Positions 1 through 64,000 of a DNA stretch of 64,000 nucleotides are shown one piece after another. The notes under the pieces are model-generated. The model was given only the letters and a program-made list of their open reading frames with translations, was not told where the DNA came from and did not search any database. The position numbers and the translations under genes were made by a program. The stretch spans positions 1 to 64,000 of the IMG/VR virus record IMGVR_UViG_3300046318_000374; one strand, given 5' to 3'. Numbering within the stretch: the first letter of the stretch is position 1; the number at the start of each line of letters is the position of its first letter. This stretch comes from a virus.

Positions 1-143
1 TTATTGGCTTCCGATTCAAAAAACTTTTTATGTATGATTCCATCTAATGAACCTAATAACTTAACATCCGTTAATAATGCAGATATTACCTTTGATTGAA
101 AAGATTGTCCGTATTTAGATAATGTATCTAATGCTTCTGCCAT
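1..143 (-). CDS. Replicative DNA helicase, DnaB/gp41-like (partial, N-terminal 47 residues)
   Basis: Only the first 47 codons are in the window; the gene runs off the left edge. The translation begins MAEALDTLSKYGQSFQSK and continues with VISALLTDVKLLG and KKFFESEAN. This FQxKVxxALLTD...FFxSEAN pattern is typical of the N-terminal domain of phage DnaB/gp41-type replicative helicases, which unwind DNA at the fork with a primase. The ATG lies 6 bases after the stop of the 5'-3' exonuclease gene, so it is the last visible member of the gp32-uvsX-exonuclease operon, a sensible neighbourhood for a helicase. The Walker motifs would lie outside the window, so the assignment rests on the N-terminus and the context only. 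Confidence 0.6.
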   Translation of the reverse strand, partial: MAEALDTLSKYGQSFQSKVISALLTDVKLLGSLDGIIHKKFFESEAN

Positions 144-149
144 TTATTT

Positions 150-1193
150 TTATTTAACTATAATATTTGAGAATGATGTTTTTAACCAATCATTGATATC
201 TGGCCAATTTTGTAAGATTTTATACTTTAACCCAACTTTGAAGAAATCCATCTTTTCTAGTTTATTATTTGGTTCGTTAAATCTATCCAAAATCTTTAAC
301 TTTTGATTTACTGAAATCTTTGGTTCAGCTAATTGCATTAATGTTTTGTTTCGTAAAATAACATCTTTATTATCAATAATATCGGTGTATAATTTTGATT
401 GTCCAACTTTACTTTCTGCGATTTGAAAAAACTCATCAAAATCAATAGTTCTATCTTCACTTAACTCTGGAAATCGTTTCATTACTGTCTTTAATCCACA
501 TCCTTTTATACCCGGAATATTATCCGAATTATCTCCATCCAACGTTCTAAATAAAAGTAGATTTTGTGGATATAAACCGTAGTCTTCAAATACAGCTTTC
601 CTATCATATGTTTTCTTTTTACTTGGAGAATAAATTGTGGTTTTATCATCCACTAACTGAAGAAAATCTTTATCCGTAGATGCAATTATACATTCTTCCC
701 CCTCTCCCAAAATATGTTTAGCAATGTGTCCAATAACATCATCTGCTTCTATCCCATCGTAAATCATTGTTGTAATTGGTAAATTATCTAAAATATCCAC
801 CAACCATACAAATTGACGTTTCATAGAGATATTCTCATCCTCCTGGGTCATCATTTCTGGATACTGCCGATTAACTCTAAATCGATTTTTACCTCTATCG
901 GCTTTGTATCCTCCATATATTTTTTTTCTACCATCACTACCACCCTTACCATCAAAGACAAGAACTACCCGTGTTGGATTAAATTGTCTGATTGCGTATG
1001 CAATTGATTTTAATGAACCAACAACTCCACCCGTGTGGTCACCATCTTCGTTCATCGTAGGATTGGTTGTCCAACTACGGATGAAGGTGTTTAGTCCATC
1101 AATGACAAGAACTCTACTATTCCTTACCCTATCGGCACTAGAATTGTGTTCAGTTTCAACCTCATTAAGTAATTTTTTGTAAAGTTCTTTCAT
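150..1193 (-). CDS. rnh: 5'-3' exonuclease / flap endonuclease (T4 RNase H-like, FEN family)
   Basis: A 347-residue FEN-superfamily nuclease, which in T4-like phages removes RNA primers and flaps from lagging-strand fragments. The metal-binding acidic residues are visible in order: VLVIDGLNTF near residue 30, VLVFDGKGGSDGRKKIYGGYK near 80-95, YDGIEADDVIGH near 145, IIASTDKDFLQL near 170, and the helix-hairpin-helix-like segment TLDGDNSDNIPGIKGCG near 218-232. The length fits the PolA N-domain/T4 RNase H range. It lies 23 bases downstream of uvsX and just upstream of the helicase, so it is probably co-transcribed with gp32 and uvsX from the tandem promoters near 3272-3383. The family assignment is secure; calling it specifically T4 RNase H is inference from context. 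Confidence 0.92.
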   Translation of the reverse strand: MKELYKKLLNEVETEHNSSADRVRNSRVLVIDGLNTFIRSWTTNPTMNEDGDHTGGVVGSLKSIAYAIRQFNPTRVVLVFDGKGGSDGRKKIYGGYKADRGKNRFRVNRQYPEMMTQEDENISMKRQFVWLVDILDNLPITTMIYDGIEADDVIGHIAKHILGEGEECIIASTDKDFLQLVDDKTTIYSPSKKKTYDRKAVFEDYGLYPQNLLLFRTLDGDNSDNIPGIKGCGLKTVMKRFPELSEDRTIDFDEFFQIAESKVGQSKLYTDIIDNKDVILRNKTLMQLAEPKISVNQKLKILDRFNEPNNKLEKMDFFKVGLKYKILQNWPDINDWLKTSFSNIIVK

Positions 1194-1216
1194 TTTGTTT
1201 GTAACATATTAGTTAA

Positions 1217-2335
1217 TTAATCTCCAATAACTTGTGAATCTACAAATAGTTCATCACTATCGATTGAACCTTTTTTGTATTGTAAGATTGTTGCCTCACA
1301 AATACGCTTGTAGATTTGGTCTTTAACTGATTGATTAGCTTCCAATAATTCAGGAAAATCCTTCGATTGGAACTTAATTTCCTCACCGGTATCGGTATCC
1401 ACATAAGTGTACCAAGCACCAGATTGTTTAAGTAAGTTATTGTCTTTCATACTGCCCAACCAAGCTCCGTAGTTATCAATACCTCTATCAAAGAAGATAT
1501 CAAAATCTGCCGAACGTAATGGTGGACCCATACGATTCTTTACAACTTGACAACGAACTTTAATTCCTACAATTTGTTCATTTCCGTTCTTGTCTTTTGC
1601 TTTAATCGTTCCCATACTCTTCAATCGTAAACGAACCGATGCATGGAAAGCAATTGCCTTACCACCAGAAGTTGTCCACGGGTCAGAGAATGGCATAGCG
1701 TTCATCTTTTGTCTTAACTGATTTGTGAAAACCAAAGTGATTTTCTGTCTACCAATTAAGTTAGTGATTTTACGCATTGCTTTTGAGATAATGATTGCCT
1801 TATCGGTAGCGTATCCATCTTTATCGTAATCAGCATCCATCTCCTTTTTAGTTGATGCTGCTGCTACTGAATCCACTACAATAGTTACATACTTATCTTT
1901 CGATGCAGTTCTAACTTTTTCGATAATTGTTTCGGTGAACTCAAAACACTCTTCCACAGTTTCAGCTGCTACATAAAGCATTTTAGATACATCTACTCCA
2001 ATTGCGTGTAAGAACTCCGCACTTACTGCATTTTCAGTATCAATTAATACTGCCAATCCACCTAATTTTTGCGTTTCGGCAAGAAGGTGGGCGGATAGGA
2101 GTGATTTACCACTCTGCTCCAACCCAGTAACTTCGGTAATTCTACCAACAGGCAATCCACCATAAGGGCGATTTGAGATAGCCACATCCAACAATGATGC
2201 TCCGGTTGATACCCAACCCTCCACATTTGTAGGTGCTTCATCCGAATCCAAAAAGAATGCCACTTTCTGGTCTTTAGATTGTTTGTTTAGAGATTCGGCA
2301 AGTATATCTGCTAACTCTATTTCCTTTTTTGCCAT
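1217..2335 (-). CDS. uvsX: RecA-like recombinase UvsX
   Basis: A 372-residue RecA/UvsX recombinase that forms filaments on single-stranded DNA and drives strand exchange in recombination-dependent replication. The Walker A motif GLEQSGKS is at residues 71-78, a Walker B-like strand VTIVVDSVAAAS near 150, and a RecA-type segment TNQLRQKMNAMPFSDPWTTSGGKA near 205-225. The C-terminal part (CQVVKNRMGPPLRSADFDIFF) matches the RecA fold, where this strand precedes the DNA-binding core end. It starts 12 bases after the stop of the gp32-like gene, a natural partner because gp32 and UvsX act together on ssDNA. There is no separate promoter in the short gap, so it should depend on those upstream of gp32. 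Confidence 0.95.
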   Translation of the reverse strand: MAKKEIELADILAESLNKQSKDQKVAFFLDSDEAPTNVEGWVSTGASLLDVAISNRPYGGLPVGRITEVTGLEQSGKSLLSAHLLAETQKLGGLAVLIDTENAVSAEFLHAIGVDVSKMLYVAAETVEECFEFTETIIEKVRTASKDKYVTIVVDSVAAASTKKEMDADYDKDGYATDKAIIISKAMRKITNLIGRQKITLVFTNQLRQKMNAMPFSDPWTTSGGKAIAFHASVRLRLKSMGTIKAKDKNGNEQIVGIKVRCQVVKNRMGPPLRSADFDIFFDRGIDNYGAWLGSMKDNNLLKQSGAWYTYVDTDTGEEIKFQSKDFPELLEANQSVKDQIYKRICEATILQYKKGSIDSDELFVDSQVIGD

Positions 2336-2347
2336 AACTTACGTTTT

Positions 2348-3184
2348 TTAGTTGTTGAATAGGTCATCAAATGCAGATGTTACATCGTCTAATTTTTTAG
2401 CCGGTGCTGGTGCTTCCGCTACTGCCTCCACTTTTGGTGTTGGTGTAGGAACTACTGATTCTGCAGGTGATGCGGTAGAAGATAAGGTTTGTGCCGATGC
2501 TGAAGTTACTTCTTCTTCATCACCACCAGCCGATGGATTTAACCAACCTTCTAACACTCCTTTCAACTCACTATAAGTAAGTTCTTGGTAAAGTTCGGTG
2601 ATTTCTCTTTGGTTGTTAAGGAACTTTTCAGTATCCTCTTTTGTATCAGCCAAAGGAGTTTCTTTTGGTTTAACGCGGATTGTAGTTACTGGATAAGATG
2701 TACCACTATCTTCCGCAGATACAATCTCAACAACGATATCTCTACCCTCATTTGGGTCAGTAATATCACCATAATCTGGGTCTGCAATGTATCCTAAAAT
2801 CTCTTGGTACACTGTCTTACCAAATCCCCAAAAACGAACACCTTCTCCTTCTTCTCCACGTACTAATACTGGTACGAATGTACGAAGTTTTGGCTCCATT
2901 TGTTTTGCGGCTTTCCAATCTTCTTTATCACCCATGCGCTTTAGTTTATCGGAAAACTCAACGATTGGGTCAGGACGACCAAACGATTGCGGAGATAAAT
3001 AAGATTTGTTGTTAATATTGTAATGAAAATAAAGTTCGATAAAAGGATTATCTTTGTTGAACTTATAGGGAACTAATCGGATTTGATGTTTTCCCGGTGT
3101 TGGTTTCCACAATTCTACTTTTTTAGAAGTTGTGCTTTGTAGTTTGTTCAGTCTACCTCTGATAGCATCTAAATTAATAGCCAT
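2348..3184 (-). CDS. 32: Single-stranded DNA-binding protein, gp32-like
   Basis: A 278-residue gp32-type SSB that coats ssDNA and recruits replication and recombination partners. The basic N-terminus (RGRLNKLQSTTSKK) resembles the cooperativity region. The core contains QIRLVPYKFNKDNPFIELYFHYNINNKSYLSP and FWGFGKTVYQEILGYIADPDYGDITDP, the usual oligonucleotide-binding block of T4-like SSBs. The end is an Ala/Pro/Ser linker followed by an acidic tip (LDDVTSAFDDLFNN), as in gp32. Unusually the protein has no cysteine: the segment SYLSPQSFGRPDPIVEF lies where T4 gp32 and many cyanophage relatives carry the zinc-binding cysteines. First gene of the replication operon, with two host-type promoters and one late-type motif upstream. 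Confidence 0.88.
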   Translation of the reverse strand: MAINLDAIRGRLNKLQSTTSKKVELWKPTPGKHQIRLVPYKFNKDNPFIELYFHYNINNKSYLSPQSFGRPDPIVEFSDKLKRMGDKEDWKAAKQMEPKLRTFVPVLVRGEEGEGVRFWGFGKTVYQEILGYIADPDYGDITDPNEGRDIVVEIVSAEDSGTSYPVTTIRVKPKETPLADTKEDTEKFLNNQREITELYQELTYSELKGVLEGWLNPSAGGDEEEVTSASAQTLSSTASPAESVVPTPTPKVEAVAEAPAPAKKLDDVTSAFDDLFNN

Positions 3185-3252
3185 TTCGTTTAAGTTTTAA
3201 GAGTTTATGTTTTATGGTTTTATTTGGGTGTCTTTCCTACACCGACGTCTTA

Positions 3253-3261
3253 TATAAATAT
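3253..3261 (-). promoter_or_regulatory. Candidate late-promoter motif upstream of gp32
   Basis: In the gene direction this reads ATATTTATA, the same core found before most structural genes in the window. It lies about 69 bases upstream of the gp32 ATG, further than usual, and just downstream of a host-type promoter. gp32 in T4 is expressed both early and late, so double control would make sense, but this copy is less convincing by spacing. Confidence 0.4.
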
Positions 3262-3271
3262 AACGATGTCA

Positions 3272-3303
3272 CAAAGATAGGAAGAAAAATCCACATATCC
3301 AAA
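3272..3303 (-). promoter_or_regulatory. Bacteroidetes-type promoter P2 of the gp32 operon
   Basis: In the gene direction the sequence is TTTG, 20 bases, TATCTTTG, an exact match to the Bacteroidetes primary-sigma consensus TTTG-N19-21-TAnnTTTG. Transcription would begin a few bases downstream, leaving a leader of about 80 bases before the gp32 ATG. Confidence 0.8.
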
Positions 3304-3351
3304 TCTTTTTTTAAGTTTTTTTCAATGGTGTTTTTCTTCATATAATTGTAA

Positions 3352-3383
3352 CAAAGATACCAATAATTTGTTACAAATCCAAA
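3352..3383 (-). promoter_or_regulatory. Bacteroidetes-type promoter P1 of the gp32 operon
   Basis: TTTG, 20 bases, TATCTTTG in the gene direction; the same -7 element and same spacing as the second copy 80 bases downstream. The -33 element abuts the terminator of the preceding gene, so this promoter starts the replication operon right after the upstream unit ends. Tandem identical promoters suggest strong early expression from host RNA polymerase. Confidence 0.8.
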
Positions 3384-3384
3384 C

Positions 3385-3413
3385 AAAAAAGGGAAAACTT
3401 TCGTTCTCCCTTT
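3385..3413 (-). terminator. Rho-independent terminator after the 381-codon gene
   Basis: On the minus strand a stem of AAAGGGAGAAC pairing with GTTTTCCCTTT (one G-U pair) closes over a short loop (GAAA) and is followed by a run of six T. It starts 3 bases beyond the stop codon at 3417. Confidence 0.85.
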
Positions 3414-3416
3414 TGT

Positions 3417-4562
3417 TTATCGTATGATTGATTCTTTTACTAATTGTTGAAGTTGATTAACTGCCAATCTAGCTTCATTTTGTGTGATACCCTCACCTTT
3501 CTTTTCTGCATTGTATTCTTCAACTGCCTTTGCTAATATTTTAGGTGGTATATCCATTTTTTCTAAATTATCAGCTACTGCTGAAAGAAATTGTTCCATT
3601 GCCTTTTCTTCATCAATATCAGTATCACCGGCAAATAATGCTGCTTTACCAACACCTGCTATGATAGTTTCTTCAACAACGTGTGGTATGAAACCACTCA
3701 TACATTTCATAGCAAATGCACCTGCTCCAGCACCCAATCCACCCGTTACAATACCAATTCCAACACCTAATGCAAACTTTTTAGCAACACTTTTTACGGC
3801 TTTCTTTTGTGGTTCGGTCATTTCAATACCATCTTTCCACATTGCAATTCCGGTTGCAGCATCTTTGAATGTATGAACTTCGTGTTGGAATCCTTTTTTA
3901 AGAGCATGATACGCACCAACTGCTTTATCTTTTAATGCTTTACCCCAACTTCTTCTTTCTGGTGAATTACCTTTATGTACTTTTTCTTTGAAAAATGCCT
4001 TCTCCTCCTCTACCCAATCTTTGATACCATCTTTAATTGCTCTAGCATATACTTTTGGTTTTGTTACTGCGGTTTTCACATTTTTTCTTAATCCGGCTTC
4101 AGCATCACCACCATCCGATGAATGTGCTGCCTTTTCAGCTTCCGCATCTTTTGCCAATTTAGCTTGTGTTTCTTTTTCAGTATCCATTCTAGCAGCCATT
4201 GCAACATCACCTTTATACATTGCAGCAGGGCTTGCTTTTTGTGGTTCTGCTCCTTTTGCAGCAGGTGCTTCTGGTTTTGTATCTCCACCAACTTTTGTAT
4301 TTTTGGCAGTTGCTACTGATTTACCATCTTTTTCTCTACCCAATGAACGATTTATAGATTTTCTTTCAGGAGTACCTGGCTTTGGAAGTGTTTTTTCCGC
4401 TGCTAATCTACCAGGATTATCTTTTGCTAATCTTAATAAATTACCAACTGAATTTTCTTTTTGTTTACCATCCTTATCGGTATATTTTATCTTTTTATTT
4501 AACGCAGGGTTGGTGAATTGTTTTTCATCTGCCTCCGTTATTAAGTTTGATAATCTAATCAT
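3417..4562 (-). CDS. Uncharacterised phage protein with glycine-rich hydrophobic hairpin
   Basis: 381 residues, not recognised. The N-terminus MIRLSNLITEADEKQ is followed by a long Lys/Ala/Glu-rich, low-complexity stretch (about residues 20-150). Then comes a helical region (WVEEEKAFFKEKVHKG, KALKDKAVGAYHALKKGF). A hydrophobic Gly/Ala segment follows near residues 262-305 (KFALGVGIGIVTGGLGAGAGAFAMK), which could cross or insert into a membrane. The end is mixed helical. The gene has its own late-type motif upstream and a terminator downstream, so it is a single-gene late unit between the endolysin and the replication operon. A structural protein, a protein injected with DNA, or a lysis factor are all possible; nothing in the sequence decides. 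Confidence 0.75.
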   Translation of the reverse strand: MIRLSNLITEADEKQFTNPALNKKIKYTDKDGKQKENSVGNLLRLAKDNPGRLAAEKTLPKPGTPERKSINRSLGREKDGKSVATAKNTKVGGDTKPEAPAAKGAEPQKASPAAMYKGDVAMAARMDTEKETQAKLAKDAEAEKAAHSSDGGDAEAGLRKNVKTAVTKPKVYARAIKDGIKDWVEEEKAFFKEKVHKGNSPERRSWGKALKDKAVGAYHALKKGFQHEVHTFKDAATGIAMWKDGIEMTEPQKKAVKSVAKKFALGVGIGIVTGGLGAGAGAFAMKCMSGFIPHVVEETIIAGVGKAALFAGDTDIDEEKAMEQFLSAVADNLEKMDIPPKILAKAVEEYNAEKKGEGITQNEARLAVNQLQQLVKESIIR

Positions 4563-4584
4563 TGAAAATGTGTTTATTATATAC

Positions 4585-4593
4585 TATAAATAT
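4585..4593 (-). promoter_or_regulatory. Candidate late promoter of the 381-codon gene
   Basis: The core ATATTTATA followed by GTATATAATAAACAC ends 22 bases before the ATG at 4562. The longer form ATATTTATAGTATATA is identical to the copies before the nuclease (8871) and the 134-codon protein (23863). Confidence 0.65.
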
Positions 4594-4601
4594 TGTGAAA
4601 T

Positions 4602-4627
4602 AAAAAAGGAGGATTAAATCCCCCTTC
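4602..4627 (-). terminator. Rho-independent terminator after the endolysin
   Basis: In the gene direction AAGGGGGA pairs with TCCTCCTT (one G-U pair) around a TTTAA loop and is followed by six T. It begins 4 bases after the endolysin stop at 4631. Confidence 0.8.
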
Positions 4628-4630
4628 TTT

Positions 4631-5497
4631 TTATGCTAATAAGTGATAGTATTCTTTGAAATGTTTAATTCTGTCTGCCAAACCAATTGTACCTCCGTTT
4701 ACTCTTTTAGTAATTTTTGTTACAACTGCATCCGAACTTCCTTCATCTGCTATCTTATGTAATCCGTTTTTAGAAAAGAACCAAGCTGCTGATAATAATG
4801 CGTATGGACCAGATACTTTATCCTGATTAACTGTCATATCCTCACCGATTGATTTACCAAATGCAGTATAGTTTTCTTTTCCAGTCAATTGGATGTATCC
4901 TCTTCCTCTAAATTTGTATCCCTCTCCACTACTTTCAGGACCGTTACCCATTCTACCACCATATACTCTATTTGCAATCTTCTCCGGCTTTCTTTCATAA
5001 GCGGCTGCTAATGCTGGAGTTGGGAAATACTTTTTGAATATACCCATCAAACCTTTTGCCGAATAGTTTAAGTTTTCTTGTGTTGCACGGAATCCTCCAC
5101 TTTCGTGTCCACATTGTGCAAGGAAATGTGCTAATCTTAATGGTGTGTTGATACCAAACTTTGCAGCGGTATCAGGTATCATTGCAATTACATTATCAGG
5201 AACGTGTCCTTTTAATTTTGCCAAATTTAATCCAGCTACACTTGCCACCGGCGCAGATGCAACAGGTTGTGGTGCAGGTGCGGTTGGTTGTGCTACTGGT
5301 TTTGGAACTGTGGTAATACCCATAATTTTGTTCCAAGTATTAGGTCCAACAATACCATCGGCAGTTAAACCATTTTTTGCTTGCCAAGCTTTTACAGCAT
5401 CTTCCGTTTTAGGACCAAAGTTACCAATTGGTTCTAAACCCAATTTGGCTTGTAATTTCTTTACATCTTCGTTGTTATCCCCTCTTTTTAATAACAT
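4631..5497 (-). CDS. Endolysin: peptidoglycan-binding domain plus GH19 lysozyme/chitinase-type domain
   Basis: 288 residues. Residues about 3-60 form a PG_binding_1 domain (GDNNEDVKKLQAKLG, FGPKTEDAVKAWQAKNGLTADGIVGPNTW). A Pro/Ala/Val linker follows, then a GH19 catalytic domain from about residue 95. Key motifs are AQCGHESGGF with the likely catalytic Glu, NRVYGGRMGN, and GYKFRGRGYIQLTGKENY. GH19 enzymes cut chitin or, in phages, the peptidoglycan glycan strand. No signal peptide is seen, so release would need a holin or membrane damage; no clear holin gene was found beside it. It follows a 141-codon gene by 14 bases and is ended by a strong terminator. Role in host lysis is inferred from the domain pair, common in phage endolysins. 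Confidence 0.9.
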   Translation of the reverse strand: MLLKRGDNNEDVKKLQAKLGLEPIGNFGPKTEDAVKAWQAKNGLTADGIVGPNTWNKIMGITTVPKPVAQPTAPAPQPVASAPVASVAGLNLAKLKGHVPDNVIAMIPDTAAKFGINTPLRLAHFLAQCGHESGGFRATQENLNYSAKGLMGIFKKYFPTPALAAAYERKPEKIANRVYGGRMGNGPESSGEGYKFRGRGYIQLTGKENYTAFGKSIGEDMTVNQDKVSGPYALLSAAWFFSKNGLHKIADEGSSDAVVTKITKRVNGGTIGLADRIKHFKEYYHLLA

Positions 5498-5511
5498 TTC
5501 TCAAATATTTT

Positions 5512-5937
5512 TTAATTAGTGGTTGTAACTTCTTCTTTTTCCTCACCAAATGATATTACCTCAAAAACACGAGTTTGTATCTTTTTAGTTCCGGTTGCAT
5601 TTGTTAATATGATTGAATTCTTAAATTTAGGCCAATCAATCACAAAGTTAGAATTTAATACCCCACCATTCTCCTCTTTAACTAATTCGTTAAGAGCATT
5701 GATTGTATATAAGGTATTAGATTCCTTCTTTCTATGTATTAATATAGTATTTTCCAACGGAGTTGCCGGTTGGAAAGCTGTATCTATGTTGTATGTGATA
5801 AACAATTCCTCTAAATTGGATTTGTTTTGTAGAATATAAATATAGTTGTAAACTATATGGTATATTTCTCTAATTTGTTGTAGAGTGTTTTGTAACTCTT
5901 CTTTTGTTGTAAACGTGCAAAGTAACTGTGTCTTCAT
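5512..5937 (-). CDS. Uncharacterised 141-residue protein
   Basis: Not assigned to a named family. The sequence is well ordered, with a helical N-terminal half (KEELQNTLQQIREIYHIVYNYIYILQNKS) and a C-terminal half with NTLYTINALNELVKEENG, FVIDWPKFKNSIILTN and an acidic end. There are no membrane segments or signal peptide. It is the first gene of a two-gene unit with the endolysin, 14 bases downstream, and has a late-type motif variant 30 bases upstream of its ATG. Co-expression with the endolysin suggests a lysis-related or late virion role, but this is context only. Confidence 0.75.
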   Translation of the reverse strand: MKTQLLCTFTTKEELQNTLQQIREIYHIVYNYIYILQNKSNLEELFITYNIDTAFQPATPLENTILIHRKKESNTLYTINALNELVKEENGGVLNSNFVIDWPKFKNSIILTNATGTKKIQTRVFEVISFGEEKEEVTTTN

Positions 5938-5967
5938 CTATCTCTCGTTTGTAATTCGATATTCGTA

Positions 5968-5976
5968 AATAAATAT
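5968..5976 (-). promoter_or_regulatory. Candidate late promoter (variant) of the 141-codon gene and endolysin
   Basis: Reads ATATTTATT in the gene direction, one base from the common core ATATTTATA, about 30 bases before the ATG at 5937. Confidence 0.45.
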
Positions 5977-6005
5977 CAAATTACAAATGAAAGGGCTATT
6001 TTGAG

Positions 6006-8213
6006 TTATTTTTTAGGTGCATTATGGAATCTACCTGCACCGGCATTACCACTTCTACCCTCATCTCCCCAAGTTCCAACATTAAATTCTGGTCTAATAT
6101 ACGCTAAAATAGTAACACCATTTGATGAATCAATCTTAATATCGTGGTTTTTTACTAATTCCGCACCACCTCTATCGCCCGATTGTGAAAGAATACTATC
6201 ATTACTAAAATCTTGCACATCTACATTTGTATTGTATGCTTCGTGAGATAATTGTGAATACATATAGTAACTCTCTAATCTCATACGGATTTTTTTCATT
6301 GTTTCCCCATCAATATCCTTACCTTTTTTAGTTCTTTGTTCTTTTATTGCCGCTTCTGCCGCATTTACCGATTTCCACGCACCATTTGGTTCTTTAAGGT
6401 TATTTTCAACACCTGCAATAAATTCATCACTAACTCCCAAAGATGTTGCTTTATCTTTTAAGGTATTTCTATATTTAGTTTGTAATTCAACGTGTCCATC
6501 CATAGGTTCATCTAATTTCATACGATAGATATCATCGTGCGATTTTGATAATTCTATTATGGCTTCTTTTTTAGTACCATCGGGGTCATCTTTGTAAGTA
6601 GATTTTTCAGTTTTAGATGTTAAAGCACTTGCTCCACCTACACCTTTTTTAACACTCTTACCATCCAATGTTACAATTTTTCTTTCACCTGCACCATTTG
6701 TATTAATTGTAATCACATCAACAGTTTCCAATGTTGTACTTTCTGGCAATAAAGCACATGCACCATTTTGAGTACCTCTACCACCATCGTGCATTTCTAC
6801 AATTGCAGAATATACCTCTGCATAGTTTGCCCAACATTCTTTTAGCGATGGTTCACCCTCATCATTTGCAATTGAAGACATTAAACCATTCAAATCCTTA
6901 AACCATTGTTCTGGATTTTCATTAGGGTCTCTTTGTGCAAATTCTTCCATTGAATCAATAAGTTTTGTAACTCTTTCATCATTTACACCCTCTTTTTTGG
7001 CTAGATTTCTCAATCTACCTGCCATACCATTCAATGCACCTTTAATAACTGTAACTCTATTTTCTGGAGTATCCGGTGAAACACCATTATCCATATCAAT
7101 GAATTGTAAATCACCTTTTTCAATCGCTTTGGAGTATTCATCCATATTTCGATTGTTTCTTTGTCTTACTTTCTTTTCTTCAGGTGTAATATTTGGTTCA
7201 TTTTCATCCAATCTTGCAATAGTTGTAGCACCAATTTTAACCGCAGTTATTTGGCCATTTTCATCTTTATCAACCGATGCCAATGGTTTACCATCTGCAC
7301 CCTGAATTAATTTTGTTTTACCACTTTCATCCACAAATGTTTGATTTGCAGTTGTTAATTTTGTACCAAAAGTAGATGCTGACATTTGTGATAATCCACC
7401 TTTTTCGGTAAATTGTCTAAATGCGGCATATGTTGGTGTACTTCCACCTTTACCACCTACCTCAACTTTAACTCGTTTGTTTCCTTTGAAATTACCCGGC
7501 TCTTTTGCAATATAGTATTTGGCAGTATCCGGCTTTTTTGCAGTTGGTTCGGCAATTCTAACAAATGGTTGTAAAAAATCCTTTTCTTCCTCCGTTAATT
7601 TTTGACCAGCAAACATTTTATTCATTAATGCTTGTACTTTCTTATGAGATTCCGCGTGTGGATTTTTTGGGTCATTTGCCAATTTTTCTAATTGGTCATT
7701 TATTGCTTGTGCACCTGCTTTTACTGCATCTTTTGCTTTTGTAGTAGCAGCAGTATCATCAATACCGCCTAATAATGAATCTAAACTTTGAACTTCACTA
7801 TCCGTAGATGGTTTAGCCTTTGGTTCTGCTGTTGGTTGTGTAGTTTGTTGTGGGGTTTGTTCTCCCCCACCTCTTTGTGCTTGGTAATCTGCACCAAACA
7901 AATCCGAACCTGCTGCTTTTTGTGGTGCTTCTTTTTCACCCTTTGGCATTATGTGAGTACCATCTTTTACTGCTGCATCTCTGGCCTCTTTTGATTTGAA
8001 TACTGCCGTTTCACCAGTATCTTTTTTGGTTGCAGTAAATGTTTCATCCCCTGCTTCCCTTAAATTTTTTAATAGTTCGTGTTTTATGTTTCCTAATCCC
8101 ATTTCACTCAATACGGATGATAATACATCTAAATGTTTTGAGTTTTTTGGGTTTGGCATACCATTATCTACTCTATATGCCCACTCTGCTATTATATCGT
8201 TAATTAAAGACAT
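6006..8213 (-). CDS. Large uncharacterised phage protein (735 residues)
   Basis: The first 50 residues (IIAEWAYRVDNGMPNPK, HLDVLSSVLSEMGL, ELLKNLREAG) resemble a short leader I have seen on several T4-like phage proteins; I infer a virion role from it with low confidence. Residues about 60-160 are low-complexity Gln/Thr/Pro/Lys-rich. The rest is mixed, with FTEKGGLSQMSASTFGTKL, NMDEYSKAIEKGDLQF and CWANYAEVYSAIVEMHDGGRG. No catalytic signature was recognised. It starts one base after the exported nuclease gene's stop, so it belongs to the unit driven from 8871. Alternatives are an internal virion protein delivered with the DNA or an enzyme of an unrecognised family. Confidence 0.78.
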   Translation of the reverse strand: MSLINDIIAEWAYRVDNGMPNPKNSKHLDVLSSVLSEMGLGNIKHELLKNLREAGDETFTATKKDTGETAVFKSKEARDAAVKDGTHIMPKGEKEAPQKAAGSDLFGADYQAQRGGGEQTPQQTTQPTAEPKAKPSTDSEVQSLDSLLGGIDDTAATTKAKDAVKAGAQAINDQLEKLANDPKNPHAESHKKVQALMNKMFAGQKLTEEEKDFLQPFVRIAEPTAKKPDTAKYYIAKEPGNFKGNKRVKVEVGGKGGSTPTYAAFRQFTEKGGLSQMSASTFGTKLTTANQTFVDESGKTKLIQGADGKPLASVDKDENGQITAVKIGATTIARLDENEPNITPEEKKVRQRNNRNMDEYSKAIEKGDLQFIDMDNGVSPDTPENRVTVIKGALNGMAGRLRNLAKKEGVNDERVTKLIDSMEEFAQRDPNENPEQWFKDLNGLMSSIANDEGEPSLKECWANYAEVYSAIVEMHDGGRGTQNGACALLPESTTLETVDVITINTNGAGERKIVTLDGKSVKKGVGGASALTSKTEKSTYKDDPDGTKKEAIIELSKSHDDIYRMKLDEPMDGHVELQTKYRNTLKDKATSLGVSDEFIAGVENNLKEPNGAWKSVNAAEAAIKEQRTKKGKDIDGETMKKIRMRLESYYMYSQLSHEAYNTNVDVQDFSNDSILSQSGDRGGAELVKNHDIKIDSSNGVTILAYIRPEFNVGTWGDEGRSGNAGAGRFHNAPKK

Positions 8214-8214
8214 T

Positions 8215-8844
8215 TTACTTAAATTTATATCCGGTCAATTTTTCTATTTGTGCTACTGATACTTCGTTATTTTGGAATCCATCAGGGTTTGATACATCAT
8301 TGTTGAATAGATATGCATGGTATTTACCTGCCACTAAAACTACTTTCCAACATTGAGTAGGAACTGATACTTTACCTATTTTCTTTTGTTCTCCAACTGA
8401 ACCACTCCATACTTTTACTTTTGAACTAATCAATGCCCAATCGCGAGTTGCAGTTTCTAATGATTTCCAATCCCCTGCATTTAATCTATGTGTTTGTGCT
8501 ACCATATTACTAAAGTAGAAACATTCATCCTGCACCGCCGGAGTTTGGCAAAGGTTATCAGCGGCTGGCATTACGTGTCCTCTATCATATCCACTTTTTA
8601 CATAATCTGCTCCTATATTTGTTTCAGCAGGTAATTGTGGGTCTGGCTTAAAGTTATCCTTTCTTTTTAAGGGAGTTGGGCAACCTACCATTGCTTTTGT
8701 TGTTTCCCATTCTACTAATACTGGGTATCTTTTTGATTTACTGAAGTGTGTTGTGTAGTTTGTGTGTTTGATTACTACGATGTCCTGCGCTTTTACAACA
8801 ATTAATGTAAAAAAGAACAATAGACCTAAACCTAATTTTTTCAT
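8215..8844 (-). CDS. Exported DNA/RNA non-specific endonuclease (NucA/NUC1 family)
   Basis: 209 residues. Residues 1-19 are a classic Sec signal peptide (MKK, then GLGLLFFFTLIVVKA, then QD), of the Bacteroidetes style with Gln after the cleavage site. The mature part carries the family signature DRGHVMPAADN at residues 87-97 (catalytic His 90), then CFYFSNMVAQTHRLNAGDWKSLE, where the Asn residues help hold the metal. These enzymes cut DNA and RNA without sequence preference. The signal peptide places it in the periplasm or outside the cell. It heads a unit with the 735-residue protein and has a perfect late motif 26 bases before the ATG. Likely jobs are degrading extracellular DNA, recycling nucleotides after lysis, or blocking incoming DNA; the sequence does not say which. 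Confidence 0.9.
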   Translation of the reverse strand: MKKLGLGLLFFFTLIVVKAQDIVVIKHTNYTTHFSKSKRYPVLVEWETTKAMVGCPTPLKRKDNFKPDPQLPAETNIGADYVKSGYDRGHVMPAADNLCQTPAVQDECFYFSNMVAQTHRLNAGDWKSLETATRDWALISSKVKVWSGSVGEQKKIGKVSVPTQCWKVVLVAGKYHAYLFNNDVSNPDGFQNNEVSVAQIEKLTGYKFK

Positions 8845-8870
8845 ATGTTATAGTATTGTTTTGTATATAC

Positions 8871-8879
8871 TATAAATAT
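8871..8879 (-). promoter_or_regulatory. Candidate late promoter of the nuclease unit
   Basis: ATATTTATAGTATATAC in the gene direction, ending 26 bases before the ATG at 8844. The 16-base form is identical to the copies at 4585 and 23863. Confidence 0.65.
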
Positions 8880-8885
8880 CCACTT

Positions 8886-10169
8886 TTACACTTTTCCGTA
8901 ATCCAATCCCCAACTCGCTTTGATAGGAAACCCACCCACCTCAATGATTTCTTTCAAATCTTTAATCTTATTCTTATCCACATCCATAGGAACATCAAAT
9001 AAGAATGAATCGTATGTATATAAGCTAAAACAAATATCACTACCCTCAATGTAATCCAAAATCCTACGCAATTTATCAATATTCATTTCAGTTTCAATTG
9101 CTTGTAGAAGATAGTTAAATACCTTTTGTGGATTCGGGTCTTCTATTAGGTTTAGTGGTATTTTTCGGTATTGTGTTTGTAAATACCCCTGCTTTACACT
9201 CTTATCCCACAATCCAATAATATAATCAGCTACCCCATTAAGAAATGGTATTTGGCGGAAATCATCATCGATACCTCCATATAGTAAACGGAATGTAATA
9301 CCCTTACCCTCCCCCAACTCACACCCGTATTGGTCTGCTAACCATTGGTGAACGGATGTTTTAGGTAATTCAAACCCAATCAACTTACCAATGATGCGGG
9401 GGTGATACGCATCATAATCCATTTGTAGAAATATCCCATCACTTACAAAACAATCACGAGAGCCATCGGTTTTGTTTAGGGCAGAGAAGTTAATTCCTCC
9501 GTGCCGATTGGATGGACGACCGGTGGTGGTGTATGGATTGTATTCGGTATAGATGGTGTTAGATGCGGTTATATGTTTTGTTGATTGAGACCATCTATCA
9601 ATAATTTTTTCCCTGTCGACCCGAACCCCATATTCCTCAATTCTCGATAAAACTGGAATACATATGTTATTATACCAATCAAAGTTAGTAGGTAATTCAC
9701 CAATTGGATTTTCATCCATTATTTGCTCTATAACACCTCCTAATTTAAGTAAAGGTAAAGATTGTACTATATCACTATGATAACCCAAGAGAGTCAAACT
9801 ATTGATGATTGGTTGGAATGGTTTTTCGTAATCGAATACTGAATGTTTGGATAAGTAATGATATGTATCGAAATCGTTACACTCTTTTTTACTTTTAATT
9901 GTTTGTAACCATTTTTTCTTTCCAAATACCCACTTTTCACCATCGGTATCCCAAATAGTTTCTAAATCGGCTTTTGTGAGAGGAGATGCATCGGTATGTT
10001 TGAGTGTAATGATATAATCCCCACTATTTACTCTAATAAAAACAAATGAAAGTTGTGTGTTCATAGGGTGTTTGCCCATATCAACCCACATTGGAAACCA
10101 ATAAGATGTTTGTGTATTCAGTAAAGGAATAAGGTTTTGTACCTCACTCAATGTTTCTATAACCTGCAT
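8886..10169 (-). CDS. Short family A DNA polymerase-like protein
   Basis: 427 residues from the ATG at 10169; an in-frame start 9 codons upstream would lie inside the promoter, so I reject it. It has Pol I-like landmarks: CIPVLSRIEEYGVRVDREKI near residue 170, GRPSNRHGGINFSALNK near 210, motif A as LQMDYDAYHPRI, motif B as KGITFRLLYGG, and motif C as SLYTYDSFLFD. The catalytic Asp of motifs A and C are kept, but the usual His and Glu around the motif C Asp (HDE) are not. The N-terminal third is only vaguely exonuclease-like. Family A phage polymerases copy DNA, but this one is short and sits away from the replication operon, so it may be a repair or accessory enzyme. It is preceded by a perfect host-type promoter that would give a nearly leaderless mRNA. 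Confidence 0.8.
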   Translation of the reverse strand: MQVIETLSEVQNLIPLLNTQTSYWFPMWVDMGKHPMNTQLSFVFIRVNSGDYIITLKHTDASPLTKADLETIWDTDGEKWVFGKKKWLQTIKSKKECNDFDTYHYLSKHSVFDYEKPFQPIINSLTLLGYHSDIVQSLPLLKLGGVIEQIMDENPIGELPTNFDWYNNICIPVLSRIEEYGVRVDREKIIDRWSQSTKHITASNTIYTEYNPYTTTGRPSNRHGGINFSALNKTDGSRDCFVSDGIFLQMDYDAYHPRIIGKLIGFELPKTSVHQWLADQYGCELGEGKGITFRLLYGGIDDDFRQIPFLNGVADYIIGLWDKSVKQGYLQTQYRKIPLNLIEDPNPQKVFNYLLQAIETEMNIDKLRRILDYIEGSDICFSLYTYDSFLFDVPMDVDKNKIKDLKEIIEVGGFPIKASWGLDYGKV

Positions 10170-10173
10170 TTTA

Positions 10174-10205
10174 CAAATATACAAAAAAAATCCCACAAAT
10201 CCAAA
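10174..10205 (-). promoter_or_regulatory. Bacteroidetes-type promoter of the polymerase gene, overlapping the tmRNA terminator
   Basis: TTTG, 20 bases, TATATTTG in the gene direction, a perfect consensus match. Only 4 bases separate the -7 box from the ATG at 10169, so the transcript should start at or very near the start codon. The -33 TTTG is in the loop of the tmRNA terminator and the U-tract lies in the spacer. Confidence 0.8.
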
Positions 10206-10220
10206 TGGAAAAGTGGGATT
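10183..10220 (-). terminator. Rho-independent terminator of the tmRNA
   Basis: AATCCCAC pairs with GTGGGATT across a 16-base loop and is followed by eight T. The 5' arm begins at the last base of the CCA end of the tmRNA. It is interleaved with the polymerase promoter. Confidence 0.85.
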
Positions 10221-10600
10221 GGTGGAGATGGCGGGATTCGAACCCGCGTCCAGATAAGTTTCTAATGTAAATCGTTCACAAGTTTAGGATAGTGTTTTAT
10301 CTTACTAACACTCCAAAAGAATTGGGGCCGACTGGTTAAGTCAGCAGATTCCACCAACCGATTTAGAGTTTCGGTAAACTTAAAATTTTCACTTCTTTTT
10401 AATTCCCACGAGTGATGCGGGAGCGATTAGGCAGCTACTGCGTAATCGAAAGACTCCATCCATGCCATAGCATCTCCGAAAGTCATTGTAGATAATTCTA
10501 CGTCTGCACTTATTGTTTGATAGGTCTTCAAAGGTTTCCATCTAACCTTACTTGCATCAATACAACCAGTCTTCATACCTGTCAAAAGCCGGTCATCCCC
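10220..10600 (-). ncRNA. ssrA: Transfer-messenger RNA (tmRNA), one-piece
   Basis: tmRNA rescues ribosomes stalled on broken mRNAs and adds a degradation tag. The 381-base gene has all parts visible. The acceptor stem is GGGGATG at the 5' end with CATCTCC at the 3' end (one G-U pair), followed by encoded ACCA. The T-arm is GCGGG-TTCGAAT-CCCGC. Pseudoknot 1 has stem AAGGTT/AACCTT and loop GATGG pairing with CTATC, which ends 11 bases before the resume codon. Pseudoknot 2, after the tag stop, has TCCCGC/GTGGGA with loop TCACT pairing with AGTGA. A third has CTGACT/AGTCGG with loop AACC pairing with upstream GGTT. A stem GTGTT/AACAC may be the fourth. It has a host-type promoter 20 bases upstream and its own terminator. 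It is complete and flanked by phage genes on both sides, so it belongs to the phage and is not an integration scar. Confidence 0.96.
10427..10507 (-). CDS. tmRNA tag reading frame (26-residue proteolysis tag)
   Basis: Translation would resume at GCA, preceded by ATAAGT much as the E. coli resume codon is preceded by ATAGTC, and stop at TAA. The tag begins ADVELSTMTF and ends ESFDYAVAA, giving the small-hydrophobic AVAA end that ClpXP-type proteases read. 26 residues is longer than the common 9-15, though tags of this length are known in Mycoplasma. The exact resume codon is inferred from spacing to pseudoknot 1; one codon either way cannot be excluded. Confidence 0.85.
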   Translation of the reverse strand, partial: ADVELSTMTFGDAMAWMESFDYAVAA

Positions 10601-10619
10601 ATATATTAAAGAACTTTTA

Positions 10620-10651
10620 CAAATATACGATAAATATTTGTAATTTCCAAA
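10620..10651 (-). promoter_or_regulatory. Bacteroidetes-type promoter of the tmRNA
   Basis: TTTG, 20 bases, TATATTTG in the gene direction, a perfect consensus match, with 19 bases between the -7 box and the mature tmRNA 5' end. A precursor with a short 5' leader, trimmed by RNase P, is expected. The -33 element touches the stop codon of the preceding gene at 10652. The spacer also contains ATATTTATC, one base from the late motif core. Confidence 0.85.
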
Positions 10652-11005
10652 TTATCTTTTATAGAATTGTAAAAAGTTTGGAAGATATAATTGTACTGCG
10701 GGTAATTTTTGTGATGCGTACTTAACTGATTTGAAATTCATCTCTTTTACTTTACTCTCATCACCACTAATAACCCAATCTAAATCAACTGATATATAAA
10801 ATGTATTATCTATTAACGATGAAAATTCTTTTCTATCAATTTCAATTACCGGTGAATTTTTATCATTTACCTTTTGAGCAAAATATCTAACAACATACCC
10901 TTGCTCATAATCACTTTTTTTAGGAGTAGCAACGGATGGTTTAATATCACTTTTTTTAAATTCGGTTGGTAATTTAACTAATTTATCAAATCTATTAATA
11001 TTCAT
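10652..11005 (-). CDS. Small uncharacterised protein at the end of the tail gene block
   Basis: 117 residues, not recognised. It has a basic N-terminus (FDKLVKLPTEFKKSDIKP), then a compact alpha/beta-looking part (GYVVRYFAQKVND, VIEIDRKEFSSLI, YISVDLDWVISG) and a C-terminus ending YLPNFLQFYKR. No membrane segment or signal peptide. It starts 2 bases after the stop of the large baseplate hub candidate, so it is the last gene of the tail/baseplate unit. A small baseplate component or a baseplate assembly factor is the simplest reading from context alone. Confidence 0.75.
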   Translation of the reverse strand: MNINRFDKLVKLPTEFKKSDIKPSVATPKKSDYEQGYVVRYFAQKVNDKNSPVIEIDRKEFSSLIDNTFYISVDLDWVISGDESKVKEMNFKSVKYASQKLPAVQLYLPNFLQFYKR

Positions 11006-11007
11006 AG

Positions 11008-13632
11008 TTATTTTTTATTGTTTTTAACATTTGCTTGAGCAGTTTTTATTGAAACTTGTCTAAAACCTCCTTTTATTTCCGTTTTCCACAACATACCATC
11101 AATTGTATGTTTTATTGACATTACTTGAAAAAATCCAGCAGTTGAATACTTTGCAGGTAAACCTAATATTCTAAATTTATCACCACGTTTCATTCCACTA
11201 ATACCATGCACCGTAAATGTAAATTCAATTGGCATTATAGGACCGGTATTATTATCAGCAACATCACTTATGATTTCATATCCTAATTTTAAATGTTCAA
11301 AAACTGTCAAATCATTTAAAGCACCAATATATACAGTATCATATAAATTAAAACCTTCTGCAGTTGCATCTACCGAATAATCTTTTGTAAATTGAACTCT
11401 AGGGTAAACACCTACTTTATCTAAAAATAATTTAAAATTTCTTTCTTTTTCTTGTTCAATTGCAGCATTAGTTTCATCTACTTTTGCCTGTTCTAATCCC
11501 ATTGTAAACATTTTATCCTTGTCATCGGTAAAAACACCAGCAACTGAATTGTAACCTTTAGCCAGTTTCCCTAGTGCTTTATCAAAAGGGTTTTGTTCAA
11601 TTGTACCATCTGGTTTTTTAACTTGTCCACTTTCTTCTTTTTTTACGGAAGATTCATCCGTTGTACCTGCCGATTCTGCTAATTTTAAAGTTTCTTCTTT
11701 TTCCATTTGAATACCATTTAGCACCATATCGGTTAATCCAACTGCAAACAAAGCACCGGTTGTTGATGGAGAAGATGAGTTATTTTTAGTACCTAATCTA
11801 GAACCTATTATTTGATTCATTTTTGCACCACTAATATCTAAATCTAAAGATGCATCTATAAAAACGGAATTTGGACCAGTCATTGGTAATGCCATAACAC
11901 CGGCCAACGGATTATCTTGTTTTGCTACAAAATTCAAATCAACAATTTTTAAAATCACATCCGTACCGGCTGCATTTGATTGTTCTACAATTTGAAAATC
12001 CCAAACTGAACCAGCTGCCGATGATATACCATTTAATATTTGGTATAACGCATCTTTCATTAAAAAGTTTTTAGTTTCTACTATACCTTTTACAAAATCA
12101 AAATTTACATAAAGGTCATCTAAAAATCCAAATTCACCAGTTGGTTTTGTTACACCAGTTGTACCTAATGATTTATCTACAAGTCCAACTTTAAACCCAC
12201 CTTTACTTCCACCACTTACTACTCCATTTGTAAGTGTACCTTTATATGGGAAAGTTATTTCTATTCCACCAAATTTTACAGAGTTGTCTTGTACGGCTGT
12301 AAAATCAGTTTGTGGTTTTGGTGAATTAAGAGCTTCTGCTATTGAAAACTTTGGTGTATTTGCGTTTGGTATAAATAATTTTGTTTTATCCGTACTAAAT
12401 ATTTTTTTAAATGCAGAACATATACATTCTCTACTTTCTATTCTAAATTTTACTAGTTTACCACCAACTACATAACCAACTGCACCAACATTATTTATGA
12501 TTTCCATTACAGCACCAAATCTAATAAATTTTTCTTCTCCAATTAACTTTGTGCCATCTGGTATTTCAACCGAATCAACTTTTTCCGTTGCAACCGGCTC
12601 ACCGCTTTCTCCGTCTTTTACTTGATATGAATCTTGCACTCCAACTGTTGTAGTTCCATTAACCAATCCAAATGAAAGAAACCCCTCTGCCTTTGCCAAT
12701 ACACTATCACCTGCAATTGATTGGAAATTTTCTCTAACCGCTTCATCAAAATTTACATAATTGATTGCGGCTAACATATTAGGATTTTTAAATAGTTTTG
12801 CTTGTAACGCCGCACTTCTTCGATTTGATGGTAATTGATTAAACATCATCATAAATCTTTTTTTACCCAAATCCGTTTCATTTTGTATAGTAGATGTTAC
12901 AAAACTAACTGCAGCCGGTCCTTTATTTACATCGGATTTTTTTGATGTAACTTTGTCAGAAACCATCAAATATGCAGGTAATTCTGGAAATCCCGTACAA
13001 TTTACCGTTATTTCCCATTTATCACCATTAGCAGCAACACTACCACCTGTAATAAATCCTAAATAGTTATCGTATAAACCCTTACACTTTTGTCTTCTAC
13101 TTTGTAAATTTTTAATTGAATTAAAACTTACAACATAGGCTGCTGATAATTTATCACTATATCCCGTAAATGCCTCTGGTTGATTCCAACCCCACTCTAT
13201 AAAAACAGTAAATCCTGGCTCTAAAAAGTATTTACAAACCGCATCACATTGTTTTTGCGTAAATGTTGTAATTTTAAATGTTGCTTTTCTAGAAAGAGTT
13301 GCAGTACCACCACCCTCTTCACATTCAAATGATGATACAATTGGAGATGGTTTTAATCCAACATCCACACCAACACTTACTGCATTACCAGACCAATCTA
13401 CCCCTAACACACCACTTTCTGCGGCATTACCATAGATAGCACCAGTTTTAACACCTGCCGCTTTTAATAAACTAAAATTTGCATTTGATTGCATTATCAA
13501 ACCGGCACCTACACCAGAGGAAACGCGTATCCAACTATTTAAGCTAGATACATATTGTGTATTATCCATTCTACGATTAAATTCGGATACTACAAAGCCG
13601 TTTACATTTGAAAAATCTGGAAATATTGCCAT
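11008..13632 (-). CDS. Baseplate hub candidate
   Basis: 874 residues. The N-terminal part contains FTQKQCDAVCKYFLEPGFTVFIEWGWNQPEAF. The C-terminal part (about 790-865) contains IMPIEFTFTVHGISGMKRGDKFRILGLPAKYSTAGFFQVMSIKHTIDGMLWKT. That ending, a beta domain with GxxxGDxFxxxxLPxxY...FxVxxxxHxIDxxxWxT, resembles the end of hub proteins of contractile tails. The middle is variable, with a Lys/Glu/Ser-rich stretch near 640-700. It is followed by the gp53-like LysM protein (4-base gap) and sits in a tight tail gene run, which supports a baseplate role. The hub is the cap of the tail tube and carries the puncturing spike. The specific assignment is inferred. Confidence 0.6.
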   Translation of the reverse strand: MAIFPDFSNVNGFVVSEFNRRMDNTQYVSSLNSWIRVSSGVGAGLIMQSNANFSLLKAAGVKTGAIYGNAAESGVLGVDWSGNAVSVGVDVGLKPSPIVSSFECEEGGGTATLSRKATFKITTFTQKQCDAVCKYFLEPGFTVFIEWGWNQPEAFTGYSDKLSAAYVVSFNSIKNLQSRRQKCKGLYDNYLGFITGGSVAANGDKWEITVNCTGFPELPAYLMVSDKVTSKKSDVNKGPAAVSFVTSTIQNETDLGKKRFMMMFNQLPSNRRSAALQAKLFKNPNMLAAINYVNFDEAVRENFQSIAGDSVLAKAEGFLSFGLVNGTTTVGVQDSYQVKDGESGEPVATEKVDSVEIPDGTKLIGEEKFIRFGAVMEIINNVGAVGYVVGGKLVKFRIESRECICSAFKKIFSTDKTKLFIPNANTPKFSIAEALNSPKPQTDFTAVQDNSVKFGGIEITFPYKGTLTNGVVSGGSKGGFKVGLVDKSLGTTGVTKPTGEFGFLDDLYVNFDFVKGIVETKNFLMKDALYQILNGISSAAGSVWDFQIVEQSNAAGTDVILKIVDLNFVAKQDNPLAGVMALPMTGPNSVFIDASLDLDISGAKMNQIIGSRLGTKNNSSSPSTTGALFAVGLTDMVLNGIQMEKEETLKLAESAGTTDESSVKKEESGQVKKPDGTIEQNPFDKALGKLAKGYNSVAGVFTDDKDKMFTMGLEQAKVDETNAAIEQEKERNFKLFLDKVGVYPRVQFTKDYSVDATAEGFNLYDTVYIGALNDLTVFEHLKLGYEIISDVADNNTGPIMPIEFTFTVHGISGMKRGDKFRILGLPAKYSTAGFFQVMSIKHTIDGMLWKTEIKGGFRQVSIKTAQANVKNNKK

Positions 13633-13636
13633 AACA

Positions 13637-13963
13637 TTAGAGTTCTAAATTATCATTTTCTATATCTTCTGAATTTGATATAAACGCAGAGCTTATTTGA
13701 ATATAATTTTGTGGAATTCGTAATACTGTCCCATCGGGTACTGCAAACATAGCACCATGCAAATTGTTGGCAGCTGCAATTATCCACCACAAAGATGAAT
13801 TACCATAAAATTGGTTTGCTAATGTATCTAATCTATCACCCGTTTCGGTTGCAACATAGATATCATCATCTCTTAATGGAATATTTGGTGGTATTACTGG
13901 TTTAAACACAGTTCTACCATCTATTGTAGTTTTTGTACTATTAAATTCGTATCTATTATCCAT
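13637..13963 (-). CDS. 53: LysM-containing baseplate wedge protein, gp53-like
   Basis: 108 residues. The C-terminal two thirds form a LysM-like domain: ETGDRLDTLANQFYGNSSLWWIIAAANNL followed by PDGTVLRIPQNY. The N-terminal part, RYEFNSTKTTIDGRTVFKPVIPPNIPLRDDDIYV, is the short beta leader seen in T4-like gp53 wedge proteins. T4 gp53 clamps baseplate wedges together. The size is close to the compact versions in environmental T4-like phages and smaller than T4's. It is 8 bases downstream of the tube/baseplate protein and 4 upstream of the hub candidate. A general phage LysM tail protein (gpX-like) is the alternative. Confidence 0.72.
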   Translation of the reverse strand: MDNRYEFNSTKTTIDGRTVFKPVIPPNIPLRDDDIYVATETGDRLDTLANQFYGNSSLWWIIAAANNLHGAMFAVPDGTVLRIPQNYIQISSAFISNSEDIENDNLEL

Positions 13964-13971
13964 TATTTAAT

Positions 13972-16509
13972 TTATTTTCCTAAACCAGATAAATTTAAAG
14001 CAGAATTTCTTAAAGATTCATATGCAGCTTTATTATTAATTAATGTTTGTTCTGCCAATCGTTTTTCTAATTCTTTTGTTTCTCGTCTACTTAATTTTGC
14101 TGGTTTTTCACTTTTACTCACATTATTATTAACCGTAGTTAGTGTTGGTAAACTAAATGAGTTTGTCTTTAAGTTTGGTGCAAATGGACTAGCAATTGTA
14201 CCATTTGCGTTAAATGGAGATGCGCTAGGTTTTATAGCACTTCCTACATTAAATGGTGGTATTGATAAAGTAGATGGTATTGATGGTGTTTGGAATTTAC
14301 CAGTTATGCCCTGTACTGATTTCATACCATCAAACTTCATAGTAGCTGCTGCAAATTCTTTTGATAATGCAGGACCTGCTATACCTAAACCAGCAACTTG
14401 CGTACCAGTTGTTTTACCTACACCAGTTAAACCAGATAAACCTTTTAAGTATGAATCAGTTTTTGCAACAATTGTAGTATCAACACCTCCCAATATTCCT
14501 TTAGAATCAATATTAGCAGCTGCTACCACACTTCCTGCGGTTGTTGTATTTGTATTACTTCCGGCAATATCAGTACTAGTATCTTTTTTATCTTCTGCTT
14601 GTTTTAAGGCAACTTTTTTATATGGTTTAATCCCATATAAAGTTACCGAAGTACCAATCGTATTTGTAGTTGATTTATTTTCAATAAACTTAACAGTTAT
14701 GGAAACATCTACAACTCTAGGTAATTTATAGTTCTTTAAATCACCATCTCTATTTCCATTTTCATCTAAACCAATTTCCCAAGGTGCATTATCATCAATT
14801 GTATATGATAAACTTTCTACAAATCCAGTTTTACCAACATACATATTACCCAATGTTAATTTAATAATTGGTGCAATTACACCAACTGTTTGATATCCTT
14901 GTGGGTATGCTAATGATGTTAAGAAATCTAATTTATTCCAAGCAGCCATATGTTCTTGCGCATTTAAAGAATAAACTTTAAAATTAAACTGAACACTTCT
15001 TTCAATACCTGTATATGTGTAATAATTAAAAGGAGAACCCATAAATTTATTACTATCCCACGATGGAGATGTTGTTTCAGATAATCCACTTAATGTTGCT
15101 CTAAATTGAACTGTTTTATTTTGAGCTACTGAATAGAACTTTAATGGTATAAAATCATAATCATCTAAATCACCACCTCTTGCATCTTTACCAGATTGAC
15201 CACTATATTCTAATGTATTGTTTATTATATCACCAGTATCAGCTAAATCTCTACCATAACCAAATCCCATTCTACGTGCAACCGCCATCGAAACTCTTTC
15301 TTCATTTTTTAATTTAGAATATTTTTTTGTTTCATCTTTTGTTGGACCGGTAGTTGCATATGCAGGATTCTTTTCATTATACAACATCATTATCTTTGAA
15401 GATAAATCATTTCTTAACTTAATATCATCTGCAGATGCATCAATAGTTTCCGATTTTTTTACCGGCGTTCCATCATCTTTTTGTGGAACTTTATCTAATG
15501 GTGTTCTTGCTAATATTTGTTGCCCTTCTTTTCTACCAGCAGTTAAACTACTTAACATACTACCTCTTACGGAATTAATTTTATCCGTTATTGATGCAAA
15601 TGGTTGATTTGCAGTATTTAATGGTGCAGTTTCTTTCGGTGGTTCTGGTAATCTACTACCAGCTTTTAATTTATCAGTAGAACTTCCACCTTTATCAGCT
15701 GTTTTTTGATTTGAATCTCTTTGAACTAATAATGATGATAAATCGTGTCTAGTTAAAGCATCTGCAGATTTAGCATCTACTGTCTTTGAATAAGGTGCAA
15801 CTCTATCGTATTGAATTTGAGTTGGGGATTTTGCAGCATATACTTTTTGGTCTGGTAATCCACTTCCCAATAATTTCTTTTTTACTTCGTTTTTAAGTAA
15901 ATCTATCCCACCACCAATAATAGCATTTCCAATTTGAGATGGTGTACCGGTTGCATTATTTGCTAAAAATTTACCAACTAAATTACCCGCACTATCTCCT
16001 TTAATTTTAGCCAAAGTAAGCATCGTATCTGATTCTTTACCTGCTAAAAACTCATTATCTTGAACTATTCGGGTTGGAATTAACTCATATGGTAGTTTAA
16101 TACCTATTTTTGATGCTAATTCTAATCCTTTTAATTTTACTTTAGATACTAAATCCCCAATAATACCATTACCACTTCCTACTGCACCAGTACCACCTTT
16201 CATAACATCTTTCATTGTGGTAGTTTGAGTGTTGATACGAATTATATCAGTACCATAGATGATTGGTTCGGAAAGTAATCTTAAAGGTCTTAAACCAGTT
16301 GTTTCTTGTTCAATAAATGTTTCTCCTCTTTGTACGGATAATTTACCTTTTCTTATTTTATTTACCGCAGCAAAGGATGTTGCGTTTAGAGCACCATTTG
16401 ATGATGATATATCAATATCTTTACTATTACGAATATCATATTGTTTTTCACCAGTTTGACCACTAGTTAATTTTTGGTTTTTAAAAAGTTCTAATATCGA
16501 TTTACCCAT
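13972..16509 (-). CDS. Baseplate / tail tube-initiator-like structural protein
   Basis: 845 residues. The N-terminal half is low in recognisable motifs, with long polar stretches. A conserved-looking core lies at about residues 440-610: DYDFIPLKFYSVAQNKTVQFRA, SPFNYYTYTGIERSVQFNFKVYSLNAQEHMAAWNKLDFL, YPQGYQTVGVIAPIIKLTLGNMYVGKTGFVESLSYTIDDNAPWEIG and PRVVDVSITVKFIE. This resembles the tube-initiator/LysM-partner proteins next to gp53 in contractile tails (T4 gp48/gp54 functional class). The C-terminal 230 residues are Ser/Thr/Ala/Pro-rich and end with a Lys/Glu helix. Its ATG overlaps the tape measure stop by one base (TAATG), so the two are translationally coupled. Baseplate role likely; exact T4 equivalent uncertain. 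Confidence 0.55.
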   Translation of the reverse strand: MGKSILELFKNQKLTSGQTGEKQYDIRNSKDIDISSSNGALNATSFAAVNKIRKGKLSVQRGETFIEQETTGLRPLRLLSEPIIYGTDIIRINTQTTTMKDVMKGGTGAVGSGNGIIGDLVSKVKLKGLELASKIGIKLPYELIPTRIVQDNEFLAGKESDTMLTLAKIKGDSAGNLVGKFLANNATGTPSQIGNAIIGGGIDLLKNEVKKKLLGSGLPDQKVYAAKSPTQIQYDRVAPYSKTVDAKSADALTRHDLSSLLVQRDSNQKTADKGGSSTDKLKAGSRLPEPPKETAPLNTANQPFASITDKINSVRGSMLSSLTAGRKEGQQILARTPLDKVPQKDDGTPVKKSETIDASADDIKLRNDLSSKIMMLYNEKNPAYATTGPTKDETKKYSKLKNEERVSMAVARRMGFGYGRDLADTGDIINNTLEYSGQSGKDARGGDLDDYDFIPLKFYSVAQNKTVQFRATLSGLSETTSPSWDSNKFMGSPFNYYTYTGIERSVQFNFKVYSLNAQEHMAAWNKLDFLTSLAYPQGYQTVGVIAPIIKLTLGNMYVGKTGFVESLSYTIDDNAPWEIGLDENGNRDGDLKNYKLPRVVDVSITVKFIENKSTTNTIGTSVTLYGIKPYKKVALKQAEDKKDTSTDIAGSNTNTTTAGSVVAAANIDSKGILGGVDTTIVAKTDSYLKGLSGLTGVGKTTGTQVAGLGIAGPALSKEFAAATMKFDGMKSVQGITGKFQTPSIPSTLSIPPFNVGSAIKPSASPFNANGTIASPFAPNLKTNSFSLPTLTTVNNNVSKSEKPAKLSRRETKELEKRLAEQTLINNKAAYESLRNSALNLSGLGK

Positions 16510-19037
16510 TATTTTTTATGATACGCGTTTGTGCTTGTATTAGCTACTACTCTTGAAACTCCGGCGGTTACTTTCTTACCATCCATATTTACACCAATCT
16601 TACCTGATGCCATATCTTCTCTTAAACCTTTTATTTCGGCAATTAACTCATCCATTTTAGCATCTTCTCCACCACCAATCGCACCACCTACTGCTGCACC
16701 CATTCCACCAAAGAAACTTAATGCTGCTAATGCAGGTAAAGCCATCATACCAGTAACCGCTATGGCTGCTAATGCAACCGATAATGCCATCAATGCACCT
16801 GCTAATCCTAATATTGGTAAGAAATCTATGGCTGCAATAGCCGCTATATTATCAAGTATCATAGGTAACGAACCACTAATTGATGCAAATCCAGCACCAG
16901 TTGTTTGTAAACCAAGTCCCAATATTGTTAATGCACCACCCATTGCAATTAGAGCAACGATACCTGCACCAAATACGGCTGCACCCACTCCAGTCAACAT
17001 TGCTGCACCTAATATACCAATTGCAACACTAAATCCAATTAGAGCAAGACCGGCAGCTGCTACACTACTCCAATCCACACTACCAAACATTTGCATTGCA
17101 TACGCAAATGGTATCAATGCCACACCTAATATTGCAATAGCGAGTGCACCAGTTATCATATCACCAGATATTTTTGATAACACATATGCAATACCAACCA
17201 ATCCCATCAATCCAACTAATCCCTTTGCAACACTTTCCCATTCAACACTTCCAAACTCTTGGAATGCTTTTGCTGCTATATATAATGCTCCTGCTAATAT
17301 TATTAATGCCAATGCTGCTTTAATAAGCGCATTTCCATTTATCTTACTCATTTTATTAGCACTATCAACTGGTGTTTTTTTGTTATCTACAGGTGGTGGA
17401 GTTGCCGAATCACTAACACTAGGAGATTTTCCAAATATACCCTTTACTTTGTTTATAGGCCACATCAATAAATTTTTAAGTGTATTGGCAGTTTTAGTAC
17501 CAATATTACCCATAAAATCATCCATAGCCTTAAAACCAGTACCAAGTTGTCCGGCCGCAATAACCATACCACTTAAACCTTGTAATGATGTTCCTAAATA
17601 TTTGTTTAATCCTGCATTAATACCCTCACCCATCATACTGAACTTTTCGTTCAATTGTCCACCTACCGTATTTGCATTTTCTTGTTGAGTAACCATCTTT
17701 TGTAGTTCCTCAACAGTTGTTCCCATCAATTCTGCCGTTGCTTTCTTTTGGAAATAATCCATTTTATTGAAAGCATCTATACCACCTACGGCACGTAATG
17801 TTTCTTGCGTTGCTCCTACAATATCACCCTGATATGCCAATGCTCTGGCCTTATCTAAATTAATATTTCTACCTAGCATTGCACCCAACTCCAATTCTTT
17901 ACTTATTGATGTTTCAAAATCCAATAAGTTATCGGCAACATTGGTCATAGTTTTCAAACTAACACCCATTTTTGCTGCTGCCCCAGCTGCAGTAATTAAA
18001 TTTTTACCACCATCTTTACCAAACAATGCAAACTCTTCGGTAGAATTTGCCACATCTTGCATTAAATCGGCAGGAACTAAACCATTTTGTTTTGCAAACT
18101 CTTGTGTTGATTTTGTTAAATTTAGAGCCGCTTCGGCACTATTACCATTTAATCTAGCAAATGAACCTAATAATTTAGCACCTTCTACCCCACTAATGCC
18201 CATATTGGTAGATATTAATGATGTTGCTGCTTGCAATTCACCACTAACATTATTTATTCCACCAAAGTTTTTAGCTAACTCCCTTGCATTAGTAACTGCA
18301 TTATCATCAATAAAAGAAAGTGCAGTAGTACCAATTTCACTTATACCACCTAATTCACCTCTAACCTTACCCCATTGAGTAGCAAATGCACCAGCACCTG
18401 CTAATGCGGTTGCTAAAAATCCTTTGAACCCACTAGTTAAAACGCCTAATGTATCTAAAACACCATCTATTGATTTTCTAATAGCTTCATATGCTGCTAC
18501 TTGCCCATCTAATACTTCTTTTTGATTTTTATTTAAGGATGCTAATGAATTTGCTATTGCAAATTGAGTATCTAAATTATCAAGTATATGTTTATCCGTT
18601 TCTTCTATATAACCAAGTGAGCTTCTAAGGTCATTAAATTGGTTTGTAAGAGCAGCTCTAGCAGCAACATCTTCAATAGTAGTTTGTGCAAAACTTCTAT
18701 TTACATCTGCCATTTGTTGCATAATAGATTCTTGTTCGGTAGTAAGAGATGTCCCCTTCACCATTGCATTAATTCTATTTTGCTCTGCCTGACTTAATTT
18801 AGTATATATGCCAGTTAAACTATTATTTGATGCCTCTGCATCTTTTAGTCCATCTAATCGTGATTGATTTACTTTTTTTAATTCTTTTGCTAATTCTTTT
18901 ACTTGATTTTTTTGTTCCTCAATCAAATCGCGTAAATTAGCCTCACCCGCCGCTCTACGACGCTGTAAGGTTTCTATATTTGATTCAGTTTCCTCAATCT
19001 GTCTTAATAAAGAAAGTCTATCCGATTCTCCTGCCAT
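16509..19037 (-). CDS. Tail tape measure protein
   Basis: 842 residues. It begins with a coiled coil (LLRQIEETESNIETLQRRRAAGEANLRDLIEEQKNQVKELAKELKKV, split by the usual heptads). A long helical region follows (residues 80-530), then a run of hydrophobic Gly/Ala-rich segments at about 560-800 (for example ALIKAALALIILAGALYIAAK and GALTILGLGLQTTGAG) with repeated FGSVxWxSVA elements. A short charged tail ends it. Tape measure proteins lie inside the tail tube, set its length, and leave through the host membrane on injection. The position right after the tube and chaperone genes is the standard one. In many phages its length is about 1.5 angstrom per residue of tail, implying a tail near 120 nm. 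Confidence 0.85.
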   Translation of the reverse strand: MAGESDRLSLLRQIEETESNIETLQRRRAAGEANLRDLIEEQKNQVKELAKELKKVNQSRLDGLKDAEASNNSLTGIYTKLSQAEQNRINAMVKGTSLTTEQESIMQQMADVNRSFAQTTIEDVAARAALTNQFNDLRSSLGYIEETDKHILDNLDTQFAIANSLASLNKNQKEVLDGQVAAYEAIRKSIDGVLDTLGVLTSGFKGFLATALAGAGAFATQWGKVRGELGGISEIGTTALSFIDDNAVTNARELAKNFGGINNVSGELQAATSLISTNMGISGVEGAKLLGSFARLNGNSAEAALNLTKSTQEFAKQNGLVPADLMQDVANSTEEFALFGKDGGKNLITAAGAAAKMGVSLKTMTNVADNLLDFETSISKELELGAMLGRNINLDKARALAYQGDIVGATQETLRAVGGIDAFNKMDYFQKKATAELMGTTVEELQKMVTQQENANTVGGQLNEKFSMMGEGINAGLNKYLGTSLQGLSGMVIAAGQLGTGFKAMDDFMGNIGTKTANTLKNLLMWPINKVKGIFGKSPSVSDSATPPPVDNKKTPVDSANKMSKINGNALIKAALALIILAGALYIAAKAFQEFGSVEWESVAKGLVGLMGLVGIAYVLSKISGDMITGALAIAILGVALIPFAYAMQMFGSVDWSSVAAAGLALIGFSVAIGILGAAMLTGVGAAVFGAGIVALIAMGGALTILGLGLQTTGAGFASISGSLPMILDNIAAIAAIDFLPILGLAGALMALSVALAAIAVTGMMALPALAALSFFGGMGAAVGGAIGGGEDAKMDELIAEIKGLREDMASGKIGVNMDGKKVTAGVSRVVANTSTNAYHKK

Positions 19038-19054
19038 ATTTTTTTAATATACTA

Positions 19055-19270
19055 TTATGAATATTTTTTAATAATATTATCTAATCTATTTCTTTCAGCC
19101 TCAATTCGCTCCATTGCATCAATAATATCGGCAGGTAATTTATTGTGTTTTGCCTTTTCCAATGCAGCATTCACAGTATTTGTTTTTAATCCATCAAAAA
19201 ACGCATCAGTAAATTTTCTAACACCGGCAAATAAACCTTCATTAATGGGTTTTTTATTATTATTTGACAT
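19055..19270 (-). CDS. Small protein between tail chaperone and tape measure
   Basis: 71 residues, not recognised. It reads as two helices: NEGLFAGVRKFTDAFFDGLKTN and a Lys/Glu/Arg-rich C-terminal helix IDAMERIEAERNRLDNIIKKYS. It has its own late-type motif 21 bases before the ATG and lies 17 bases upstream of the tape measure, so it is the first gene of the tape measure-baseplate unit. A chaperone or a small tube component would fit; neither can be shown. Confidence 0.7.
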   Translation of the reverse strand: MSNNNKKPINEGLFAGVRKFTDAFFDGLKTNTVNAALEKAKHNKLPADIIDAMERIEAERNRLDNIIKKYS

Positions 19271-19291
19271 AATTTATACGTGTTTATATAG

Positions 19292-19300
19292 TATAAATAT
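19292..19300 (-). promoter_or_regulatory. Candidate late promoter of the tape measure-baseplate unit
   Basis: ATATTTATACTATATAAAC in the gene direction, ending 21 bases before the ATG at 19270. Followed downstream by eight tightly packed minus-strand features to 10652, so it probably drives the whole tail tip block. Confidence 0.65.
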
Positions 19301-19305
19301 TGAAT

Positions 19306-19336
19306 AAAAAAAAAGTGAGGACTATCCCATCCTCAC
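19306..19336 (-). terminator. Rho-independent terminator after the second tail chaperone frame
   Basis: GTGAGGA pairs with TCCTCAC around an 8-base loop and is followed by nine T. The 5' arm is inside the last codons of the 76-codon frame (stop at 19322), so the terminator overlaps coding sequence. Confidence 0.85.
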
Positions 19337-19552
19337 TCTTCCTCCTTTTGATTTACTTTGAGCGGCTTTCATCTCATCCGCCTCTTTCTTTTTAACATCA
19401 ATCAACTTCTTAAAATAGAACCTTCGAAGATGTATTGGCATTGTATAAACCTCTGTCCAATTAAATCCGTTACCGAAATGAACCATTTCCCAAATTTGGT
19501 TATGAAGAATGGTTTTGTAATCAGGCGGTAGGGTAAAAAAAGTTAATCCCAA
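19322..19552 (-). CDS. Downstream tail assembly chaperone frame (possible frameshift product; no ATG)
   Basis: A 76-codon frame overlapping the end of the 262-residue gene by 32 bases in the +1 frame. The only upstream start candidate is TTG at 19552; the first ATG is at codon 23. The sequence is protein-like: LPPDYKTILHNQIWEMVHFGNGFNWTEVYTMPIHLRRFYFKKLIDVKKKEADEM in two parts, then a basic tail. Two overlapping frames just before the tape measure gene is the standard layout of tail assembly chaperones (lambda G/GT type), in which the second frame is reached by ribosomal frameshift. Here a run of seven T in the overlap offers a slip site. TTG initiation is the alternative. Confidence 0.7.
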   Translation of the reverse strand: MGLTFFTLPPDYKTILHNQIWEMVHFGNGFNWTEVYTMPIHLRRFYFKKLIDVKKKEADEMKAAQSKSKGGRVRMG

Positions 19553-20309
19553 ATGGGATATCTAGTGCCTCCACTTCACCTGTTATATCTGATACAAAAT
19601 CGAATTTAAGGTCTAAATCTGGGCTAATCTCCTTCACATACTTTCTAAATGCTTTTGTATCTAATGCTAAAAACCCATTTTGAATCCATTTGTTGATAAA
19701 TCCTCTATCAGTATTACCATCAACCGATAAAATCATATATCTAAAACGTGTTGTTACATCAGATGTATTACCATTTCCCTTACTTAACCTTTCTAATGCC
19801 TGATTATCTTTGTTAATATCTTGCTCATCTCCGTGAGTCAATAATTTGAATTCAATTACTTTTTTAGATTGTGGTAATGTAAATTTGTAAACATTTTGAG
19901 GATTTAATAATGATTCATCAATATCTTTTGTTTGTACTTTCGATAAATCAATTGTTACTTCTTGCTTTTCTAATGTAAATGGGTCAGTAATTTCTACTGT
20001 ATAATCTGCCCCATAACCTAAAATACGGGTTGCCAATAAGATTGCATTCTTATCACCAATAAAAATATCATTTATGTTTACACCCGGTTCAACAACAACT
20101 GATTCAAATAACTTATCCAACACAACACCTTTTTTAATAAGATTTTGTGATGCCAAAATATCTTCCTCTCTTGCCGTCATATATTTAATTTCAACCGTCC
20201 CTTTACTCAATGGATTATCTTTTGAATATATCAATCCTTTTGATGGTAATTCAATAATTTCGGTTGGAAATTCAAATTTACTTGTAGTTGCATTTGCACT
20301 TTCTGCCAT
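19521..20309 (-). CDS. Tail assembly chaperone / baseplate hub assembly protein, T4 gp26-like
   Basis: 262 residues. The N-terminus has FEFPTEIIELPSKGLIYSKDNPLSKGTVEIKYMTAREEDILASQNLIKKGVVLDKLF, a pattern of T4-like gp26/gp51-type tail proteins. The middle has IFIGDKNAILLATRILGYGADYTVEITDPFT, a beta-sheet domain often seen in these proteins. The C-terminus (FINKWIQNGFLALDTKAFRKYVKEISPDLDLKF) is helical. It lies directly upstream of the tape measure block and overlaps the 76-codon frame, the position of tape measure chaperones, which keep the long tape measure soluble before tube assembly. Whether it is a hub structural protein or a chaperone is unsettled. It has a late-type motif 27 bases upstream. 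Confidence 0.68.
   Translation of the reverse strand: MAESANATTSKFEFPTEIIELPSKGLIYSKDNPLSKGTVEIKYMTAREEDILASQNLIKKGVVLDKLFESVVVEPGVNINDIFIGDKNAILLATRILGYGADYTVEITDPFTLEKQEVTIDLSKVQTKDIDESLLNPQNVYKFTLPQSKKVIEFKLLTHGDEQDINKDNQALERLSKGNGNTSDVTTRFRYMILSVDGNTDRGFINKWIQNGFLALDTKAFRKYVKEISPDLDLKFDFVSDITGEVEALDIPFGINFFYPTA
19535..19541 (-). promoter_or_regulatory. Candidate +1 (or -2) ribosomal frameshift site
   Basis: In the gene direction the 262-residue frame reads AAC TTT TTT TAC. A Phe-tRNA on the second TTT can move one base forward onto another TTT and then read ACC in the 76-codon frame. The result would be a fusion of about 328 residues (258 plus 70). A -2 slip gives the same frame. Confidence 0.45.
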
Positions 20310-20334
20310 AACTTTAATAATTTAGTTTTATATA

Positions 20335-20343
20335 TATAAATAC
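20335..20343 (-). promoter_or_regulatory. Candidate late promoter of the chaperone gene
   Basis: GTATTTATATATATAAAAC in the gene direction (first base differs from the core), about 27 bases before the ATG at 20309. Confidence 0.5.
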
Positions 20344-20365
20344 ATCAAAATAAAAAAATTGACAC

Positions 20366-20397
20366 AAAAAAAGGGATAACCAATTGGAAATCCCTTT
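20366..20397 (-). terminator. Rho-independent terminator after the tail tube gene
   Basis: AAAGGGAT pairs with ATCCCTTT, with an inner CCAATTGG palindrome as the loop, followed by seven T. It begins about 18 bases after the tube gene stop. Confidence 0.85.
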
Positions 20398-20415
20398 TCT
20401 TTTTATTATATTTGA

Positions 20416-20904
20416 TTAGAATTCTAATACAGCATAATCATATGTTAATGTTACAGTAACTTGAGCTGGGTCATTAGAAGAAAAATCTAAATCTCCAAAG
20501 TTTGCCGAAGTGATGAATGCACCTTTCAATTTCCATTGTTCGATTTTATCACCAACCGGTCCTAACATATAGATATCTACATCTTTTTTGTACATATCAG
20601 CATATCCTTTTCTACCAGTGATTGATTCGTGTGATAAACGAACCCATTCCATAACTGCTTGTGCAGCTGAAGGTACGATTGGGTCATAAAGAGTAATCTC
20701 TAAATCTTGCCACTCACCTTTTCCTTGCAATTGTCTTTTGATGTTGATATGGTCTAATGTTACCTTCTCAAATTGAATTGTAGGTCTATTTGCTGCCTTT
20801 ATTGTGTATGATTCGATTCCATCAATTACCATGATGAAACGATTTTTCATTTTAGGTTCGAAGTTCGTATAGAACATCTTATCAAACTCTAGTATCTCTG
20901 CCAT
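20416..20904 (-). CDS. 19: Tail tube protein, gp19-like
   Basis: 162 residues, the size of T4 gp19 (163). It has the tube-protein pattern: MFYTNFEPKMKNRFIMVIDGIESYTIKAANRP, VTLDHINIKRQLQGKGEWQDLEITLYDP, VMEWVRLSHE near the middle, and QWKLKGAFITSANFGDLDF with VTVTLTYDYAVLEF at the end. Hexamer rings of this protein stack to form the inner tube through which DNA passes. It lies directly after the sheath gene (53-base gap) and is followed by a strong terminator, as expected for a highly expressed structural gene. Confidence 0.9.
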   Translation of the reverse strand: MAEILEFDKMFYTNFEPKMKNRFIMVIDGIESYTIKAANRPTIQFEKVTLDHINIKRQLQGKGEWQDLEITLYDPIVPSAAQAVMEWVRLSHESITGRKGYADMYKKDVDIYMLGPVGDKIEQWKLKGAFITSANFGDLDFSSNDPAQVTVTLTYDYAVLEF

Positions 20905-20927
20905 TTTTTAATTTCTATTTTGTTATT

Positions 20928-20936
20928 AATAAATAT
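20928..20936 (-). promoter_or_regulatory. Candidate late promoter (variant) of the tail tube gene
   Basis: ATATTTATT in the gene direction, about 23 bases before the ATG at 20904. No terminator separates sheath and tube, so the tube may be transcribed from both this site and the sheath promoter. Confidence 0.45.
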
Positions 20937-20957
20937 TAGTTTTTCGTTTTTTCCTAA

Positions 20958-23294
20958 TTATGCATTAAATGATGCACCTGTTGGTAAAATGTTGAAGTCA
21001 ATTATGATGAATTCAGCAGTTTTAGCAGGTTGTAAGAAAATCTGTCCAGCCAATATGTTTCTGTCAATTACATCCGGTGTGTTGTTAGATTCATCCATCA
21101 CCACTTTGAATGCATAAAGACCTTGTCTTTGTTGGATAGCTTCTAAATAAGGATTAACCGTATTTAAGAATCTATTTCTTGTTGTTGAAGTATTTTGTTC
21201 AAACAATAAGTAACGTGAAGTAGATGCGATAAATTTCTTAACCGTAATCAATAATCTTCTTACGTTGATTCTATCCAATGCAGATGCTTTATCTTGTAAA
21301 GTTTTTTGTCCAAATGCTACGATACCCTGACCAGGGAAAGCTGCGATTGGGTTTACTTTGTTCTCATATAAAGTATCTCTTTCAGAGTGAGTTAATCTAT
21401 TTAATACACTAACCGCGCCAGTAATTCCACCTCTATTCAAACCTGCTGGTGCGAACCATTCTGCTGCTAATCTATCATTAGCTGCAAATACTGCTGGTAA
21501 TAATACCGATGGTGGTACTGAAGTTAATTTGTTTGTGTTGTTATCAACCGTCTTAACCCAAGGGTAGTAAGTTGCTACATAGTTTGAATCTACCGAGTTA
21601 GATTTTTCAGTTGCAGTTGTAATATCTGCATCTACATCAGTAAAGTCTGCAATATAGAAACAATCTTGTCTATTCTCAACCATATCGATTACCTTTTGAA
21701 CAACCGATGGGTGTGATTGGTAAGTGATACCCGGTGCAACAACCATATTGATATCCCACTCATCTGGATTAGATACAGCGTTGATACCTCTAGTGTATGC
21801 TAAACTACCACCTGCTCCTGCCGATGAACAATCAAATCCTTGTGTGTTAGCAGCTGTAATATCAGCTCCTTTTTTGTTTTCAATTGTTGGGTTGTTACCA
21901 TCAAATCCACCTTGGAAAGCCAAAATGAATTGTCTCTTAACCATATCATCCGATTTAGAACCAGTCATTTGTAATGTTAATTGAGCATCAAAGCCAAAAT
22001 CAACGTTAGCACCAGTTTGTGGATTATTAGTTAATGGTTTTAAGTATTGTTTGTTATCGGTTTTGATACCAGATGTTTCAAAATCAAATCCAGCGTAATA
22101 AATTGGAGATGATGCTGAGTTAGTCATTGAACCAGTTTGGTAAACTACCGCTGGAACTTTAGTTGCATCTGCATCTGCAGTTCTAATTGGGTTTACATAT
22201 GCTCCGTGTCCAAATGGTGCAGCAGAAATAGGGAATGAACCTTGCTCTGTTACTGCTACTCTAATATATTTTGATTTGTTTGAGTAATCACCATTTTCAG
22301 TAATTTTTCCGTTATCATCGATAGTAATGTATCTGTCACCAATTCTTCTAGCAATATAGTTTGTAGAAGATGGGTCTAAATTCACATTGTTAAATGTTTC
22401 GTAAACTACTTTTCTCTTATCAGTATCACTATAAGAACGAACAGTTATTGTAAATGTTGCGTAATCAGTTGCTCCATCTTCACCGGCTGCTTTAACATTA
22501 GAAATACCAATCTTAAATTTAGTATTGTACATATTTCCATGTCCTAATGTGTGGAACTTAAATAAATCATATCTTTGTCCACTAATCAATTGTGATTTAA
22601 CAAATGGAGTAGAAGCTGCTTGGTATGCAGGGTCAATAGTTGTTCCAGTGTAATCTTGCGTTGGAAGAACTTTTGAATAAATTGAACCAGTTGTGTTTAA
22701 TGAGAATAATGATGCACTATTTTCAAAGTAAACATAAGTATAAACCGGCTTACCAGATGCACCAACGATTACTGATTCTCCGTAGATATCAGAAAGGTCA
22801 TTTGCGTCTGAAGGAACGATTGAAGCAGATGTTGCAGCTAAAATATTGTTTGCGCCAGAACCAGAGATACTGATTTGGAATCTACCTACACTAGATGGGT
22901 TACTATCAATTGAACCTGAAATTTGAACATCTTCCGCACCTGTGTTAGTTGCATATAATACACCAATTAGTTTATCATCTGCACCACTACCACTAGCAAA
23001 GATACCCAAAGGACCAATTTGCTCATATCCAGTAATACCCGCTACTCTTACGATAGTTGCTTGCCCAGCTTCTCTCAAATAATTTTGTACTGCGTATTCA
23101 GTATAATATGTTCCATCAGGAGTACCGAAGATATCTTCAAACTCTGATTGCGTTCTAACAATAGTTGGAACGAACGCCGGCCCTTGCTTAAAAGGACCTA
23201 TAAATGCTGCGCCGATTTCACCGATTCCTTGCGATAAGAAGGATAAATCGTTTTCTCTTGTGAATACACCGGGTGATACAATTCTTTCTGCCAT
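20958..23294 (-). CDS. 18: Tail sheath protein, gp18-like
   Basis: 778 residues, longer than T4 gp18 (659). The N-terminus MAERIVSPGVFTRENDLSFLSQGIGEIGAAFIGPFKQGPAF is the sheath signature (SPGVYxxE...GPxxxGP). The C-terminal domain also fits: FPGQGIVAFGQKTLQDKASALDRINVRRLLITVKKFI, then QNTSTTRNRFLNTVNPYLEAIQQRQGLYAFKVVMD. That region interlocks neighbouring sheath subunits and is strongly conserved in contractile tails. The central 350 residues are the variable surface domain, here enlarged with Ser/Gly/Asn-rich beta sequence and several SGS elements like those of the fibre genes. The upstream leader is unusually long for this window, about 57 bases from the late motif to the ATG. Confidence 0.95.
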   Translation of the reverse strand: MAERIVSPGVFTRENDLSFLSQGIGEIGAAFIGPFKQGPAFVPTIVRTQSEFEDIFGTPDGTYYTEYAVQNYLREAGQATIVRVAGITGYEQIGPLGIFASGSGADDKLIGVLYATNTGAEDVQISGSIDSNPSSVGRFQISISGSGANNILAATSASIVPSDANDLSDIYGESVIVGASGKPVYTYVYFENSASLFSLNTTGSIYSKVLPTQDYTGTTIDPAYQAASTPFVKSQLISGQRYDLFKFHTLGHGNMYNTKFKIGISNVKAAGEDGATDYATFTITVRSYSDTDKRKVVYETFNNVNLDPSSTNYIARRIGDRYITIDDNGKITENGDYSNKSKYIRVAVTEQGSFPISAAPFGHGAYVNPIRTADADATKVPAVVYQTGSMTNSASSPIYYAGFDFETSGIKTDNKQYLKPLTNNPQTGANVDFGFDAQLTLQMTGSKSDDMVKRQFILAFQGGFDGNNPTIENKKGADITAANTQGFDCSSAGAGGSLAYTRGINAVSNPDEWDINMVVAPGITYQSHPSVVQKVIDMVENRQDCFYIADFTDVDADITTATEKSNSVDSNYVATYYPWVKTVDNNTNKLTSVPPSVLLPAVFAANDRLAAEWFAPAGLNRGGITGAVSVLNRLTHSERDTLYENKVNPIAAFPGQGIVAFGQKTLQDKASALDRINVRRLLITVKKFIASTSRYLLFEQNTSTTRNRFLNTVNPYLEAIQQRQGLYAFKVVMDESNNTPDVIDRNILAGQIFLQPAKTAEFIIIDFNILPTGASFNA

Positions 23295-23350
23295 TTTTTT
23301 ATCTCTAAAATTCTATTTTGTGTGTGTAAAAAGGTTTTCCAATTTACACA

Positions 23351-23359
23351 TATAAATAT
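23351..23359 (-). promoter_or_regulatory. Candidate late promoter of the sheath gene
   Basis: TATATTTATATGTGTAAATTGG in two parts (core at these coordinates) in the gene direction. It lies 57 bases before the ATG at 23294, giving a longer leader than for other genes. Confidence 0.5.
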
Positions 23360-23435
23360 AAACAAAATGTCCAAAACACAATTTTTATATTAAAATTATG
23401 AATTGGACACTTAATGATTGTTTTAAGAAACCCTT

Positions 23436-23840
23436 TTAGTTGCCGGGAACACCATTTGGAGTTGCAGGTGTATCAATTGAATGAGAAGCCCAAGGCAAAT
23501 CACCAGATAATAACTCTACGTGAACTTGTGTATTTTTAGTAATTTCTTTTTCAATTTGACCCTGAATATGGTCCCAATAATTAGTTGCTCTATTTGAACC
23601 ACTAACAACTCCTTTAATCCATCCAACTACTTGCTCTTCGGTTAAATCTTCAAATGCAGTAAAATTCTCAGGGTCTACATCAGCCGGTTTGAATGGAGTT
23701 GCACCATTAAAAGAAGCAGAGTATCCATTTTCATTTATTGCAGTAACAATCCATTGAGTTCCAATAATAACATCGGATAAATCATTTGCATTTACTGCTT
23801 TTTTTAAGTTTTTTATTTTCCACTCGTATGTATAAGCCAT
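23436..23840 (-). CDS. Small virion protein, paralogue of the 129-residue protein nearby
   Basis: 134 residues. It starts MAYTYEWKIKNLKKA, a start shared with the 129-residue product at 24188-24577 (MAITYEYKIKSLATG). Both then have IIGTQWIVTAINENG / IRAIIWDLVGTDENG and FTAFEDLTEEQVVGWI / FIAFNNLGERDIHTFL, and end with a polar tail containing LPWASHS / MPWYFNG. They are clearly related by duplication. I have no function for the family; it is common in gene clusters of T4-like environmental phages next to fibre genes, which I recall only loosely. It is a single-gene unit with a perfect late motif 22 bases upstream. Confidence 0.78.
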   Translation of the reverse strand: MAYTYEWKIKNLKKAVNANDLSDVIIGTQWIVTAINENGYSASFNGATPFKPADVDPENFTAFEDLTEEQVVGWIKGVVSGSNRATNYWDHIQGQIEKEITKNTQVHVELLSGDLPWASHSIDTPATPNGVPGN

Positions 23841-23862
23841 AATTCTATTTGTTTGTATATAC

Positions 23863-23871
23863 TATAAATAT
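23863..23871 (-). promoter_or_regulatory. Candidate late promoter of the 134-codon gene
   Basis: ATATTTATAGTATATAC in the gene direction, ending 22 bases before the ATG at 23840. Identical 16-base form to the copies at 4585 and 8871. Confidence 0.65.
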
Positions 23872-23885
23872 TATTTATTTTAATT

Positions 23886-24176
23886 TTAGTAATTGGTGTG
23901 TTCAATTGGGGTTAAATCAAAAGATTCACATATTTTTTCTGCTAAATAGGTATTAGTACCTGTCCAACCATCTAAAATTTCTTGCGGAACTTGCCAAATA
24001 CCTGAATTAATAATTGTATCAGGTACTGCAGTTGATTCCCTATTTGGGTCTCTAAATCGTAATTCATATCGTAATCTACAATCATCTTTACCCAAATCGT
24101 AACTTAATACATTTGTTAAAATTACGTTTATTGTTTGTCCAAAAAGGTTTTTATCCTCTATTGTTGTAATTATCAT
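23886..24176 (-). CDS. Small uncharacterised protein
   Basis: 96 residues. It begins MIITTIEDKNLFGQTINVILTN, a beta-rich start, then RLRYELRFRDPNRESTAVPDTIINSG, and a helix near the end (WTGTNTYLAEKICESFDLTPI). No known domain was recognised, and there is no signal peptide. It sits between the two paralogous small proteins, 11 bases downstream of the 129-residue one, and is probably co-expressed with it. A minor virion component is the plausible reading from position only. Confidence 0.72.
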   Translation of the reverse strand: MIITTIEDKNLFGQTINVILTNVLSYDLGKDDCRLRYELRFRDPNRESTAVPDTIINSGIWQVPQEILDGWTGTNTYLAEKICESFDLTPIEHTNY

Positions 24177-24187
24177 TTTTTTATTAA

Positions 24188-24577
24188 TTAAATACTTCCA
24201 CTAGTTTCGTTTGCAATCGATTTGCCATTAAAATACCACGGCATTATTTCATTTTGTACTGGTTCGGGTTCTGAATTAGGAATTTGTGCAAATAATCTAG
24301 CTACACTGTCCTTATGCACATCCATATTTGTAGTTGATTCTAAAAAAGTATGTATATCTCTTTCACCTAAATTATTAAATGCTATAAAACTACCAGTATG
24401 TCTAGTCTTAAAATTCAAAAATGTTGTAACATCTTTTAATTCTTTTGTATCACCATTTTCATCCGTACCAACCAAATCCCAAATAATAGCTCTAATAGTA
24501 TTTGGAAACTCTTGTTTGTTTATTCGTTCGGTTCCGGTTGCTAATGATTTTATTTTATATTCGTATGTAATTGCCAT
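24188..24577 (-). CDS. Small virion protein, paralogue of the 134-residue protein
   Basis: 129 residues with the MAxTYExKIKxL start shared with the product of 23436-23840. Overall the two align along their whole length at low identity, which points to an old tandem duplication with a small unrelated gene between them. It starts 11 bases after the end of the giant fibre gene region and has a degenerate late-type motif just upstream, overlapping the fibre gene stop. Function unknown; position suggests a minor tail or fibre-associated component. Confidence 0.75.
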   Translation of the reverse strand: MAITYEYKIKSLATGTERINKQEFPNTIRAIIWDLVGTDENGDTKELKDVTTFLNFKTRHTGSFIAFNNLGERDIHTFLESTTNMDVHKDSVARLFAQIPNSEPEPVQNEIMPWYFNGKSIANETSGSI

Positions 24578-24595
24578 AATTTTTACTTATATAAC

Positions 24596-24604
24596 TATAA
24601 TTAT
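24596..24604 (-). promoter_or_regulatory. Degenerate late-type motif before the 129-codon gene
   Basis: ATAATTATAGTTATATAAG in the gene direction, one base different in the core and an added base after it, 18 bases before the ATG at 24577. It overlaps the stop codon of the giant fibre gene. Weak but in the expected place. Confidence 0.3.
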
Positions 24605-27600
24605 TGATTTTCCAAATTTTGAATTCTACCTTCAATTTGTTCAAGTTTAGATTCTAAGAAAGCAATTCTTTCTTCTAATGCCACACTTTTAGCTTCCAAT
24701 TCTTTAATACCCTGAACTGTTAGACCGTGAATACCATTATAGTTCAAACTCTTATAGTATCTACCCGGTGTATCAGGTCCATCATCAACCCATTGGTCTC
24801 TTACAATAGTAGGTAGAATAGCTTCAACCTCCTGTGCAATTAAACCTGCTGAATAATTTTCTGCACCATCAATATCGTGCATTGGATGGTTTGTCATTGG
24901 AGTATTTTCAGCAAATTCGTAAGTGTATCCACTAATTTGTGAAATTTTCTCTAATGCGTTTTCAATTACATTTAGGTTGGTTTTCAAATCTCTATCAGAG
25001 AAACCATTCCACTCCCATTGTGCACCTCTTGTTCTTAAATGTCCACCATTTTCCAATGACATAGTTTGTGTGTAGTAGTTAAACCACTCATAAACTTGTC
25101 CAGCGTTATTGTATGTATTTCTAGAACCATAATCACCTTGTCCATATACCGCATTAAAGAATGGACCATTTGAGTTAGAGTTACCCAATGACCAACCACA
25201 ACCCATAAACGCACCATAGTTTGCTTGGAAACCAAATTGGTACATTGCTGTTGTTGCAATGAAGTTTACGTTGGCGTTATTAAAACGAGAGAATGAGTTA
25301 AAATCACCATACCAACTACCATCTTCTCTATCATAGTACACACCAGAGTACATATAGTTCAAACGAGTTAAACCATTAGGGTCAACCTGATAATATGTAT
25401 CATTTGAATCGTAGAATATAGGACTTCTCATTGAACCTACTGAATAGGTATATCCTCTATATACGTTAAATGCACCACCATCCCAATACCAGTTCCAACT
25501 ATATCTATTGTCGTGTAAACCAAAGTTATCGCCGGTTGTAGTCATTAAACAATGTGTAGATGCTACACCCCATCCATACCAACCACTACGTCCACCACCA
25601 TATGTTGAAACGTGACCATATGAGTTTCCAGCACCTTCCGGTGACATAAATCCTCTACCATATGGTTGCCAATACATACCATTAGCCGTATTTTGTCTAA
25701 ACCAATCGTTTATGTATATGTTTGTAAATGTTGGATTACCATCAGTTCTTACCGATTGGTTGACGTGACTACTCATCCAACCCAAATATCCTAACCAAAG
25801 GTCACCACTTCTATTGATATATGCTCTTTCCGCACCACTATCAGTTCTGAAGATAAAGTATCCAGATGATTGTTGTTGGAAATACATATGGGTTGAGTGC
25901 CATTGAATCTTATTGTATTCACCTTGCCAACCTCCCATATCACTATACAACATATAACCCGGTTGAATATAATGGTTATTTGAGTTTACAAAGTTTAATC
26001 TATTTGTACCATCTGGGTCACAATAATATCCAGTATTGTTTGAATCATAAAAAATAGTTCCATATAATGAAGAGCCATAATTGTATCCATATGTTACTAC
26101 TCTATATCCGTTTGCATATAAATCGTTTACATTGAAATAGAAGTTAGAACGGTCAGTATAAATGTGAGCATGTCCAGTATTTGCAGGTCCAAACTGAATC
26201 CAACCTGATGAAGTATTATGTCTCCAACCCCAATCACCACCGGCAAAGTAAAAACTACCATTACCATAATCTATTGATGCCAAACGAGAACGACCGTTGG
26301 GGTCTACAAAATAGCCAGTATCATTTTGGTCATACATTATAGTACCTCTCAAATATCCAGATGCTATTATATTACCACTACCCCAGTTTGTACCAGATGC
26401 TTGGAAACCAACCAAAGAAGAACCATTTATGATTTGATGATGCCAAGTGGCAGAGTTTTGAAAATTCCATAAAGCTCCATAAGATTCACTTAATCTCGCA
26501 CCAACACCATTATCAAATGTTGCACCAGAACCTCCTAATACTAATTGAGCACCACCATTAAGAGTTAAACCTCCACCACTTACAGTGAAAATTCTATACA
26601 TATTTGAAGTACTGGTTGGGTCTACATAATATCCAGTATTATCATTATCATAGAAAATTGGTGCCTGAATTGAACTTCTAAACCAACCTCTAGATGAAAT
26701 GGCTGCGAATGTAGTACCATAGTTCATCACCAATAATCCGTGGTCATTTAAGAATCCGGCCTGTCCTCCTGCGTTTGGATGTGACCAAGCTAATCCATAT
26801 AAGTTACCAGTAGATGCACCATCAATTGATAATTTGTATGCATTACCCATTGCGAATACACCCTGATATCTAATCGATGTATAAACACCAACGATTGATT
26901 GTCCGTAGTTGTAATCTAAATAAATATTTTCGTTACCATCAACTCTAATACCACCATTGGCTGCCACATAAGATAATCTAGCAGTACCAGTAGGGTCAGT
27001 ATAATATCCGGTGTTATCTAAATCGTAATAGATTGGAGAACGCATATCGGCAGTACCATAAACACGTCCCATATATGATGTATAACCATCCATATAGTAT
27101 GATGATTGGTTATTTAAGTATAAACCACCACCATTTGCTTTCCTTAAATCCCAACTTGCCCAAACACCATTTAGGAAACCATAGCTACCGCCACCATCTC
27201 CATATAATTGATATTGGAATTGTCCACCACTACCTCTACCATAGATACCACCATCTCCTTGTGATGAACGGATGTACATAGTACCATTGTTCCAACTATT
27301 AACATAGTGTGTACCACCATTGTAGTTGATACCACCCATTACAGAATCTCCATTAGGATTTACATAATATGCACCATTGTTTGAATCATAGTAAATAGGT
27401 GCGTACATTGCATTACCTGCCGTAATATTAGTTCCGGCAGTAAATGATGCAGGTGTTCTTAAATTACGAAGGTCACCAGAAATCCAAGAGTAAGAATCGG
27501 ATTCAATTGCTACTGAATATCCTTCGGCAACATCCATTACTCCACTATAATACGAACCATTTTGAATTTTTCGTAATACCACTTGTCCATAAGACCAGCT

Positions 27601-30600
27601 AGATGAACCATTACCAATTACAATACAATATCGTCCATCCTTAAAACCAACTCTTACTGGTTTATCAGTTTGTCCAACTACCTCCGCATTATAGTTATAC
27701 CAGTTACCATTCCAATTGTGTCCACCAACTATTACAGTTGCCGCGGCATTTCCACTATATTCATACAGGTCAATTTCCGCATGAACCATACCATAGTTAT
27801 TGATATTACCAGGAAATTTAATAACTACTGCACCAGTTGCTCCACCACTTGCTCCCCAAACTGCATATGGTCTACCTACTAAATTTTGTTGTTTTATACC
27901 ACCTGCTATTCTTAATGAAGTTGCAGTTGTACCTGGGTCTAAAAAGTATCCAGTATCATTGTAATCATAGAATATTGGTGCTCTAAATGAACCAGCAGCA
28001 ATTGCAGTACCACCATGTTCAACTCCAAAATTGGCTGTCCAACCAGATGAGAATATATGGAATGCTTTGCTTGAATCCATATGGATACCAAATCCAGCTT
28101 TAGCAAAGAAACCTCTACTACTACTATTTTTAATTAATCCTTCATCCCAACCAGCGCCTGTATTTCTTAACCAATAAATATATGGCCATTGGTCTGCATT
28201 TGATGTATCATATCCAGTACCATTTACATAAAAATTACCACTTTGTAAAGCTACAATATTGGATGTAGACGCTGGGTCCATATAATAACTTGTGTTGTTA
28301 TTATCATAGAATATTGGAGAACGCGTATCTATATAAGAATATAATCTACCATCACTATCCAAACGCATTCCTTCCGTGCCATTGATAGATGTAAAATCCG
28401 ATGTATTATTTACAAAGAATCTTAATCTACCACCAGTATTTGTTCTACCGGCTATAATATAGTTATCACCATTGTTACCCAATTGTAAACCATACCAGTT
28501 AAGAGATGCGTGATAAATATCAGAACCAGTTGAATATCTAGCTCTAAAGTAGTTACCAGAACCGGGAACGTAAATATCACCATTAGCAACATTTCCTCTA
28601 GCAGTTACTGTTGCCAATGTTTCACTACCAGCAGTTCCACTAATATTTGTATTTATTGAGTTTTTAGGGACAGTTACTACTCTACTCAAACCAGAAGTTG
28701 TTGCTGTGCTAATTGACCAGTTTTCTAAATAAGCAGCACCCTGGTCATATATACATCTTACATTAAATCTACCATAGTAGATGTTATTTGATAAATGAAT
28801 ACATACTTTATTACTACCATTAGTACCAATTGAAATGGTACCAGGGTCCCAAGCTCCTAAATTATCATATGAATAACTAACCCAACTATTATTATATGCA
28901 TACCAAACAATTTCTAAATGTATAGGTACACCACTACCATACGCATAACCTTCAATAATAACCGTTGGCATATTAAAAGTTCCATAATCAATATTTGTGG
29001 TGATTAAATATCCAGTTGTTGGAGTTGAACTACCACCATAATATGCTGATGTTAAACTATGATATGGTGTTGTTACTTGTTGTGTTCTTAATATGTTTAA
29101 GTTTGATGTAGAAGCAGGATTTACATAATACCCGGCATCATCATTATCATAAAAAATAGGTGCTCTAAATGATGTTGGTGCGTACACATTACCATCATTA
29201 TTTGCTTGTAATCTCCAAGTAAACGTACTACCATCCCAACTTCCCAATTGTACACCATTACCAGATGGATGTGCCGATAATCTTGTATATGCACCACTTA
29301 CACCCAATGCATATCTACCACTTGCTCCCATAGTTAATAATGGGAATGTTTCAACAGTATTTCCTAATGCTAATGAATTTAAGTTAGATGTACCATTATT
29401 GATATAATAAGTTGTACCACCACCAACATATAAAGTTGTACCAGTTATTGTACCAATCGCTGAAAAGTTACCGGCATTTGATAGTGTTGCTAATGTAGTA
29501 AGAGTACCTGCCGAAATACTAGCAGGCGTTATAGTTGCTTGATTTAATTTTGAAAATACAATATCAGCACTATTGTTTGTTGTAATATGTGCAGCAAATC
29601 CACCTTTTTTAACAAATCCTAAATTTCTATCATTACCAGCAACAATACCAGTGTTATCCAATGGATTTTCAATTGAACCTAATACTTGTAAAAGACTTCC
29701 ATTAAATGTTAAATTACTTTCAACCGTTGCATTTGGTGCTGAACCATTTAATGTAATTACACCATTATCGGTTGTACCAGTTAAAGAAAGTAATCCACTA
29801 CTACCAGATGAACCACTACTTCCACTACTTCCGCTTGAGCCGGATGTACCTCCACTACCAGCAGTTCCGCGTGTTCCAGAAGAACCAGAAGAACCACCAC
29901 TACCAGCCGTACCGCTTGTTCCAGAAGAACCAGATGTTCCACTACTTCCACTTGCTCCAGTTGCGCCAGAAGTACCAGATGTACCATTTGCTCCTGCAGG
30001 TCCTGATGTACCAGATGTTCCTGCCGTTCCGCGTGTTCCGGAAGAACCACTACTACCACTTGAACCAGATGTACCACCACTTCCGGCAGTTCCCATAGTA
30101 CCACTACTTCCACTTGAACCAGAAGAACCAGATGTACCAGAAGAACCAGCAGTACCAGATGTTCCAGCTGCCGATAACCAAGCCGAACCATTCCATCTAT
30201 AAATGTTGGTATCTGCCGTATTGTAATATAATTGTCCTACTGCAACTCCAGTTGGTGCATTTGCTGCCGTTGGAATTACGATTGAACCTGAAATTCTTAG
30301 TGAACCTGTAACTTCGTGTATATCGTTCATTGCATCACCAAACTTATTACTTCCACTTGCGTAGATTAATGATGATGAAATGTATTGTACAAATAATTCA
30401 GTTGTTTGGATTCTACCACCAACAGTTAAGTTACCAGTAATTGTTTCATTACCAGTTACGGATAGAACTGTCCCATCAAATTTAAGATTTGCCTCCGCAG
30501 TTACGTTTGGTGCTGAACCATTAAGTGTAATTACACCATTATCAGTTGTACCAGTTATAGATAATGCACCAGAAGAACCAGATGTACCACCACTTCCTGC

Positions 30601-32610
30601 ACTACCGCTTGTACCAGATGTTCCGCCAGTTCCAGCAGTTCCGTTCGTACCACTCGTTCCGCCAGTTCCATTTGTACCACTCGTTCCGCCACTACCCGCA
30701 GTACCTGTTGTACCACTACTACCGGCAGTTCCTCTTGTTCCAGAAGAACCAGATGTACCTCCACTACCAGTTGAACCAGCTGCGCCTGATGTACCACTAC
30801 TTCCACTTGTTCCACCACTTCCTGCAGTTCCCATTGTACCAGATGTACCTCCGCTACCAGCAGTTCCATTTGTACCAGATGTACCACCACTACCACTTGT
30901 TCCGCTAGTTCCACCAGTACCAGAAGAACCCGCAGTACCACCACTACCCCCTGCACCAGTTATACCAGATGTACCGCCAGAACCAGCACTACCGCTTGTC
31001 CCAGATGTACCACCACTACCAGCAGTTCCGTTTGTTCCAGAAGTTCCTCCAGTACCTGATGTACCAGATGTGCCACCGGCTCCACTTATACCAGATGTAC
31101 CACCACTACCACTACTTCCGTTTGTTCCAGATGTACCGCTACTTCCGTTTGTTCCAGATGAACCACTACTTCCGCTTGAGCCAGATGAACCCGTTGTACC
31201 AGAAGAACCCGTTGTACCAGATGAACCAGTTGTACCGGATGAGCCTGTTGTACCAGAAGACCCCGTTGAACCAGATGAACCAGATGAACCAGAAGAGCCA
31301 GATGAACCAGAAGTTCCGGATGAACCTCCACTTCCACTTGTACCAGATGTACCACCACTACCGGCAGTTCCTCTCGTTCCACTACTTCCGCTTGAGCCAG
31401 ATGTTCCACTACTTCCAGTTGTTCCAGATGAGCCAGTTGAACCACTACTTCCACTACTTCCACTACTACCTGATGAACCACCACTACCAGATGTACCGGA
31501 TGTACCTGATGTACCACCACTACCACTTGTACCAGATGTTCCAGATGTTCCACCACTACCAGATGTTCCAGAAGTACCTGAAGTACCTGAAGTACCTGAA
31601 GTACCAGATGATGCGGCTGCCGTTCTTCTACCAACAACACCAGTAGTTGTATTAAGTACCAAAAACTCTTCAGTTGTATCGTCTGTTCTTGTGTTACCAC
31701 TATCTAGTCTAACACTACCAGAAACTGATAAACTACCACTTATACCTAATGAACCTGTAATTTCTTGTTTATCAGTTGTTGTATCACCAAATTTGTTTGA
31801 ACCAGATGCGTAAATAATTGAAGATGATATGTAAGTAGCAAATAATTCCGTTGTGTTTATTTTTCCACCAACATTTAAGTTACCACTAAATACAGCGTTT
31901 GAACCTGTAATGTTTCTTAGTATTAAATCGCGTCTGTTAGCTACTGAACCATCGGCAGTATTACCATCATATATTTCTAAAGAACCAGTTGTGTTTCTTC
32001 GAATACCCAAATCTCGCGTACCATTGGAATCGGTTGTTTGACTCCATACATGTGTAATATTATTACCACCTCTAAATTGAGTTTGTGATATTCTAATTTC
32101 TCCACCATTTGAACCTAATGTACCACTCCAAGTAATATTTGGACCAACAATAGCAGTAGTAGCTCTAATATTTGATGCGGTTGCATTTGCTGTAATATTT
32201 AGTGAACCGTTTACATCCCCACTACCACTAACTCTCAATGAACCACTTATTGTTGTATTTGTATTTACAACTAATCCTAAATTTGGAGAAATTACCGCTT
32301 GAGCCGAACCAGATTTTATTCTATCGATATCACCAATTGAAGATGCATTAATATTTGTTATACCACTACCATCTCCTATAAATGCAGATGCCGATACTGA
32401 ACCACTAAATTGTGTGTTTGCGTTTACTTGTAATGTACCATTATTAGGTGTCCCAATAATATTTGTTTGTACCGATGAACCAGTTACACCACCAAATACA
32501 TTTAATGAACCAGATGATGCATTAAATACCGATGAACCGCTCACATTTAGTGATATAACACTAGCACTTACTTGATTTAACCCGTTAGGACTCTTACCGC
32601 TGAATACCAT
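24601..32610 (-). CDS. Giant tail fibre with collagen-like repeats and S74 intramolecular chaperone
   Basis: 2669 residues. N-terminal 330 residues: beta modules including an ISSSxIYASGSNKFGD element and one IKSGSAQAVISP element. Next come two Gly-X-Y collagen-like stretches (about residues 333-681 and 814-938), each followed by a GTTDNGVITLNGSAPN module. About residues 1150-2400 hold nine copies of a [RQ]xPIFYDxNxTxYYxDPxxxS unit. The last 140 residues are a Peptidase_S74 self-cleaving chaperone (FSDRDLKTNLNVIENALEKI, GLIAQEVEAILPTIV, LTVQGIKELEAK) and a C-terminal coiled coil. S74 domains fold the trimeric fibre and are cut off. This is probably a receptor-binding fibre; its host-contact part should be the segment just before S74. 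Confidence 0.92.
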   Translation of the reverse strand: MVFSGKSPNGLNQVSASVISLNVSGSSVFNASSGSLNVFGGVTGSSVQTNIIGTPNNGTLQVNANTQFSGSVSASAFIGDGSGITNINASSIGDIDRIKSGSAQAVISPNLGLVVNTNTTISGSLRVSGSGDVNGSLNITANATASNIRATTAIVGPNITWSGTLGSNGGEIRISQTQFRGGNNITHVWSQTTDSNGTRDLGIRRNTTGSLEIYDGNTADGSVANRRDLILRNITGSNAVFSGNLNVGGKINTTELFATYISSSIIYASGSNKFGDTTTDKQEITGSLGISGSLSVSGSVRLDSGNTRTDDTTEEFLVLNTTTGVVGRRTAAASSGTSGTSGTSGTSGTSGSGGTSGTSGTSGSGGTSGTSGTSGSGGSSGSSGSSGSSGSTGSSGTTGSSGTSGSSGSSGTRGTAGSGGTSGTSGSGGSSGTSGSSGSSGSSGSSGSTGSSGTTGSSGTTGSSGTTGSSGTTGSSGSSGSSGSSGTNGSSGTSGTNGSSGSGGTSGISGAGGTSGTSGTGGTSGTNGTAGSGGTSGTSGSAGSGGTSGITGAGGSGGTAGSSGTGGTSGTSGSGGTSGTNGTAGSGGTSGTMGTAGSGGTSGSSGTSGAAGSTGSGGTSGSSGTRGTAGSSGTTGTAGSGGTSGTNGTGGTSGTNGTAGTGGTSGTSGSAGSGGTSGSSGALSITGTTDNGVITLNGSAPNVTAEANLKFDGTVLSVTGNETITGNLTVGGRIQTTELFVQYISSSLIYASGSNKFGDAMNDIHEVTGSLRISGSIVIPTAANAPTGVAVGQLYYNTADTNIYRWNGSAWLSAAGTSGTAGSSGTSGSSGSSGSSGTMGTAGSGGTSGSSGSSGSSGTRGTAGTSGTSGPAGANGTSGTSGATGASGSSGTSGSSGTSGTAGSGGSSGSSGTRGTAGSGGTSGSSGSSGSSGSSGSSGLLSLTGTTDNGVITLNGSAPNATVESNLTFNGSLLQVLGSIENPLDNTGIVAGNDRNLGFVKKGGFAAHITTNNSADIVFSKLNQATITPASISAGTLTTLATLSNAGNFSAIGTITGTTLYVGGGTTYYINNGTSNLNSLALGNTVETFPLLTMGASGRYALGVSGAYTRLSAHPSGNGVQLGSWDGSTFTWRLQANNDGNVYAPTSFRAPIFYDNDDAGYYVNPASTSNLNILRTQQVTTPYHSLTSAYYGGSSTPTTGYLITTNIDYGTFNMPTVIIEGYAYGSGVPIHLEIVWYAYNNSWVSYSYDNLGAWDPGTISIGTNGSNKVCIHLSNNIYYGRFNVRCIYDQGAAYLENWSISTATTSGLSRVVTVPKNSINTNISGTAGSETLATVTARGNVANGDIYVPGSGNYFRARYSTGSDIYHASLNWYGLQLGNNGDNYIIAGRTNTGGRLRFFVNNTSDFTSINGTEGMRLDSDGRLYSYIDTRSPIFYDNNNTSYYMDPASTSNIVALQSGNFYVNGTGYDTSNADQWPYIYWLRNTGAGWDEGLIKNSSSRGFFAKAGFGIHMDSSKAFHIFSSGWTANFGVEHGGTAIAAGSFRAPIFYDYNDTGYFLDPGTTATSLRIAGGIKQQNLVGRPYAVWGASGGATGAVVIKFPGNINNYGMVHAEIDLYEYSGNAAATVIVGGHNWNGNWYNYNAEVVGQTDKPVRVGFKDGRYCIVIGNGSSSWSYGQVVLRKIQNGSYYSGVMDVAEGYSVAIESDSYSWISGDLRNLRTPASFTAGTNITAGNAMYAPIYYDSNNGAYYVNPNGDSVMGGINYNGGTHYVNSWNNGTMYIRSSQGDGGIYGRGSGGQFQYQLYGDGGGSYGFLNGVWASWDLRKANGGGLYLNNQSSYYMDGYTSYMGRVYGTADMRSPIYYDLDNTGYYTDPTGTARLSYVAANGGIRVDGNENIYLDYNYGQSIVGVYTSIRYQGVFAMGNAYKLSIDGASTGNLYGLAWSHPNAGGQAGFLNDHGLLVMNYGTTFAAISSRGWFRSSIQAPIFYDNDNTGYYVDPTSTSNMYRIFTVSGGGLTLNGGAQLVLGGSGATFDNGVGARLSESYGALWNFQNSATWHHQIINGSSLVGFQASGTNWGSGNIIASGYLRGTIMYDQNDTGYFVDPNGRSRLASIDYGNGSFYFAGGDWGWRHNTSSGWIQFGPANTGHAHIYTDRSNFYFNVNDLYANGYRVVTYGYNYGSSLYGTIFYDSNNTGYYCDPDGTNRLNFVNSNNHYIQPGYMLYSDMGGWQGEYNKIQWHSTHMYFQQQSSGYFIFRTDSGAERAYINRSGDLWLGYLGWMSSHVNQSVRTDGNPTFTNIYINDWFRQNTANGMYWQPYGRGFMSPEGAGNSYGHVSTYGGGRSGWYGWGVASTHCLMTTTGDNFGLHDNRYSWNWYWDGGAFNVYRGYTYSVGSMRSPIFYDSNDTYYQVDPNGLTRLNYMYSGVYYDREDGSWYGDFNSFSRFNNANVNFIATTAMYQFGFQANYGAFMGCGWSLGNSNSNGPFFNAVYGQGDYGSRNTYNNAGQVYEWFNYYTQTMSLENGGHLRTRGAQWEWNGFSDRDLKTNLNVIENALEKISQISGYTYEFAENTPMTNHPMHDIDGAENYSAGLIAQEVEAILPTIVRDQWVDDGPDTPGRYYKSLNYNGIHGLTVQGIKELEAKSVALEERIAFLESKLEQIEGRIQNLENQ
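25380..29175 (-). repeat. Nine copies of the PIFYDxNxTGYYxDP unit
   Basis: Degenerate repeat in the fibre protein, spaced 90-280 residues apart. Positions in the window are near 29150, 28310, 27970, 27380, 27020, 26640, 26320, 26040 and 25410. Each begins [RQG][SAT]PI[FMY]YD and ends YxxDPxGxxx or NPASTSN. Segments between copies differ strongly, so the unit is likely a structural joint between variable blades. Confidence 0.85.
29797..30172 (-). repeat. Collagen-like Gly-X-Y tract 2 of the 2669-residue fibre
   Basis: About 125 residues of Gly at every third position with Ser, Thr and Ala in the other two, such as GSSGTSGTAG. A single proline occurs (GPAGANG). Confidence 0.85.
30568..31615 (-). 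repeat. Collagen-like Gly-X-Y tract 1 of the 2669-residue fibre
   Basis: About 350 residues of Gly-Ser/Thr-Ser/Gly/Ala triplets (GTSGTSGSGG, GSSGTTGSSG). No proline was seen. The opposite strand carries a long open frame (30380-31813) that is only a shadow of this repeat. Confidence 0.9.
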
Positions 32611-32628
32611 TCAATTTATATTTTTATT

Positions 32629-32961
32629 TTATGTCAATTCTAATATAGAAACAATCACATCTGCCGATGTTGCTAATGAAGATGTTACCGAAAGAAAATC
32701 TCCTGCTTCTAATACTAATTTTTGGTCTCCACCAACTAAAACGGCAGACCCACCTTGCGTTACTAATGCATCTTTTACTAAATATGCCACTTTGTTTGCA
32801 GATGTATCTCTTACCATCACATTAACACTAATATTTTGTGAATTTGTGTTAGCAACATTTACCCCAATGATAGTTGATGTGGTTTGGGCCGGGACTTGAT
32901 ATACTATTGTTCCTGCCGTACCAATTGAACCTGTTATACTATTCTTAAATACGTTTGCCAT
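32629..32961 (-). CDS. Small beta-rich fibre-associated protein
   Basis: 110 residues. The pattern is TAGTIVYQVPAQTTSTIIGVNVANTNSQNISVNVMVRD followed by YLVKDALVTQGGSAVLVGG, DQKLVLEAGDFLSVTSSLATSADVIVSILELT. This reads as a single beta-sandwich of about ten strands. The same start and end are found in the 287-residue protein at 44275-45138, which carries an inserted repeat module between them. It begins 7 bases after the stop of the 109-residue protein and ends 18 bases before the giant fibre start. A virion decoration or fibre-adaptor subunit is the likely role. Confidence 0.78.
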   Translation of the reverse strand: MANVFKNSITGSIGTAGTIVYQVPAQTTSTIIGVNVANTNSQNISVNVMVRDTSANKVAYLVKDALVTQGGSAVLVGGDQKLVLEAGDFLSVTSSLATSADVIVSILELT

Positions 32962-32968
32962 CTTTTAT

Positions 32969-33298
32969 TTATCCTAATGCAATAGCATATGCTAATGCGG
33001 TATCTAATACATTTACCCCCTCTACCTGAAATTGTCCTCCATCTACTACATTTATATTACCAATTACTTCTTCTGAACCAGTTATGAATATTGAACCCGT
33101 TATTCGTTGTCTATCGGTTGAAAAAGTACCAACACTTACAGTTCTCGTAATTGTTAAGTTTTCAAATGTTGCTTGTGCTACTTCAATTTCTCCTTTGAAA
33201 GAACCCGTAAACGAACCAGTAAACGAACCACTTAAATTTGCATATGCGGTTGATGATTGGGTAATTGAGCCAGAAAAAATTGGACTTTGTATTTTCAT
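32969..33298 (-). CDS. Short fibre-like protein
   Basis: 109 residues. After the start comes SPIFSGSITQSSTAYANLSGSFTGSFTGSFKGEIEVAQATFENL, then TFSTDRQRITGSIFITGSEEVIGNINVV and a C-terminal ALAYAIALG. The GSFTGSFTGSF and DRQxxTGSxxxTGS elements match the N-terminal parts of the giant fibres (34713 and 45158 genes), so it looks like a stand-alone copy of a fibre attachment module. A late-type motif lies 26 bases upstream. It may be a short fibre, a trimming product of a longer ancestor, or an adaptor. Confidence 0.75.
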   Translation of the reverse strand: MKIQSPIFSGSITQSSTAYANLSGSFTGSFTGSFKGEIEVAQATFENLTITRTVSVGTFSTDRQRITGSIFITGSEEVIGNINVVDGGQFQVEGVNVLDTALAYAIALG

Positions 33299-33324
33299 CT
33301 ATACTATTTTCAATGTATTATAGA

Positions 33325-33333
33325 TATAAATAT
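33325..33333 (-). promoter_or_regulatory. Candidate late promoter of the 109-codon gene and fibre 2669
   Basis: TATATTTATATCTATAATAC in the gene direction, with the core ending 26 bases before the ATG at 33298. It should drive the small proteins and probably the giant fibre downstream. Confidence 0.6.
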
Positions 33334-33347
33334 AAGTTATCTATCTT

Positions 33348-33791
33348 TTATGGTTTTACCGGCCAAACTAAATTAAAAGGATTTGATTGAGATGTAATAT
33401 CTCTTAAATCTTGTCTATAAGATGTGTATAATGCTTTTGTTTCTGTTGGAATATCACCTAATTGTGTCCAATCTGTCTCTGCTAATAATTGACTACGGAT
33501 TTCTCTTACTTCAATCCATTTATTTTCAATTTTATCTGCGATTTCCGCTTCAGTAGCATCATTTTGTACCCAATTTTGATAATATATCCCATCAATTAGG
33601 GTTGGAGTACCTTCAACGATGTTTTTTGTGTAATCGTTGGGTTTTGTTGTTTGTTGAACGGCAAATACACCCCACTCACTCAATAATTCGGTTGTTAAAT
33701 TGGTAGGAAAGCTAACATTATAGTTATCTTCTCTCAATTGTTCTATTGAGTATGGATATGTTATGTTTTCGTTTACTATTCTTAAATACAT
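33348..33791 (-). CDS. Phage tail fibre assembly chaperone-like protein
   Basis: 147 residues. The C-terminal half matches the tail assembly chaperone (Phage_tail_APC / tail fibre assembly) pattern: IRSQLLAETDWTQLGDIP, YTSYRQDLRDITSQSNPFNLVWPVKP. The N-terminal half, YPYSIEQLREDNYNVSFP and LLSEWGVFAVQQT, is the usual start of these proteins. They help fold or trimerise fibres and are encoded beside them, as here, between two giant fibre genes. It starts 2 bases after the BspA-like gene stop. The 147-residue length is typical. Which of the fibres is its client cannot be told. Confidence 0.85.
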   Translation of the reverse strand: MYLRIVNENITYPYSIEQLREDNYNVSFPTNLTTELLSEWGVFAVQQTTKPNDYTKNIVEGTPTLIDGIYYQNWVQNDATEAEIADKIENKWIEVREIRSQLLAETDWTQLGDIPTETKALYTSYRQDLRDITSQSNPFNLVWPVKP

Positions 33792-33793
33792 AA

Positions 33794-34708
33794 TTATTTG
33801 AAGTTAGTTGGTATAGCTGCGTAGTTAGATAAGTTAATACAATTGTTAAATGCGTTTGTACCAGTTGGAGTTGGTGTTCTTAACCATATTTCCGGCGCAG
33901 TACCTGTAAGTGCATTTGTTGTTGTACTCATATTATATATATTACTAAATAATGTTACTGAATTATTGTAAGTAAATTGTAATACATTTGTCAATGTACG
34001 GCAGTTCTGAAATGTTGATGAAAAGTTAATCACATTTGTATTTGTATCAAATAATGTAGATGGAACACTTGTTAATCCCGTACACGCTAAAAAACAAGAG
34101 GCAAATGATGTTGCTAATGTATTATATTGGAATATATTTGTACCAATTGATGTTATTTGAGTTGTTGCAAATGCGTTGGCAAAATCAGTTGCTCTTGTTG
34201 AGTATTGGAATATATCAGTTGGTATAGATGTTATACCTGTATTTCTCATAAATGAACCAAATGTTTCTATATCTGCCAATCCCTCATATCCACCAACTGC
34301 ACTCATCGATGTCGATGATGGAATTGATGTTAAATTAGTACATCCATAGAAATTAAGAGTTCTCAATCCAACTGTCCCAAACTGAACAATACCATTTACC
34401 AAACTTCGTATTGATGAATTGTTATTAACCCTAAAACCAGGCATAAATCCATAAATAGTTATAGTGTATGTTGTAGGAGAACCAACTGCCGAATATGTAT
34501 GTATTCTACTTGCTGAAGTTGATGACGAAATTGCAGTTGTTGCAGAACCATCACCCCAATCTACAACAATATTAGGAGTTAGAGCACCAAAATCAACAAT
34601 TGGTAACGTAAATGTTACACCCGCCGTTGGTACTAATATTGTAAATTTGAAAGGGTAGGTTGTACTACCCTCTCCACCTGATGTTGTCAATCTTCTAAAT
34701 ATTCCCAT
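33794..34708 (-). CDS. PKD-like plus BspA/DUF285-type leucine-rich-repeat protein
   Basis: 304 residues. The N-terminal part contains FKFTILVPTAGVTFTLPIV and VVDWGDGSATTAISS, a PKD-like beta domain with its WGDG motif. From about residue 95 the sequence turns into DUF285/BspA-type repeats: GLRTLNFYGCTNLTSIPSS, DIFQYSTRATDFANAFATTQITSIGTNIFQYNTLATSFASCFLACTGLTSVPSTLFDTNTNVINFSSTFQNC in shorter units, each with F..C.N/T.L. and SIP. BspA-like proteins in bacteria bind host surfaces. No signal peptide is present, which fits a virion protein over a secreted one. It sits 4 bases after the 3165-codon fibre gene stop and 2 before the chaperone. A receptor-binding or decoration role is inferred. Confidence 0.82.
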   Translation of the reverse strand: MGIFRRLTTSGGEGSTTYPFKFTILVPTAGVTFTLPIVDFGALTPNIVVDWGDGSATTAISSSTSASRIHTYSAVGSPTTYTITIYGFMPGFRVNNNSSIRSLVNGIVQFGTVGLRTLNFYGCTNLTSIPSSTSMSAVGGYEGLADIETFGSFMRNTGITSIPTDIFQYSTRATDFANAFATTQITSIGTNIFQYNTLATSFASCFLACTGLTSVPSTLFDTNTNVINFSSTFQNCRTLTNVLQFTYNNSVTLFSNIYNMSTTTNALTGTAPEIWLRTPTPTGTNAFNNCINLSNYAAIPTNFK

Positions 34709-34712
34709 AACA

Positions 34713-37700
34713 TTACGCCATATTTAATCCTGTCACAAATCCATAATAAGTTGTTCCTCCATCATAAGTATAGAATACCAAAATATCAGTTCCACTTGCA
34801 GTTAATGCAGGTGCACCAGTTCCACCAGCCCATCTAACAGTTCCTGGCCAAGTTATTGTACCACTTCCACCATTTACAATCAACAATGTAAAACCAAATG
34901 CCTTACCTGCAGGTGGATTTGTGAATGTTACAGCCGCTGATGATGTAAATTGTCTTCTAAAGTTGTTTGCAGTTGATAAATCAATTGTAACATTTGTACC
35001 CGAACCTAAATTTGAGTATGTTTCTCTAAATACAGTTGTTGTTACATAAGTACTAGCATCTACTGCACCTGTGATTGTTAGTATTGTACCATCAAATGTT
35101 AAGTTTGATTCAACCGTTGCATTTGGAGCAGTTCCATCTAACGTAATAATACCATTATCGGTTGTACCAGTTAAAGAAAGAAGACCAGATGTACCTGCTG
35201 AACCAGTTGAGCCAGATGAACCAGATGTACCACCGCTACCAGCAGTACCACCTGCAGATGTACCAGATGAACCGGTAGTACCAGAAGTTCCGTTTGTACC
35301 ATTAGTTCCAAAGAATGTACCATCTACACCAGATGAGCCAGATGAACCATTTGTACCAATACCTGATGTTCCACTACTTCCACTTGAACCCGATGTGCCT
35401 GAAGAACCACTACTTCCAAAGAATGTACCATCTAAACCAGAAGAGCCAGTTGTACCAGATGTTCCATCAGTACCAGTTGAACCAGATGTACCTGTTGAAC
35501 CACTACTTCCGCTACTTCCGCTTGAACCACTACTTCCAAAATAAGTACCATCTAAACCACTACTTCCACTTGAACCAGATGTGCCAGTTGAACCACTGCT
35601 TCCACTTGAACCACTACTTCCACTTGAGCCTGAAGAACCACTACTTCCAAAATATGTACCATCTAAACCAGATGAACCACTACTTCCGCTTGTACCGGAT
35701 GTACCATTTGATGCAGAAGAACCACTACTACCAGAAGAACCTGCAGTTCCACTACTTCCAAAGAAAGTACCATCTAAACCAGAAGAACCAGATGTACCTG
35801 TACTTCCGGACGAACCAGATGTACCCATTTCACCACTACTTCCACTTGAACCACTACTTCCACTAGAACCAAAGTAAGTACCATCTAAACCACTACTTCC
35901 ACTTGAACCAGTTGTACCAGATGTACCATCAGTACCAGTTGAACCAGATGAACCACTACTTCCACTTGAACCTGCAGTACCACTACTTCCAAAGAATGTA
36001 CCATCTAAACCACTACTTCCACTAGAACCTGTTGAACCAGATGAACCTGTTGTACCAGAAGTTCCTTCAGAACCACTACTTCCGCTCGAGCCACTACTTC
36101 CACTTGTACCAGATGAACCAAAGTATGTACCATCTAAACCAGATGAACCACTACTTCCACTTGAGCCACTACTTCCGCTACTTCCACTACTTCCACTTGA
36201 GCCACTACTTCCACTTGTTCCAGATGAACCAAAGAAAGTTCCATCTACCCCACTACTTCCGCTAGTTCCATTTGTTCCGCTTGAACCCGAAGAACCACTA
36301 CTTCCACTTGAACCAGATGAACCACTACTTCCAAAATATGTACCATCAAATCCACTACTACCGCTTGAACCCGATGTTCCATCAGTACCAGTTGAACCAC
36401 TACTTCCACTTGAGCCAGATGAACCATCGATTCCAGATGTACCATCTACACCACTACTTCCACTACTTCCGCTTGAGCCAGAAGAACCGCTTGAACCACT
36501 ACTTCCACTACTACCAGAAGAACCAGAAGAGCCTGATGTACCAGATGAACCAAAATATGTACCATCTTGTCCTGATGTACCAGATGTTCCTGCTGCTCCG
36601 GCTACTCCACTACTACCCGCAGTTCCCGGTGTACCCGCAGTACCACTTGAACCAGTAGCGCCAGATGTACCACTTACACCTGAAGAACCTGATGAACCAC
36701 TACTTCCAAAATATGTACCATCTAAACCACTACTTCCACTACTTCCGCTTGAGCCAGATGTACCACTAGAGCCACTACTTCCACTACTTCCGCTTGAGCC
36801 AGAAGTTCCATCGCTACCAGTTGTACCAGATGAACCGCTACTACCACTTGAGCCAGATGTACCGCTTGTTCCTGCCGTACCAGTTGAACCATCAGTTCCA
36901 CTACTTCCACTAGAACCATCAATACCAGAAGAACCAGAAGAACCGCTACTTCCACTTGAACCAGAAGAACCGCTACTTCCACTTGAACCACTGCTTCCAC
37001 TACTTCCATCTAATCCAGATGAACCAGATGAACCAGATGTTCCTTCACTACCAGTTGTACCACTACTACCGGTTGAACCACTACTGCCACTACTTCCACT
37101 ACTTCCGCTAGTTCCGCTGCTTCCACTTGAGCCAGATGAGCCTGATGTTCCTTCACTACCAGTTGTACCAGATGAGCCACTACTTCCACTACTTCCGCTA
37201 CTTCCGCTTGAACCACTACTTCCACTACTTCCACTACTTCCGCTTGAACCAGATGAACCAGTTGTACCAGAAGAACCTGTTGTACCACTACTTCCACTAC
37301 TTCCGCTGCTTCCACTACTTCCGCTTGAACCACTAGAACCAGATGTTCCACTAGAACCAGTTGTACCACTACTGCCCGAAGAGCCAGAAGAGCCTGAAGT
37401 TCCGTTTGAACCGGATGTACCTGATGTACCATCTTCACCGCTAGTTCCACTACTACCAGCCGAACCTGCCGAACCATTTGAACCAGATGAGCCAGAAGAA
37501 CCTGAAGTTCCATCAAAACCAGATGTACCGGCTGAACCACCCGAACCAGCAGAACCCGCCGAACCAGTTGTACCACTACTACCAGATGAACCACTACTTC
37601 CACTACTTCCCGCAGTTCCACTTGAGCCAGAAGAACCATCTACTCCACTACTTCCGCTTGAACCAGATGAACCGCTTGTAGCAGATGTACCAGAAGAACC

Positions 37701-40700
37701 AGCAGTTCCCGTTGAACCAGATGTACCTGCCGTACCGCGTGTTCCAGAAGAACCAGATGTACCTCCACTACCAGATGTACCACTTGTACCAGAAGTACCA
37801 GCAGACCCCGTTGTTCCACTACTACCAGATGTTCCACTACTTCCGCTAGTTCCACTTGAGCCGGATGTTCCACTTGTTCCACTACTACCAGATGTTCCGC
37901 TTGAACCAGTTGTACCACTTGAACCAGATGTTCCACTACTTCCAGATGTTCCGCTTGAGCCAGATGTACCACTACTTCCAGATGTTCCACTACTTCCAGA
38001 TGTTCCACTACTTCCAGATGTACCACTACTTCCGCTTGTTCCGCTTGAACCAGATGAGCCAGATGAACCGCTACTTCCACTACTTCCACTTGAACCAGAA
38101 GAACCGCTAGAACCAGTTGAACCACTACTTCCACTAGAGCCACTACTTCCACTACTTCCGCTTGAACCAGATGTTCCATCAATACCAGATGAACCAGATG
38201 AACCAGATGAACCACTACTTCCGCTACTTCCACTTGAACCAGAAGAACCACTGCTTCCACTTGAACCAGAAGAACCAGAAGAACCATTTGTACCAGATGT
38301 ACCTGCTGCCTGCTGAACGTCTCTAGCTTCTAATTTTTTTGTTGTTTCATTCCAAACTACTACTAAATTTGAATTAGAGCCAGTGTTGAATGAATTAACA
38401 TATATACTTCCACTTGCACCCAAACTACCACTAACTACAAAGTTTGCGTTAATTGTACTGTCTTGATTTGCTTGTACAAATGATGCAGTATCTACGTTTG
38501 TTGCGTTTAGTGCAAATTGTGCAACTGATGCAAATGATGATGAGTAAACATACATTGATGCAGTTTGCTCATTTTTAATAAATCCTTCCGCCGTTAATGC
38601 TCCACCTAATACATAAGATGCAGTTACGGCGTATGATGCTGATAATGCAAACGATGCAGTACCAACTGTCATTGAAGCAGTTTGTGAATTTTGTATAAAG
38701 TTTGCCGTATCTACATTGGCTGCATTAGCTGCAAACAATGCATACGATGATGATTCTGCAAAATACACACTCATCGAAGATGTTTGTGAATTAAGAACAA
38801 ATTGACCTGTGTTAGCAGATGCAGATATTAATGCTTCTAATGAACCACTACTTAAACCCTGAACATTTGCTGCTACTTCTGCAAATCCTGCTCTTTCAGC
38901 ATATGATGAAGAAAGTACAGTACCTATTACTCTATCACCCTGAATTGTTCCATTTATTAAAGAACCACCACTACCGATTACCGCGTGTCCACTTGTTAAA
39001 CCACTAAAGTTAATTTGGACAGTATCGTTATCAATTGCTAAAATTGATGCCGGTAGAATCATTTCTTCAGAGCCAGTTGCATAGACCTGAACCATTGGAT
39101 AACGAATATCCAAATTATGAACAATTGTTACCGAACTTACATTATTAAATGATACTGTCTCCGTTAAAGTAGTTTCTGGTTGAGGAATATAGTATCCTCT
39201 ATTTTCATCCCATCTTAAAATATCGTATTCTACACTAGCAGTTGGTCCTCCACCTGTAAATGTGTAAGTACCATATAATGAACCACTTAAATATGGAGAG
39301 TATAGGAAACTAGCCGTTAATTCCGGCGTTACTAATCTATCAGTATATGTTGTACCATAAATACTTGCCGATGTATTAACTACAAACCCATTATCAGGCG
39401 AAATTGATGCAGTAAATGAACCGGATTTTAATATTGGAGTTTCAAATGCTAAATTAGCAATGTTGATATTTGTTAAACCACTACCATCTCCCACATAACG
39501 TGAACCAGATGCTGCAACTACATCACTACCAGTAATAAAGATACCGCCGGTAACATACAATGAACCAGTTATAGAAACATCCGTATCAACTTGCAACCCT
39601 TTGTTTGGTGAAATTACAGCAGTTACCGAACCAGAAGTAATTCTATCTAATTTAAGGTCTTGCAATGCTTCAGCAGGGATGTTAAACAAACCACCACCAT
39701 CACCAGAATAATATGCCGCCGTTACCGGTACATTTATAGTTAATAATTCAGGGTCAATTAACGCAACTGCAGAACCAGATTGAATTCTATCTATTTCTAA
39801 ATCTTGTAAAGCAGATGCTGGGATGTTAAATAATCCACCACCATCTCCTTTATATAGAGATGCAGTTATCGAACCGCTGAATGCAACTGAACCACTAATA
39901 ACTAAACTTAATGAAGATGTACTAACAGTTCCAGTTACAGTTATTGGTACATTTGATACAAATCCTAAATTTGGAGAAATAGAAGCAGTTGCACTACCAC
40001 TAGCAATACGAGGTGTATCACCAGAACGTTCTGCAATTACACCTGTCAATTGAGAACCATCTCCAAAATAAGTTATTGCCGTTACTGAACCACTTACATT
40101 AACCGAACCTGTAAATTGTGAACCACTTTCGGGTGAAAATACAATAAGACCAGTTTCGGGCGATACGGAAGCAGTTACCGAACCACTAGCAATACGAGGC
40201 GAATCGGCTGAACGTTCAGCGATTACACCGGTTAATTGAGAACCATCTCCATAATATGTAAATGCTCTTACCGAACCACTAACATTAACTGAACCAGTGA
40301 ATTGTGAACCACTTTCTAGTGATAAAACTACAAATCCGTTTTCCGGCGTTACCGAGGCAGTTACACTACCAGTTGCAATTAAATTAGCCGTTAATGCATC
40401 AGGAGTTAGGGCAGAACGAGGGATGTTAAATAATCCAGCACCACTACCACTAAAGAACGATGCAGTTGTTGCTAACTGAACAAGTCCATCTACAAATATA
40501 CTACCAGTAAATTGTGAACCACTTTCTAACGATATTACTCTGAACCCATCTTCAGGTGATACCGAAGCAGTTACACTACCCGTTGCAATTAAAGTTGCCG
40601 TTAATGCATCCGGAGTTAGAGCAGAACGAGGAATATTGAATAATCCCTCACCACTACCGGAGTAGAATGAACCAGATGATAATTGAACACCACCACTTAC

Positions 40701-43700
40701 AAATAAAGAACCTGTAAATTGTGAACCACTATCTAACGCCTCTACTTTGAAACCATATTCAGGACTTACCGAAGCAGTTATTGAACCACTAGCAATCTTA
40801 AACGCATCAGTTGATAGAGCAGATATTGGTATATCAAATAAATTAGCACCACTACCACTAAAACCAGATGCAGATACTGCTACATTAACAACCATCCCAG
40901 CTTCAGGTGATATAGATGCCGAAGCAGAGCCTGAAATTATCTTTGAGGAATCAATTGCTAAATTAGCTAATGTAATATTGGTTAATTGAGAACCATCTCC
41001 AACAAAATATGAACCAGTTGGTACATATAAGTTACCACTTACAATCGTTTCTCCAATAAATTCAATTTTTTGAGGTACTTCATATTGATTTACAATATTG
41101 ATTGTACCACCCATTGTTTGGTGTATTTGACAATTGTAATAAAGCGTATCAGGAGAACCACTAGGTGGTGTAAATGTGATAACACCAACATCATCACCAC
41201 CATTTGTTACACCATCACTATATACATTAGTTAATCCTGCACCATACACTGTCTTAAATAAGAATGGGTGCCCTGTTGCGTTTATGTTAAATGTATAAGT
41301 TACTCCTCTTACTAATTTTAATGTTGGATTATCACCAACTATTGCACCATCAAATGTATATGCGGACATACCATTTGCAGTTACATCAAATGTAGTTAGT
41401 AAAGAACCAGTTGGTATTATTACAATTGAAGAAGAAACTGTCAATCCACCACTAATAAATGTATTAGTATTGATTTCCAATCCTCTATCCGGCGAAATTG
41501 ATGCAGTTGCACTACCACTTGCTATTCTAAATGCTTCTTCCGATAATGCATTTAATGGAATATTAAATAAACCCTCTCCACTACCAGTAAATGCAGATGC
41601 AGATACAGTATTTTGGAAATATGCAGGTACATTTGTTGTAAATCCACTAATTGGAGATACTGAAGCAGATGCCGAACCTGAAATTATTTGTGTAGAATCA
41701 ATAGCTAAATTAGCTAATGAAATATTTCTTAATTTTGAACCATCTCCAACAAAGAATGAACCAGTTTCGGTGTAAATGTTACCATTTACTCTTAAACTAC
41801 CAGTAAATTGTGAACCACTTATAGTAGATTCAACTCTAAATCCAAATTCTGGCGATACTGAAGCAGTTACTGAACCACTTACTATTCTAAATGCCTCACT
41901 TGTTAAGGCAGATTGTGGGATATTAAATAAACCCTCACCAGAACCAGTAAACGCAGAAGCAGAAACCGTTGTATTAACTACTAATCCTCTATCAGGTGAT
42001 ATTGAAGCAGTTGCCGAACCACTAGCAATTCTAAATGAATCACCAGAGATAGCAGATTGTGGAATATTGAATAATCCCTCACCAGAACCAGTAAATGCCG
42101 AAGCGGAAACTGTATTTGTGAAGTATGCGTCCACATTTACATTAAATCCTTCTACCGGAGAAATAGATGCAGTAGCAGAACCACTAGCAATCTTATTAAT
42201 TTCAAAAGATAAAGCAGATTGTGGGATATTAAATAAACCCTCACCACTACCAGAGAAATAACCAGAGCCAGATGGTATAGTTGTTATACCACTTATGTTA
42301 ATACTACCAGTAAATTGTGAACCACTTACTAAAGATTCAACTCTAAACCCATTTTGTGGTGTTACCGAAGCAGTTACCGAACCAGATGTTATTTGAGTAC
42401 TAATTAATGCGTCTGGTGTTAGGGCAGTACGTGGTATATTAAATAATTTTTCACCAGAGCCACTAAAGAATGAACCAGAGTCAATAAATACACTACCACT
42501 AATGGTTAAACTACCACTAATTGTTGCAAAAGTATTAACAACTAAACCAGTTGATGGTTCAATTGATGCAGTTGCACTACCACTTGCTATTAAAGTTGAT
42601 GTTAATGATGGTATGTTTGTTAATCTACTACCATCACCCTGAAATGAACCACTAAATGAACCGCTAAACTCAATTGCAGTTATTGAACCACTTACTTCAA
42701 TAGAACCTGTAAATTCTGAACCACTTTCTGATGATTCAACTCTAAATCCATATTCAGGGTTTACCGAAGCAGTTACCGAACCACTTGCTATGAAAGAACT
42801 AATTAAAGCATCTTGCGTTAAAGCAGTTCTAGGAATATTAAATAATCTTTCTCCACTACCACTAAATGATGAACCTGAAACTAATTCAATTCCACCACTT
42901 ACAAATAAAGAACCAGTAAATTGTGAACCACTATCTATTGAAATTACTCTAAATCCATATTCAGGAGCAACTGATGCAGTAATACTACCACTTTTGATTT
43001 CAGTTGATATCAAAGCATCCTGCGTTAAGGCAGAACGAGGAATATCAAATAATTGTTGTCCACTACCACTAATGAACGAACCAGATGCCATAAAAATGCT
43101 TCCACTAAACGTAGAACCACTTGCAGTTGATTGAACTACAAATCCAAACTCATCAGTTACCGATGCAGTTACCGAACCACTAGCAATTAAATTAGATAAA
43201 AGGGCATCTGGTGTTAAAGCAGAACGAGGAATATCAAATAAACCTCTACCGCTACCACTATATTGTGATGCCGATACCGAACCTTCAAAACTTGCCGAAG
43301 TATTAACTACTAAACCAAAATTAGGAGAAATAGATGCAGTTGCACTACCACTTGCAATTAAAGTACTAATTAATGCATCGGGAGTTAGAGCAGAACGTGG
43401 TATATCAAATAAATTTCTACCAGAACCACTAAATGATGAACCAGAATTGAGTAAAACACTACCACTTACACGTAAACTTCCACTTATTTCTGCAAAAGTA
43501 TTAACAACTAAACCCCTATCAGGAGATATTGATGCAGTTGCACTACCACTAGCAATACGAGGAGCTACTGTTGATGGTACATTTAATAATTGTGAACCAT
43601 CACCAACAAAAGAGCCAGTGAATGAACCACTTGCACTATTAACAATTAAAATATCTCTGATTTCAACCGAACCTGTGAATTCTTGTCTATCGGTTAATTC

Positions 43701-44210
43701 ATCACCAAACTTATTAGAGCCAGATGAATAAATTACCGATGAAGAAACATATGATACGATTAGTTGTTCGGCAAATATAGATTGTGATACATATAAGTTA
43801 CCCTGAACTGATGTATTACCCTGAATTACTGCGTTTGTATTTACAACCAAAGAAGTTCCATCAAACGATGCAGTTTGTGAACCACTTGCAATAAATGGTG
43901 CTACAACCGATGGTACATTAATTAAACCACTACCATCTCCAAAGAAAGCACCACTAAATGAACCAGTTAAATCTGCAGTTCCTTTGAATGATGATGTTAT
44001 TGATGTTAATACTAATGTTTGAACAAACGCTCTATTACCCTCACTATCAGAAACTACAATTGCTGGATTTGTATCCAACGATGACGAGAATGTAGGAACA
44101 CCCAAATTTGGTTCAACTTGGGATAAATCTACGAATTCATATCTGTCTGATGTTACATTTTTCGGTCCTTTTAATCGAACGCGTCCACTTAATAGATTGC
44201 TTATTGCCAT
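34713..44210 (-). CDS. Giant tail fibre/appendage with about 22 LFxIP modules, a cupredoxin-like domain and a long collagen-like stalk
   Basis: 3165 residues. Residues about 1-1650 hold some 22 IASGSxTASxxPExG elements, most in a unit with SGSGEGLFNIPRSALTPDAL and SGSQFTGSIxVSG. An SYVSSSVIYSSGSNKFGDELTDRQ element is near residue 150. At about 925-1045 there is a cupredoxin-like domain (HPFLFKT and YYNCQIHQTMGGTINI). Next comes a linker (1650-1960), then about 1040 residues of Gly-X-Y triplets with 12 DGT[YF]F interruptions. The last 150 residues contain GTTDNGIITLDGTAPN and a beta domain (LSTANNFRRQF, NPPAGKAFGFTLLIVNGG) typical of fibre tips. It has no S74 domain. Two late motifs lie upstream. 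Probably a long whisker-like fibre; function otherwise unknown. Confidence 0.9.
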   Translation of the reverse strand: MAISNLLSGRVRLKGPKNVTSDRYEFVDLSQVEPNLGVPTFSSSLDTNPAIVVSDSEGNRAFVQTLVLTSITSSFKGTADLTGSFSGAFFGDGSGLINVPSVVAPFIASGSQTASFDGTSLVVNTNAVIQGNTSVQGNLYVSQSIFAEQLIVSYVSSSVIYSSGSNKFGDELTDRQEFTGSVEIRDILIVNSASGSFTGSFVGDGSQLLNVPSTVAPRIASGSATASISPDRGLVVNTFAEISGSLRVSGSVLLNSGSSFSGSGRNLFDIPRSALTPDALISTLIASGSATASISPNFGLVVNTSASFEGSVSASQYSGSGRGLFDIPRSALTPDALLSNLIASGSVTASVTDEFGFVVQSTASGSTFSGSIFMASGSFISGSGQQLFDIPRSALTQDALISTEIKSGSITASVAPEYGFRVISIDSGSQFTGSLFVSGGIELVSGSSFSGSGERLFNIPRTALTQDALISSFIASGSVTASVNPEYGFRVESSESGSEFTGSIEVSGSITAIEFSGSFSGSFQGDGSRLTNIPSLTSTLIASGSATASIEPSTGLVVNTFATISGSLTISGSVFIDSGSFFSGSGEKLFNIPRTALTPDALISTQITSGSVTASVTPQNGFRVESLVSGSQFTGSINISGITTIPSGSGYFSGSGEGLFNIPQSALSFEINKIASGSATASISPVEGFNVNVDAYFTNTVSASAFTGSGEGLFNIPQSAISGDSFRIASGSATASISPDRGLVVNTTVSASAFTGSGEGLFNIPQSALTSEAFRIVSGSVTASVSPEFGFRVESTISGSQFTGSLRVNGNIYTETGSFFVGDGSKLRNISLANLAIDSTQIISGSASASVSPISGFTTNVPAYFQNTVSASAFTGSGEGLFNIPLNALSEEAFRIASGSATASISPDRGLEINTNTFISGGLTVSSSIVIIPTGSLLTTFDVTANGMSAYTFDGAIVGDNPTLKLVRGVTYTFNINATGHPFLFKTVYGAGLTNVYSDGVTNGGDDVGVITFTPPSGSPDTLYYNCQIHQTMGGTINIVNQYEVPQKIEFIGETIVSGNLYVPTGSYFVGDGSQLTNITLANLAIDSSKIISGSASASISPEAGMVVNVAVSASGFSGSGANLFDIPISALSTDAFKIASGSITASVSPEYGFKVEALDSGSQFTGSLFVSGGVQLSSGSFYSGSGEGLFNIPRSALTPDALTATLIATGSVTASVSPEDGFRVISLESGSQFTGSIFVDGLVQLATTASFFSGSGAGLFNIPRSALTPDALTANLIATGSVTASVTPENGFVVLSLESGSQFTGSVNVSGSVRAFTYYGDGSQLTGVIAERSADSPRIASGSVTASVSPETGLIVFSPESGSQFTGSVNVSGSVTAITYFGDGSQLTGVIAERSGDTPRIASGSATASISPNLGFVSNVPITVTGTVSTSSLSLVISGSVAFSGSITASLYKGDGGGLFNIPASALQDLEIDRIQSGSAVALIDPELLTINVPVTAAYYSGDGGGLFNIPAEALQDLKLDRITSGSVTAVISPNKGLQVDTDVSITGSLYVTGGIFITGSDVVAASGSRYVGDGSGLTNINIANLAFETPILKSGSFTASISPDNGFVVNTSASIYGTTYTDRLVTPELTASFLYSPYLSGSLYGTYTFTGGGPTASVEYDILRWDENRGYYIPQPETTLTETVSFNNVSSVTIVHNLDIRYPMVQVYATGSEEMILPASILAIDNDTVQINFSGLTSGHAVIGSGGSLINGTIQGDRVIGTVLSSSYAERAGFAEVAANVQGLSSGSLEALISASANTGQFVLNSQTSSMSVYFAESSSYALFAANAANVDTANFIQNSQTASMTVGTASFALSASYAVTASYVLGGALTAEGFIKNEQTASMYVYSSSFASVAQFALNATNVDTASFVQANQDSTINANFVVSGSLGASGSIYVNSFNTGSNSNLVVVWNETTKKLEARDVQQAAGTSGTNGSSGSSGSSGSSGSSGSSGSSGSSGSSGSSGSSGIDGTSGSSGSSGSSGSSGSSGSTGSSGSSGSSGSSGSSGSSGSSGSSGTSGSSGTSGSSGTSGSSGTSGSSGTSGSSGTSGSSGTSGSSGTTGSSGTSGSSGTSGTSGSSGTSGSSGTSGSSGTTGSAGTSGTSGTSGSGGTSGSSGTRGTAGTSGSTGTAGSSGTSATSGSSGSSGSSGVDGSSGSSGTAGSSGSSGSSGSSGTTGSAGSAGSGGSAGTSGFDGTSGSSGSSGSNGSAGSAGSSGTSGEDGTSGTSGSNGTSGSSGSSGSSGTTGSSGTSGSSGSSGSSGSSGSSGSSGTTGSSGTTGSSGSSGSSGSSGSSGSSGSSGSSGSSGSSGTTGSEGTSGSSGSSGSSGTSGSSGSSGSSGSTGSSGTTGSEGTSGSSGSSGLDGSSGSSGSSGSSGSSGSSGSSGSSGSSGIDGSSGSSGTDGSTGTAGTSGTSGSSGSSGSSGTTGSDGTSGSSGSSGSSGSSGTSGSSGSSGSSGLDGTYFGSSGSSGSSGVSGTSGATGSSGTAGTPGTAGSSGVAGAAGTSGTSGQDGTYFGSSGTSGSSGSSGSSGSSGSSGSSGSSGSSGSSGVDGTSGIDGSSGSSGSSGSTGTDGTSGSSGSSGFDGTYFGSSGSSGSSGSSGSSGSSGTNGTSGSSGVDGTFFGSSGTSGSSGSSGSSGSSGSSGSSGSSGSSGLDGTYFGSSGTSGSSGSSGSSGSEGTSGTTGSSGSTGSSGSSGLDGTFFGSSGTAGSSGSSGSSGSTGTDGTSGTTGSSGSSGLDGTYFGSSGSSGSSGSSGEMGTSGSSGSTGTSGSSGLDGTFFGSSGTAGSSGSSGSSASNGTSGTSGSSGSSGLDGTYFGSSGSSGSSGSSGSSGSSGSTGTSGSSGSSGLDGTYFGSSGSSGSSGSSGSTGTSGSTGTDGTSGTTGSSGLDGTFFGSSGSSGTSGSSGSSGTSGIGTNGSSGSSGVDGTFFGTNGTNGTSGTTGSSGTSAGGTAGSGGTSGSSGSTGSAGTSGLLSLTGTTDNGIITLDGTAPNATVESNLTFDGTILTITGAVDASTYVTTTVFRETYSNLGSGTNVTIDLSTANNFRRQFTSSAAVTFTNPPAGKAFGFTLLIVNGGSGTITWPGTVRWAGGTGAPALTASGTDILVFYTYDGGTTYYGFVTGLNMA
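35185..38313 (-). repeat. Long collagen-like tract with regular DGT[YF]F interruptions
   Basis: About 1040 residues of Gly at every third position, mostly SerSer, SerThr, ThrSer, with Asp/Ala/Asn sometimes. Twelve GxDGT[YF]FG elements (x is L, V, F or Q) break the triplet phase by one residue, mostly in the C-terminal half. Only one proline was noticed. Confidence 0.9.
39450..43930 (-). repeat. About 22 tandem LFNIP/IASGSxTAS modules in the 3165-residue protein
   Basis: The unit is near 60-70 residues: SGSGxxLFxIPxxALxxDAL, IASGSxTASxxPExGFxVxS, SGSQFTGSxxVSG. Units are imperfect and some are shortened. A copy of IKSGSAQAVISPNLGLVVNT occurs near the start of the 2669-residue fibre as well. 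Confidence 0.85.
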
Positions 44211-44229
44211 TAGTACTTTCTAGCTTTGA

Positions 44230-44238
44230 TATAAATAT
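44230..44238 (-). promoter_or_regulatory. Candidate late promoter of the 3165-codon gene (proximal copy)
   Basis: ATATTTATATCAAAGC in the gene direction, ending 19 bases before the ATG at 44210. It is the closer of two copies in 27 bases. Confidence 0.6.
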
Positions 44239-44247
44239 TCAATTACA

Positions 44248-44256
44248 TATAAATAT
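44248..44256 (-). promoter_or_regulatory. Candidate late promoter of the 3165-codon gene (distal copy)
   Basis: TTATATTTATATGTAATTG in the gene direction, 18 bases upstream of the proximal copy. A doubled motif is found only here among the structural genes. Confidence 0.5.
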
Positions 44257-44274
44257 AATTGAAAAATATAATCG

Positions 44275-45138
44275 TTATTCGTTTGCACTCTCTAATAAAG
44301 AAAGAACTACACTTAAATTTGGTGAGCCAGAAACTATAAAACCATAACTTTCTTCTAATACCAATTTACCAGAAACTACGGGTGATAATGAATCAGCAGG
44401 TGGAATTAAAACATTTGTTACCAATTGTATTGGGTCTTGCGCAACTAATACCGGATTTTCAATCGTATCTAATACCACATTTGTAAACGCATTAATTAAA
44501 TAACCACTGCCACTACCGGCCGTAGCATATGTTGAATTAAGAGATTGTGATACTGCCGTTTGATATATTCTTTCAACGGAAGCAGAACCAGTTATTGATT
44601 CATTTTTAATAATTTGTTGTGCTAATGTGTTTGTATATTGAATTGCTAATAAAGATGCACTATATTCGGTTGGGTCAATAGTTGATACACCATTTTTAGT
44701 ATAAAAAGATTTTGCGTATTTGTTAGTTCGTATTGTTTTATTATTTTTTATATCATACGCATATGCATCAATAGCATCCAATGCAATATTCTCATATATA
44801 GATGATGTAAATGCAATTGGAGTTTCTAATAAATTATTTTGAAAGGAAGTATATGCCGCAACTTCCTTTCTAATAAATTGTCTATTCGCTGTTAATAGGA
44901 TTGACGCACTATCAAAACTACCAGTAGATTCAATTGAACCAAATTGTGGTATTGCTAATTCTCTATTTGATGTTACAAATATTGTCACCGGTTGTGTTAC
45001 TAAACTATTATTAGTAATTTGTGCCGAAAGTACAATAGATGATACACCTGCAGGAGTTGCATAAATTTCATCTTGCTCACCAGTCAATGTTGTTACCACC
45101 GACTGAAACCTATTAAGAGGTACGAATACACTTGCCAT
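44275..45138 (-). CDS. Fibre-associated beta protein with an inserted repeat module
   Basis: 287 residues. Residues about 1-75 (LTGEQDEIYATPAGVSSIVLSAQITNNSLVTQPVTIFVTSN) and about 235-287 (TNVLIPPADSLSPVVSGKLVLEESYGFIVSGSPNLSVVLSLLES) look like the two halves of the 110-residue protein at 32629-32961. Between them lies a segment that matches one unit of the giant neighbour's repeat: LTANRQFIRKEVAAYTSF, LDAIDAYAYDIKNNKTIRTNKYAKSFY, LLAIQYTNTLAQQIIKNESITGSAS. It thus seems made by inserting a repeat unit into a small beta-sandwich. It starts 19 bases after the 3236-codon gene stop and is probably co-transcribed with it. Function unknown; a cap or adaptor of the giant fibre is possible. Confidence 0.78.
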   Translation of the reverse strand: MASVFVPLNRFQSVVTTLTGEQDEIYATPAGVSSIVLSAQITNNSLVTQPVTIFVTSNRELAIPQFGSIESTGSFDSASILLTANRQFIRKEVAAYTSFQNNLLETPIAFTSSIYENIALDAIDAYAYDIKNNKTIRTNKYAKSFYTKNGVSTIDPTEYSASLLAIQYTNTLAQQIIKNESITGSASVERIYQTAVSQSLNSTYATAGSGSGYLINAFTNVVLDTIENPVLVAQDPIQLVTNVLIPPADSLSPVVSGKLVLEESYGFIVSGSPNLSVVLSLLESANE

Positions 45139-45157
45139 TTTTTTCTATTTTATCTTT

Positions 45158-48100
45158 TTATATTTGTAGTGCTAATGAGAACGGAGTTACTAATGAGAAC
45201 AATGATTTACTAAATGTTCTACCAACTAAAGTTCCAGTAGCTTGGTTGATACTTAATCCAGTACCAATTCTAAAGTCACCAGTTTCGTTACCAGATGTAA
45301 AGTAAATTCTACCTCCACCTAATTCCGTAATTTCATACGCAGGGTCCGCAGTTCCACTACCACCCTGATTAGAAGGCAGTGCCTTAAATGTTACACCGGC
45401 TCCGTTATATGAGTAGTCAATACCAGTTGCCACAATTAAAGAACCAAATGATTCTAATGGTGCACCGGCTGCAACGAACTCAGCTCTTGTTCTTAAATAT
45501 CTATTAGTTTCCAAAGTCTCTAATAGTTGGTCTCTTGTTACTGCAATTGCACTTCCATATTGACCATTGTAATAAGATGATGCCGCCGCTATTCCTCTTT
45601 CGTTTCCACCATATAGTAAATCAGTTGCTACTGCATCAACAATCAAACCTGTATCACGAGAACAACTAGCCTCATTATATACTAAATATGGGAATGCTCC
45701 ATTTGTGTATCCAATTGCTCTTTGTTTCAATTCATCTTTTGCTGCAATTAATCTATTGTATGCTGCTCTTCGTTTTGTGCCAGGGAACACCATTTGTGTT
45801 TGGTTTACAATTTTTTCAGCCACACCTCTAGCAAAGTTAATTCCATCAACCGTTTGAATTTTTTGTCCAACAGTTCCATTGTCAGTATAAGATGGTTTAA
45901 TTGCTACTGATGGAATTTTATAGTAGTAAGAACCTGCCTCAATACTTCTTTCGTTTCCACCATACACTAAATCAGTTTTAACCGCATCTATAATAAATCC
46001 TACATCACGAGAACAACTTACTTCGTTATATTGTAAAGTACTCCACGATGATGATAAGAATGCAATCGTTTCTTTTTGGATAAACAATCTATTTCTTGTC
46101 AACAATTCTCTACCACCTAATGCAGAACCAGATGGTGATACAAAAGTTGGGTTAGTAATTACTTTGGTTGCTAACTTACCACCATATCTTACACCAGTAA
46201 GTGTTGGGTCTAATTGATTTGCTTCCGAAGGTACACCTGCTACCGTTGCTTTTGATGGGAATAGGTAATAATATGTGCCAGCAGTTACTGCTCTTTCAGT
46301 TCCACCATATAGTAAATCCGTTGCAGCCGCATCCGTTATATATCTTACATCACGAGAACAACTTGCCTCATTGTAGTAAACAGTACTCCAAGATGAAGAT
46401 ACATATGCAATTACTTCTGCTGCTATGAAATCTTTATTTCTTCTTAATAAATCAAATGATGAAGAAACTTCTAATGATGCAGTATGGAACACAATATTTT
46501 GTGCAATTTTTTGAGATATTCTACTTGCGTAATCAATACCCTCATTGGTTTGTTTTAATTGTCCTACGCTATCACCATCTCCCAATAAAGTTGCCTTTGA
46601 TGGATATTTGTAATAGAATTCTCCACTTAAAACAGTTCTTTCGTTTCCACCATATAATAAATCAGTTGCTACACCATCAATAATGTATCCAACATCTCTC
46701 TTACACTTATCTTTATTGTAAACAAAGAAACTCCATGCTGAATCTAACCAAGCCATTGTTTCGTTTTGGATAAATCCTCTATTGCTTCTTAACAATTCAA
46801 CTGATGCCGATACTGATTGAGATGCGGTTACAAATGTTTTGTTTGTAATTACATTTGCTGCCACACCACCTGCAAAATCAATTGCATTTAATGTAGAATC
46901 TAATTGAGAGCCAGTTGCTTGTGATGGATACTTAAAGTAGTACTCACCGGCAGTTACACTTCTTTGATTTCCACCATAAAGAATATCAGTTGCCACCGCA
47001 TCCACAATTAATCCAACATCTCTTCTACATTTAGATTCACTATATGCCAATGTACTCCAAGAAGAAGATACAAATGCAATTGTTTCCGCTTGAATGAATG
47101 GTTTGTTTTGTTTCAATGCATTGTAAACAGCAGATGCCGAAGCAGATGCAGTTACAAATGTTGTACCCAATACAATCTTTTGTGCCAATTGAGATGCGTA
47201 AATTATACCATCTAATGTTTCATCTAATTGAGAATCAGTTGCTTGTGATGGGTATAAATAATAATAATATCCATTATGAACTGATGCAGAGTTGCTATTC
47301 CAATATAAATCCTCTGCTGCACCACTTACAATTAAACCTACATCGCGAGAACAACTTGCCTCATTGTAAAGGAATGCAGTATCCGAATTAGAACCAGTTA
47401 CCCACGATGAACTAATGTATGCAATAGTTTCAGCCTGAATGAACGGAATGTTTGCTTTTAATAAGTTGTAAGCATTTATCACATTCGGGTCAGTTGATGG
47501 AGTTGTATATGGTATTGTTGCTGGTAATGAACCAGTACCATTTGTTACAATATCCGTAACTATACTAATTGATGCCGAAATTGCAGTTGCTTCAGTTTGT
47601 GTACCTGCACTTCCACTAATTTGTGGAGTGTTTGTTACTTTAATATTATTGTATGTGTTAGATACAAATTGTGGTGCACTAACTACATTACTTTGGATAA
47701 TATTATCACTAAATCTTCTTGCGTAATCAATTGCCGTAGTTGTTTCAACTATTTGGTCACTTTCAATCGCCAACGATGGATATAGATAGTAGAACTCACC
47801 TGCTTTAGCTGCTCTTTGATTTCCACCATATAATAAATCAGTTGCAACCGCATCTACAATGTATCCAACATCTCTTCTACAAGATGTTTCATTGTAGTAT
47901 AGTTGTGGATATTTAGCATTTACAAATGCAACAGTTTCATTTTGGATAAATTCTTTATTACTTAATAATAAATCATAAGAATATTGAGTATTTGCATTTG
48001 GTGTTACAAATGTAGTGTTTTTTGCTACATTCATTGCCACACCTTTACCATATCTTATACCATCTAATGTTGGTTGTAATTGAGAATCAGTTGCCTGTGA

Positions 48101-51100
48101 TGGGAATCTAAAATAGTAATCACCAGCAGTAAGACTTCTTTCATTTCCACCATATAATAAATCGGTTGCTACCGCATCTACAATATATGCAATATCACGA
48201 GAACAACTTGCTTCGTTGTAATCAAATGTACTCCAAGAAGAACTTACATAAGCAATTACTTCGTTTTGGATAAATGGTTTATTTTTTATCAACGATACAT
48301 ACGATGCCGAAGTTGATTGTGATGCTGATATATGAGCTAAAGTTGTATTTCTTACCACTCTTTCTGCCAATCCACTTGCGTATCTAATTGCAGTTAATGT
48401 TTGGTCTAATTGAGAACCAGTTGCTTCCGATGGGAAATCATAATAGTACTTACCATTTACATAAGAACCAGAATTACCACCATATAATAAATCATAAGCA
48501 GCTCCATCGATAATGAATCCTAAATCTCTACTGCAACTTGCCTCATTGTAATCAAATGTACTCCAAGATGAACTTACAAATGCAATAGTTTCATCTATAA
48601 TCATTTGTTTGTTACCCAACAACAAATTGTATGCAGATACCATTTTAGTATTTGTATTTGCAGTTGCCGAAGAGGATATAAATGTAGTAGAACCAGTTCC
48701 ATTTGCTATAATATTAGCAACAATTGCAAATGATGCAGATACTAATGAAGCCTGAACTCTTCCTCCGGCACTTCCACTTATTAATTGTGGAGTATTTGTT
48801 ACTTTAACACCATTTTGATTGTTTGATACTAATGTTGGATAAGTTCCCTCAATAATATCCATTACAATCTCAAATCCACTACCAATTTTTTGAATATCTG
48901 CTTCACTACCAGAAGATATTGATTGGAATAGTGTACCACCACTAATATTTAATGATGATGATGTATTTTCTATAATATTTGGTATAGAACCAGTTCCATT
49001 ATTAACAATATCAATGATTGTTGCGTAAGAAGAACTTACTTTTGTTAAATCACTACCATTATATGTACCACTACCTGTAATTTGAGTTGTAGATGTGATA
49101 TGTAATAAAGTTGGAGTTGCTAATTGGAAACCATATTCAAAATTTCTTGCCAATGAATCCGGCGTACCATTCACACCAAAGTGAATAATATCTCTTACCA
49201 AACTAAACGATGAAGTTACCAAATCAGCATAAGTACTACCACCACTTATTGATGATGTAGTTGGTGTTTCATTTGTTACTTTTATTCCACTTTCAGTATT
49301 TTTAACAACTTCAGGTAAATATGATATACCATTTGATATAATTTCAGTTACCAATGCAAATGAAGAACTAATTTTAGTTAATTCAGTATTACCAACACTT
49401 ATCGATGATGTATATTGAGCAGTATTTGTTGCTTTTATATTATTATCCGTATTTTTACCAAAATTAACTGTATCTAATGTAATATTTGATACCAATTTGT
49501 TCACTAAACTATTTGCATAATCTATTGAATCTATCGTTTGTCCTTTTTGTTCTACCGAAGTTGCCTTTGATGGGAATTTGTAATAATATACGCCAGATTC
49601 CACACTTCTTTCATTACCACCATAAACAATATCAGTTGCTACACTATCCACAATAAATCCAACATCTCTACTACAAGAAGCTTGGTTATATACTAAATCA
49701 GGATAAAATGCGTTAGTATATTGAATAGTTTCTGCTTGAATAAATGCTCTATTTGCTTGTACTAAATTTCTTACATTTAATTTTTCTTTTGAAGCAGTTA
49801 CAAATGTATTACCCAATATAATTTTTTGAGCCAAACCACTACCATACTTAATACCAGTGATTGTTGGGTCTAATTGTTGAGTAACCGATGGTACTCCACC
49901 AACAGTTGCAGCAGATGGATATAAATAATAGAATAATCCGGCAGTAGATGTTCTTTCATTACCACCATAAACCAAATCCGTTCTTACCGCATCAAGTATA
50001 TACTTTACATCTCTTTCACATTTTGCTTGATTGTATGAAACACCATACCAAGACGATGATACATACTCAACAACTTCTCTTGCTATTAAATCTTTATTTA
50101 ATGATAATAAATTACTAGCATTTGTTTTATTTTGTGAAGCAGTTACAAAAGTAGTACCAACAACAATTTTTTGTGTCATTCTACCTGCGTAATCAATACC
50201 ATCTATTGTTTGTACTAATTGAGAACCAGTTGCCTGCGATGGATATAGGTAATAGAATGTTCCAGCTGCCACAGCTCTTTCATTCCCACCATAAACTAAA
50301 TCGGTTCTTACTGCATCAATAACGTGTCCAATATCTCTCTTACACTTAACATCATCGTAATCAAAATTACCCCACGAAGATGATAAGTAAGTAATAGTTT
50401 CACTTTGAATAAATTCTCTATTGTTCTTTAATTGTAAAGAAGCATTTTGTACTTGTTCGTTTGGATAAGTGTAAACTATATTTTGTAAAGTTTTTTGTGC
50501 TAATTTACTAGCATACTTTATACCATCCACAGTTTGATTTAATTGAGAACCAGTTGCTGCTGATGGATATTCTAAATAGTACTTACCACTTACTAACGAA
50601 GCAGAATATGAATTAAATAATAAATCTTCTGCTGCACCACTTACAATTAAACCAATATCTCTACTACAACTTGCTTCATTATATTCAAACCCATTCCAAG
50701 ATGAAGATAGGTAAGCAATAGTTTCCGCCTGAATAAACGGAATATTTTGTTTTAACAAATTATATGCATAATATACAACCGATGCAGTTTGCGCAGTTGT
50801 ATATGATGATGTTGGTAAACTTAAAGATGCGGTCACACCACTATTTCCACTTAAAATATCAACAACTAACGATATAGATGCGGATATTGCAGATGCCTGT
50901 GTGGAAGAACCACTATAAGATGCCGAAACATATTGTGGTGTATTTGATACTTTGATATTTTGTAATGTGTTTAGGGTAATTGTAGGAACTACACCTAAAC
51001 CATTTTTAATAATATTTTTAATTGTTTCAACCGATGAACTAACCGCAGTTGCCTGTGTTTGAGTTGCATTACTACCAGTCCATTGACTTAAATTTGTAAC

Positions 51101-54100
51101 TTTAATATTTTGTAAAGTGTTTGATTGGTATGTTGGTATTGAACCTGTTCCATTTAGTACAATATTTACAATCGTACCAATAGAAGAACTAATTGCATTA
51201 GCTTCCGTTTGAGATGCAGATGCCGCACTAACTAAATTTAATCCACTTACAACAATTAAATCTCCGTGTGATGAAGTTATAGCAGGTTTTGCAGAACTAC
51301 CACTTTCTATAATTTTAGTAATTATATCAAATTTAGTATCAATTGATGATGTTAAATTAGCAGATGATGTTACTGATGTTATTTGAGTACCATTGGTAAT
51401 ATTTAATGGATTTCTAGTATTCCAATCTTGCCCATTTTGTTGTGCTACAATTGAATTTAATACACCGGTTCCTCTTTTAATAATTTTTTCAACAATATTG
51501 AATGAACTACTAATTGAACTAATTTCTGCTGCAGTACCTGAAATAGATGATGTTACATTTGTTAATGCAGTTACTTTAATATTTTTTTCATCATTACCAA
51601 TAATACGTGGAGTATCTAACAATATGTTTTGTACTACATAATCACCAATAATTTTTGTATATTGTATTGCACCAGATGTTTCTTTCTTTTGTGTAGAAGT
51701 TGCAATTGATGGGTAATAATAATAATTTCTACCAGCAGTTACACTTCTTTCGTTTCCACCATACAATAAATCCGTTGCAATTGCATCTACAATATATCCA
51801 ACATCTCTTCTACATTTTGTAGTACTATATTTTAATTGAGGATATGCAACATTAATAAATTGAATTGTTTCATTTTGAATTAATTCTTTGTTTGCTCTCA
51901 ATAAATCATAAGCTGCTTGTGTGGATGAAGAAGCAGTTACAAATGTTGTGTTTGTGATTAAATTACCAACAACACCTTTTGCATATCGAATACCAGTTAA
52001 AGTTTGTTCTAACTGATTTGTAGATGATGGAACACCACCAACAACAGCTGCCGATGGGTATAGGTAATAAAATTGACCAGCAATTGTACTTCTTTCATTT
52101 CCACCATATTTCAAATCAGTTGAAACTGCATCTAAAATATGTCCAATATCTCTTTTACATTTAACCTCATCATAATAGAAACCATCACCACCACTCCAAG
52201 AAGAAGAAATAAATGCAATAGTTTCATTTTGTACAAAACTTCTATTATCAATTATAGATTGCCAAACTGCATCTATTTCAGTTGATGGATAATTAAAGGT
52301 TACATTTTTTACAACTTTTTCAGCCATTCCAGCTGCATATTTTACAGCAGTTAAAGTTGGTGTTAATTCAGTTGTAATTGCGTTTGATGGGTATAAGTAA
52401 TAGTACAAACCACTTCTAATAGATTCTTCATTACCACCATATAACAAGTCTTTTGCTACACCATCTATGATGTATCCAATATCTCTTTTACAAGTTGTTT
52501 GATTATATGAAAACGCACTCCACGATGATGATAAGAATGCAATGGTTTCCTCCTGAATAAATTCTTTATTATTTACCAATTGGTCATATGCGTTTATCAC
52601 ATCCACATTTTGACTTGGATTTGATGAACTATAAAAAGTGTCCGGATATGTAATTGTACTAGCAATTAATTCTCTAGGAGTATCGTTTGAGTTTACAATA
52701 TGAAACTCACCAATCATATCCTCACTATTTTGAGCTACATAATATAATTTATTTGGTGCATCGTATGGAACTTCAAATGTTATATTACCAACACTATCTC
52801 CATTATTCACTACACCAAAATCATAATCATATGAATCAGTTATTCCGCTAATTGGTGATTTTCTAATGAAGAATGGATAGTTGTTTGGACCAGCTGCTTC
52901 GGATGCGGAAACATAGAACTTATACTCTTCACCTCTAAACAAAGTAATTGTAGGATTACCACTAACTCCATCAAATGAATAAGATGAACTACCATTATTT
53001 GTTATAGTATATGCTCTTTTATGATTAGTAGGAATATCTTCAAACGCACTACCAGTACCATTTGCTAATATATTATATACAATACTAAAACTGGCACTTA
53101 TTGCGCTTACAGTAGATAACGATGATGAAATACCGGTTGTAAATTGTGGTGTATCGGTTACTTTTATACTTGCACTATTATTTGATACAATTGTAGGTGC
53201 TACACTTAATCCATTTGTTACAATATTAATTATATTATCAAATGATGCACTTACACTACCAGTTGTAATATCACCAGCAGGATATGCAGATGGTTCTATT
53301 GTAATATCAGTTACTTTTATTGCATCTTCAGTATTTGATTTGAAAACATATGAACCAGTACCATTTGAGAATATACTTAATATAGTTCCAAATGATTGAC
53401 TGATATGTGTTAAATCACTTAATGATGCCGAATCAATTGATGATGTAATTTGAGTTGCACCTAAAATATTATATGGCGAATCAAACCCATATCCTTTGTT
53501 TGAACTTTTAGCTAAAAGAGTTGGAAAATTACCAATTCCGTTTTCAACAATTGCACTAACTAAATTAAAATCTGCAACTACTTGCGCAGTTGTTTCGGTA
53601 GTTGGTGTTAAGGCAGATTCACTACCTGATAAGTATCGTTGTAATTCACTAGTTACTTTAATTCCTTCGGCAGTATTTAGAGTTGTAATTGTAGGTAATC
53701 CATCCTCTAATCCTTTATTAAGAACATCTACAACACAACTCCAACTTGCTCTTACTTTATCACGTGCATCAATATTACCACCCTGACTACTACTAATAAA
53801 GCGAGAACCAGATGCATACATACCATATAAACCAAACGAAATATTTGAGTTGTTTAGTGTAGCATGTCCACCATTGTTTACTCTAATTGCATAGTATGAG
53901 AAGTTATTAAAGAAAGATACCAACTGAATGAATCCTCTACCATTTACCAAACATCCCACACCATTAGGAGAAATTTGTGTATAAGCATCCAATACCATAG
54001 ATGCCAATGGTGAATCAGGATGAACCGCATCTCCGTTTACATACAATCCACCACCCCCCGGTGGAATCTCTTCGTAGAGTTCAGTAAATGAGTTCTCTTG

Positions 54101-54868
54101 GTTTGAAATTTGTGAGCAGTTCTGAACATATGGCGAGGTTGTAATAAACGCTCCTGGTTGAAAAGCTACACCAAAACCTTTTTCAGGATTTATTTGGTCT
54201 GGATATAATCTCAATCCACCCATTGTAATTTCAGCGATATAACAACCACTATTTACCCAAAATAAATCCTCCCCTTTGTTCTTTGCATTAATTTTTGTAA
54301 TACGCAGACCAGACCCCCAAATTGTAGAGTTTTTTGGAAGTATTACAGGATTATCTTCATAGTATGTACCTGCTTGCACTCTAATTACATAACCACTATA
54401 ACTTGATTTAGGGTCTAACCCATATCTACCATCATATCCCGGTGTTGCTAATTGAGCTGCTCTTTTTACTGTTCTTAAAGGGTATTGAATTGAACGTCCA
54501 TCGTTATTATCATCACCATCGGTAGAAGATACATAAAGGGTTGGGACGTTAGCACCAAAATCTTTTGAACGAATACCATCATATAATACCGTATCGCTTG
54601 CTAACAATGCATTTGATGCAGTTGCAGATAATTGAGTTAATCTTGTAAGATTTAATTCACCATCAAATGTTAAAGAACCAGTAAGAAAAACGGAACCTGT
54701 AATTTCACCTCTATCAGTTAATTCATTACCTAAAAAGAAATCATTATCTACCTGTAAAGAACCACTCAATAAGGAACTTCCGGTAACAATTAAATCTCCA
54801 CCAATTCGCAATGAGCCGGATATATCCTGTTGTTCTTCAATTTGTTTACGCGGTATTAATCTTGCCAT
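45158..54868 (-). CDS. Giant virion protein: pectate-lyase-like beta-helix plus 16 Cys/GGN repeat units
   Basis: 3236 residues. Residues 1-85 are fibre-type (FLGNELTDRGEITGSVFLTGS). Residues about 110-400 form a right-handed beta-helix (YVSSTDGDDNNDGRSIQYPLRTVKRA, YVIRVQAGTYYEDNPVILPKNSTIWGSG). A cupredoxin-like domain near residue 620-720 lacks the metal ligands. Then come 16 units of NKxFIQxETIAYxSSSWSxxxYNExSCSRDVGxIVDAVATDLLYGGNERSVxAGxYYY (shown in consensus, split by variable positions), mixed with a second repeat (SSSFxIVxxIIxNGTG, IKVTNTPQ). The end is ELGGGRIYFTSGNETGDFRIG and SLFSLVTPFSLALQI. Repeats of this kind are known in large marine T4-like phage fibres. Each unit has a conserved Cys. 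It overlaps the next gene upstream by one base. No enzyme signature in the beta-helix was verified. Confidence 0.88.
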   Translation of the reverse strand: MARLIPRKQIEEQQDISGSLRIGGDLIVTGSSLLSGSLQVDNDFFLGNELTDRGEITGSVFLTGSLTFDGELNLTRLTQLSATASNALLASDTVLYDGIRSKDFGANVPTLYVSSTDGDDNNDGRSIQYPLRTVKRAAQLATPGYDGRYGLDPKSSYSGYVIRVQAGTYYEDNPVILPKNSTIWGSGLRITKINAKNKGEDLFWVNSGCYIAEITMGGLRLYPDQINPEKGFGVAFQPGAFITTSPYVQNCSQISNQENSFTELYEEIPPGGGGLYVNGDAVHPDSPLASMVLDAYTQISPNGVGCLVNGRGFIQLVSFFNNFSYYAIRVNNGGHATLNNSNISFGLYGMYASGSRFISSSQGGNIDARDKVRASWSCVVDVLNKGLEDGLPTITTLNTAEGIKVTSELQRYLSGSESALTPTTETTAQVVADFNLVSAIVENGIGNFPTLLAKSSNKGYGFDSPYNILGATQITSSIDSASLSDLTHISQSFGTILSIFSNGTGSYVFKSNTEDAIKVTDITIEPSAYPAGDITTGSVSASFDNIINIVTNGLSVAPTIVSNNSASIKVTDTPQFTTGISSSLSTVSAISASFSIVYNILANGTGSAFEDIPTNHKRAYTITNNGSSSYSFDGVSGNPTITLFRGEEYKFYVSASEAAGPNNYPFFIRKSPISGITDSYDYDFGVVNNGDSVGNITFEVPYDAPNKLYYVAQNSEDMIGEFHIVNSNDTPRELIASTITYPDTFYSSSNPSQNVDVINAYDQLVNNKEFIQEETIAFLSSSWSAFSYNQTTCKRDIGYIIDGVAKDLLYGGNEESIRSGLYYYLYPSNAITTELTPTLTAVKYAAGMAEKVVKNVTFNYPSTEIDAVWQSIIDNRSFVQNETIAFISSSWSGGDGFYYDEVKCKRDIGHILDAVSTDLKYGGNERSTIAGQFYYLYPSAAVVGGVPSSTNQLEQTLTGIRYAKGVVGNLITNTTFVTASSSTQAAYDLLRANKELIQNETIQFINVAYPQLKYSTTKCRRDVGYIVDAIATDLLYGGNERSVTAGRNYYYYPSIATSTQKKETSGAIQYTKIIGDYVVQNILLDTPRIIGNDEKNIKVTALTNVTSSISGTAAEISSISSSFNIVEKIIKRGTGVLNSIVAQQNGQDWNTRNPLNITNGTQITSVTSSANLTSSIDTKFDIITKIIESGSSAKPAITSSHGDLIVVSGLNLVSAASASQTEANAISSSIGTIVNIVLNGTGSIPTYQSNTLQNIKVTNLSQWTGSNATQTQATAVSSSVETIKNIIKNGLGVVPTITLNTLQNIKVSNTPQYVSASYSGSSTQASAISASISLVVDILSGNSGVTASLSLPTSSYTTAQTASVVYYAYNLLKQNIPFIQAETIAYLSSSWNGFEYNEASCSRDIGLIVSGAAEDLLFNSYSASLVSGKYYLEYPSAATGSQLNQTVDGIKYASKLAQKTLQNIVYTYPNEQVQNASLQLKNNREFIQSETITYLSSSWGNFDYDDVKCKRDIGHVIDAVRTDLVYGGNERAVAAGTFYYLYPSQATGSQLVQTIDGIDYAGRMTQKIVVGTTFVTASQNKTNASNLLSLNKDLIAREVVEYVSSSWYGVSYNQAKCERDVKYILDAVRTDLVYGGNERTSTAGLFYYLYPSAATVGGVPSVTQQLDPTITGIKYGSGLAQKIILGNTFVTASKEKLNVRNLVQANRAFIQAETIQYTNAFYPDLVYNQASCSRDVGFIVDSVATDIVYGGNERSVESGVYYYKFPSKATSVEQKGQTIDSIDYANSLVNKLVSNITLDTVNFGKNTDNNIKATNTAQYTSSISVGNTELTKISSSFALVTEIISNGISYLPEVVKNTESGIKVTNETPTTSSISGGSTYADLVTSSFSLVRDIIHFGVNGTPDSLARNFEYGFQLATPTLLHITSTTQITGSGTYNGSDLTKVSSSYATIIDIVNNGTGSIPNIIENTSSSLNISGGTLFQSISSGSEADIQKIGSGFEIVMDIIEGTYPTLVSNNQNGVKVTNTPQLISGSAGGRVQASLVSASFAIVANIIANGTGSTTFISSSATANTNTKMVSAYNLLLGNKQMIIDETIAFVSSSWSTFDYNEASCSRDLGFIIDGAAYDLLYGGNSGSYVNGKYYYDFPSEATGSQLDQTLTAIRYASGLAERVVRNTTLAHISASQSTSASYVSLIKNKPFIQNEVIAYVSSSWSTFDYNEASCSRDIAYIVDAVATDLLYGGNERSLTAGDYYFRFPSQATDSQLQPTLDGIRYGKGVAMNVAKNTTFVTPNANTQYSYDLLLSNKEFIQNETVAFVNAKYPQLYYNETSCRRDVGYIVDAVATDLLYGGNQRAAKAGEFYYLYPSLAIESDQIVETTTAIDYARRFSDNIIQSNVVSAPQFVSNTYNNIKVTNTPQISGSAGTQTEATAISASISIVTDIVTNGTGSLPATIPYTTPSTDPNVINAYNLLKANIPFIQAETIAYISSSWVTGSNSDTAFLYNEASCSRDVGLIVSGAAEDLYWNSNSASVHNGYYYYLYPSQATDSQLDETLDGIIYASQLAQKIVLGTTFVTASASASAVYNALKQNKPFIQAETIAFVSSSWSTLAYSESKCRRDVGLIVDAVATDILYGGNQRSVTAGEYYFKYPSQATGSQLDSTLNAIDFAGGVAANVITNKTFVTASQSVSASVELLRSNRGFIQNETMAWLDSAWSFFVYNKDKCKRDVGYIIDGVATDLLYGGNERTVLSGEFYYKYPSKATLLGDGDSVGQLKQTNEGIDYASRISQKIAQNIVFHTASLEVSSSFDLLRRNKDFIAAEVIAYVSSSWSTVYYNEASCSRDVRYITDAAATDLLYGGTERAVTAGTYYYLFPSKATVAGVPSEANQLDPTLTGVRYGGKLATKVITNPTFVSPSGSALGGRELLTRNRLFIQKETIAFLSSSWSTLQYNEVSCSRDVGFIIDAVKTDLVYGGNERSIEAGSYYYKIPSVAIKPSYTDNGTVGQKIQTVDGINFARGVAEKIVNQTQMVFPGTKRRAAYNRLIAAKDELKQRAIGYTNGAFPYLVYNEASCSRDTGLIVDAVATDLLYGGNERGIAAASSYYNGQYGSAIAVTRDQLLETLETNRYLRTRAEFVAAGAPLESFGSLIVATGIDYSYNGAGVTFKALPSNQGGSGTADPAYEITELGGGRIYFTSGNETGDFRIGTGLSINQATGTLVGRTFSKSLFSLVTPFSLALQI
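45540..52640 (-). repeat. Sixteen SCSRDVGxIVDAVATDLLYGGNERS units
   Basis: Each unit is about 90-100 residues and carries [KN]xxFIQxET[IV]A, a Trp-containing SSSWS in most, an invariant Cys before RD, and [YLF]GGNxR or a variant. Two units (IVSGAAEDL, near 50610 and 47330) lack the GGN block. Between groups lie units of a second repeat (ISSSFxIVxxIIxNGTG). Confidence 0.88.
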
Positions 54869-55251
54869 TATTCTATGTCTGCTATTTTTCCTTTAATTTC
54901 AAAATCGGTTGCCTTTACTTCGGCAGGTAATCTAGTTATATCTGCCGTAAATGTAATTATTATATCATTATCAGTTACTATTGCATCGTATCTGTCCTGT
55001 GGCTGTTTAACTCCATATAAATAGACATCAACATAATCTTTTACATTATCTACCTCCAAAATATCAAAAATAAATCTTTTATTTCTTAAATATAAAGTAA
55101 AATAAACCCCATCTGTCAATTGAATTGAGTTTGGAGTGTATTGATATATGAAAGTATCAGTATTAACTTGTAATACAAAATCTTTGAATCCCATCCTATC
55201 TCTTTTCTTTAGAGTGGAAGCTATGTTAATATTTGGTAATGGTCTACTCAT
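54868..55251 (-). CDS. Small virion protein with shared C-terminal beta module
   Basis: 127 residues. The N-terminal half has KDFVLQVNTDTFIYQYTPNSIQLTDGVYFTLYLRNKR. The C-terminal half has VKDYVDVYLYGVKQPQDRYDAIVTDNDIIITFTADITRL and ATDFEIKGKIADIE, a module also present at the C-terminus of the next two genes upstream (55248-55604 and 55601-56665). It overlaps the 118-codon gene by 4 bases (ATGA) and the giant gene by 1 base, so all are translationally coupled. Function unknown; a neck or fibre-anchoring protein fits its position. Confidence 0.72.
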   Translation of the reverse strand: MSRPLPNINIASTLKKRDRMGFKDFVLQVNTDTFIYQYTPNSIQLTDGVYFTLYLRNKRFIFDILEVDNVKDYVDVYLYGVKQPQDRYDAIVTDNDIIITFTADITRLPAEVKATDFEIKGKIADIE

Positions 55252-55604
55252 GATATATACTCAACATCTCCGTTTATTTTTACTTCATCACTTTCTTCGA
55301 TTTGATATTCGTTACCAAATCTATCTAATGGTGGAAAGTTTGCTCTTTTGAACTTTATATAAAAATTATTATCTATCATTTCAAACACATAATCAACATC
55401 TCTTTGCAATAAACCATTTATATAAACATCAAATCTAGCCGATGGTTTTCTATATTCTTCTAATTTTGAATATAGTGTTTTAAGTCTAACATTCTTTGCT
55501 TCAAAAATCCAATAATAAGGATGCATTAAATCAAACGGAAACATTTCTATTTCGTTTGGTGCATTTACCTCTTTCATTATATTTTTAAGTTGTCTTATGT
55601 TCAT
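55248..55604 (-). CDS. Small virion protein with shared C-terminal beta module
   Basis: 118 residues. The N-terminus has MNIRQLKNIMKEVNAPNEIEMFPFDLMHPYYWIFEAKNVRLKTLYSKLEEYRKP in two parts. The C-terminus has RFDVYINGLLQRDVDYVFEMIDNNFYIKFKRANFPPL and ESDEVKINGDVEYIS, the same DVYxxGxxxxxxxYxxxxxxxxIxIxFxxxxxxLxxxDExxIxG pattern as its neighbours. It overlaps both neighbours by 4 bases (ATGA). Function unknown, with the neck or fibre attachment suggested by context. Confidence 0.72.
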   Translation of the reverse strand: MNIRQLKNIMKEVNAPNEIEMFPFDLMHPYYWIFEAKNVRLKTLYSKLEEYRKPSARFDVYINGLLQRDVDYVFEMIDNNFYIKFKRANFPPLDRFGNEYQIEESDEVKINGDVEYIS

Positions 55605-56665
55605 ATCTCTTGAAATTTACCAGTTATTGAAATTTCATCTTCCGTATCTAATTGGTATGGTAAATTTTCAAATGTAAATATAATTTCATTCAAAGTACCA
55701 TTGTAAGAATATGTGTAAAGTGATGGGGAAATAAATTCACCATTTATATAAATTCTAAACCAGTTTACAATATCAAATACACCAACTAATTCGGATGGTA
55801 ATATTGGTTTTTTAACATTGGTTAATTTGGCAGTATTTCCATTTACAAACTCTGCCATTTGAGAACCTCTAACTGCTACGAAATCAATTACTTGCGCGTA
55901 TTCGTTATATAGTGATGGTTGATTTCCTAATATACCACCAGTTAAATCGGTTTCAATTCCAAATACTACTTTTTTAGCAGTAAATGATTTTTTAGTTGTT
56001 GCTTTATTACCATATTGTTCAGGCAATAAGTACGCATTAACAGCCATAGTAAATGTAGTGCGGATAATTCTTTCAGTACCATCACCAACTTCCTGCTGAT
56101 TTTCAAATGATTCAATACGAGTTCTAAACTTAAACCCACTTTCACTTCCCCAATATCTATCAGTTGCATATTGAAATGCTTCAACAATTTTATTCATATG
56201 TTCCGTAAATGATGTCCAAATCATTACTTCATATGTTACTGTCACATAAGCAGGTACTGCCACATCATATTGTTGATATACCGGCTTTGCACCATTTTGT
56301 AAACTAAATCTTTCGTATCTATTTTTTTGAGAATACTTTTGAATAGATGGCATTGATAACTGCTCTCTAAAGTGTTGCATTGTAGCATCTCTTTCGATTG
56401 AGTTTCTCTTAAACATTATGATTGGTATTTGTATTCTACCTCTCTGGTCTCTTAAATACCCATCCTTTCTTGCGTTATTCCATCTTTCCGAATTTCCGTA
56501 TATAAGTGGAACTTTAAGACTATTTCCCTGCTCTTCTAATTCAGGTATGATAGTATTAGTCATATATTCGGCAATAGTGGTATCGATATCAATTAAGTTT
56601 ACACTTCTTTGAGCTTCTTTTTCTATTGGAATTTGTTTACCTCTATTTGTTTCTCTTATATTCAT
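55601..56665 (-). CDS. Tail sheath stabiliser/terminator candidate, gp15-like
   Basis: 354 residues. The N-terminal two thirds contain SLKVPLIYGNSERWNNAR, RIQIPIIMFKRNSIERD, AVPAYVTVTYEVMIWTSFTEHMNKIVEAFQYATDRYW and RIIRTTFTMAVNAYLLPEQYG. This order (VPLxYGxxxR, PxxxxxxxxxxxRD, VxVxYEVxIWTxxxxQMNxIVE) resembles T4 gp15, the ring that caps the sheath and joins tail to neck. The C-terminal 70 residues (FRIYINGEFISPSLYTYSYNGTLNEIIFTF, DEISITGKFQEI) are the module shared with the next two genes. It is longer than T4 gp15 (272) by about that module. Assignment rests on motif order and gene position. Confidence 0.58.
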   Translation of the reverse strand: MNIRETNRGKQIPIEKEAQRSVNLIDIDTTIAEYMTNTIIPELEEQGNSLKVPLIYGNSERWNNARKDGYLRDQRGRIQIPIIMFKRNSIERDATMQHFREQLSMPSIQKYSQKNRYERFSLQNGAKPVYQQYDVAVPAYVTVTYEVMIWTSFTEHMNKIVEAFQYATDRYWGSESGFKFRTRIESFENQQEVGDGTERIIRTTFTMAVNAYLLPEQYGNKATTKKSFTAKKVVFGIETDLTGGILGNQPSLYNEYAQVIDFVAVRGSQMAEFVNGNTAKLTNVKKPILPSELVGVFDIVNWFRIYINGEFISPSLYTYSYNGTLNEIIFTFENLPYQLDTEDEISITGKFQEI

Positions 56666-57126
56666 TATACTACTCTATCTTCAGTTTGAATTGTAGTTCT
56701 TCTACTCATAAATGCAGAACAAATAATTGAGAAGTGTTCCTGCTCACCAGTTCTACCACCTATTAATTGGTCTTCTCTTACATTATCAATTTCAAAGTAG
56801 GCATTATTGTGAAAAATAAAATCACCAATTTCTGGGTAAATGTCTTTATCTTTTAATGTAAAACGATTAAAACGGAAATCAACTGTTTGAGTTATATCTG
56901 AACCAAATCCTTCATAAGTTGCAGTTGTATCCTGTCTTTCAATCATAGCATTACATTCAACGCCCTGATAATACGTTTTCGAAAGTGATTCTCCATAAAG
57001 ATTTGTTTTTGAACTTTCTATGACAAGTTTATATAGTACAACAGCCGTTGTTACAACTGCATCTACCAATTCTCTTGATATTCCCTCGAAAAAATTTATA
57101 TCACGTTGAAGTGTAAAGCGAGCCAT
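56665..57126 (-). CDS. Neck / head-tail connector candidate
   Basis: 153 residues. The N-terminus MARFTLQRDINFFEGISRELVDAVVTTAVVLYKLVIESSKTNLYGES is helical, then YYQGVECNAMIERQ, FGSDITQTVDFRFNRFTLKDKDIYPEIGDFIFHNNAYFEIDNVRE forms a beta part with a GDFIxHxNxYFEIDN core. In T4-like phages of marine origin this pattern is found in small neck proteins. It lies between the gp13-like and gp15-like genes, with single-base or 3-base spacing, where T4 has gene 14. I name it as a neck candidate on this basis and not as gp14, because length and sequence differ from T4 gp14. Confidence 0.55.
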   Translation of the reverse strand: MARFTLQRDINFFEGISRELVDAVVTTAVVLYKLVIESSKTNLYGESLSKTYYQGVECNAMIERQDTTATYEGFGSDITQTVDFRFNRFTLKDKDIYPEIGDFIFHNNAYFEIDNVREDQLIGGRTGEQEHFSIICSAFMSRRTTIQTEDRVV

Positions 57127-57129
57127 ATT

Positions 57130-58287
57130 TTATCCTATATAAATTGCTAACGGGACCTTTCTTAACATCTCTTGATGCTGATTTGCCTCATTATTTCTAT
57201 TTTCAAATTGAACTTTTCTGCTCAACTCTTCCAAATTTTCTCTTAATTGAGTCATTAAGGCTTCTTTTTCCGTTTGGGCTTCTGCTCTTAATGCAGCACC
57301 ATCCAATGATACCTCACTACCGGGAATTGGTATTGTAGAATACTTTTCTCTAATTGCTCCCAATAATTCTTTAACCAATGCAAGAGTGTATTTTCTAATC
57401 CATTGTTTTCCCACATCATTTATGTTAGAATATGGTAAAAAATCATATCCAACATTTGAATAATCGGCAACAACATCGGATTGAACTCCAACTGAATTTT
57501 CTATGAAATCTTTTCTTACATAATAATCCAACCACAACTCTTTTAGTGTTGATGCAGCCGGAATTGGGAAAATTGTCAGTTTATTATCTACAATATTGAA
57601 TGTATGTGCAGATTTTCTTATCTGGTCATTAAATTCAATTTGTTGGATACGAAGTAAATCTTCAAATATTGGCATTAATACGAATTGTGCAGCCGGAGAG
57701 AACGAACCAAATCCAAATTCATCAATTAAGTTCAATGTACCTTGTCCAGAAACAGAATATGGGTCAAAAAATCTATTAATTGCCGGTGTTGGTTCAAAAT
57801 ATACCTTTGCTACATCAATTGCTTCACCATTTTCTAACTGATTTGATATTATTTCTTTCAAATCATATTCTTGCTTACTAGCAGTAAGCATTATTTTTAC
57901 TTTTTTGTATTCAGTATTACCACCTGCACCAACTAATGTACCATAAGCACTTGAAATTGCAACTAATTGACCTAAATTAGTACCATTTACTAATTTTTGA
58001 GAATAGTTAGTTCCAGCTGCCTTACCCTTTAAGGTCTCCAGATTGTTTCGGATATTAAATTGATTAACTTGTGCCCCATATTCAGATGTTGCCTCTTCAA
58101 AACATGCGTAGAAGTTTTCATCTACCAATTCCACATTTTGGATTGGATAACCTAATCTTCTAGCACACCATAAAGCAACTTTAGGTGCATCCATTTGAAA
58201 TTGTGTATCACTATCATAAATTCCAAAGGGAGTTTGACTTCCAGAATCAAATGATGATGAACCGGGATATATTAATTCTTGTGCCAT
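57130..58287 (-). CDS. Neck protein candidate, gp13-like
   Basis: 385 residues. Features are FQMDAPKVALWCARRLGYPIQNVELVDENFYACFEEATSEYGAQVNQFNIRNN near residues 30-85, a helical protein pattern seen in neck/connector proteins of large marine T4-like phages. Then KKVKIMLTASKQEYDLKEIISNQ, FFDPYSVSGQGTLNLIDEFG and LRIQQIEFNDQIRKSAHTFNIVDNKLTIFPIP. The C-terminus is a long Glu/Arg/Gln-rich coiled coil (QTEKEALMTQLRENLEELSRKVQFENRNNEANQHQEM). It is longer than T4 gp13 (309). A late-type motif lies 27 bases upstream, and the gene heads the unit that runs through gp15-like and the giant fibre. Neck role is inferred. Confidence 0.55.
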   Translation of the reverse strand: MAQELIYPGSSSFDSGSQTPFGIYDSDTQFQMDAPKVALWCARRLGYPIQNVELVDENFYACFEEATSEYGAQVNQFNIRNNLETLKGKAAGTNYSQKLVNGTNLGQLVAISSAYGTLVGAGGNTEYKKVKIMLTASKQEYDLKEIISNQLENGEAIDVAKVYFEPTPAINRFFDPYSVSGQGTLNLIDEFGFGSFSPAAQFVLMPIFEDLLRIQQIEFNDQIRKSAHTFNIVDNKLTIFPIPAASTLKELWLDYYVRKDFIENSVGVQSDVVADYSNVGYDFLPYSNINDVGKQWIRKYTLALVKELLGAIREKYSTIPIPGSEVSLDGAALRAEAQTEKEALMTQLRENLEELSRKVQFENRNNEANQHQEMLRKVPLAIYIG

Positions 58288-58314
58288 TTATATGTGTTCG
58301 TAATTGATGTTACA

Positions 58315-58323
58315 TATAAATAT
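58315..58323 (-). promoter_or_regulatory. Candidate late promoter of the neck unit
   Basis: TATATTTATATGTAACATC in the gene direction, ending 27 bases before the ATG at 58287. It likely drives the neck genes and the 3236-codon gene downstream. Confidence 0.6.
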
Positions 58324-58347
58324 AAAAAAATTGGAAAGGGGTAAAAT

Positions 58348-58374
58348 AAAAAGGGAGAACGTTTCCATTCTCCC
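58348..58374 (-). terminator. Rho-independent terminator after the 368-codon fibre gene
   Basis: GGGAGAA pairs with TTCTCCC around an 8-base loop and is followed by five T in the gene direction, some 28 bases after the stop at 58402. Confidence 0.85.
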
Positions 58375-58401
58375 AAATCAGTTGTGAAGGCTGATTATAT
58401 C

Positions 58402-59508
58402 TTAACTTATTTGTGTTACCGTTAATATTACCGATGGTGTTGCAGGTCTTGTTGGAGTTGATTGAGTTCCCTTTGCCTGAATTTGTCCATTTGCGGTAGT
58501 TTTAGAATAATACAATTGAATATAACTACCACTATCTATTGGAATTAGATAATTTAATGCAGCTACCATATATCCACCACCACTTATTTTTTCAACAGTA
58601 AAATCAGTATTTGAATTATCCACATTAGAACCTGTCATAGCAAACCAAATTGAAAAATCACATGCTTCATTTACAGTTGTATGTAGTTGTGCCGAAAATT
58701 GAACGTTGTAAACTCCCGTATGTTTTACATATATTCTACTATTGTTACCCACATAAATCGTTCCGTTTGTTACTGATGTATCCGTTGTATTGTATTGTAA
58801 TGGGTATGCCGTATTTGCCGAACCCGATAGAGTTGCTGTATGATAAAACTGCCCTCTATTAAATAATTTATTTCCATAGTAATAAAAACCACTTCCACTT
58901 GCCACATTTATATTACCAGTTACATTTAATGAACCGGTTATAGTTTGATTACCTTTGAAATCCGAAGAACCTGTATAAAATTGAGAACCAGTTACGATGA
59001 ATATTGAATTATGAAAATTAGAACTACCACTCACATCAATACTACCACTCATTTGTGTATTACCAATAATAGTATTAGTTCCTATCATTAAAGTATTACC
59101 AACAATAGTATTACTACCACTTAAAGTATGTACTCCTAAAAATGATGTAGAACCAGTTACATTAACAGAACCAGTAAATATATGTCTATCATCCAATGAA
59201 TCACCTAATATTGTTGAACCAGATGAGAAAAGTATTGATGATGAATATATAGTTACATAATATTCATTTGCCGTAAGTGTATTGAATGATGCATTAAGAG
59301 TACCACCTGTTAAATCGGAATCTTTTACATATCCTTTTGTATATTTTAATGAACCAGAATCAATTACTGCGTCTAATGTTGTTTGGTCATCAATCATAAC
59401 GGGCTTTGTACCCATATCTCTATGCTCTCTGGCATTGGTGTTTGGCCATAATACTTCATACGCTTGATTTTGATATGATGGTATTGGATTTCCTTTTTGT
59501 TGCCCCAT
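58402..59508 (-). CDS. Fibre-type protein with C1q/TNF-like C-terminal domain
   Basis: 368 residues. The N-terminal 60 residues contain NTNAREHRDMGTKPVMIDDQTTLDAVIDSG, an anchor-like start. Residues about 85-130 carry TIYSSSILFSSGSTILGDSLDDRHIFTGSVNVTGS, the element shared with the giant fibres. Residues 130-235 are short beta repeats with NTxxxGNTxxxGTN and GSxNVTGNINV. The C-terminus (about 245-368) is jelly-roll-like (VYNVQFSAQLHTT, DFSIWFAMTGSNVDNSN, VAALNYLIPIDSGSYIQLYYSKTT), like the C1q/TNF-type trimerising heads of some phage fibres. It sits right after the capsid gene with its own late motif and terminator, so it may be a head fibre or a short tail fibre. Confidence 0.83.
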   Translation of the reverse strand: MGQQKGNPIPSYQNQAYEVLWPNTNAREHRDMGTKPVMIDDQTTLDAVIDSGSLKYTKGYVKDSDLTGGTLNASFNTLTANEYYVTIYSSSILFSSGSTILGDSLDDRHIFTGSVNVTGSTSFLGVHTLSGSNTIVGNTLMIGTNTIIGNTQMSGSIDVSGSSNFHNSIFIVTGSQFYTGSSDFKGNQTITGSLNVTGNINVASGSGFYYYGNKLFNRGQFYHTATLSGSANTAYPLQYNTTDTSVTNGTIYVGNNSRIYVKHTGVYNVQFSAQLHTTVNEACDFSIWFAMTGSNVDNSNTDFTVEKISGGGYMVAALNYLIPIDSGSYIQLYYSKTTANGQIQAKGTQSTPTRPATPSVILTVTQIS

Positions 59509-59531
59509 TTTAATTTATTAGTGTGTATAGG

Positions 59532-59540
59532 TATAAATAT
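59532..59540 (-). promoter_or_regulatory. Candidate late promoter of the 368-codon fibre gene
   Basis: CGTATATTTATACCTATACACAC in two parts (core at these coordinates) in the gene direction, ending 23 bases before the ATG at 59508. Confidence 0.6.
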
Positions 59541-59562
59541 ACGAAAAAATATTGAAAACAAT

Positions 59563-59590
59563 AAAAAAGGGAGATGATTTCTCACCTCCC
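59563..59590 (-). terminator. Rho-independent terminator after the major capsid gene
   Basis: GGGAGGTGA pairs with TCATCTCCC (one G-U pair) around a GAAA tetraloop, followed by six T. A strong terminator, some 28 bases after the capsid stop at 59618. Confidence 0.9.
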
Positions 59591-59617
59591 AATTTTATTT
59601 ACACTAAATTATGTTAA

Positions 59618-61246
59618 TTAGATATTTTGTAAATCCTTAACATAAATTTTCCCGTAGTATTCCGGTCTCACCATTTTCTTTGCGTATCTCGTCATAACGC
59701 CACGTCTTGGTGTGAAATTTTGAGGGTCATACACTAATGGTGTCATGATTAAAGGTACATATGGAGCATAAACCGCACCAGTCTCTAAGAAGTTGTTACC
59801 TCTAAATCCTAATAAGATTTCGTTAGAAGTCATATAAGGGTTTTTGTAAACTGTGTAGCGATTAGCCATTGAACCAACTTGAGTTACACCAGCTGCGAAA
59901 GATGAAGCATCTTTGTCAGCAGAAACAACGAATCCAGGAATAGATTCTAAAATTGTACATACGTCTGGAGAAGCTACAATGAAGTTAGCACCACCACGTA
60001 ATGTTAATTGGTGAATCTTGTTAGATACTTTGTTGATTTTAGTTCCTAAAGTCTGGAACCAAGTGTTCTTTTGGTAAGCTAATGAAGAGTTACCAGTAGA
60101 CCATGCACCAACACCTGTTTGGCCATTGTTTAAGTATTCTTCACCGATTGTTGCAGACCAGTATTCAGTAGTCAATGCGTTAGACTTTAACATATCTAAG
60201 ATTTCTAAGTCAATCTCTAATGAGATATAATCAGATAACATAGAAGTTAATTCAGCTTCAGCATCGATTGAGTGATACGCATTTAAGTCTTGCGCTAATT
60301 CAGGAGTCCAAACTGCTTTCAACTTACGAGTCTTGGCAACGATTGCCTCTGATTTCAATTCTAAGTCGATTTCTGGAATATCCAAAGCAGTAGTTGTGTT
60401 ACCAGCAGAGTTTGGAGTTGAATCTTCGAAATCACCTCTATCGTAAGCAACTGGTACATCAGAGTAAACGATGTCAGCAGCAGTTCTAGTTACACCATTA
60501 GATGCAGAGATAAATAAAGTTACGTTAGCACCAGATAGGTAGTTGAACTGACCTAAGTTAGAGTATTGTCCAGTTGCACCATCAACTTGGAATGAACGAA
60601 CTGCTTCAGTATCAGCAGTTGCAGAAATTGCAGATTTAGCTGCAGTTAATTTAATGATACGACCAGCAGCTGCAGAAGCAGATAATGCTGCATCGAATCC
60701 TAAATCAGCCCAAGAAGCAGAAGCTGCAGTAACAGTTACTGAAGTTGCTTTTTGGTCATTTACTGAATAGCCATAACGTCCTTCACCATAAAGACCGCCA
60801 GTAGCTGCGTTAGTTCTACCAAAGTTAGAAGCAGAACCAGTTACGTTAGTACCACCGAAAAGTGATTGACCAGCGTATTGTCCGTTACTTCCTTGAGAAG
60901 AACCATATTTGAAATCTAAGAAGAATACAAGACCTGAAGGTAAGTTCATAGGTTGTACACTAACGAATTCTTTAGATGCAATCTCACCAAAGATACGACG
61001 TACCAAAGGTAAAGCTACACCACTCCACTCTTCAGAACCAGAAGAAGTACCAGTTTGAGTTGCCTCATCTAATAATTGCTTTGCTTGGTTCTCTAACAAC
61101 ACTGCCATTGAGTGTTGGTCTCTTTCTTTCATTCCTTCTAAAAGGCCTGTTTTTTGCCACTTGTTTTTCAATTGACGTGTTTCAGCCAACATTACTGCTT
61201 GTGGGTTTTTGCCTTCCATTAATTTGGATAAATCAAAATTTGCCAT
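59618..61246 (-). CDS. 23: Major capsid protein, gp23-like
   Basis: 542 residues, close to T4 gp23 (521). The N-terminal leader (FDLSKLMEGKNPQAVML, LKNKWQKTGLLEGM, ENQAKQLLDEATQTG) is helical like the T4 gp23 propeptide, and QLLDE-ATQ at residues 57-64 fits the gp21 protease pattern L-x-E before small residue, cut after Glu 61 (T4 cuts after residue 65). The body has WSGVALPLVRRIFGEIASKEFVSVQPMNLPSGLVFFLDFKYGS, then RKLKAVWTPELAQDLNAYHSIDAEAELTSMLSDYISLEID, both gp23 signatures. The end is IMTPLVYDPQNFTPRRGVMTRYAKKMVRPEYYGKI. It follows the gp22-like core gene by 26 bases and is ended by a strong terminator. Confidence 0.95.
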   Translation of the reverse strand: MANFDLSKLMEGKNPQAVMLAETRQLKNKWQKTGLLEGMKERDQHSMAVLLENQAKQLLDEATQTGTSSGSEEWSGVALPLVRRIFGEIASKEFVSVQPMNLPSGLVFFLDFKYGSSQGSNGQYAGQSLFGGTNVTGSASNFGRTNAATGGLYGEGRYGYSVNDQKATSVTVTAASASWADLGFDAALSASAAAGRIIKLTAAKSAISATADTEAVRSFQVDGATGQYSNLGQFNYLSGANVTLFISASNGVTRTAADIVYSDVPVAYDRGDFEDSTPNSAGNTTTALDIPEIDLELKSEAIVAKTRKLKAVWTPELAQDLNAYHSIDAEAELTSMLSDYISLEIDLEILDMLKSNALTTEYWSATIGEEYLNNGQTGVGAWSTGNSSLAYQKNTWFQTLGTKINKVSNKIHQLTLRGGANFIVASPDVCTILESIPGFVVSADKDASSFAAGVTQVGSMANRYTVYKNPYMTSNEILLGFRGNNFLETGAVYAPYVPLIMTPLVYDPQNFTPRRGVMTRYAKKMVRPEYYGKIYVKDLQNI

Positions 61247-61272
61247 TGTTTATATTTTTTTTGTTTAGTTTG

Positions 61273-62382
61273 TTATTTTCTAGTGATACCAGCTAACTCT
61301 TGGAATCTTTTAGCTAATTCATTAGTGTTTTCTGAAATAATTTGTTTCTTTGGTGCAGTAGATGCAGATGGCTTAGATGCTAACCCTTCAGTTATGCTTT
61401 TCTTAGCTGCTACTTTTCTTTCAGTACCAGTGAATTTCATTGATTCAGATAATGTTGCGTAAACCAATTTAACTTCTCTTACATTAGAAGTTCTGTCTAA
61501 ATTCTCAACAACTTTAACTTTTTGCTCATTAGTTAAGTTATATCCTCTGAACAATTTGTTTGTGTATAATAATTTAGCGTTTAATAAGTTTACTTCGTTG
61601 ATAGTTTTTCTTAATGATTGAATAGTTCTCAATGCTTCTTTCAACTCTGCTTGAACTGCTGCCAATTCTTCTTCGTTTCCAGCATCTTCTCCTTCACTAA
61701 CTTCTTCCTCATCATCTCCGTATCCCATTTCGCGTAAGATTTCATCTAAATCAATAGTATCTTCTTCCGCAGGAGCATCTTCACCTTCAGTTGCGTATTC
61801 GCCAGCGTCTTCAGCCGCATCTTCAGCAGAACCTTCGTCCTCACCTTCATATGCTTGCTCAACACCTGTTGGGTCTTCATATCCTAATTCTTCAGATTCA
61901 TCTACTCCGATTTCATCTTCTAATTCTCTAATGATAGATTCTAAATCTAATTCATCTTCATCAGCTTCTGGTGCCATTTCTTCACCTTCTGCTGCGTACT
62001 CAGCCTCTTCTTCACCTTCAAATGCAGGTGCTTCTTCGTCTTCGCCTTCCATTAAATCATCTACTTCTTCGTGTCCTTCTAACTCATCACCAGCTTCTGC
62101 TGATTGGTTAGCAATTCCACTTAAGTCAGTGTCAGCATCGTTTGCTTTTGCAGCAGGCTCTGCGTTATCACCTTTACCAATTTCACTAGATACATCATTA
62201 TCTTCGTTCATATCTGCTTCTTCTTCATCACCTTCCATTTCGGCTTGTAATTTTCTAGAAAGAATAGATTGTAAACGAGGAGTAAATGCTTCTTCTAAAG
62301 CGATTTTAGCGTTGGCAATAGCAGTCTCTCTTACAGCTTTAGCGTCAGCGATAGCTTCTTTTAATAATTTTGAACTTGCCAT
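61273..62382 (-). CDS. 22: Prohead core / scaffolding protein, gp22-like
   Basis: 369 residues. The N-terminus (KLLKEAIADAKAVRETAIANAKIALEEAFTPRLQSILSRKLQAE) is helical. Residues about 50-210 are extraordinarily acidic, with long Glu/Asp runs, like a scaffold that is later degraded. Residues 215-310 are a coiled coil (ELAAVQAELKEALRTIQSLRKTINEVNLLNAKLLYTNKLFRGYNLTNEQKVKVVENLDRTSNVREVKLVYATL). The end contains EGLASKP and LAKRFQELAGITRK. In T4, gp22 forms the head core and is degraded by gp21. The position just before gp23 and the coiled-coil end fit well. It is larger than T4 gp22 (269) because of the acidic middle. Likely expressed with gp23. Confidence 0.85.
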   Translation of the reverse strand: MASSKLLKEAIADAKAVRETAIANAKIALEEAFTPRLQSILSRKLQAEMEGDEEEADMNEDNDVSSEIGKGDNAEPAAKANDADTDLSGIANQSAEAGDELEGHEEVDDLMEGEDEEAPAFEGEEEAEYAAEGEEMAPEADEDELDLESIIRELEDEIGVDESEELGYEDPTGVEQAYEGEDEGSAEDAAEDAGEYATEGEDAPAEEDTIDLDEILREMGYGDDEEEVSEGEDAGNEEELAAVQAELKEALRTIQSLRKTINEVNLLNAKLLYTNKLFRGYNLTNEQKVKVVENLDRTSNVREVKLVYATLSESMKFTGTERKVAAKKSITEGLASKPSASTAPKKQIISENTNELAKRFQELAGITRK

Positions 62383-62409
62383 TCTTTTTACTTTGTTTTT
62401 GCTTATTCT

Positions 62410-62432
62410 GAAGTCATTAGATTTGGGACTTC
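62410..62432 (-). promoter_or_regulatory. Leader hairpin A upstream of the gp22 gene
   Basis: GAAGTC pairs with GACTTC across an 11-base loop, starting 27 bases upstream of the ATG at 62382. It has no U-tract, so it is not a terminator. The neighbouring segment has two CCGAAC copies. Function not established. Confidence 0.4.
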
Positions 62433-62497
62433 AATGTAGGTAGTTCGGTTGTTCGGTCACCTCATAATAATGGGTATTCATTAACCAACTTGTCTTA

Positions 62498-62516
62498 AAC
62501 CTATATGGAATAGGTT
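62498..62516 (-). promoter_or_regulatory. Leader hairpin B upstream of the gp22 gene
   Basis: AACCTAT pairs perfectly with ATAGGTT around a 5-base loop. It lies between the terminator of the previous gene and leader hairpin A. No U-tract follows. Confidence 0.4.
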
Positions 62517-62536
62517 ATTGTTATCAATAAGTATAT

Positions 62537-62570
62537 AAAAAAAAATTAAACATAAAATTATGTTTAATTT
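62537..62570 (-). terminator. Rho-independent terminator after the DUF3008-domain gene
   Basis: An AT-rich hairpin, AATTAAACATAA with TTATGTTTAATT, followed by a run of T (nine), some 35 bases after the stop at 62604. Because the stem is almost only A-T, termination may be partial. Confidence 0.7.
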
Positions 62571-62603
62571 TCTTTAGTTTTTTCTATATTTTTAAAAATG
62601 GTA

Positions 62604-63662
62604 TTAGTGAACTTTAATACCAGTCTTATTTACATTGTTTGCTAATCCCTTATCAAACAAATATTTAACCTTTTCTTCCCAAGTTGGTTTGTTAGCATTA
62701 ACCCACATATTAAAATCAACTTTTTTATTAAATTGATTGATTTGTCTTACTAATGCAGATAATACCAATTCTTTTGAGTTATCAGATGATTTATCTTTAA
62801 TAGTTGATTTTAACCAAGCCTTTGCATCAACATCCGTTACCTTATCAGTTTCATCATCAACTAAACTAAAGAATAACTTTCCTTTGTTATTTGATAAAAT
62901 TGATTTGTAAACACCTTCTTTGATTACCGATTCGCTTGCGTAATTCTTTACATACCATTTGAAAGAAGAATTACCCGGTGTTCCAACTAATGCCTGAATG
63001 AAACGAACTCTTTCCGGCAATTTACCTTTGGTAACATCTTTTAATATTGTTTGTGCATCTAAATTATTATCATCAATAAACTTTTGAACTGCTTCTTTTC
63101 TTGTGTTAGTGATTGAAGCAATTCCCATCGCCTCATGTGATATTGCTTCGTTTACCGATTCTTTGATTACCACAATTCCGTTTTCATCATCTCTCTTTGC
63201 AGTTTTGATACCACCTTCGATTGAATCTAATTTATGTCTAACTTTTGATGAACCTTTTACATTACCACTTTTATCGGATGGGACTAATGTTGCCGAATAA
63301 TCATCAATAGCAACTACTTTGTAGTATTTACCACCTTCGATTCCTTTTAACATTGTAAATCCTTGTCCTAAAATTACCGAACCTACTTTAAGGTCAGTTG
63401 GGTATTTTACTTCATTTACCGATTCTCTCAAACTTTCTCTATATGTTTGACGGATAATCTCTTTTAGTTGTTTTTCCATATTTTCTTTTTTCACGTGGTT
63501 GGGTAAACCTTTGTGTTTAGTTGATGCGTAATCTTTTGCGTCTGCATCACTCATAGAATCGGCAGCTTTTTCAACTTCCTTTGATGGATTTTCTAATTCA
63601 CCCTTTTGAGTGGCGTGAACCATACCCATAAATCGTTGTTGTGCTTTACTTTGTGCAGGCAT
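62604..63662 (-). CDS. DUF3008-domain protein of the prohead gene block
   Basis: 352 residues. Residues 1-57 (MPAQSKAQQRFMGMVHATQKG, EVEKAADSMSDADAKDYASTKHKGLPNHV) match DUF3008, a short family normally about 60 residues long on its own, widespread in bacteria with unknown function. A helix (EKQLKEIIRQTYRESLRESVNE) and a small beta domain (LKVGSVILGQGFTMLKGIEGGKYYKVVAIDDYSATLVPSD) follow, then a helical C-terminus with DNAQTILKD-like and WVNANKPTWEEKVKYLFDKGL elements. It lies directly before the core protein gp22 and has a terminator after it and a late-type motif variant upstream. An internal head or core-associated protein is the simplest reading from position. Confidence 0.78.
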   Translation of the reverse strand: MPAQSKAQQRFMGMVHATQKGELENPSKEVEKAADSMSDADAKDYASTKHKGLPNHVKKENMEKQLKEIIRQTYRESLRESVNEVKYPTDLKVGSVILGQGFTMLKGIEGGKYYKVVAIDDYSATLVPSDKSGNVKGSSKVRHKLDSIEGGIKTAKRDDENGIVVIKESVNEAISHEAMGIASITNTRKEAVQKFIDDNNLDAQTILKDVTKGKLPERVRFIQALVGTPGNSSFKWYVKNYASESVIKEGVYKSILSNNKGKLFFSLVDDETDKVTDVDAKAWLKSTIKDKSSDNSKELVLSALVRQINQFNKKVDFNMWVNANKPTWEEKVKYLFDKGLANNVNKTGIKVH

Positions 63663-63686
63663 AATATTATTCGTTTGGTTATATGG

Positions 63687-63695
63687 AATAAATAT
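63687..63695 (-). promoter_or_regulatory. Candidate late promoter (variant) of the DUF3008-domain gene
   Basis: ATATTTATTCCATATAACC in the gene direction, one base from the core, about 24 bases before the ATG at 63662. It overlaps the stop codon of the gene to the right. Confidence 0.45.
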
Positions 63696-64000
63696 TATTT
63701 TTTAGTAAAAAGATAAAAATAATTTGGGTGCTTGGAGGATTGTAACTTTTGACGTATCCTCTCATCCGAACAATTGAAGTATTCGGCCGCTTCTTTCATT
63801 GAATAGAACATCAAATCATCACAACTGATAGTGTGTACCTTATCTCTTACACTACAATCCTTTAATGTTTCTTCGTGTTCTTCGTATGTCCAGTCAATTA
63901 TGGGTTTTTCCAACTTTTTCCAATGCGAATAGTACTCAGCTTTTGATTCTAAGCGATTACGGATTTCAGTTTCACTATATGGTAGGTAAAGTGCCGCTTG
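63695..64000 (-). CDS. C-terminal part of a protein with a NUMOD-like DNA-binding element (partial)
   Basis: The frame is open to the right edge of the window, so the start is not seen; the TTG at 63913 is internal and unlikely to be the start. The visible 101 residues include ALYLPYSETEIRNRLESK, DWTYEEHEETLKDCSVRD and, near the end, FYSMKEAAEYFNCSDERIRQKL. The last segment looks like a NUMOD1-type helix-turn-helix, common at the end of GIY-YIG or HNH homing endonucleases, and also in other phage DNA-binding proteins. The remaining sequence is not recognised. It could be a homing endonuclease gene near the head genes, where such genes often sit in T4-like phages. Confidence 0.6.
   Translation of the reverse strand, partial: QAALYLPYSETEIRNRLESKAEYYSHWKKLEKPIIDWTYEEHEETLKDCSVRDKVHTISCDDLMFYSMKEAAEYFNCSDERIRQKLQSSKHPNYFYLFTKK

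Follow-up and report, generated by a model that had tools for sequence, protein, structure and literature searches.

Why should a phage carry a tmRNA of its own, and does the gene found here serve anything beyond ribosome rescue? The locus lies in a 64,000-nucleotide stretch of DNA (the window) from a 64,292-base IMG/VR contig. An earlier note on the window had described a complete, phage-encoded one-piece tmRNA with an acceptor stem, an encoded CCA, a T arm and pseudoknots on either side of the tag, and had proposed the Rfam covariance model RF00023 as a check. ARAGORN and RF00023 concurred on a single tmRNA, and the RF00023 match (97.1 bits, E 1.2e-36, against a gathering cut-off of 47 bits) covered model positions 1-374 at full length and without truncation; it was the sole Rfam match within the window. 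Each of the structural elements described was present, with covariation backing the pseudoknots. The same note had called such a gene unexpected in a Bacteroidetes T4-like phage, which holds only partly. tmRNA genes have been reported in 402 of 18,146 phage genomes (PMC9004378), were listed earlier for mycobacteriophages and Bacillus phage G (PMC4131195), and are known from huge phages (PMC7162821), from Menderavirus and from the flavobacterial (Cellulophaga) phage Calle (PMC8776804), whose tmRNA was recovered again in the present analysis. The gene belongs to a known tmRNA family, and its novelty lies in the tag: the real oddity is the length and conservation of the whole tag, on which the note, having named its AVAA tail, did not comment, and not the presence of a tmRNA in a phage.

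The acceptor stem reads GGGGAUG/CAUCUCC, followed by ACCA, with the discriminator A at 10223 and the encoded CCA at 10222-10220; the G3-U70 pair is retained in 29 of 31 relatives. Across these 31 relatives, 43 proposed pairs (acceptor stem, T arm, pseudoknots 1 and 2, and two hairpins within the tag) gave a covariation score of 0.240, compared with 0.097 +/- 0.007 in shuffles and at most 0.079 for slid columns. Both sides had changed in 19 of the 43 pairs. All five pairs of the T arm showed compensatory changes, with 100% of cells paired. For pseudoknot 1 such changes occurred in four of six first-stem pairs, the second stem being weaker; in pseudoknot 2 they were found in the first stem, and the second was paired in only 55% of cells (MAFFT columns). 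The 5' tag hairpin is invariant in this alignment and adds nothing to the score; its support comes from a separate test described below. The tRNA-like domain with G3-U70, the pseudoknots, the hydrophobic AxAA tail and a tag frame starting ~90 nt from the 5' end are all shared with bacterial one-piece tmRNAs (RF00023). Unlike those, the gene is virus-encoded, and its tag family, 23-26 aa long, has a conserved middle and two in-frame hairpins. If RNase P processes the 5' end, the short leader would be removed.

Table 1. Features at the tmRNA locus, in window coordinates.
Feature	Position	Strand	Basis
Family A DNA polymerase-like gene	8886-10169	-	PHROG DNA polymerase, 2.6e-9; Immutovirus homologues annotated DNA polymerase family A
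Promoter of the polymerase-like gene, likewise Bacteroidetes-type; overlaps the terminator	10174-10205	-	promoter pattern scan
Intrinsic terminator, 8-pair stem with inner hairpin, then T8	10180-10220	-	folding
One-piece tmRNA gene (ssrA), 381 nt	10220-10600	-	ARAGORN, RF00023, structure covariation in 31 relatives
Acceptor stem, 3' strand	10224-10230	-	sequence, RF00023, covariation
T arm GCGGG-TTCGAAT-CCCGC	10231-10247	-	covariation alignment
Pseudoknot 2, downstream of tag	10389-10422	-	covariation
Tag reading frame ADVELSTMTFGDAMAWMESFDYAVAA, 26 codons + UAA	10427-10507	-	ARAGORN; frame conserved in relatives
RNA hairpin GCAG-UAG-CUGC in AVAA codons	10431-10441	-	synonymous covariation
Tag middle (MTFGDAMAWMES here; consensus MTFEDAMAFVGA), constrained as peptide	10451-10486	-	pN/pS
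RNA hairpin GUAGA-AUUA-UCUAC in first tag codons	10488-10501	-	covariation
Pseudoknot 1, upstream of tag	10519-10549	-	covariation
Acceptor stem, 5' strand (includes G3 of the alanine identity pair G3-U70)	10594-10600	-	RF00023, covariation
Short leader with GTTCTTTAA	10601-10619	-	sequence; similar leader in several relatives
Bacteroidetes-type -33/-7 promoter TTTG-N20-TATATTTG	10651-10620	-	exact pattern match
117-aa protein, conserved neighbour upstream of tmRNA	10652-11005	-	of 141 distinct loci, 53 have it as the closest recognised gene upstream

A promoter and a terminator belonging to the tmRNA itself had also been claimed, and both were found. The promoter ends 20 nt 5' of the tmRNA. 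Sites of this type number 13 in the window against 3.8 expected, a count reached in none of 100 shuffles, and the element recurs upstream of the tmRNA in relatives (34 of 141 contexts by a strict pattern demanding a short leader). The terminator, directly 3' of the tmRNA, folds at -15.5 kcal/mol (z -4.36) with eight T after the stem; a simple terminator scan overlooked it, the loop being longer than that scan allows. The polymerase-like gene on that side probably starts at the ATG at 10169 and not at the called GTG at 10196, which falls inside the terminator. This gene agrees with the flanking genes named previously, whereas the baseplate gene placed on the other side does not adjoin the tmRNA: the adjoining ORF is that of the 117-aa protein, and the 874-aa gene beyond it is presumed to be a baseplate gene from its position. 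Neither the 117-aa protein nor the 874-aa gene product had a PHROG or Pfam match. On the far side of the polymerase-like gene, and adjoining it, lies a DNA/RNA non-specific endonuclease (PF01223, 3e-39; 8215-8844, minus strand) with a Bacteroidetes-like signal peptide, homologues of which follow the polymerase-like gene in many relatives.

The assignment to T4-like phages is well supported, with a gp23-like capsid protein, a tail sheath, UvsX, gp32, the head-tail adaptor Ad2 and a T4_baseplate protein all present in the window. The Bacteroidetes part of the earlier description is likely, though on indirect grounds: the promoter type, the relatedness to Flavobacterium phages and putative signal peptides such as MKKLGLGLLFFFTLIVVKAQ. 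By tail sheath, the closest match is a phage assigned to Microcystis. The closest cultured phage of a Bacteroidetes host is Immutovirus (Flavobacterium phage vB_FspM_immuto_2-6A), matching at 40% in the tail sheath and 28% in the polymerase-like protein, with a similar gene order; its record has no tmRNA, and the tmRNA is therefore dispensable in some relatives. Three very long ORFs (24601-32610, 34713-44210 and 45158-54868, encoding 2669, 3165 and 3236 aa) lie between the tail and head genes and take up a large part of the window there.

We then considered how widely the gene is kept. Among 50 related records retrieved by tail sheath, 19 carry a tmRNA over the cut-off, many of the others being short fragments. 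Searching with the polymerase-like gene gave a tmRNA with the same tag family at 50 of 80 loci, and some of the remaining 30 have the tmRNA elsewhere on the contig (3300034050_000451 and 3300042519_001962). When 141 distinct tag contexts were compared, both conserved neighbours were present in 49, the upstream one alone in 4, and no recognisable window gene lay nearby in 75; the position is thus kept in over a third of distinct tag loci, and the others sit elsewhere in T4-like genomes. A T4-type capsid protein is encoded by 15 of 40 carrier records, including most of the longest, the other records being for the most part shorter fragments. Phages are known to integrate at host ssrA genes (PMC9004378, PMC11590407), and a functionless ssrA fragment acquired at such an attachment site would also place tmRNA sequence in a phage genome. 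Against this origin stand the completeness of the gene, its promoter and terminator, its conservation in many contigs and the absence of its tag motif from the prokaryotic genomes scanned. We therefore rejected a host remnant, as the earlier note had, and regard this explanation as very improbable: the same gene occupies the same place in many related viral contigs.

The tag is 26 aa long in this phage, with a range of 23-26 aa among relatives (consensus DVELSTMTFEDAMAFVGADYAVAA), and the frame in the window closes with ...DYAVAA*, a hydrophobic proteolysis signal that resembles a ClpXP degron; C-terminal ALAA is a ClpXP signal (PMC3985003). By comparison, ARAGORN or annotated tags in four known phage tmRNAs (Menderavirus, phage G, Alcaligenes and Streptomyces phages) have 10-14 aa, a short tag being usual and not strictly defining. 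All 33 distinct tmRNAs found via neighbouring genes, in searches that did not use the tag, carry this tag family; the full collection came to 69 distinct tag strings. At least 120 viral contigs were matched by a degenerate DNA motif representing F[ED]DxM[AST]F[VIM]GA[ED]. In all 120 matches listed the tag peptide is encoded, and nearly all of these end in an AxAA-type tail, the exceptions being a few with ATFA and two cut by contig ends. Four relatives (L308, L361, L367 and L368) have tag variants that end in DEATFA with no AxAA tail, reminiscent of the AFA end in Mycoplasma. Several ARAGORN frames (VNKTELYLSAL, EQPQLYLSAV, VNKPEHYLSAP, AEEYALAA, AEYAVAA and similar) were rejected as misplaced, the conserved frame being intact.

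The degenerate motif was absent from the 84,980 prokaryotic (bacterial and archaeal) species scanned, and it is on this absence from genome collections that any contrast with the tag of the host itself depends. A peptide-pattern scan of genomes returned 21 candidate stretches, none of which was confirmed as a relative. No match to the tag family was obtained in 50,697 phage records with a 24-aa tblastn query, a search of limited sensitivity, nor did a PDB sequence search with the tag give one. Literature searches for the tag string and for Bacteroidetes host tags were likewise without a match.

To what extent is the tag constrained as a peptide? The analysis of the 12 codons of the tag middle was restricted to the 15 distinct sequences obtained without recourse to the tag. 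There pN/pS was 0.47 in frame compared with 1.23 and 1.46 in the shifted frames, and a value as low occurred in none of 200 column permutations; the peptide of the tag middle is therefore under constraint. The pN/pS of the whole tag (0.42) mixes hairpin and peptide constraint. These values bear on the usual explanation of phage tmRNAs, namely that the gene supplies an extra dose of ribosome rescue and nothing else, the long tag being neutral baggage save for its AVAA end. The tail is that of a normal degron, and the variation of tag ends (AVAA, ALAA, AIAA, AYAA and a few ATFA) fits such an account. Neutral baggage, however, would not be expected to show a middle conserved as peptide, and most of the phages retain T-F-[ED]-D-x-M, also where the flanking genes are unrelated. 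We consider rescue alone unlikely. The length of the tag, its conservation at the peptide level and its absence from the cellular genomes searched indicate that selection acts on the tag itself, beyond ribosome rescue.

At both ends of the tag, constraint acts on the RNA in addition. For the 5' tag hairpin, covariation was 0.226 compared with 0.051 +/- 0.018 after shuffling, with four of six pairs changed on both sides; VELST, AEELSS and NSELSD are alternative paired solutions around its AUUA loop. In the AxAA hairpin the third bases of two alanine codons co-vary (A-T 21, T-A 26, A-A 0 and T-T 1 in 53 distinct ends). Since these third-base changes are synonymous, the constraint acts on the RNA. 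Phylogeny is ignored in these tests of the tag, pN/pS included, so that shared ancestry inflates the values, a concern that the slid-column controls for the 5' hairpin and the several independent pair types lessen without removing. A synonymous-codon folding test of the tag gave modest signals only, and covariation is therefore the better evidence for the hairpins. Conservation of the tag through RNA alone was rejected for the middle on the basis of pN/pS. The hairpins are a separate RNA-level feature, which may compact or protect the long reading frame.

Ribosome rescue with protein tagging is the most likely function, as judged by analogy with established tmRNA biology. In this scheme, host alanyl-tRNA synthetase would charge the tmRNA, and host SmpB and EF-Tu would deliver it, in the infected cell, to ribosomes that have stalled on broken mRNAs. 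These would add alanine and the 26-aa tag before being released at UAA, and host ClpXP would destroy the tagged protein via its AVAA end. Because the tag middle is conserved as a peptide while cellular genomes lack it, we propose that it offers a protease or adaptor an additional docking segment, and that the phage would thereby specify how tagged proteins are cleared. Overall, we think it likely that the tmRNA is functional, works with host SmpB and appends a phage-specific degron with an extra docking segment. Taken by itself, the proposal that the tag middle is a docking module for a protease, an adaptor or another partner is tentative, with the odds somewhat against it.

Could the peptide, rather than the disposal of tagged proteins, be the product that matters? 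Tagged or cleaved products might bind to some factor of the host, or act as decoys that saturate its ClpXP or Lon, the tmRNA thereby delivering a small inhibitor. As read from the sequence, the middle has helix-like hydrophobic spacing and what may be a capping-like T-x-[ED]-[ED] start, and in the scans of viral contigs and of the prokaryotic species the tag was found only in viruses. The tail, on the other hand, predicts rapid destruction, and an effector of this kind seems to us doubtful. The phage tmRNA might also act by competition, titrating SmpB or displacing the host tmRNA, or it might replace host tmRNA destroyed by host RNases in infection. A search for SmpB in 26 carrier records (63-274 kb), which are fragments or of uncertain completeness, was negative, a result that suits this reading as well as the use of host SmpB proposed above, and a molecule similar to the tRNA-like-domain-only tmRNA of mycobacteriophage DS6A strongly inhibits tmRNA (PMC4131195). 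A sink needs no conserved reading frame, yet few parts of the gene are as conserved as the tag frame, and we give this reading rather little credence. A ClpP-like protease is encoded in five of the 26 tag-bearing records (G057, G059, G060, G066 and G074), in three of them roughly 4 kb from the tmRNA. Phage ClpP was rejected as a general partner, its gene being present in only these five.

The preferred reading, a working tmRNA with a phage-specific degron, can be set against known systems. As here, the tmRNAs of mycobacteriophages such as Bxz1 and Wildcat, Bacillus phage G, Streptomyces phages, Menderavirus, Alcaligenes phage QDWS595 and the marine methylophage Melnitz are complete genes in phage genomes, and the Stenotrophomonas Menderavirus phages are also large (~160 kb); unlike here, several of these tmRNAs have been called permuted or sit in tRNA clusters. 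Cellulophaga phage Calle_1 (MT732432.1 42950-43311) has a tmRNA with a long ARAGORN tag, AQIEANMEAVNAILNLEVAVGV, in a Bacteroidetes-host phage, but its tag sequence is another one without an AVAA end, and the phage is classed as Pervagoviridae. Mycoplasma and Mesoplasma offer a cellular parallel, in which a longer-than-usual ssrA tag is matched to a different protease partner and read by Lon (PMC9382460); there the tag ends in AFA in hosts without ClpXP (PMC9382460, PMC3985003), in contrast to AVAA here.

A 484-kb uncultured phage (LR756508.1) provided two further observations. Its full tmRNA (92434-92880; locus L191) seems to encode a long tag ending in ...GVNNADYESAGFTAEDFAQMDGESLYHGSERKPAAV*, unlike the ARAGORN call, and this tag contains FTAEDFAQM, loosely like TFEDAM in the window. 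Given Calle and LR756508, long tags may extend among such phages beyond this single family, and on the evidence of Calle they may be a broader trait of tmRNAs in Bacteroidetes phages. The same phage also has a 112-nt tmRNA-like gene (414804-414915; locus L193, 1501-1612) with a tRNA-like domain, 58.2 bits to RF00023 and no room for a normal tag. It parallels the tRNA-like-domain-only tmRNA of DS6A; titration of SmpB has been suggested for molecules of that kind (PMC4131195). No relatives of the 112-nt gene emerged when viral contigs were scanned with a pattern. The annotated tmRNA of Maribacter phage Panino (PP540027.1 27557-27889) is doubtful: it scores 26 bits to RF00023, below the cut-off, overlaps tRNA-Asp and tRNA-Thr, and is probably a false ARAGORN call.

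These results bear on why phages carry tmRNA and make the question testable. With the nested hairpins, a single short stretch clearly does triple duty as peptide, RNA structure and degron, and the tag is possibly an orthogonal degron. If the tag middle is indeed a docking segment, these phages would rewrite the destination of the products of host trans-translation, using a virus-specific version of a bacterial disposal label.
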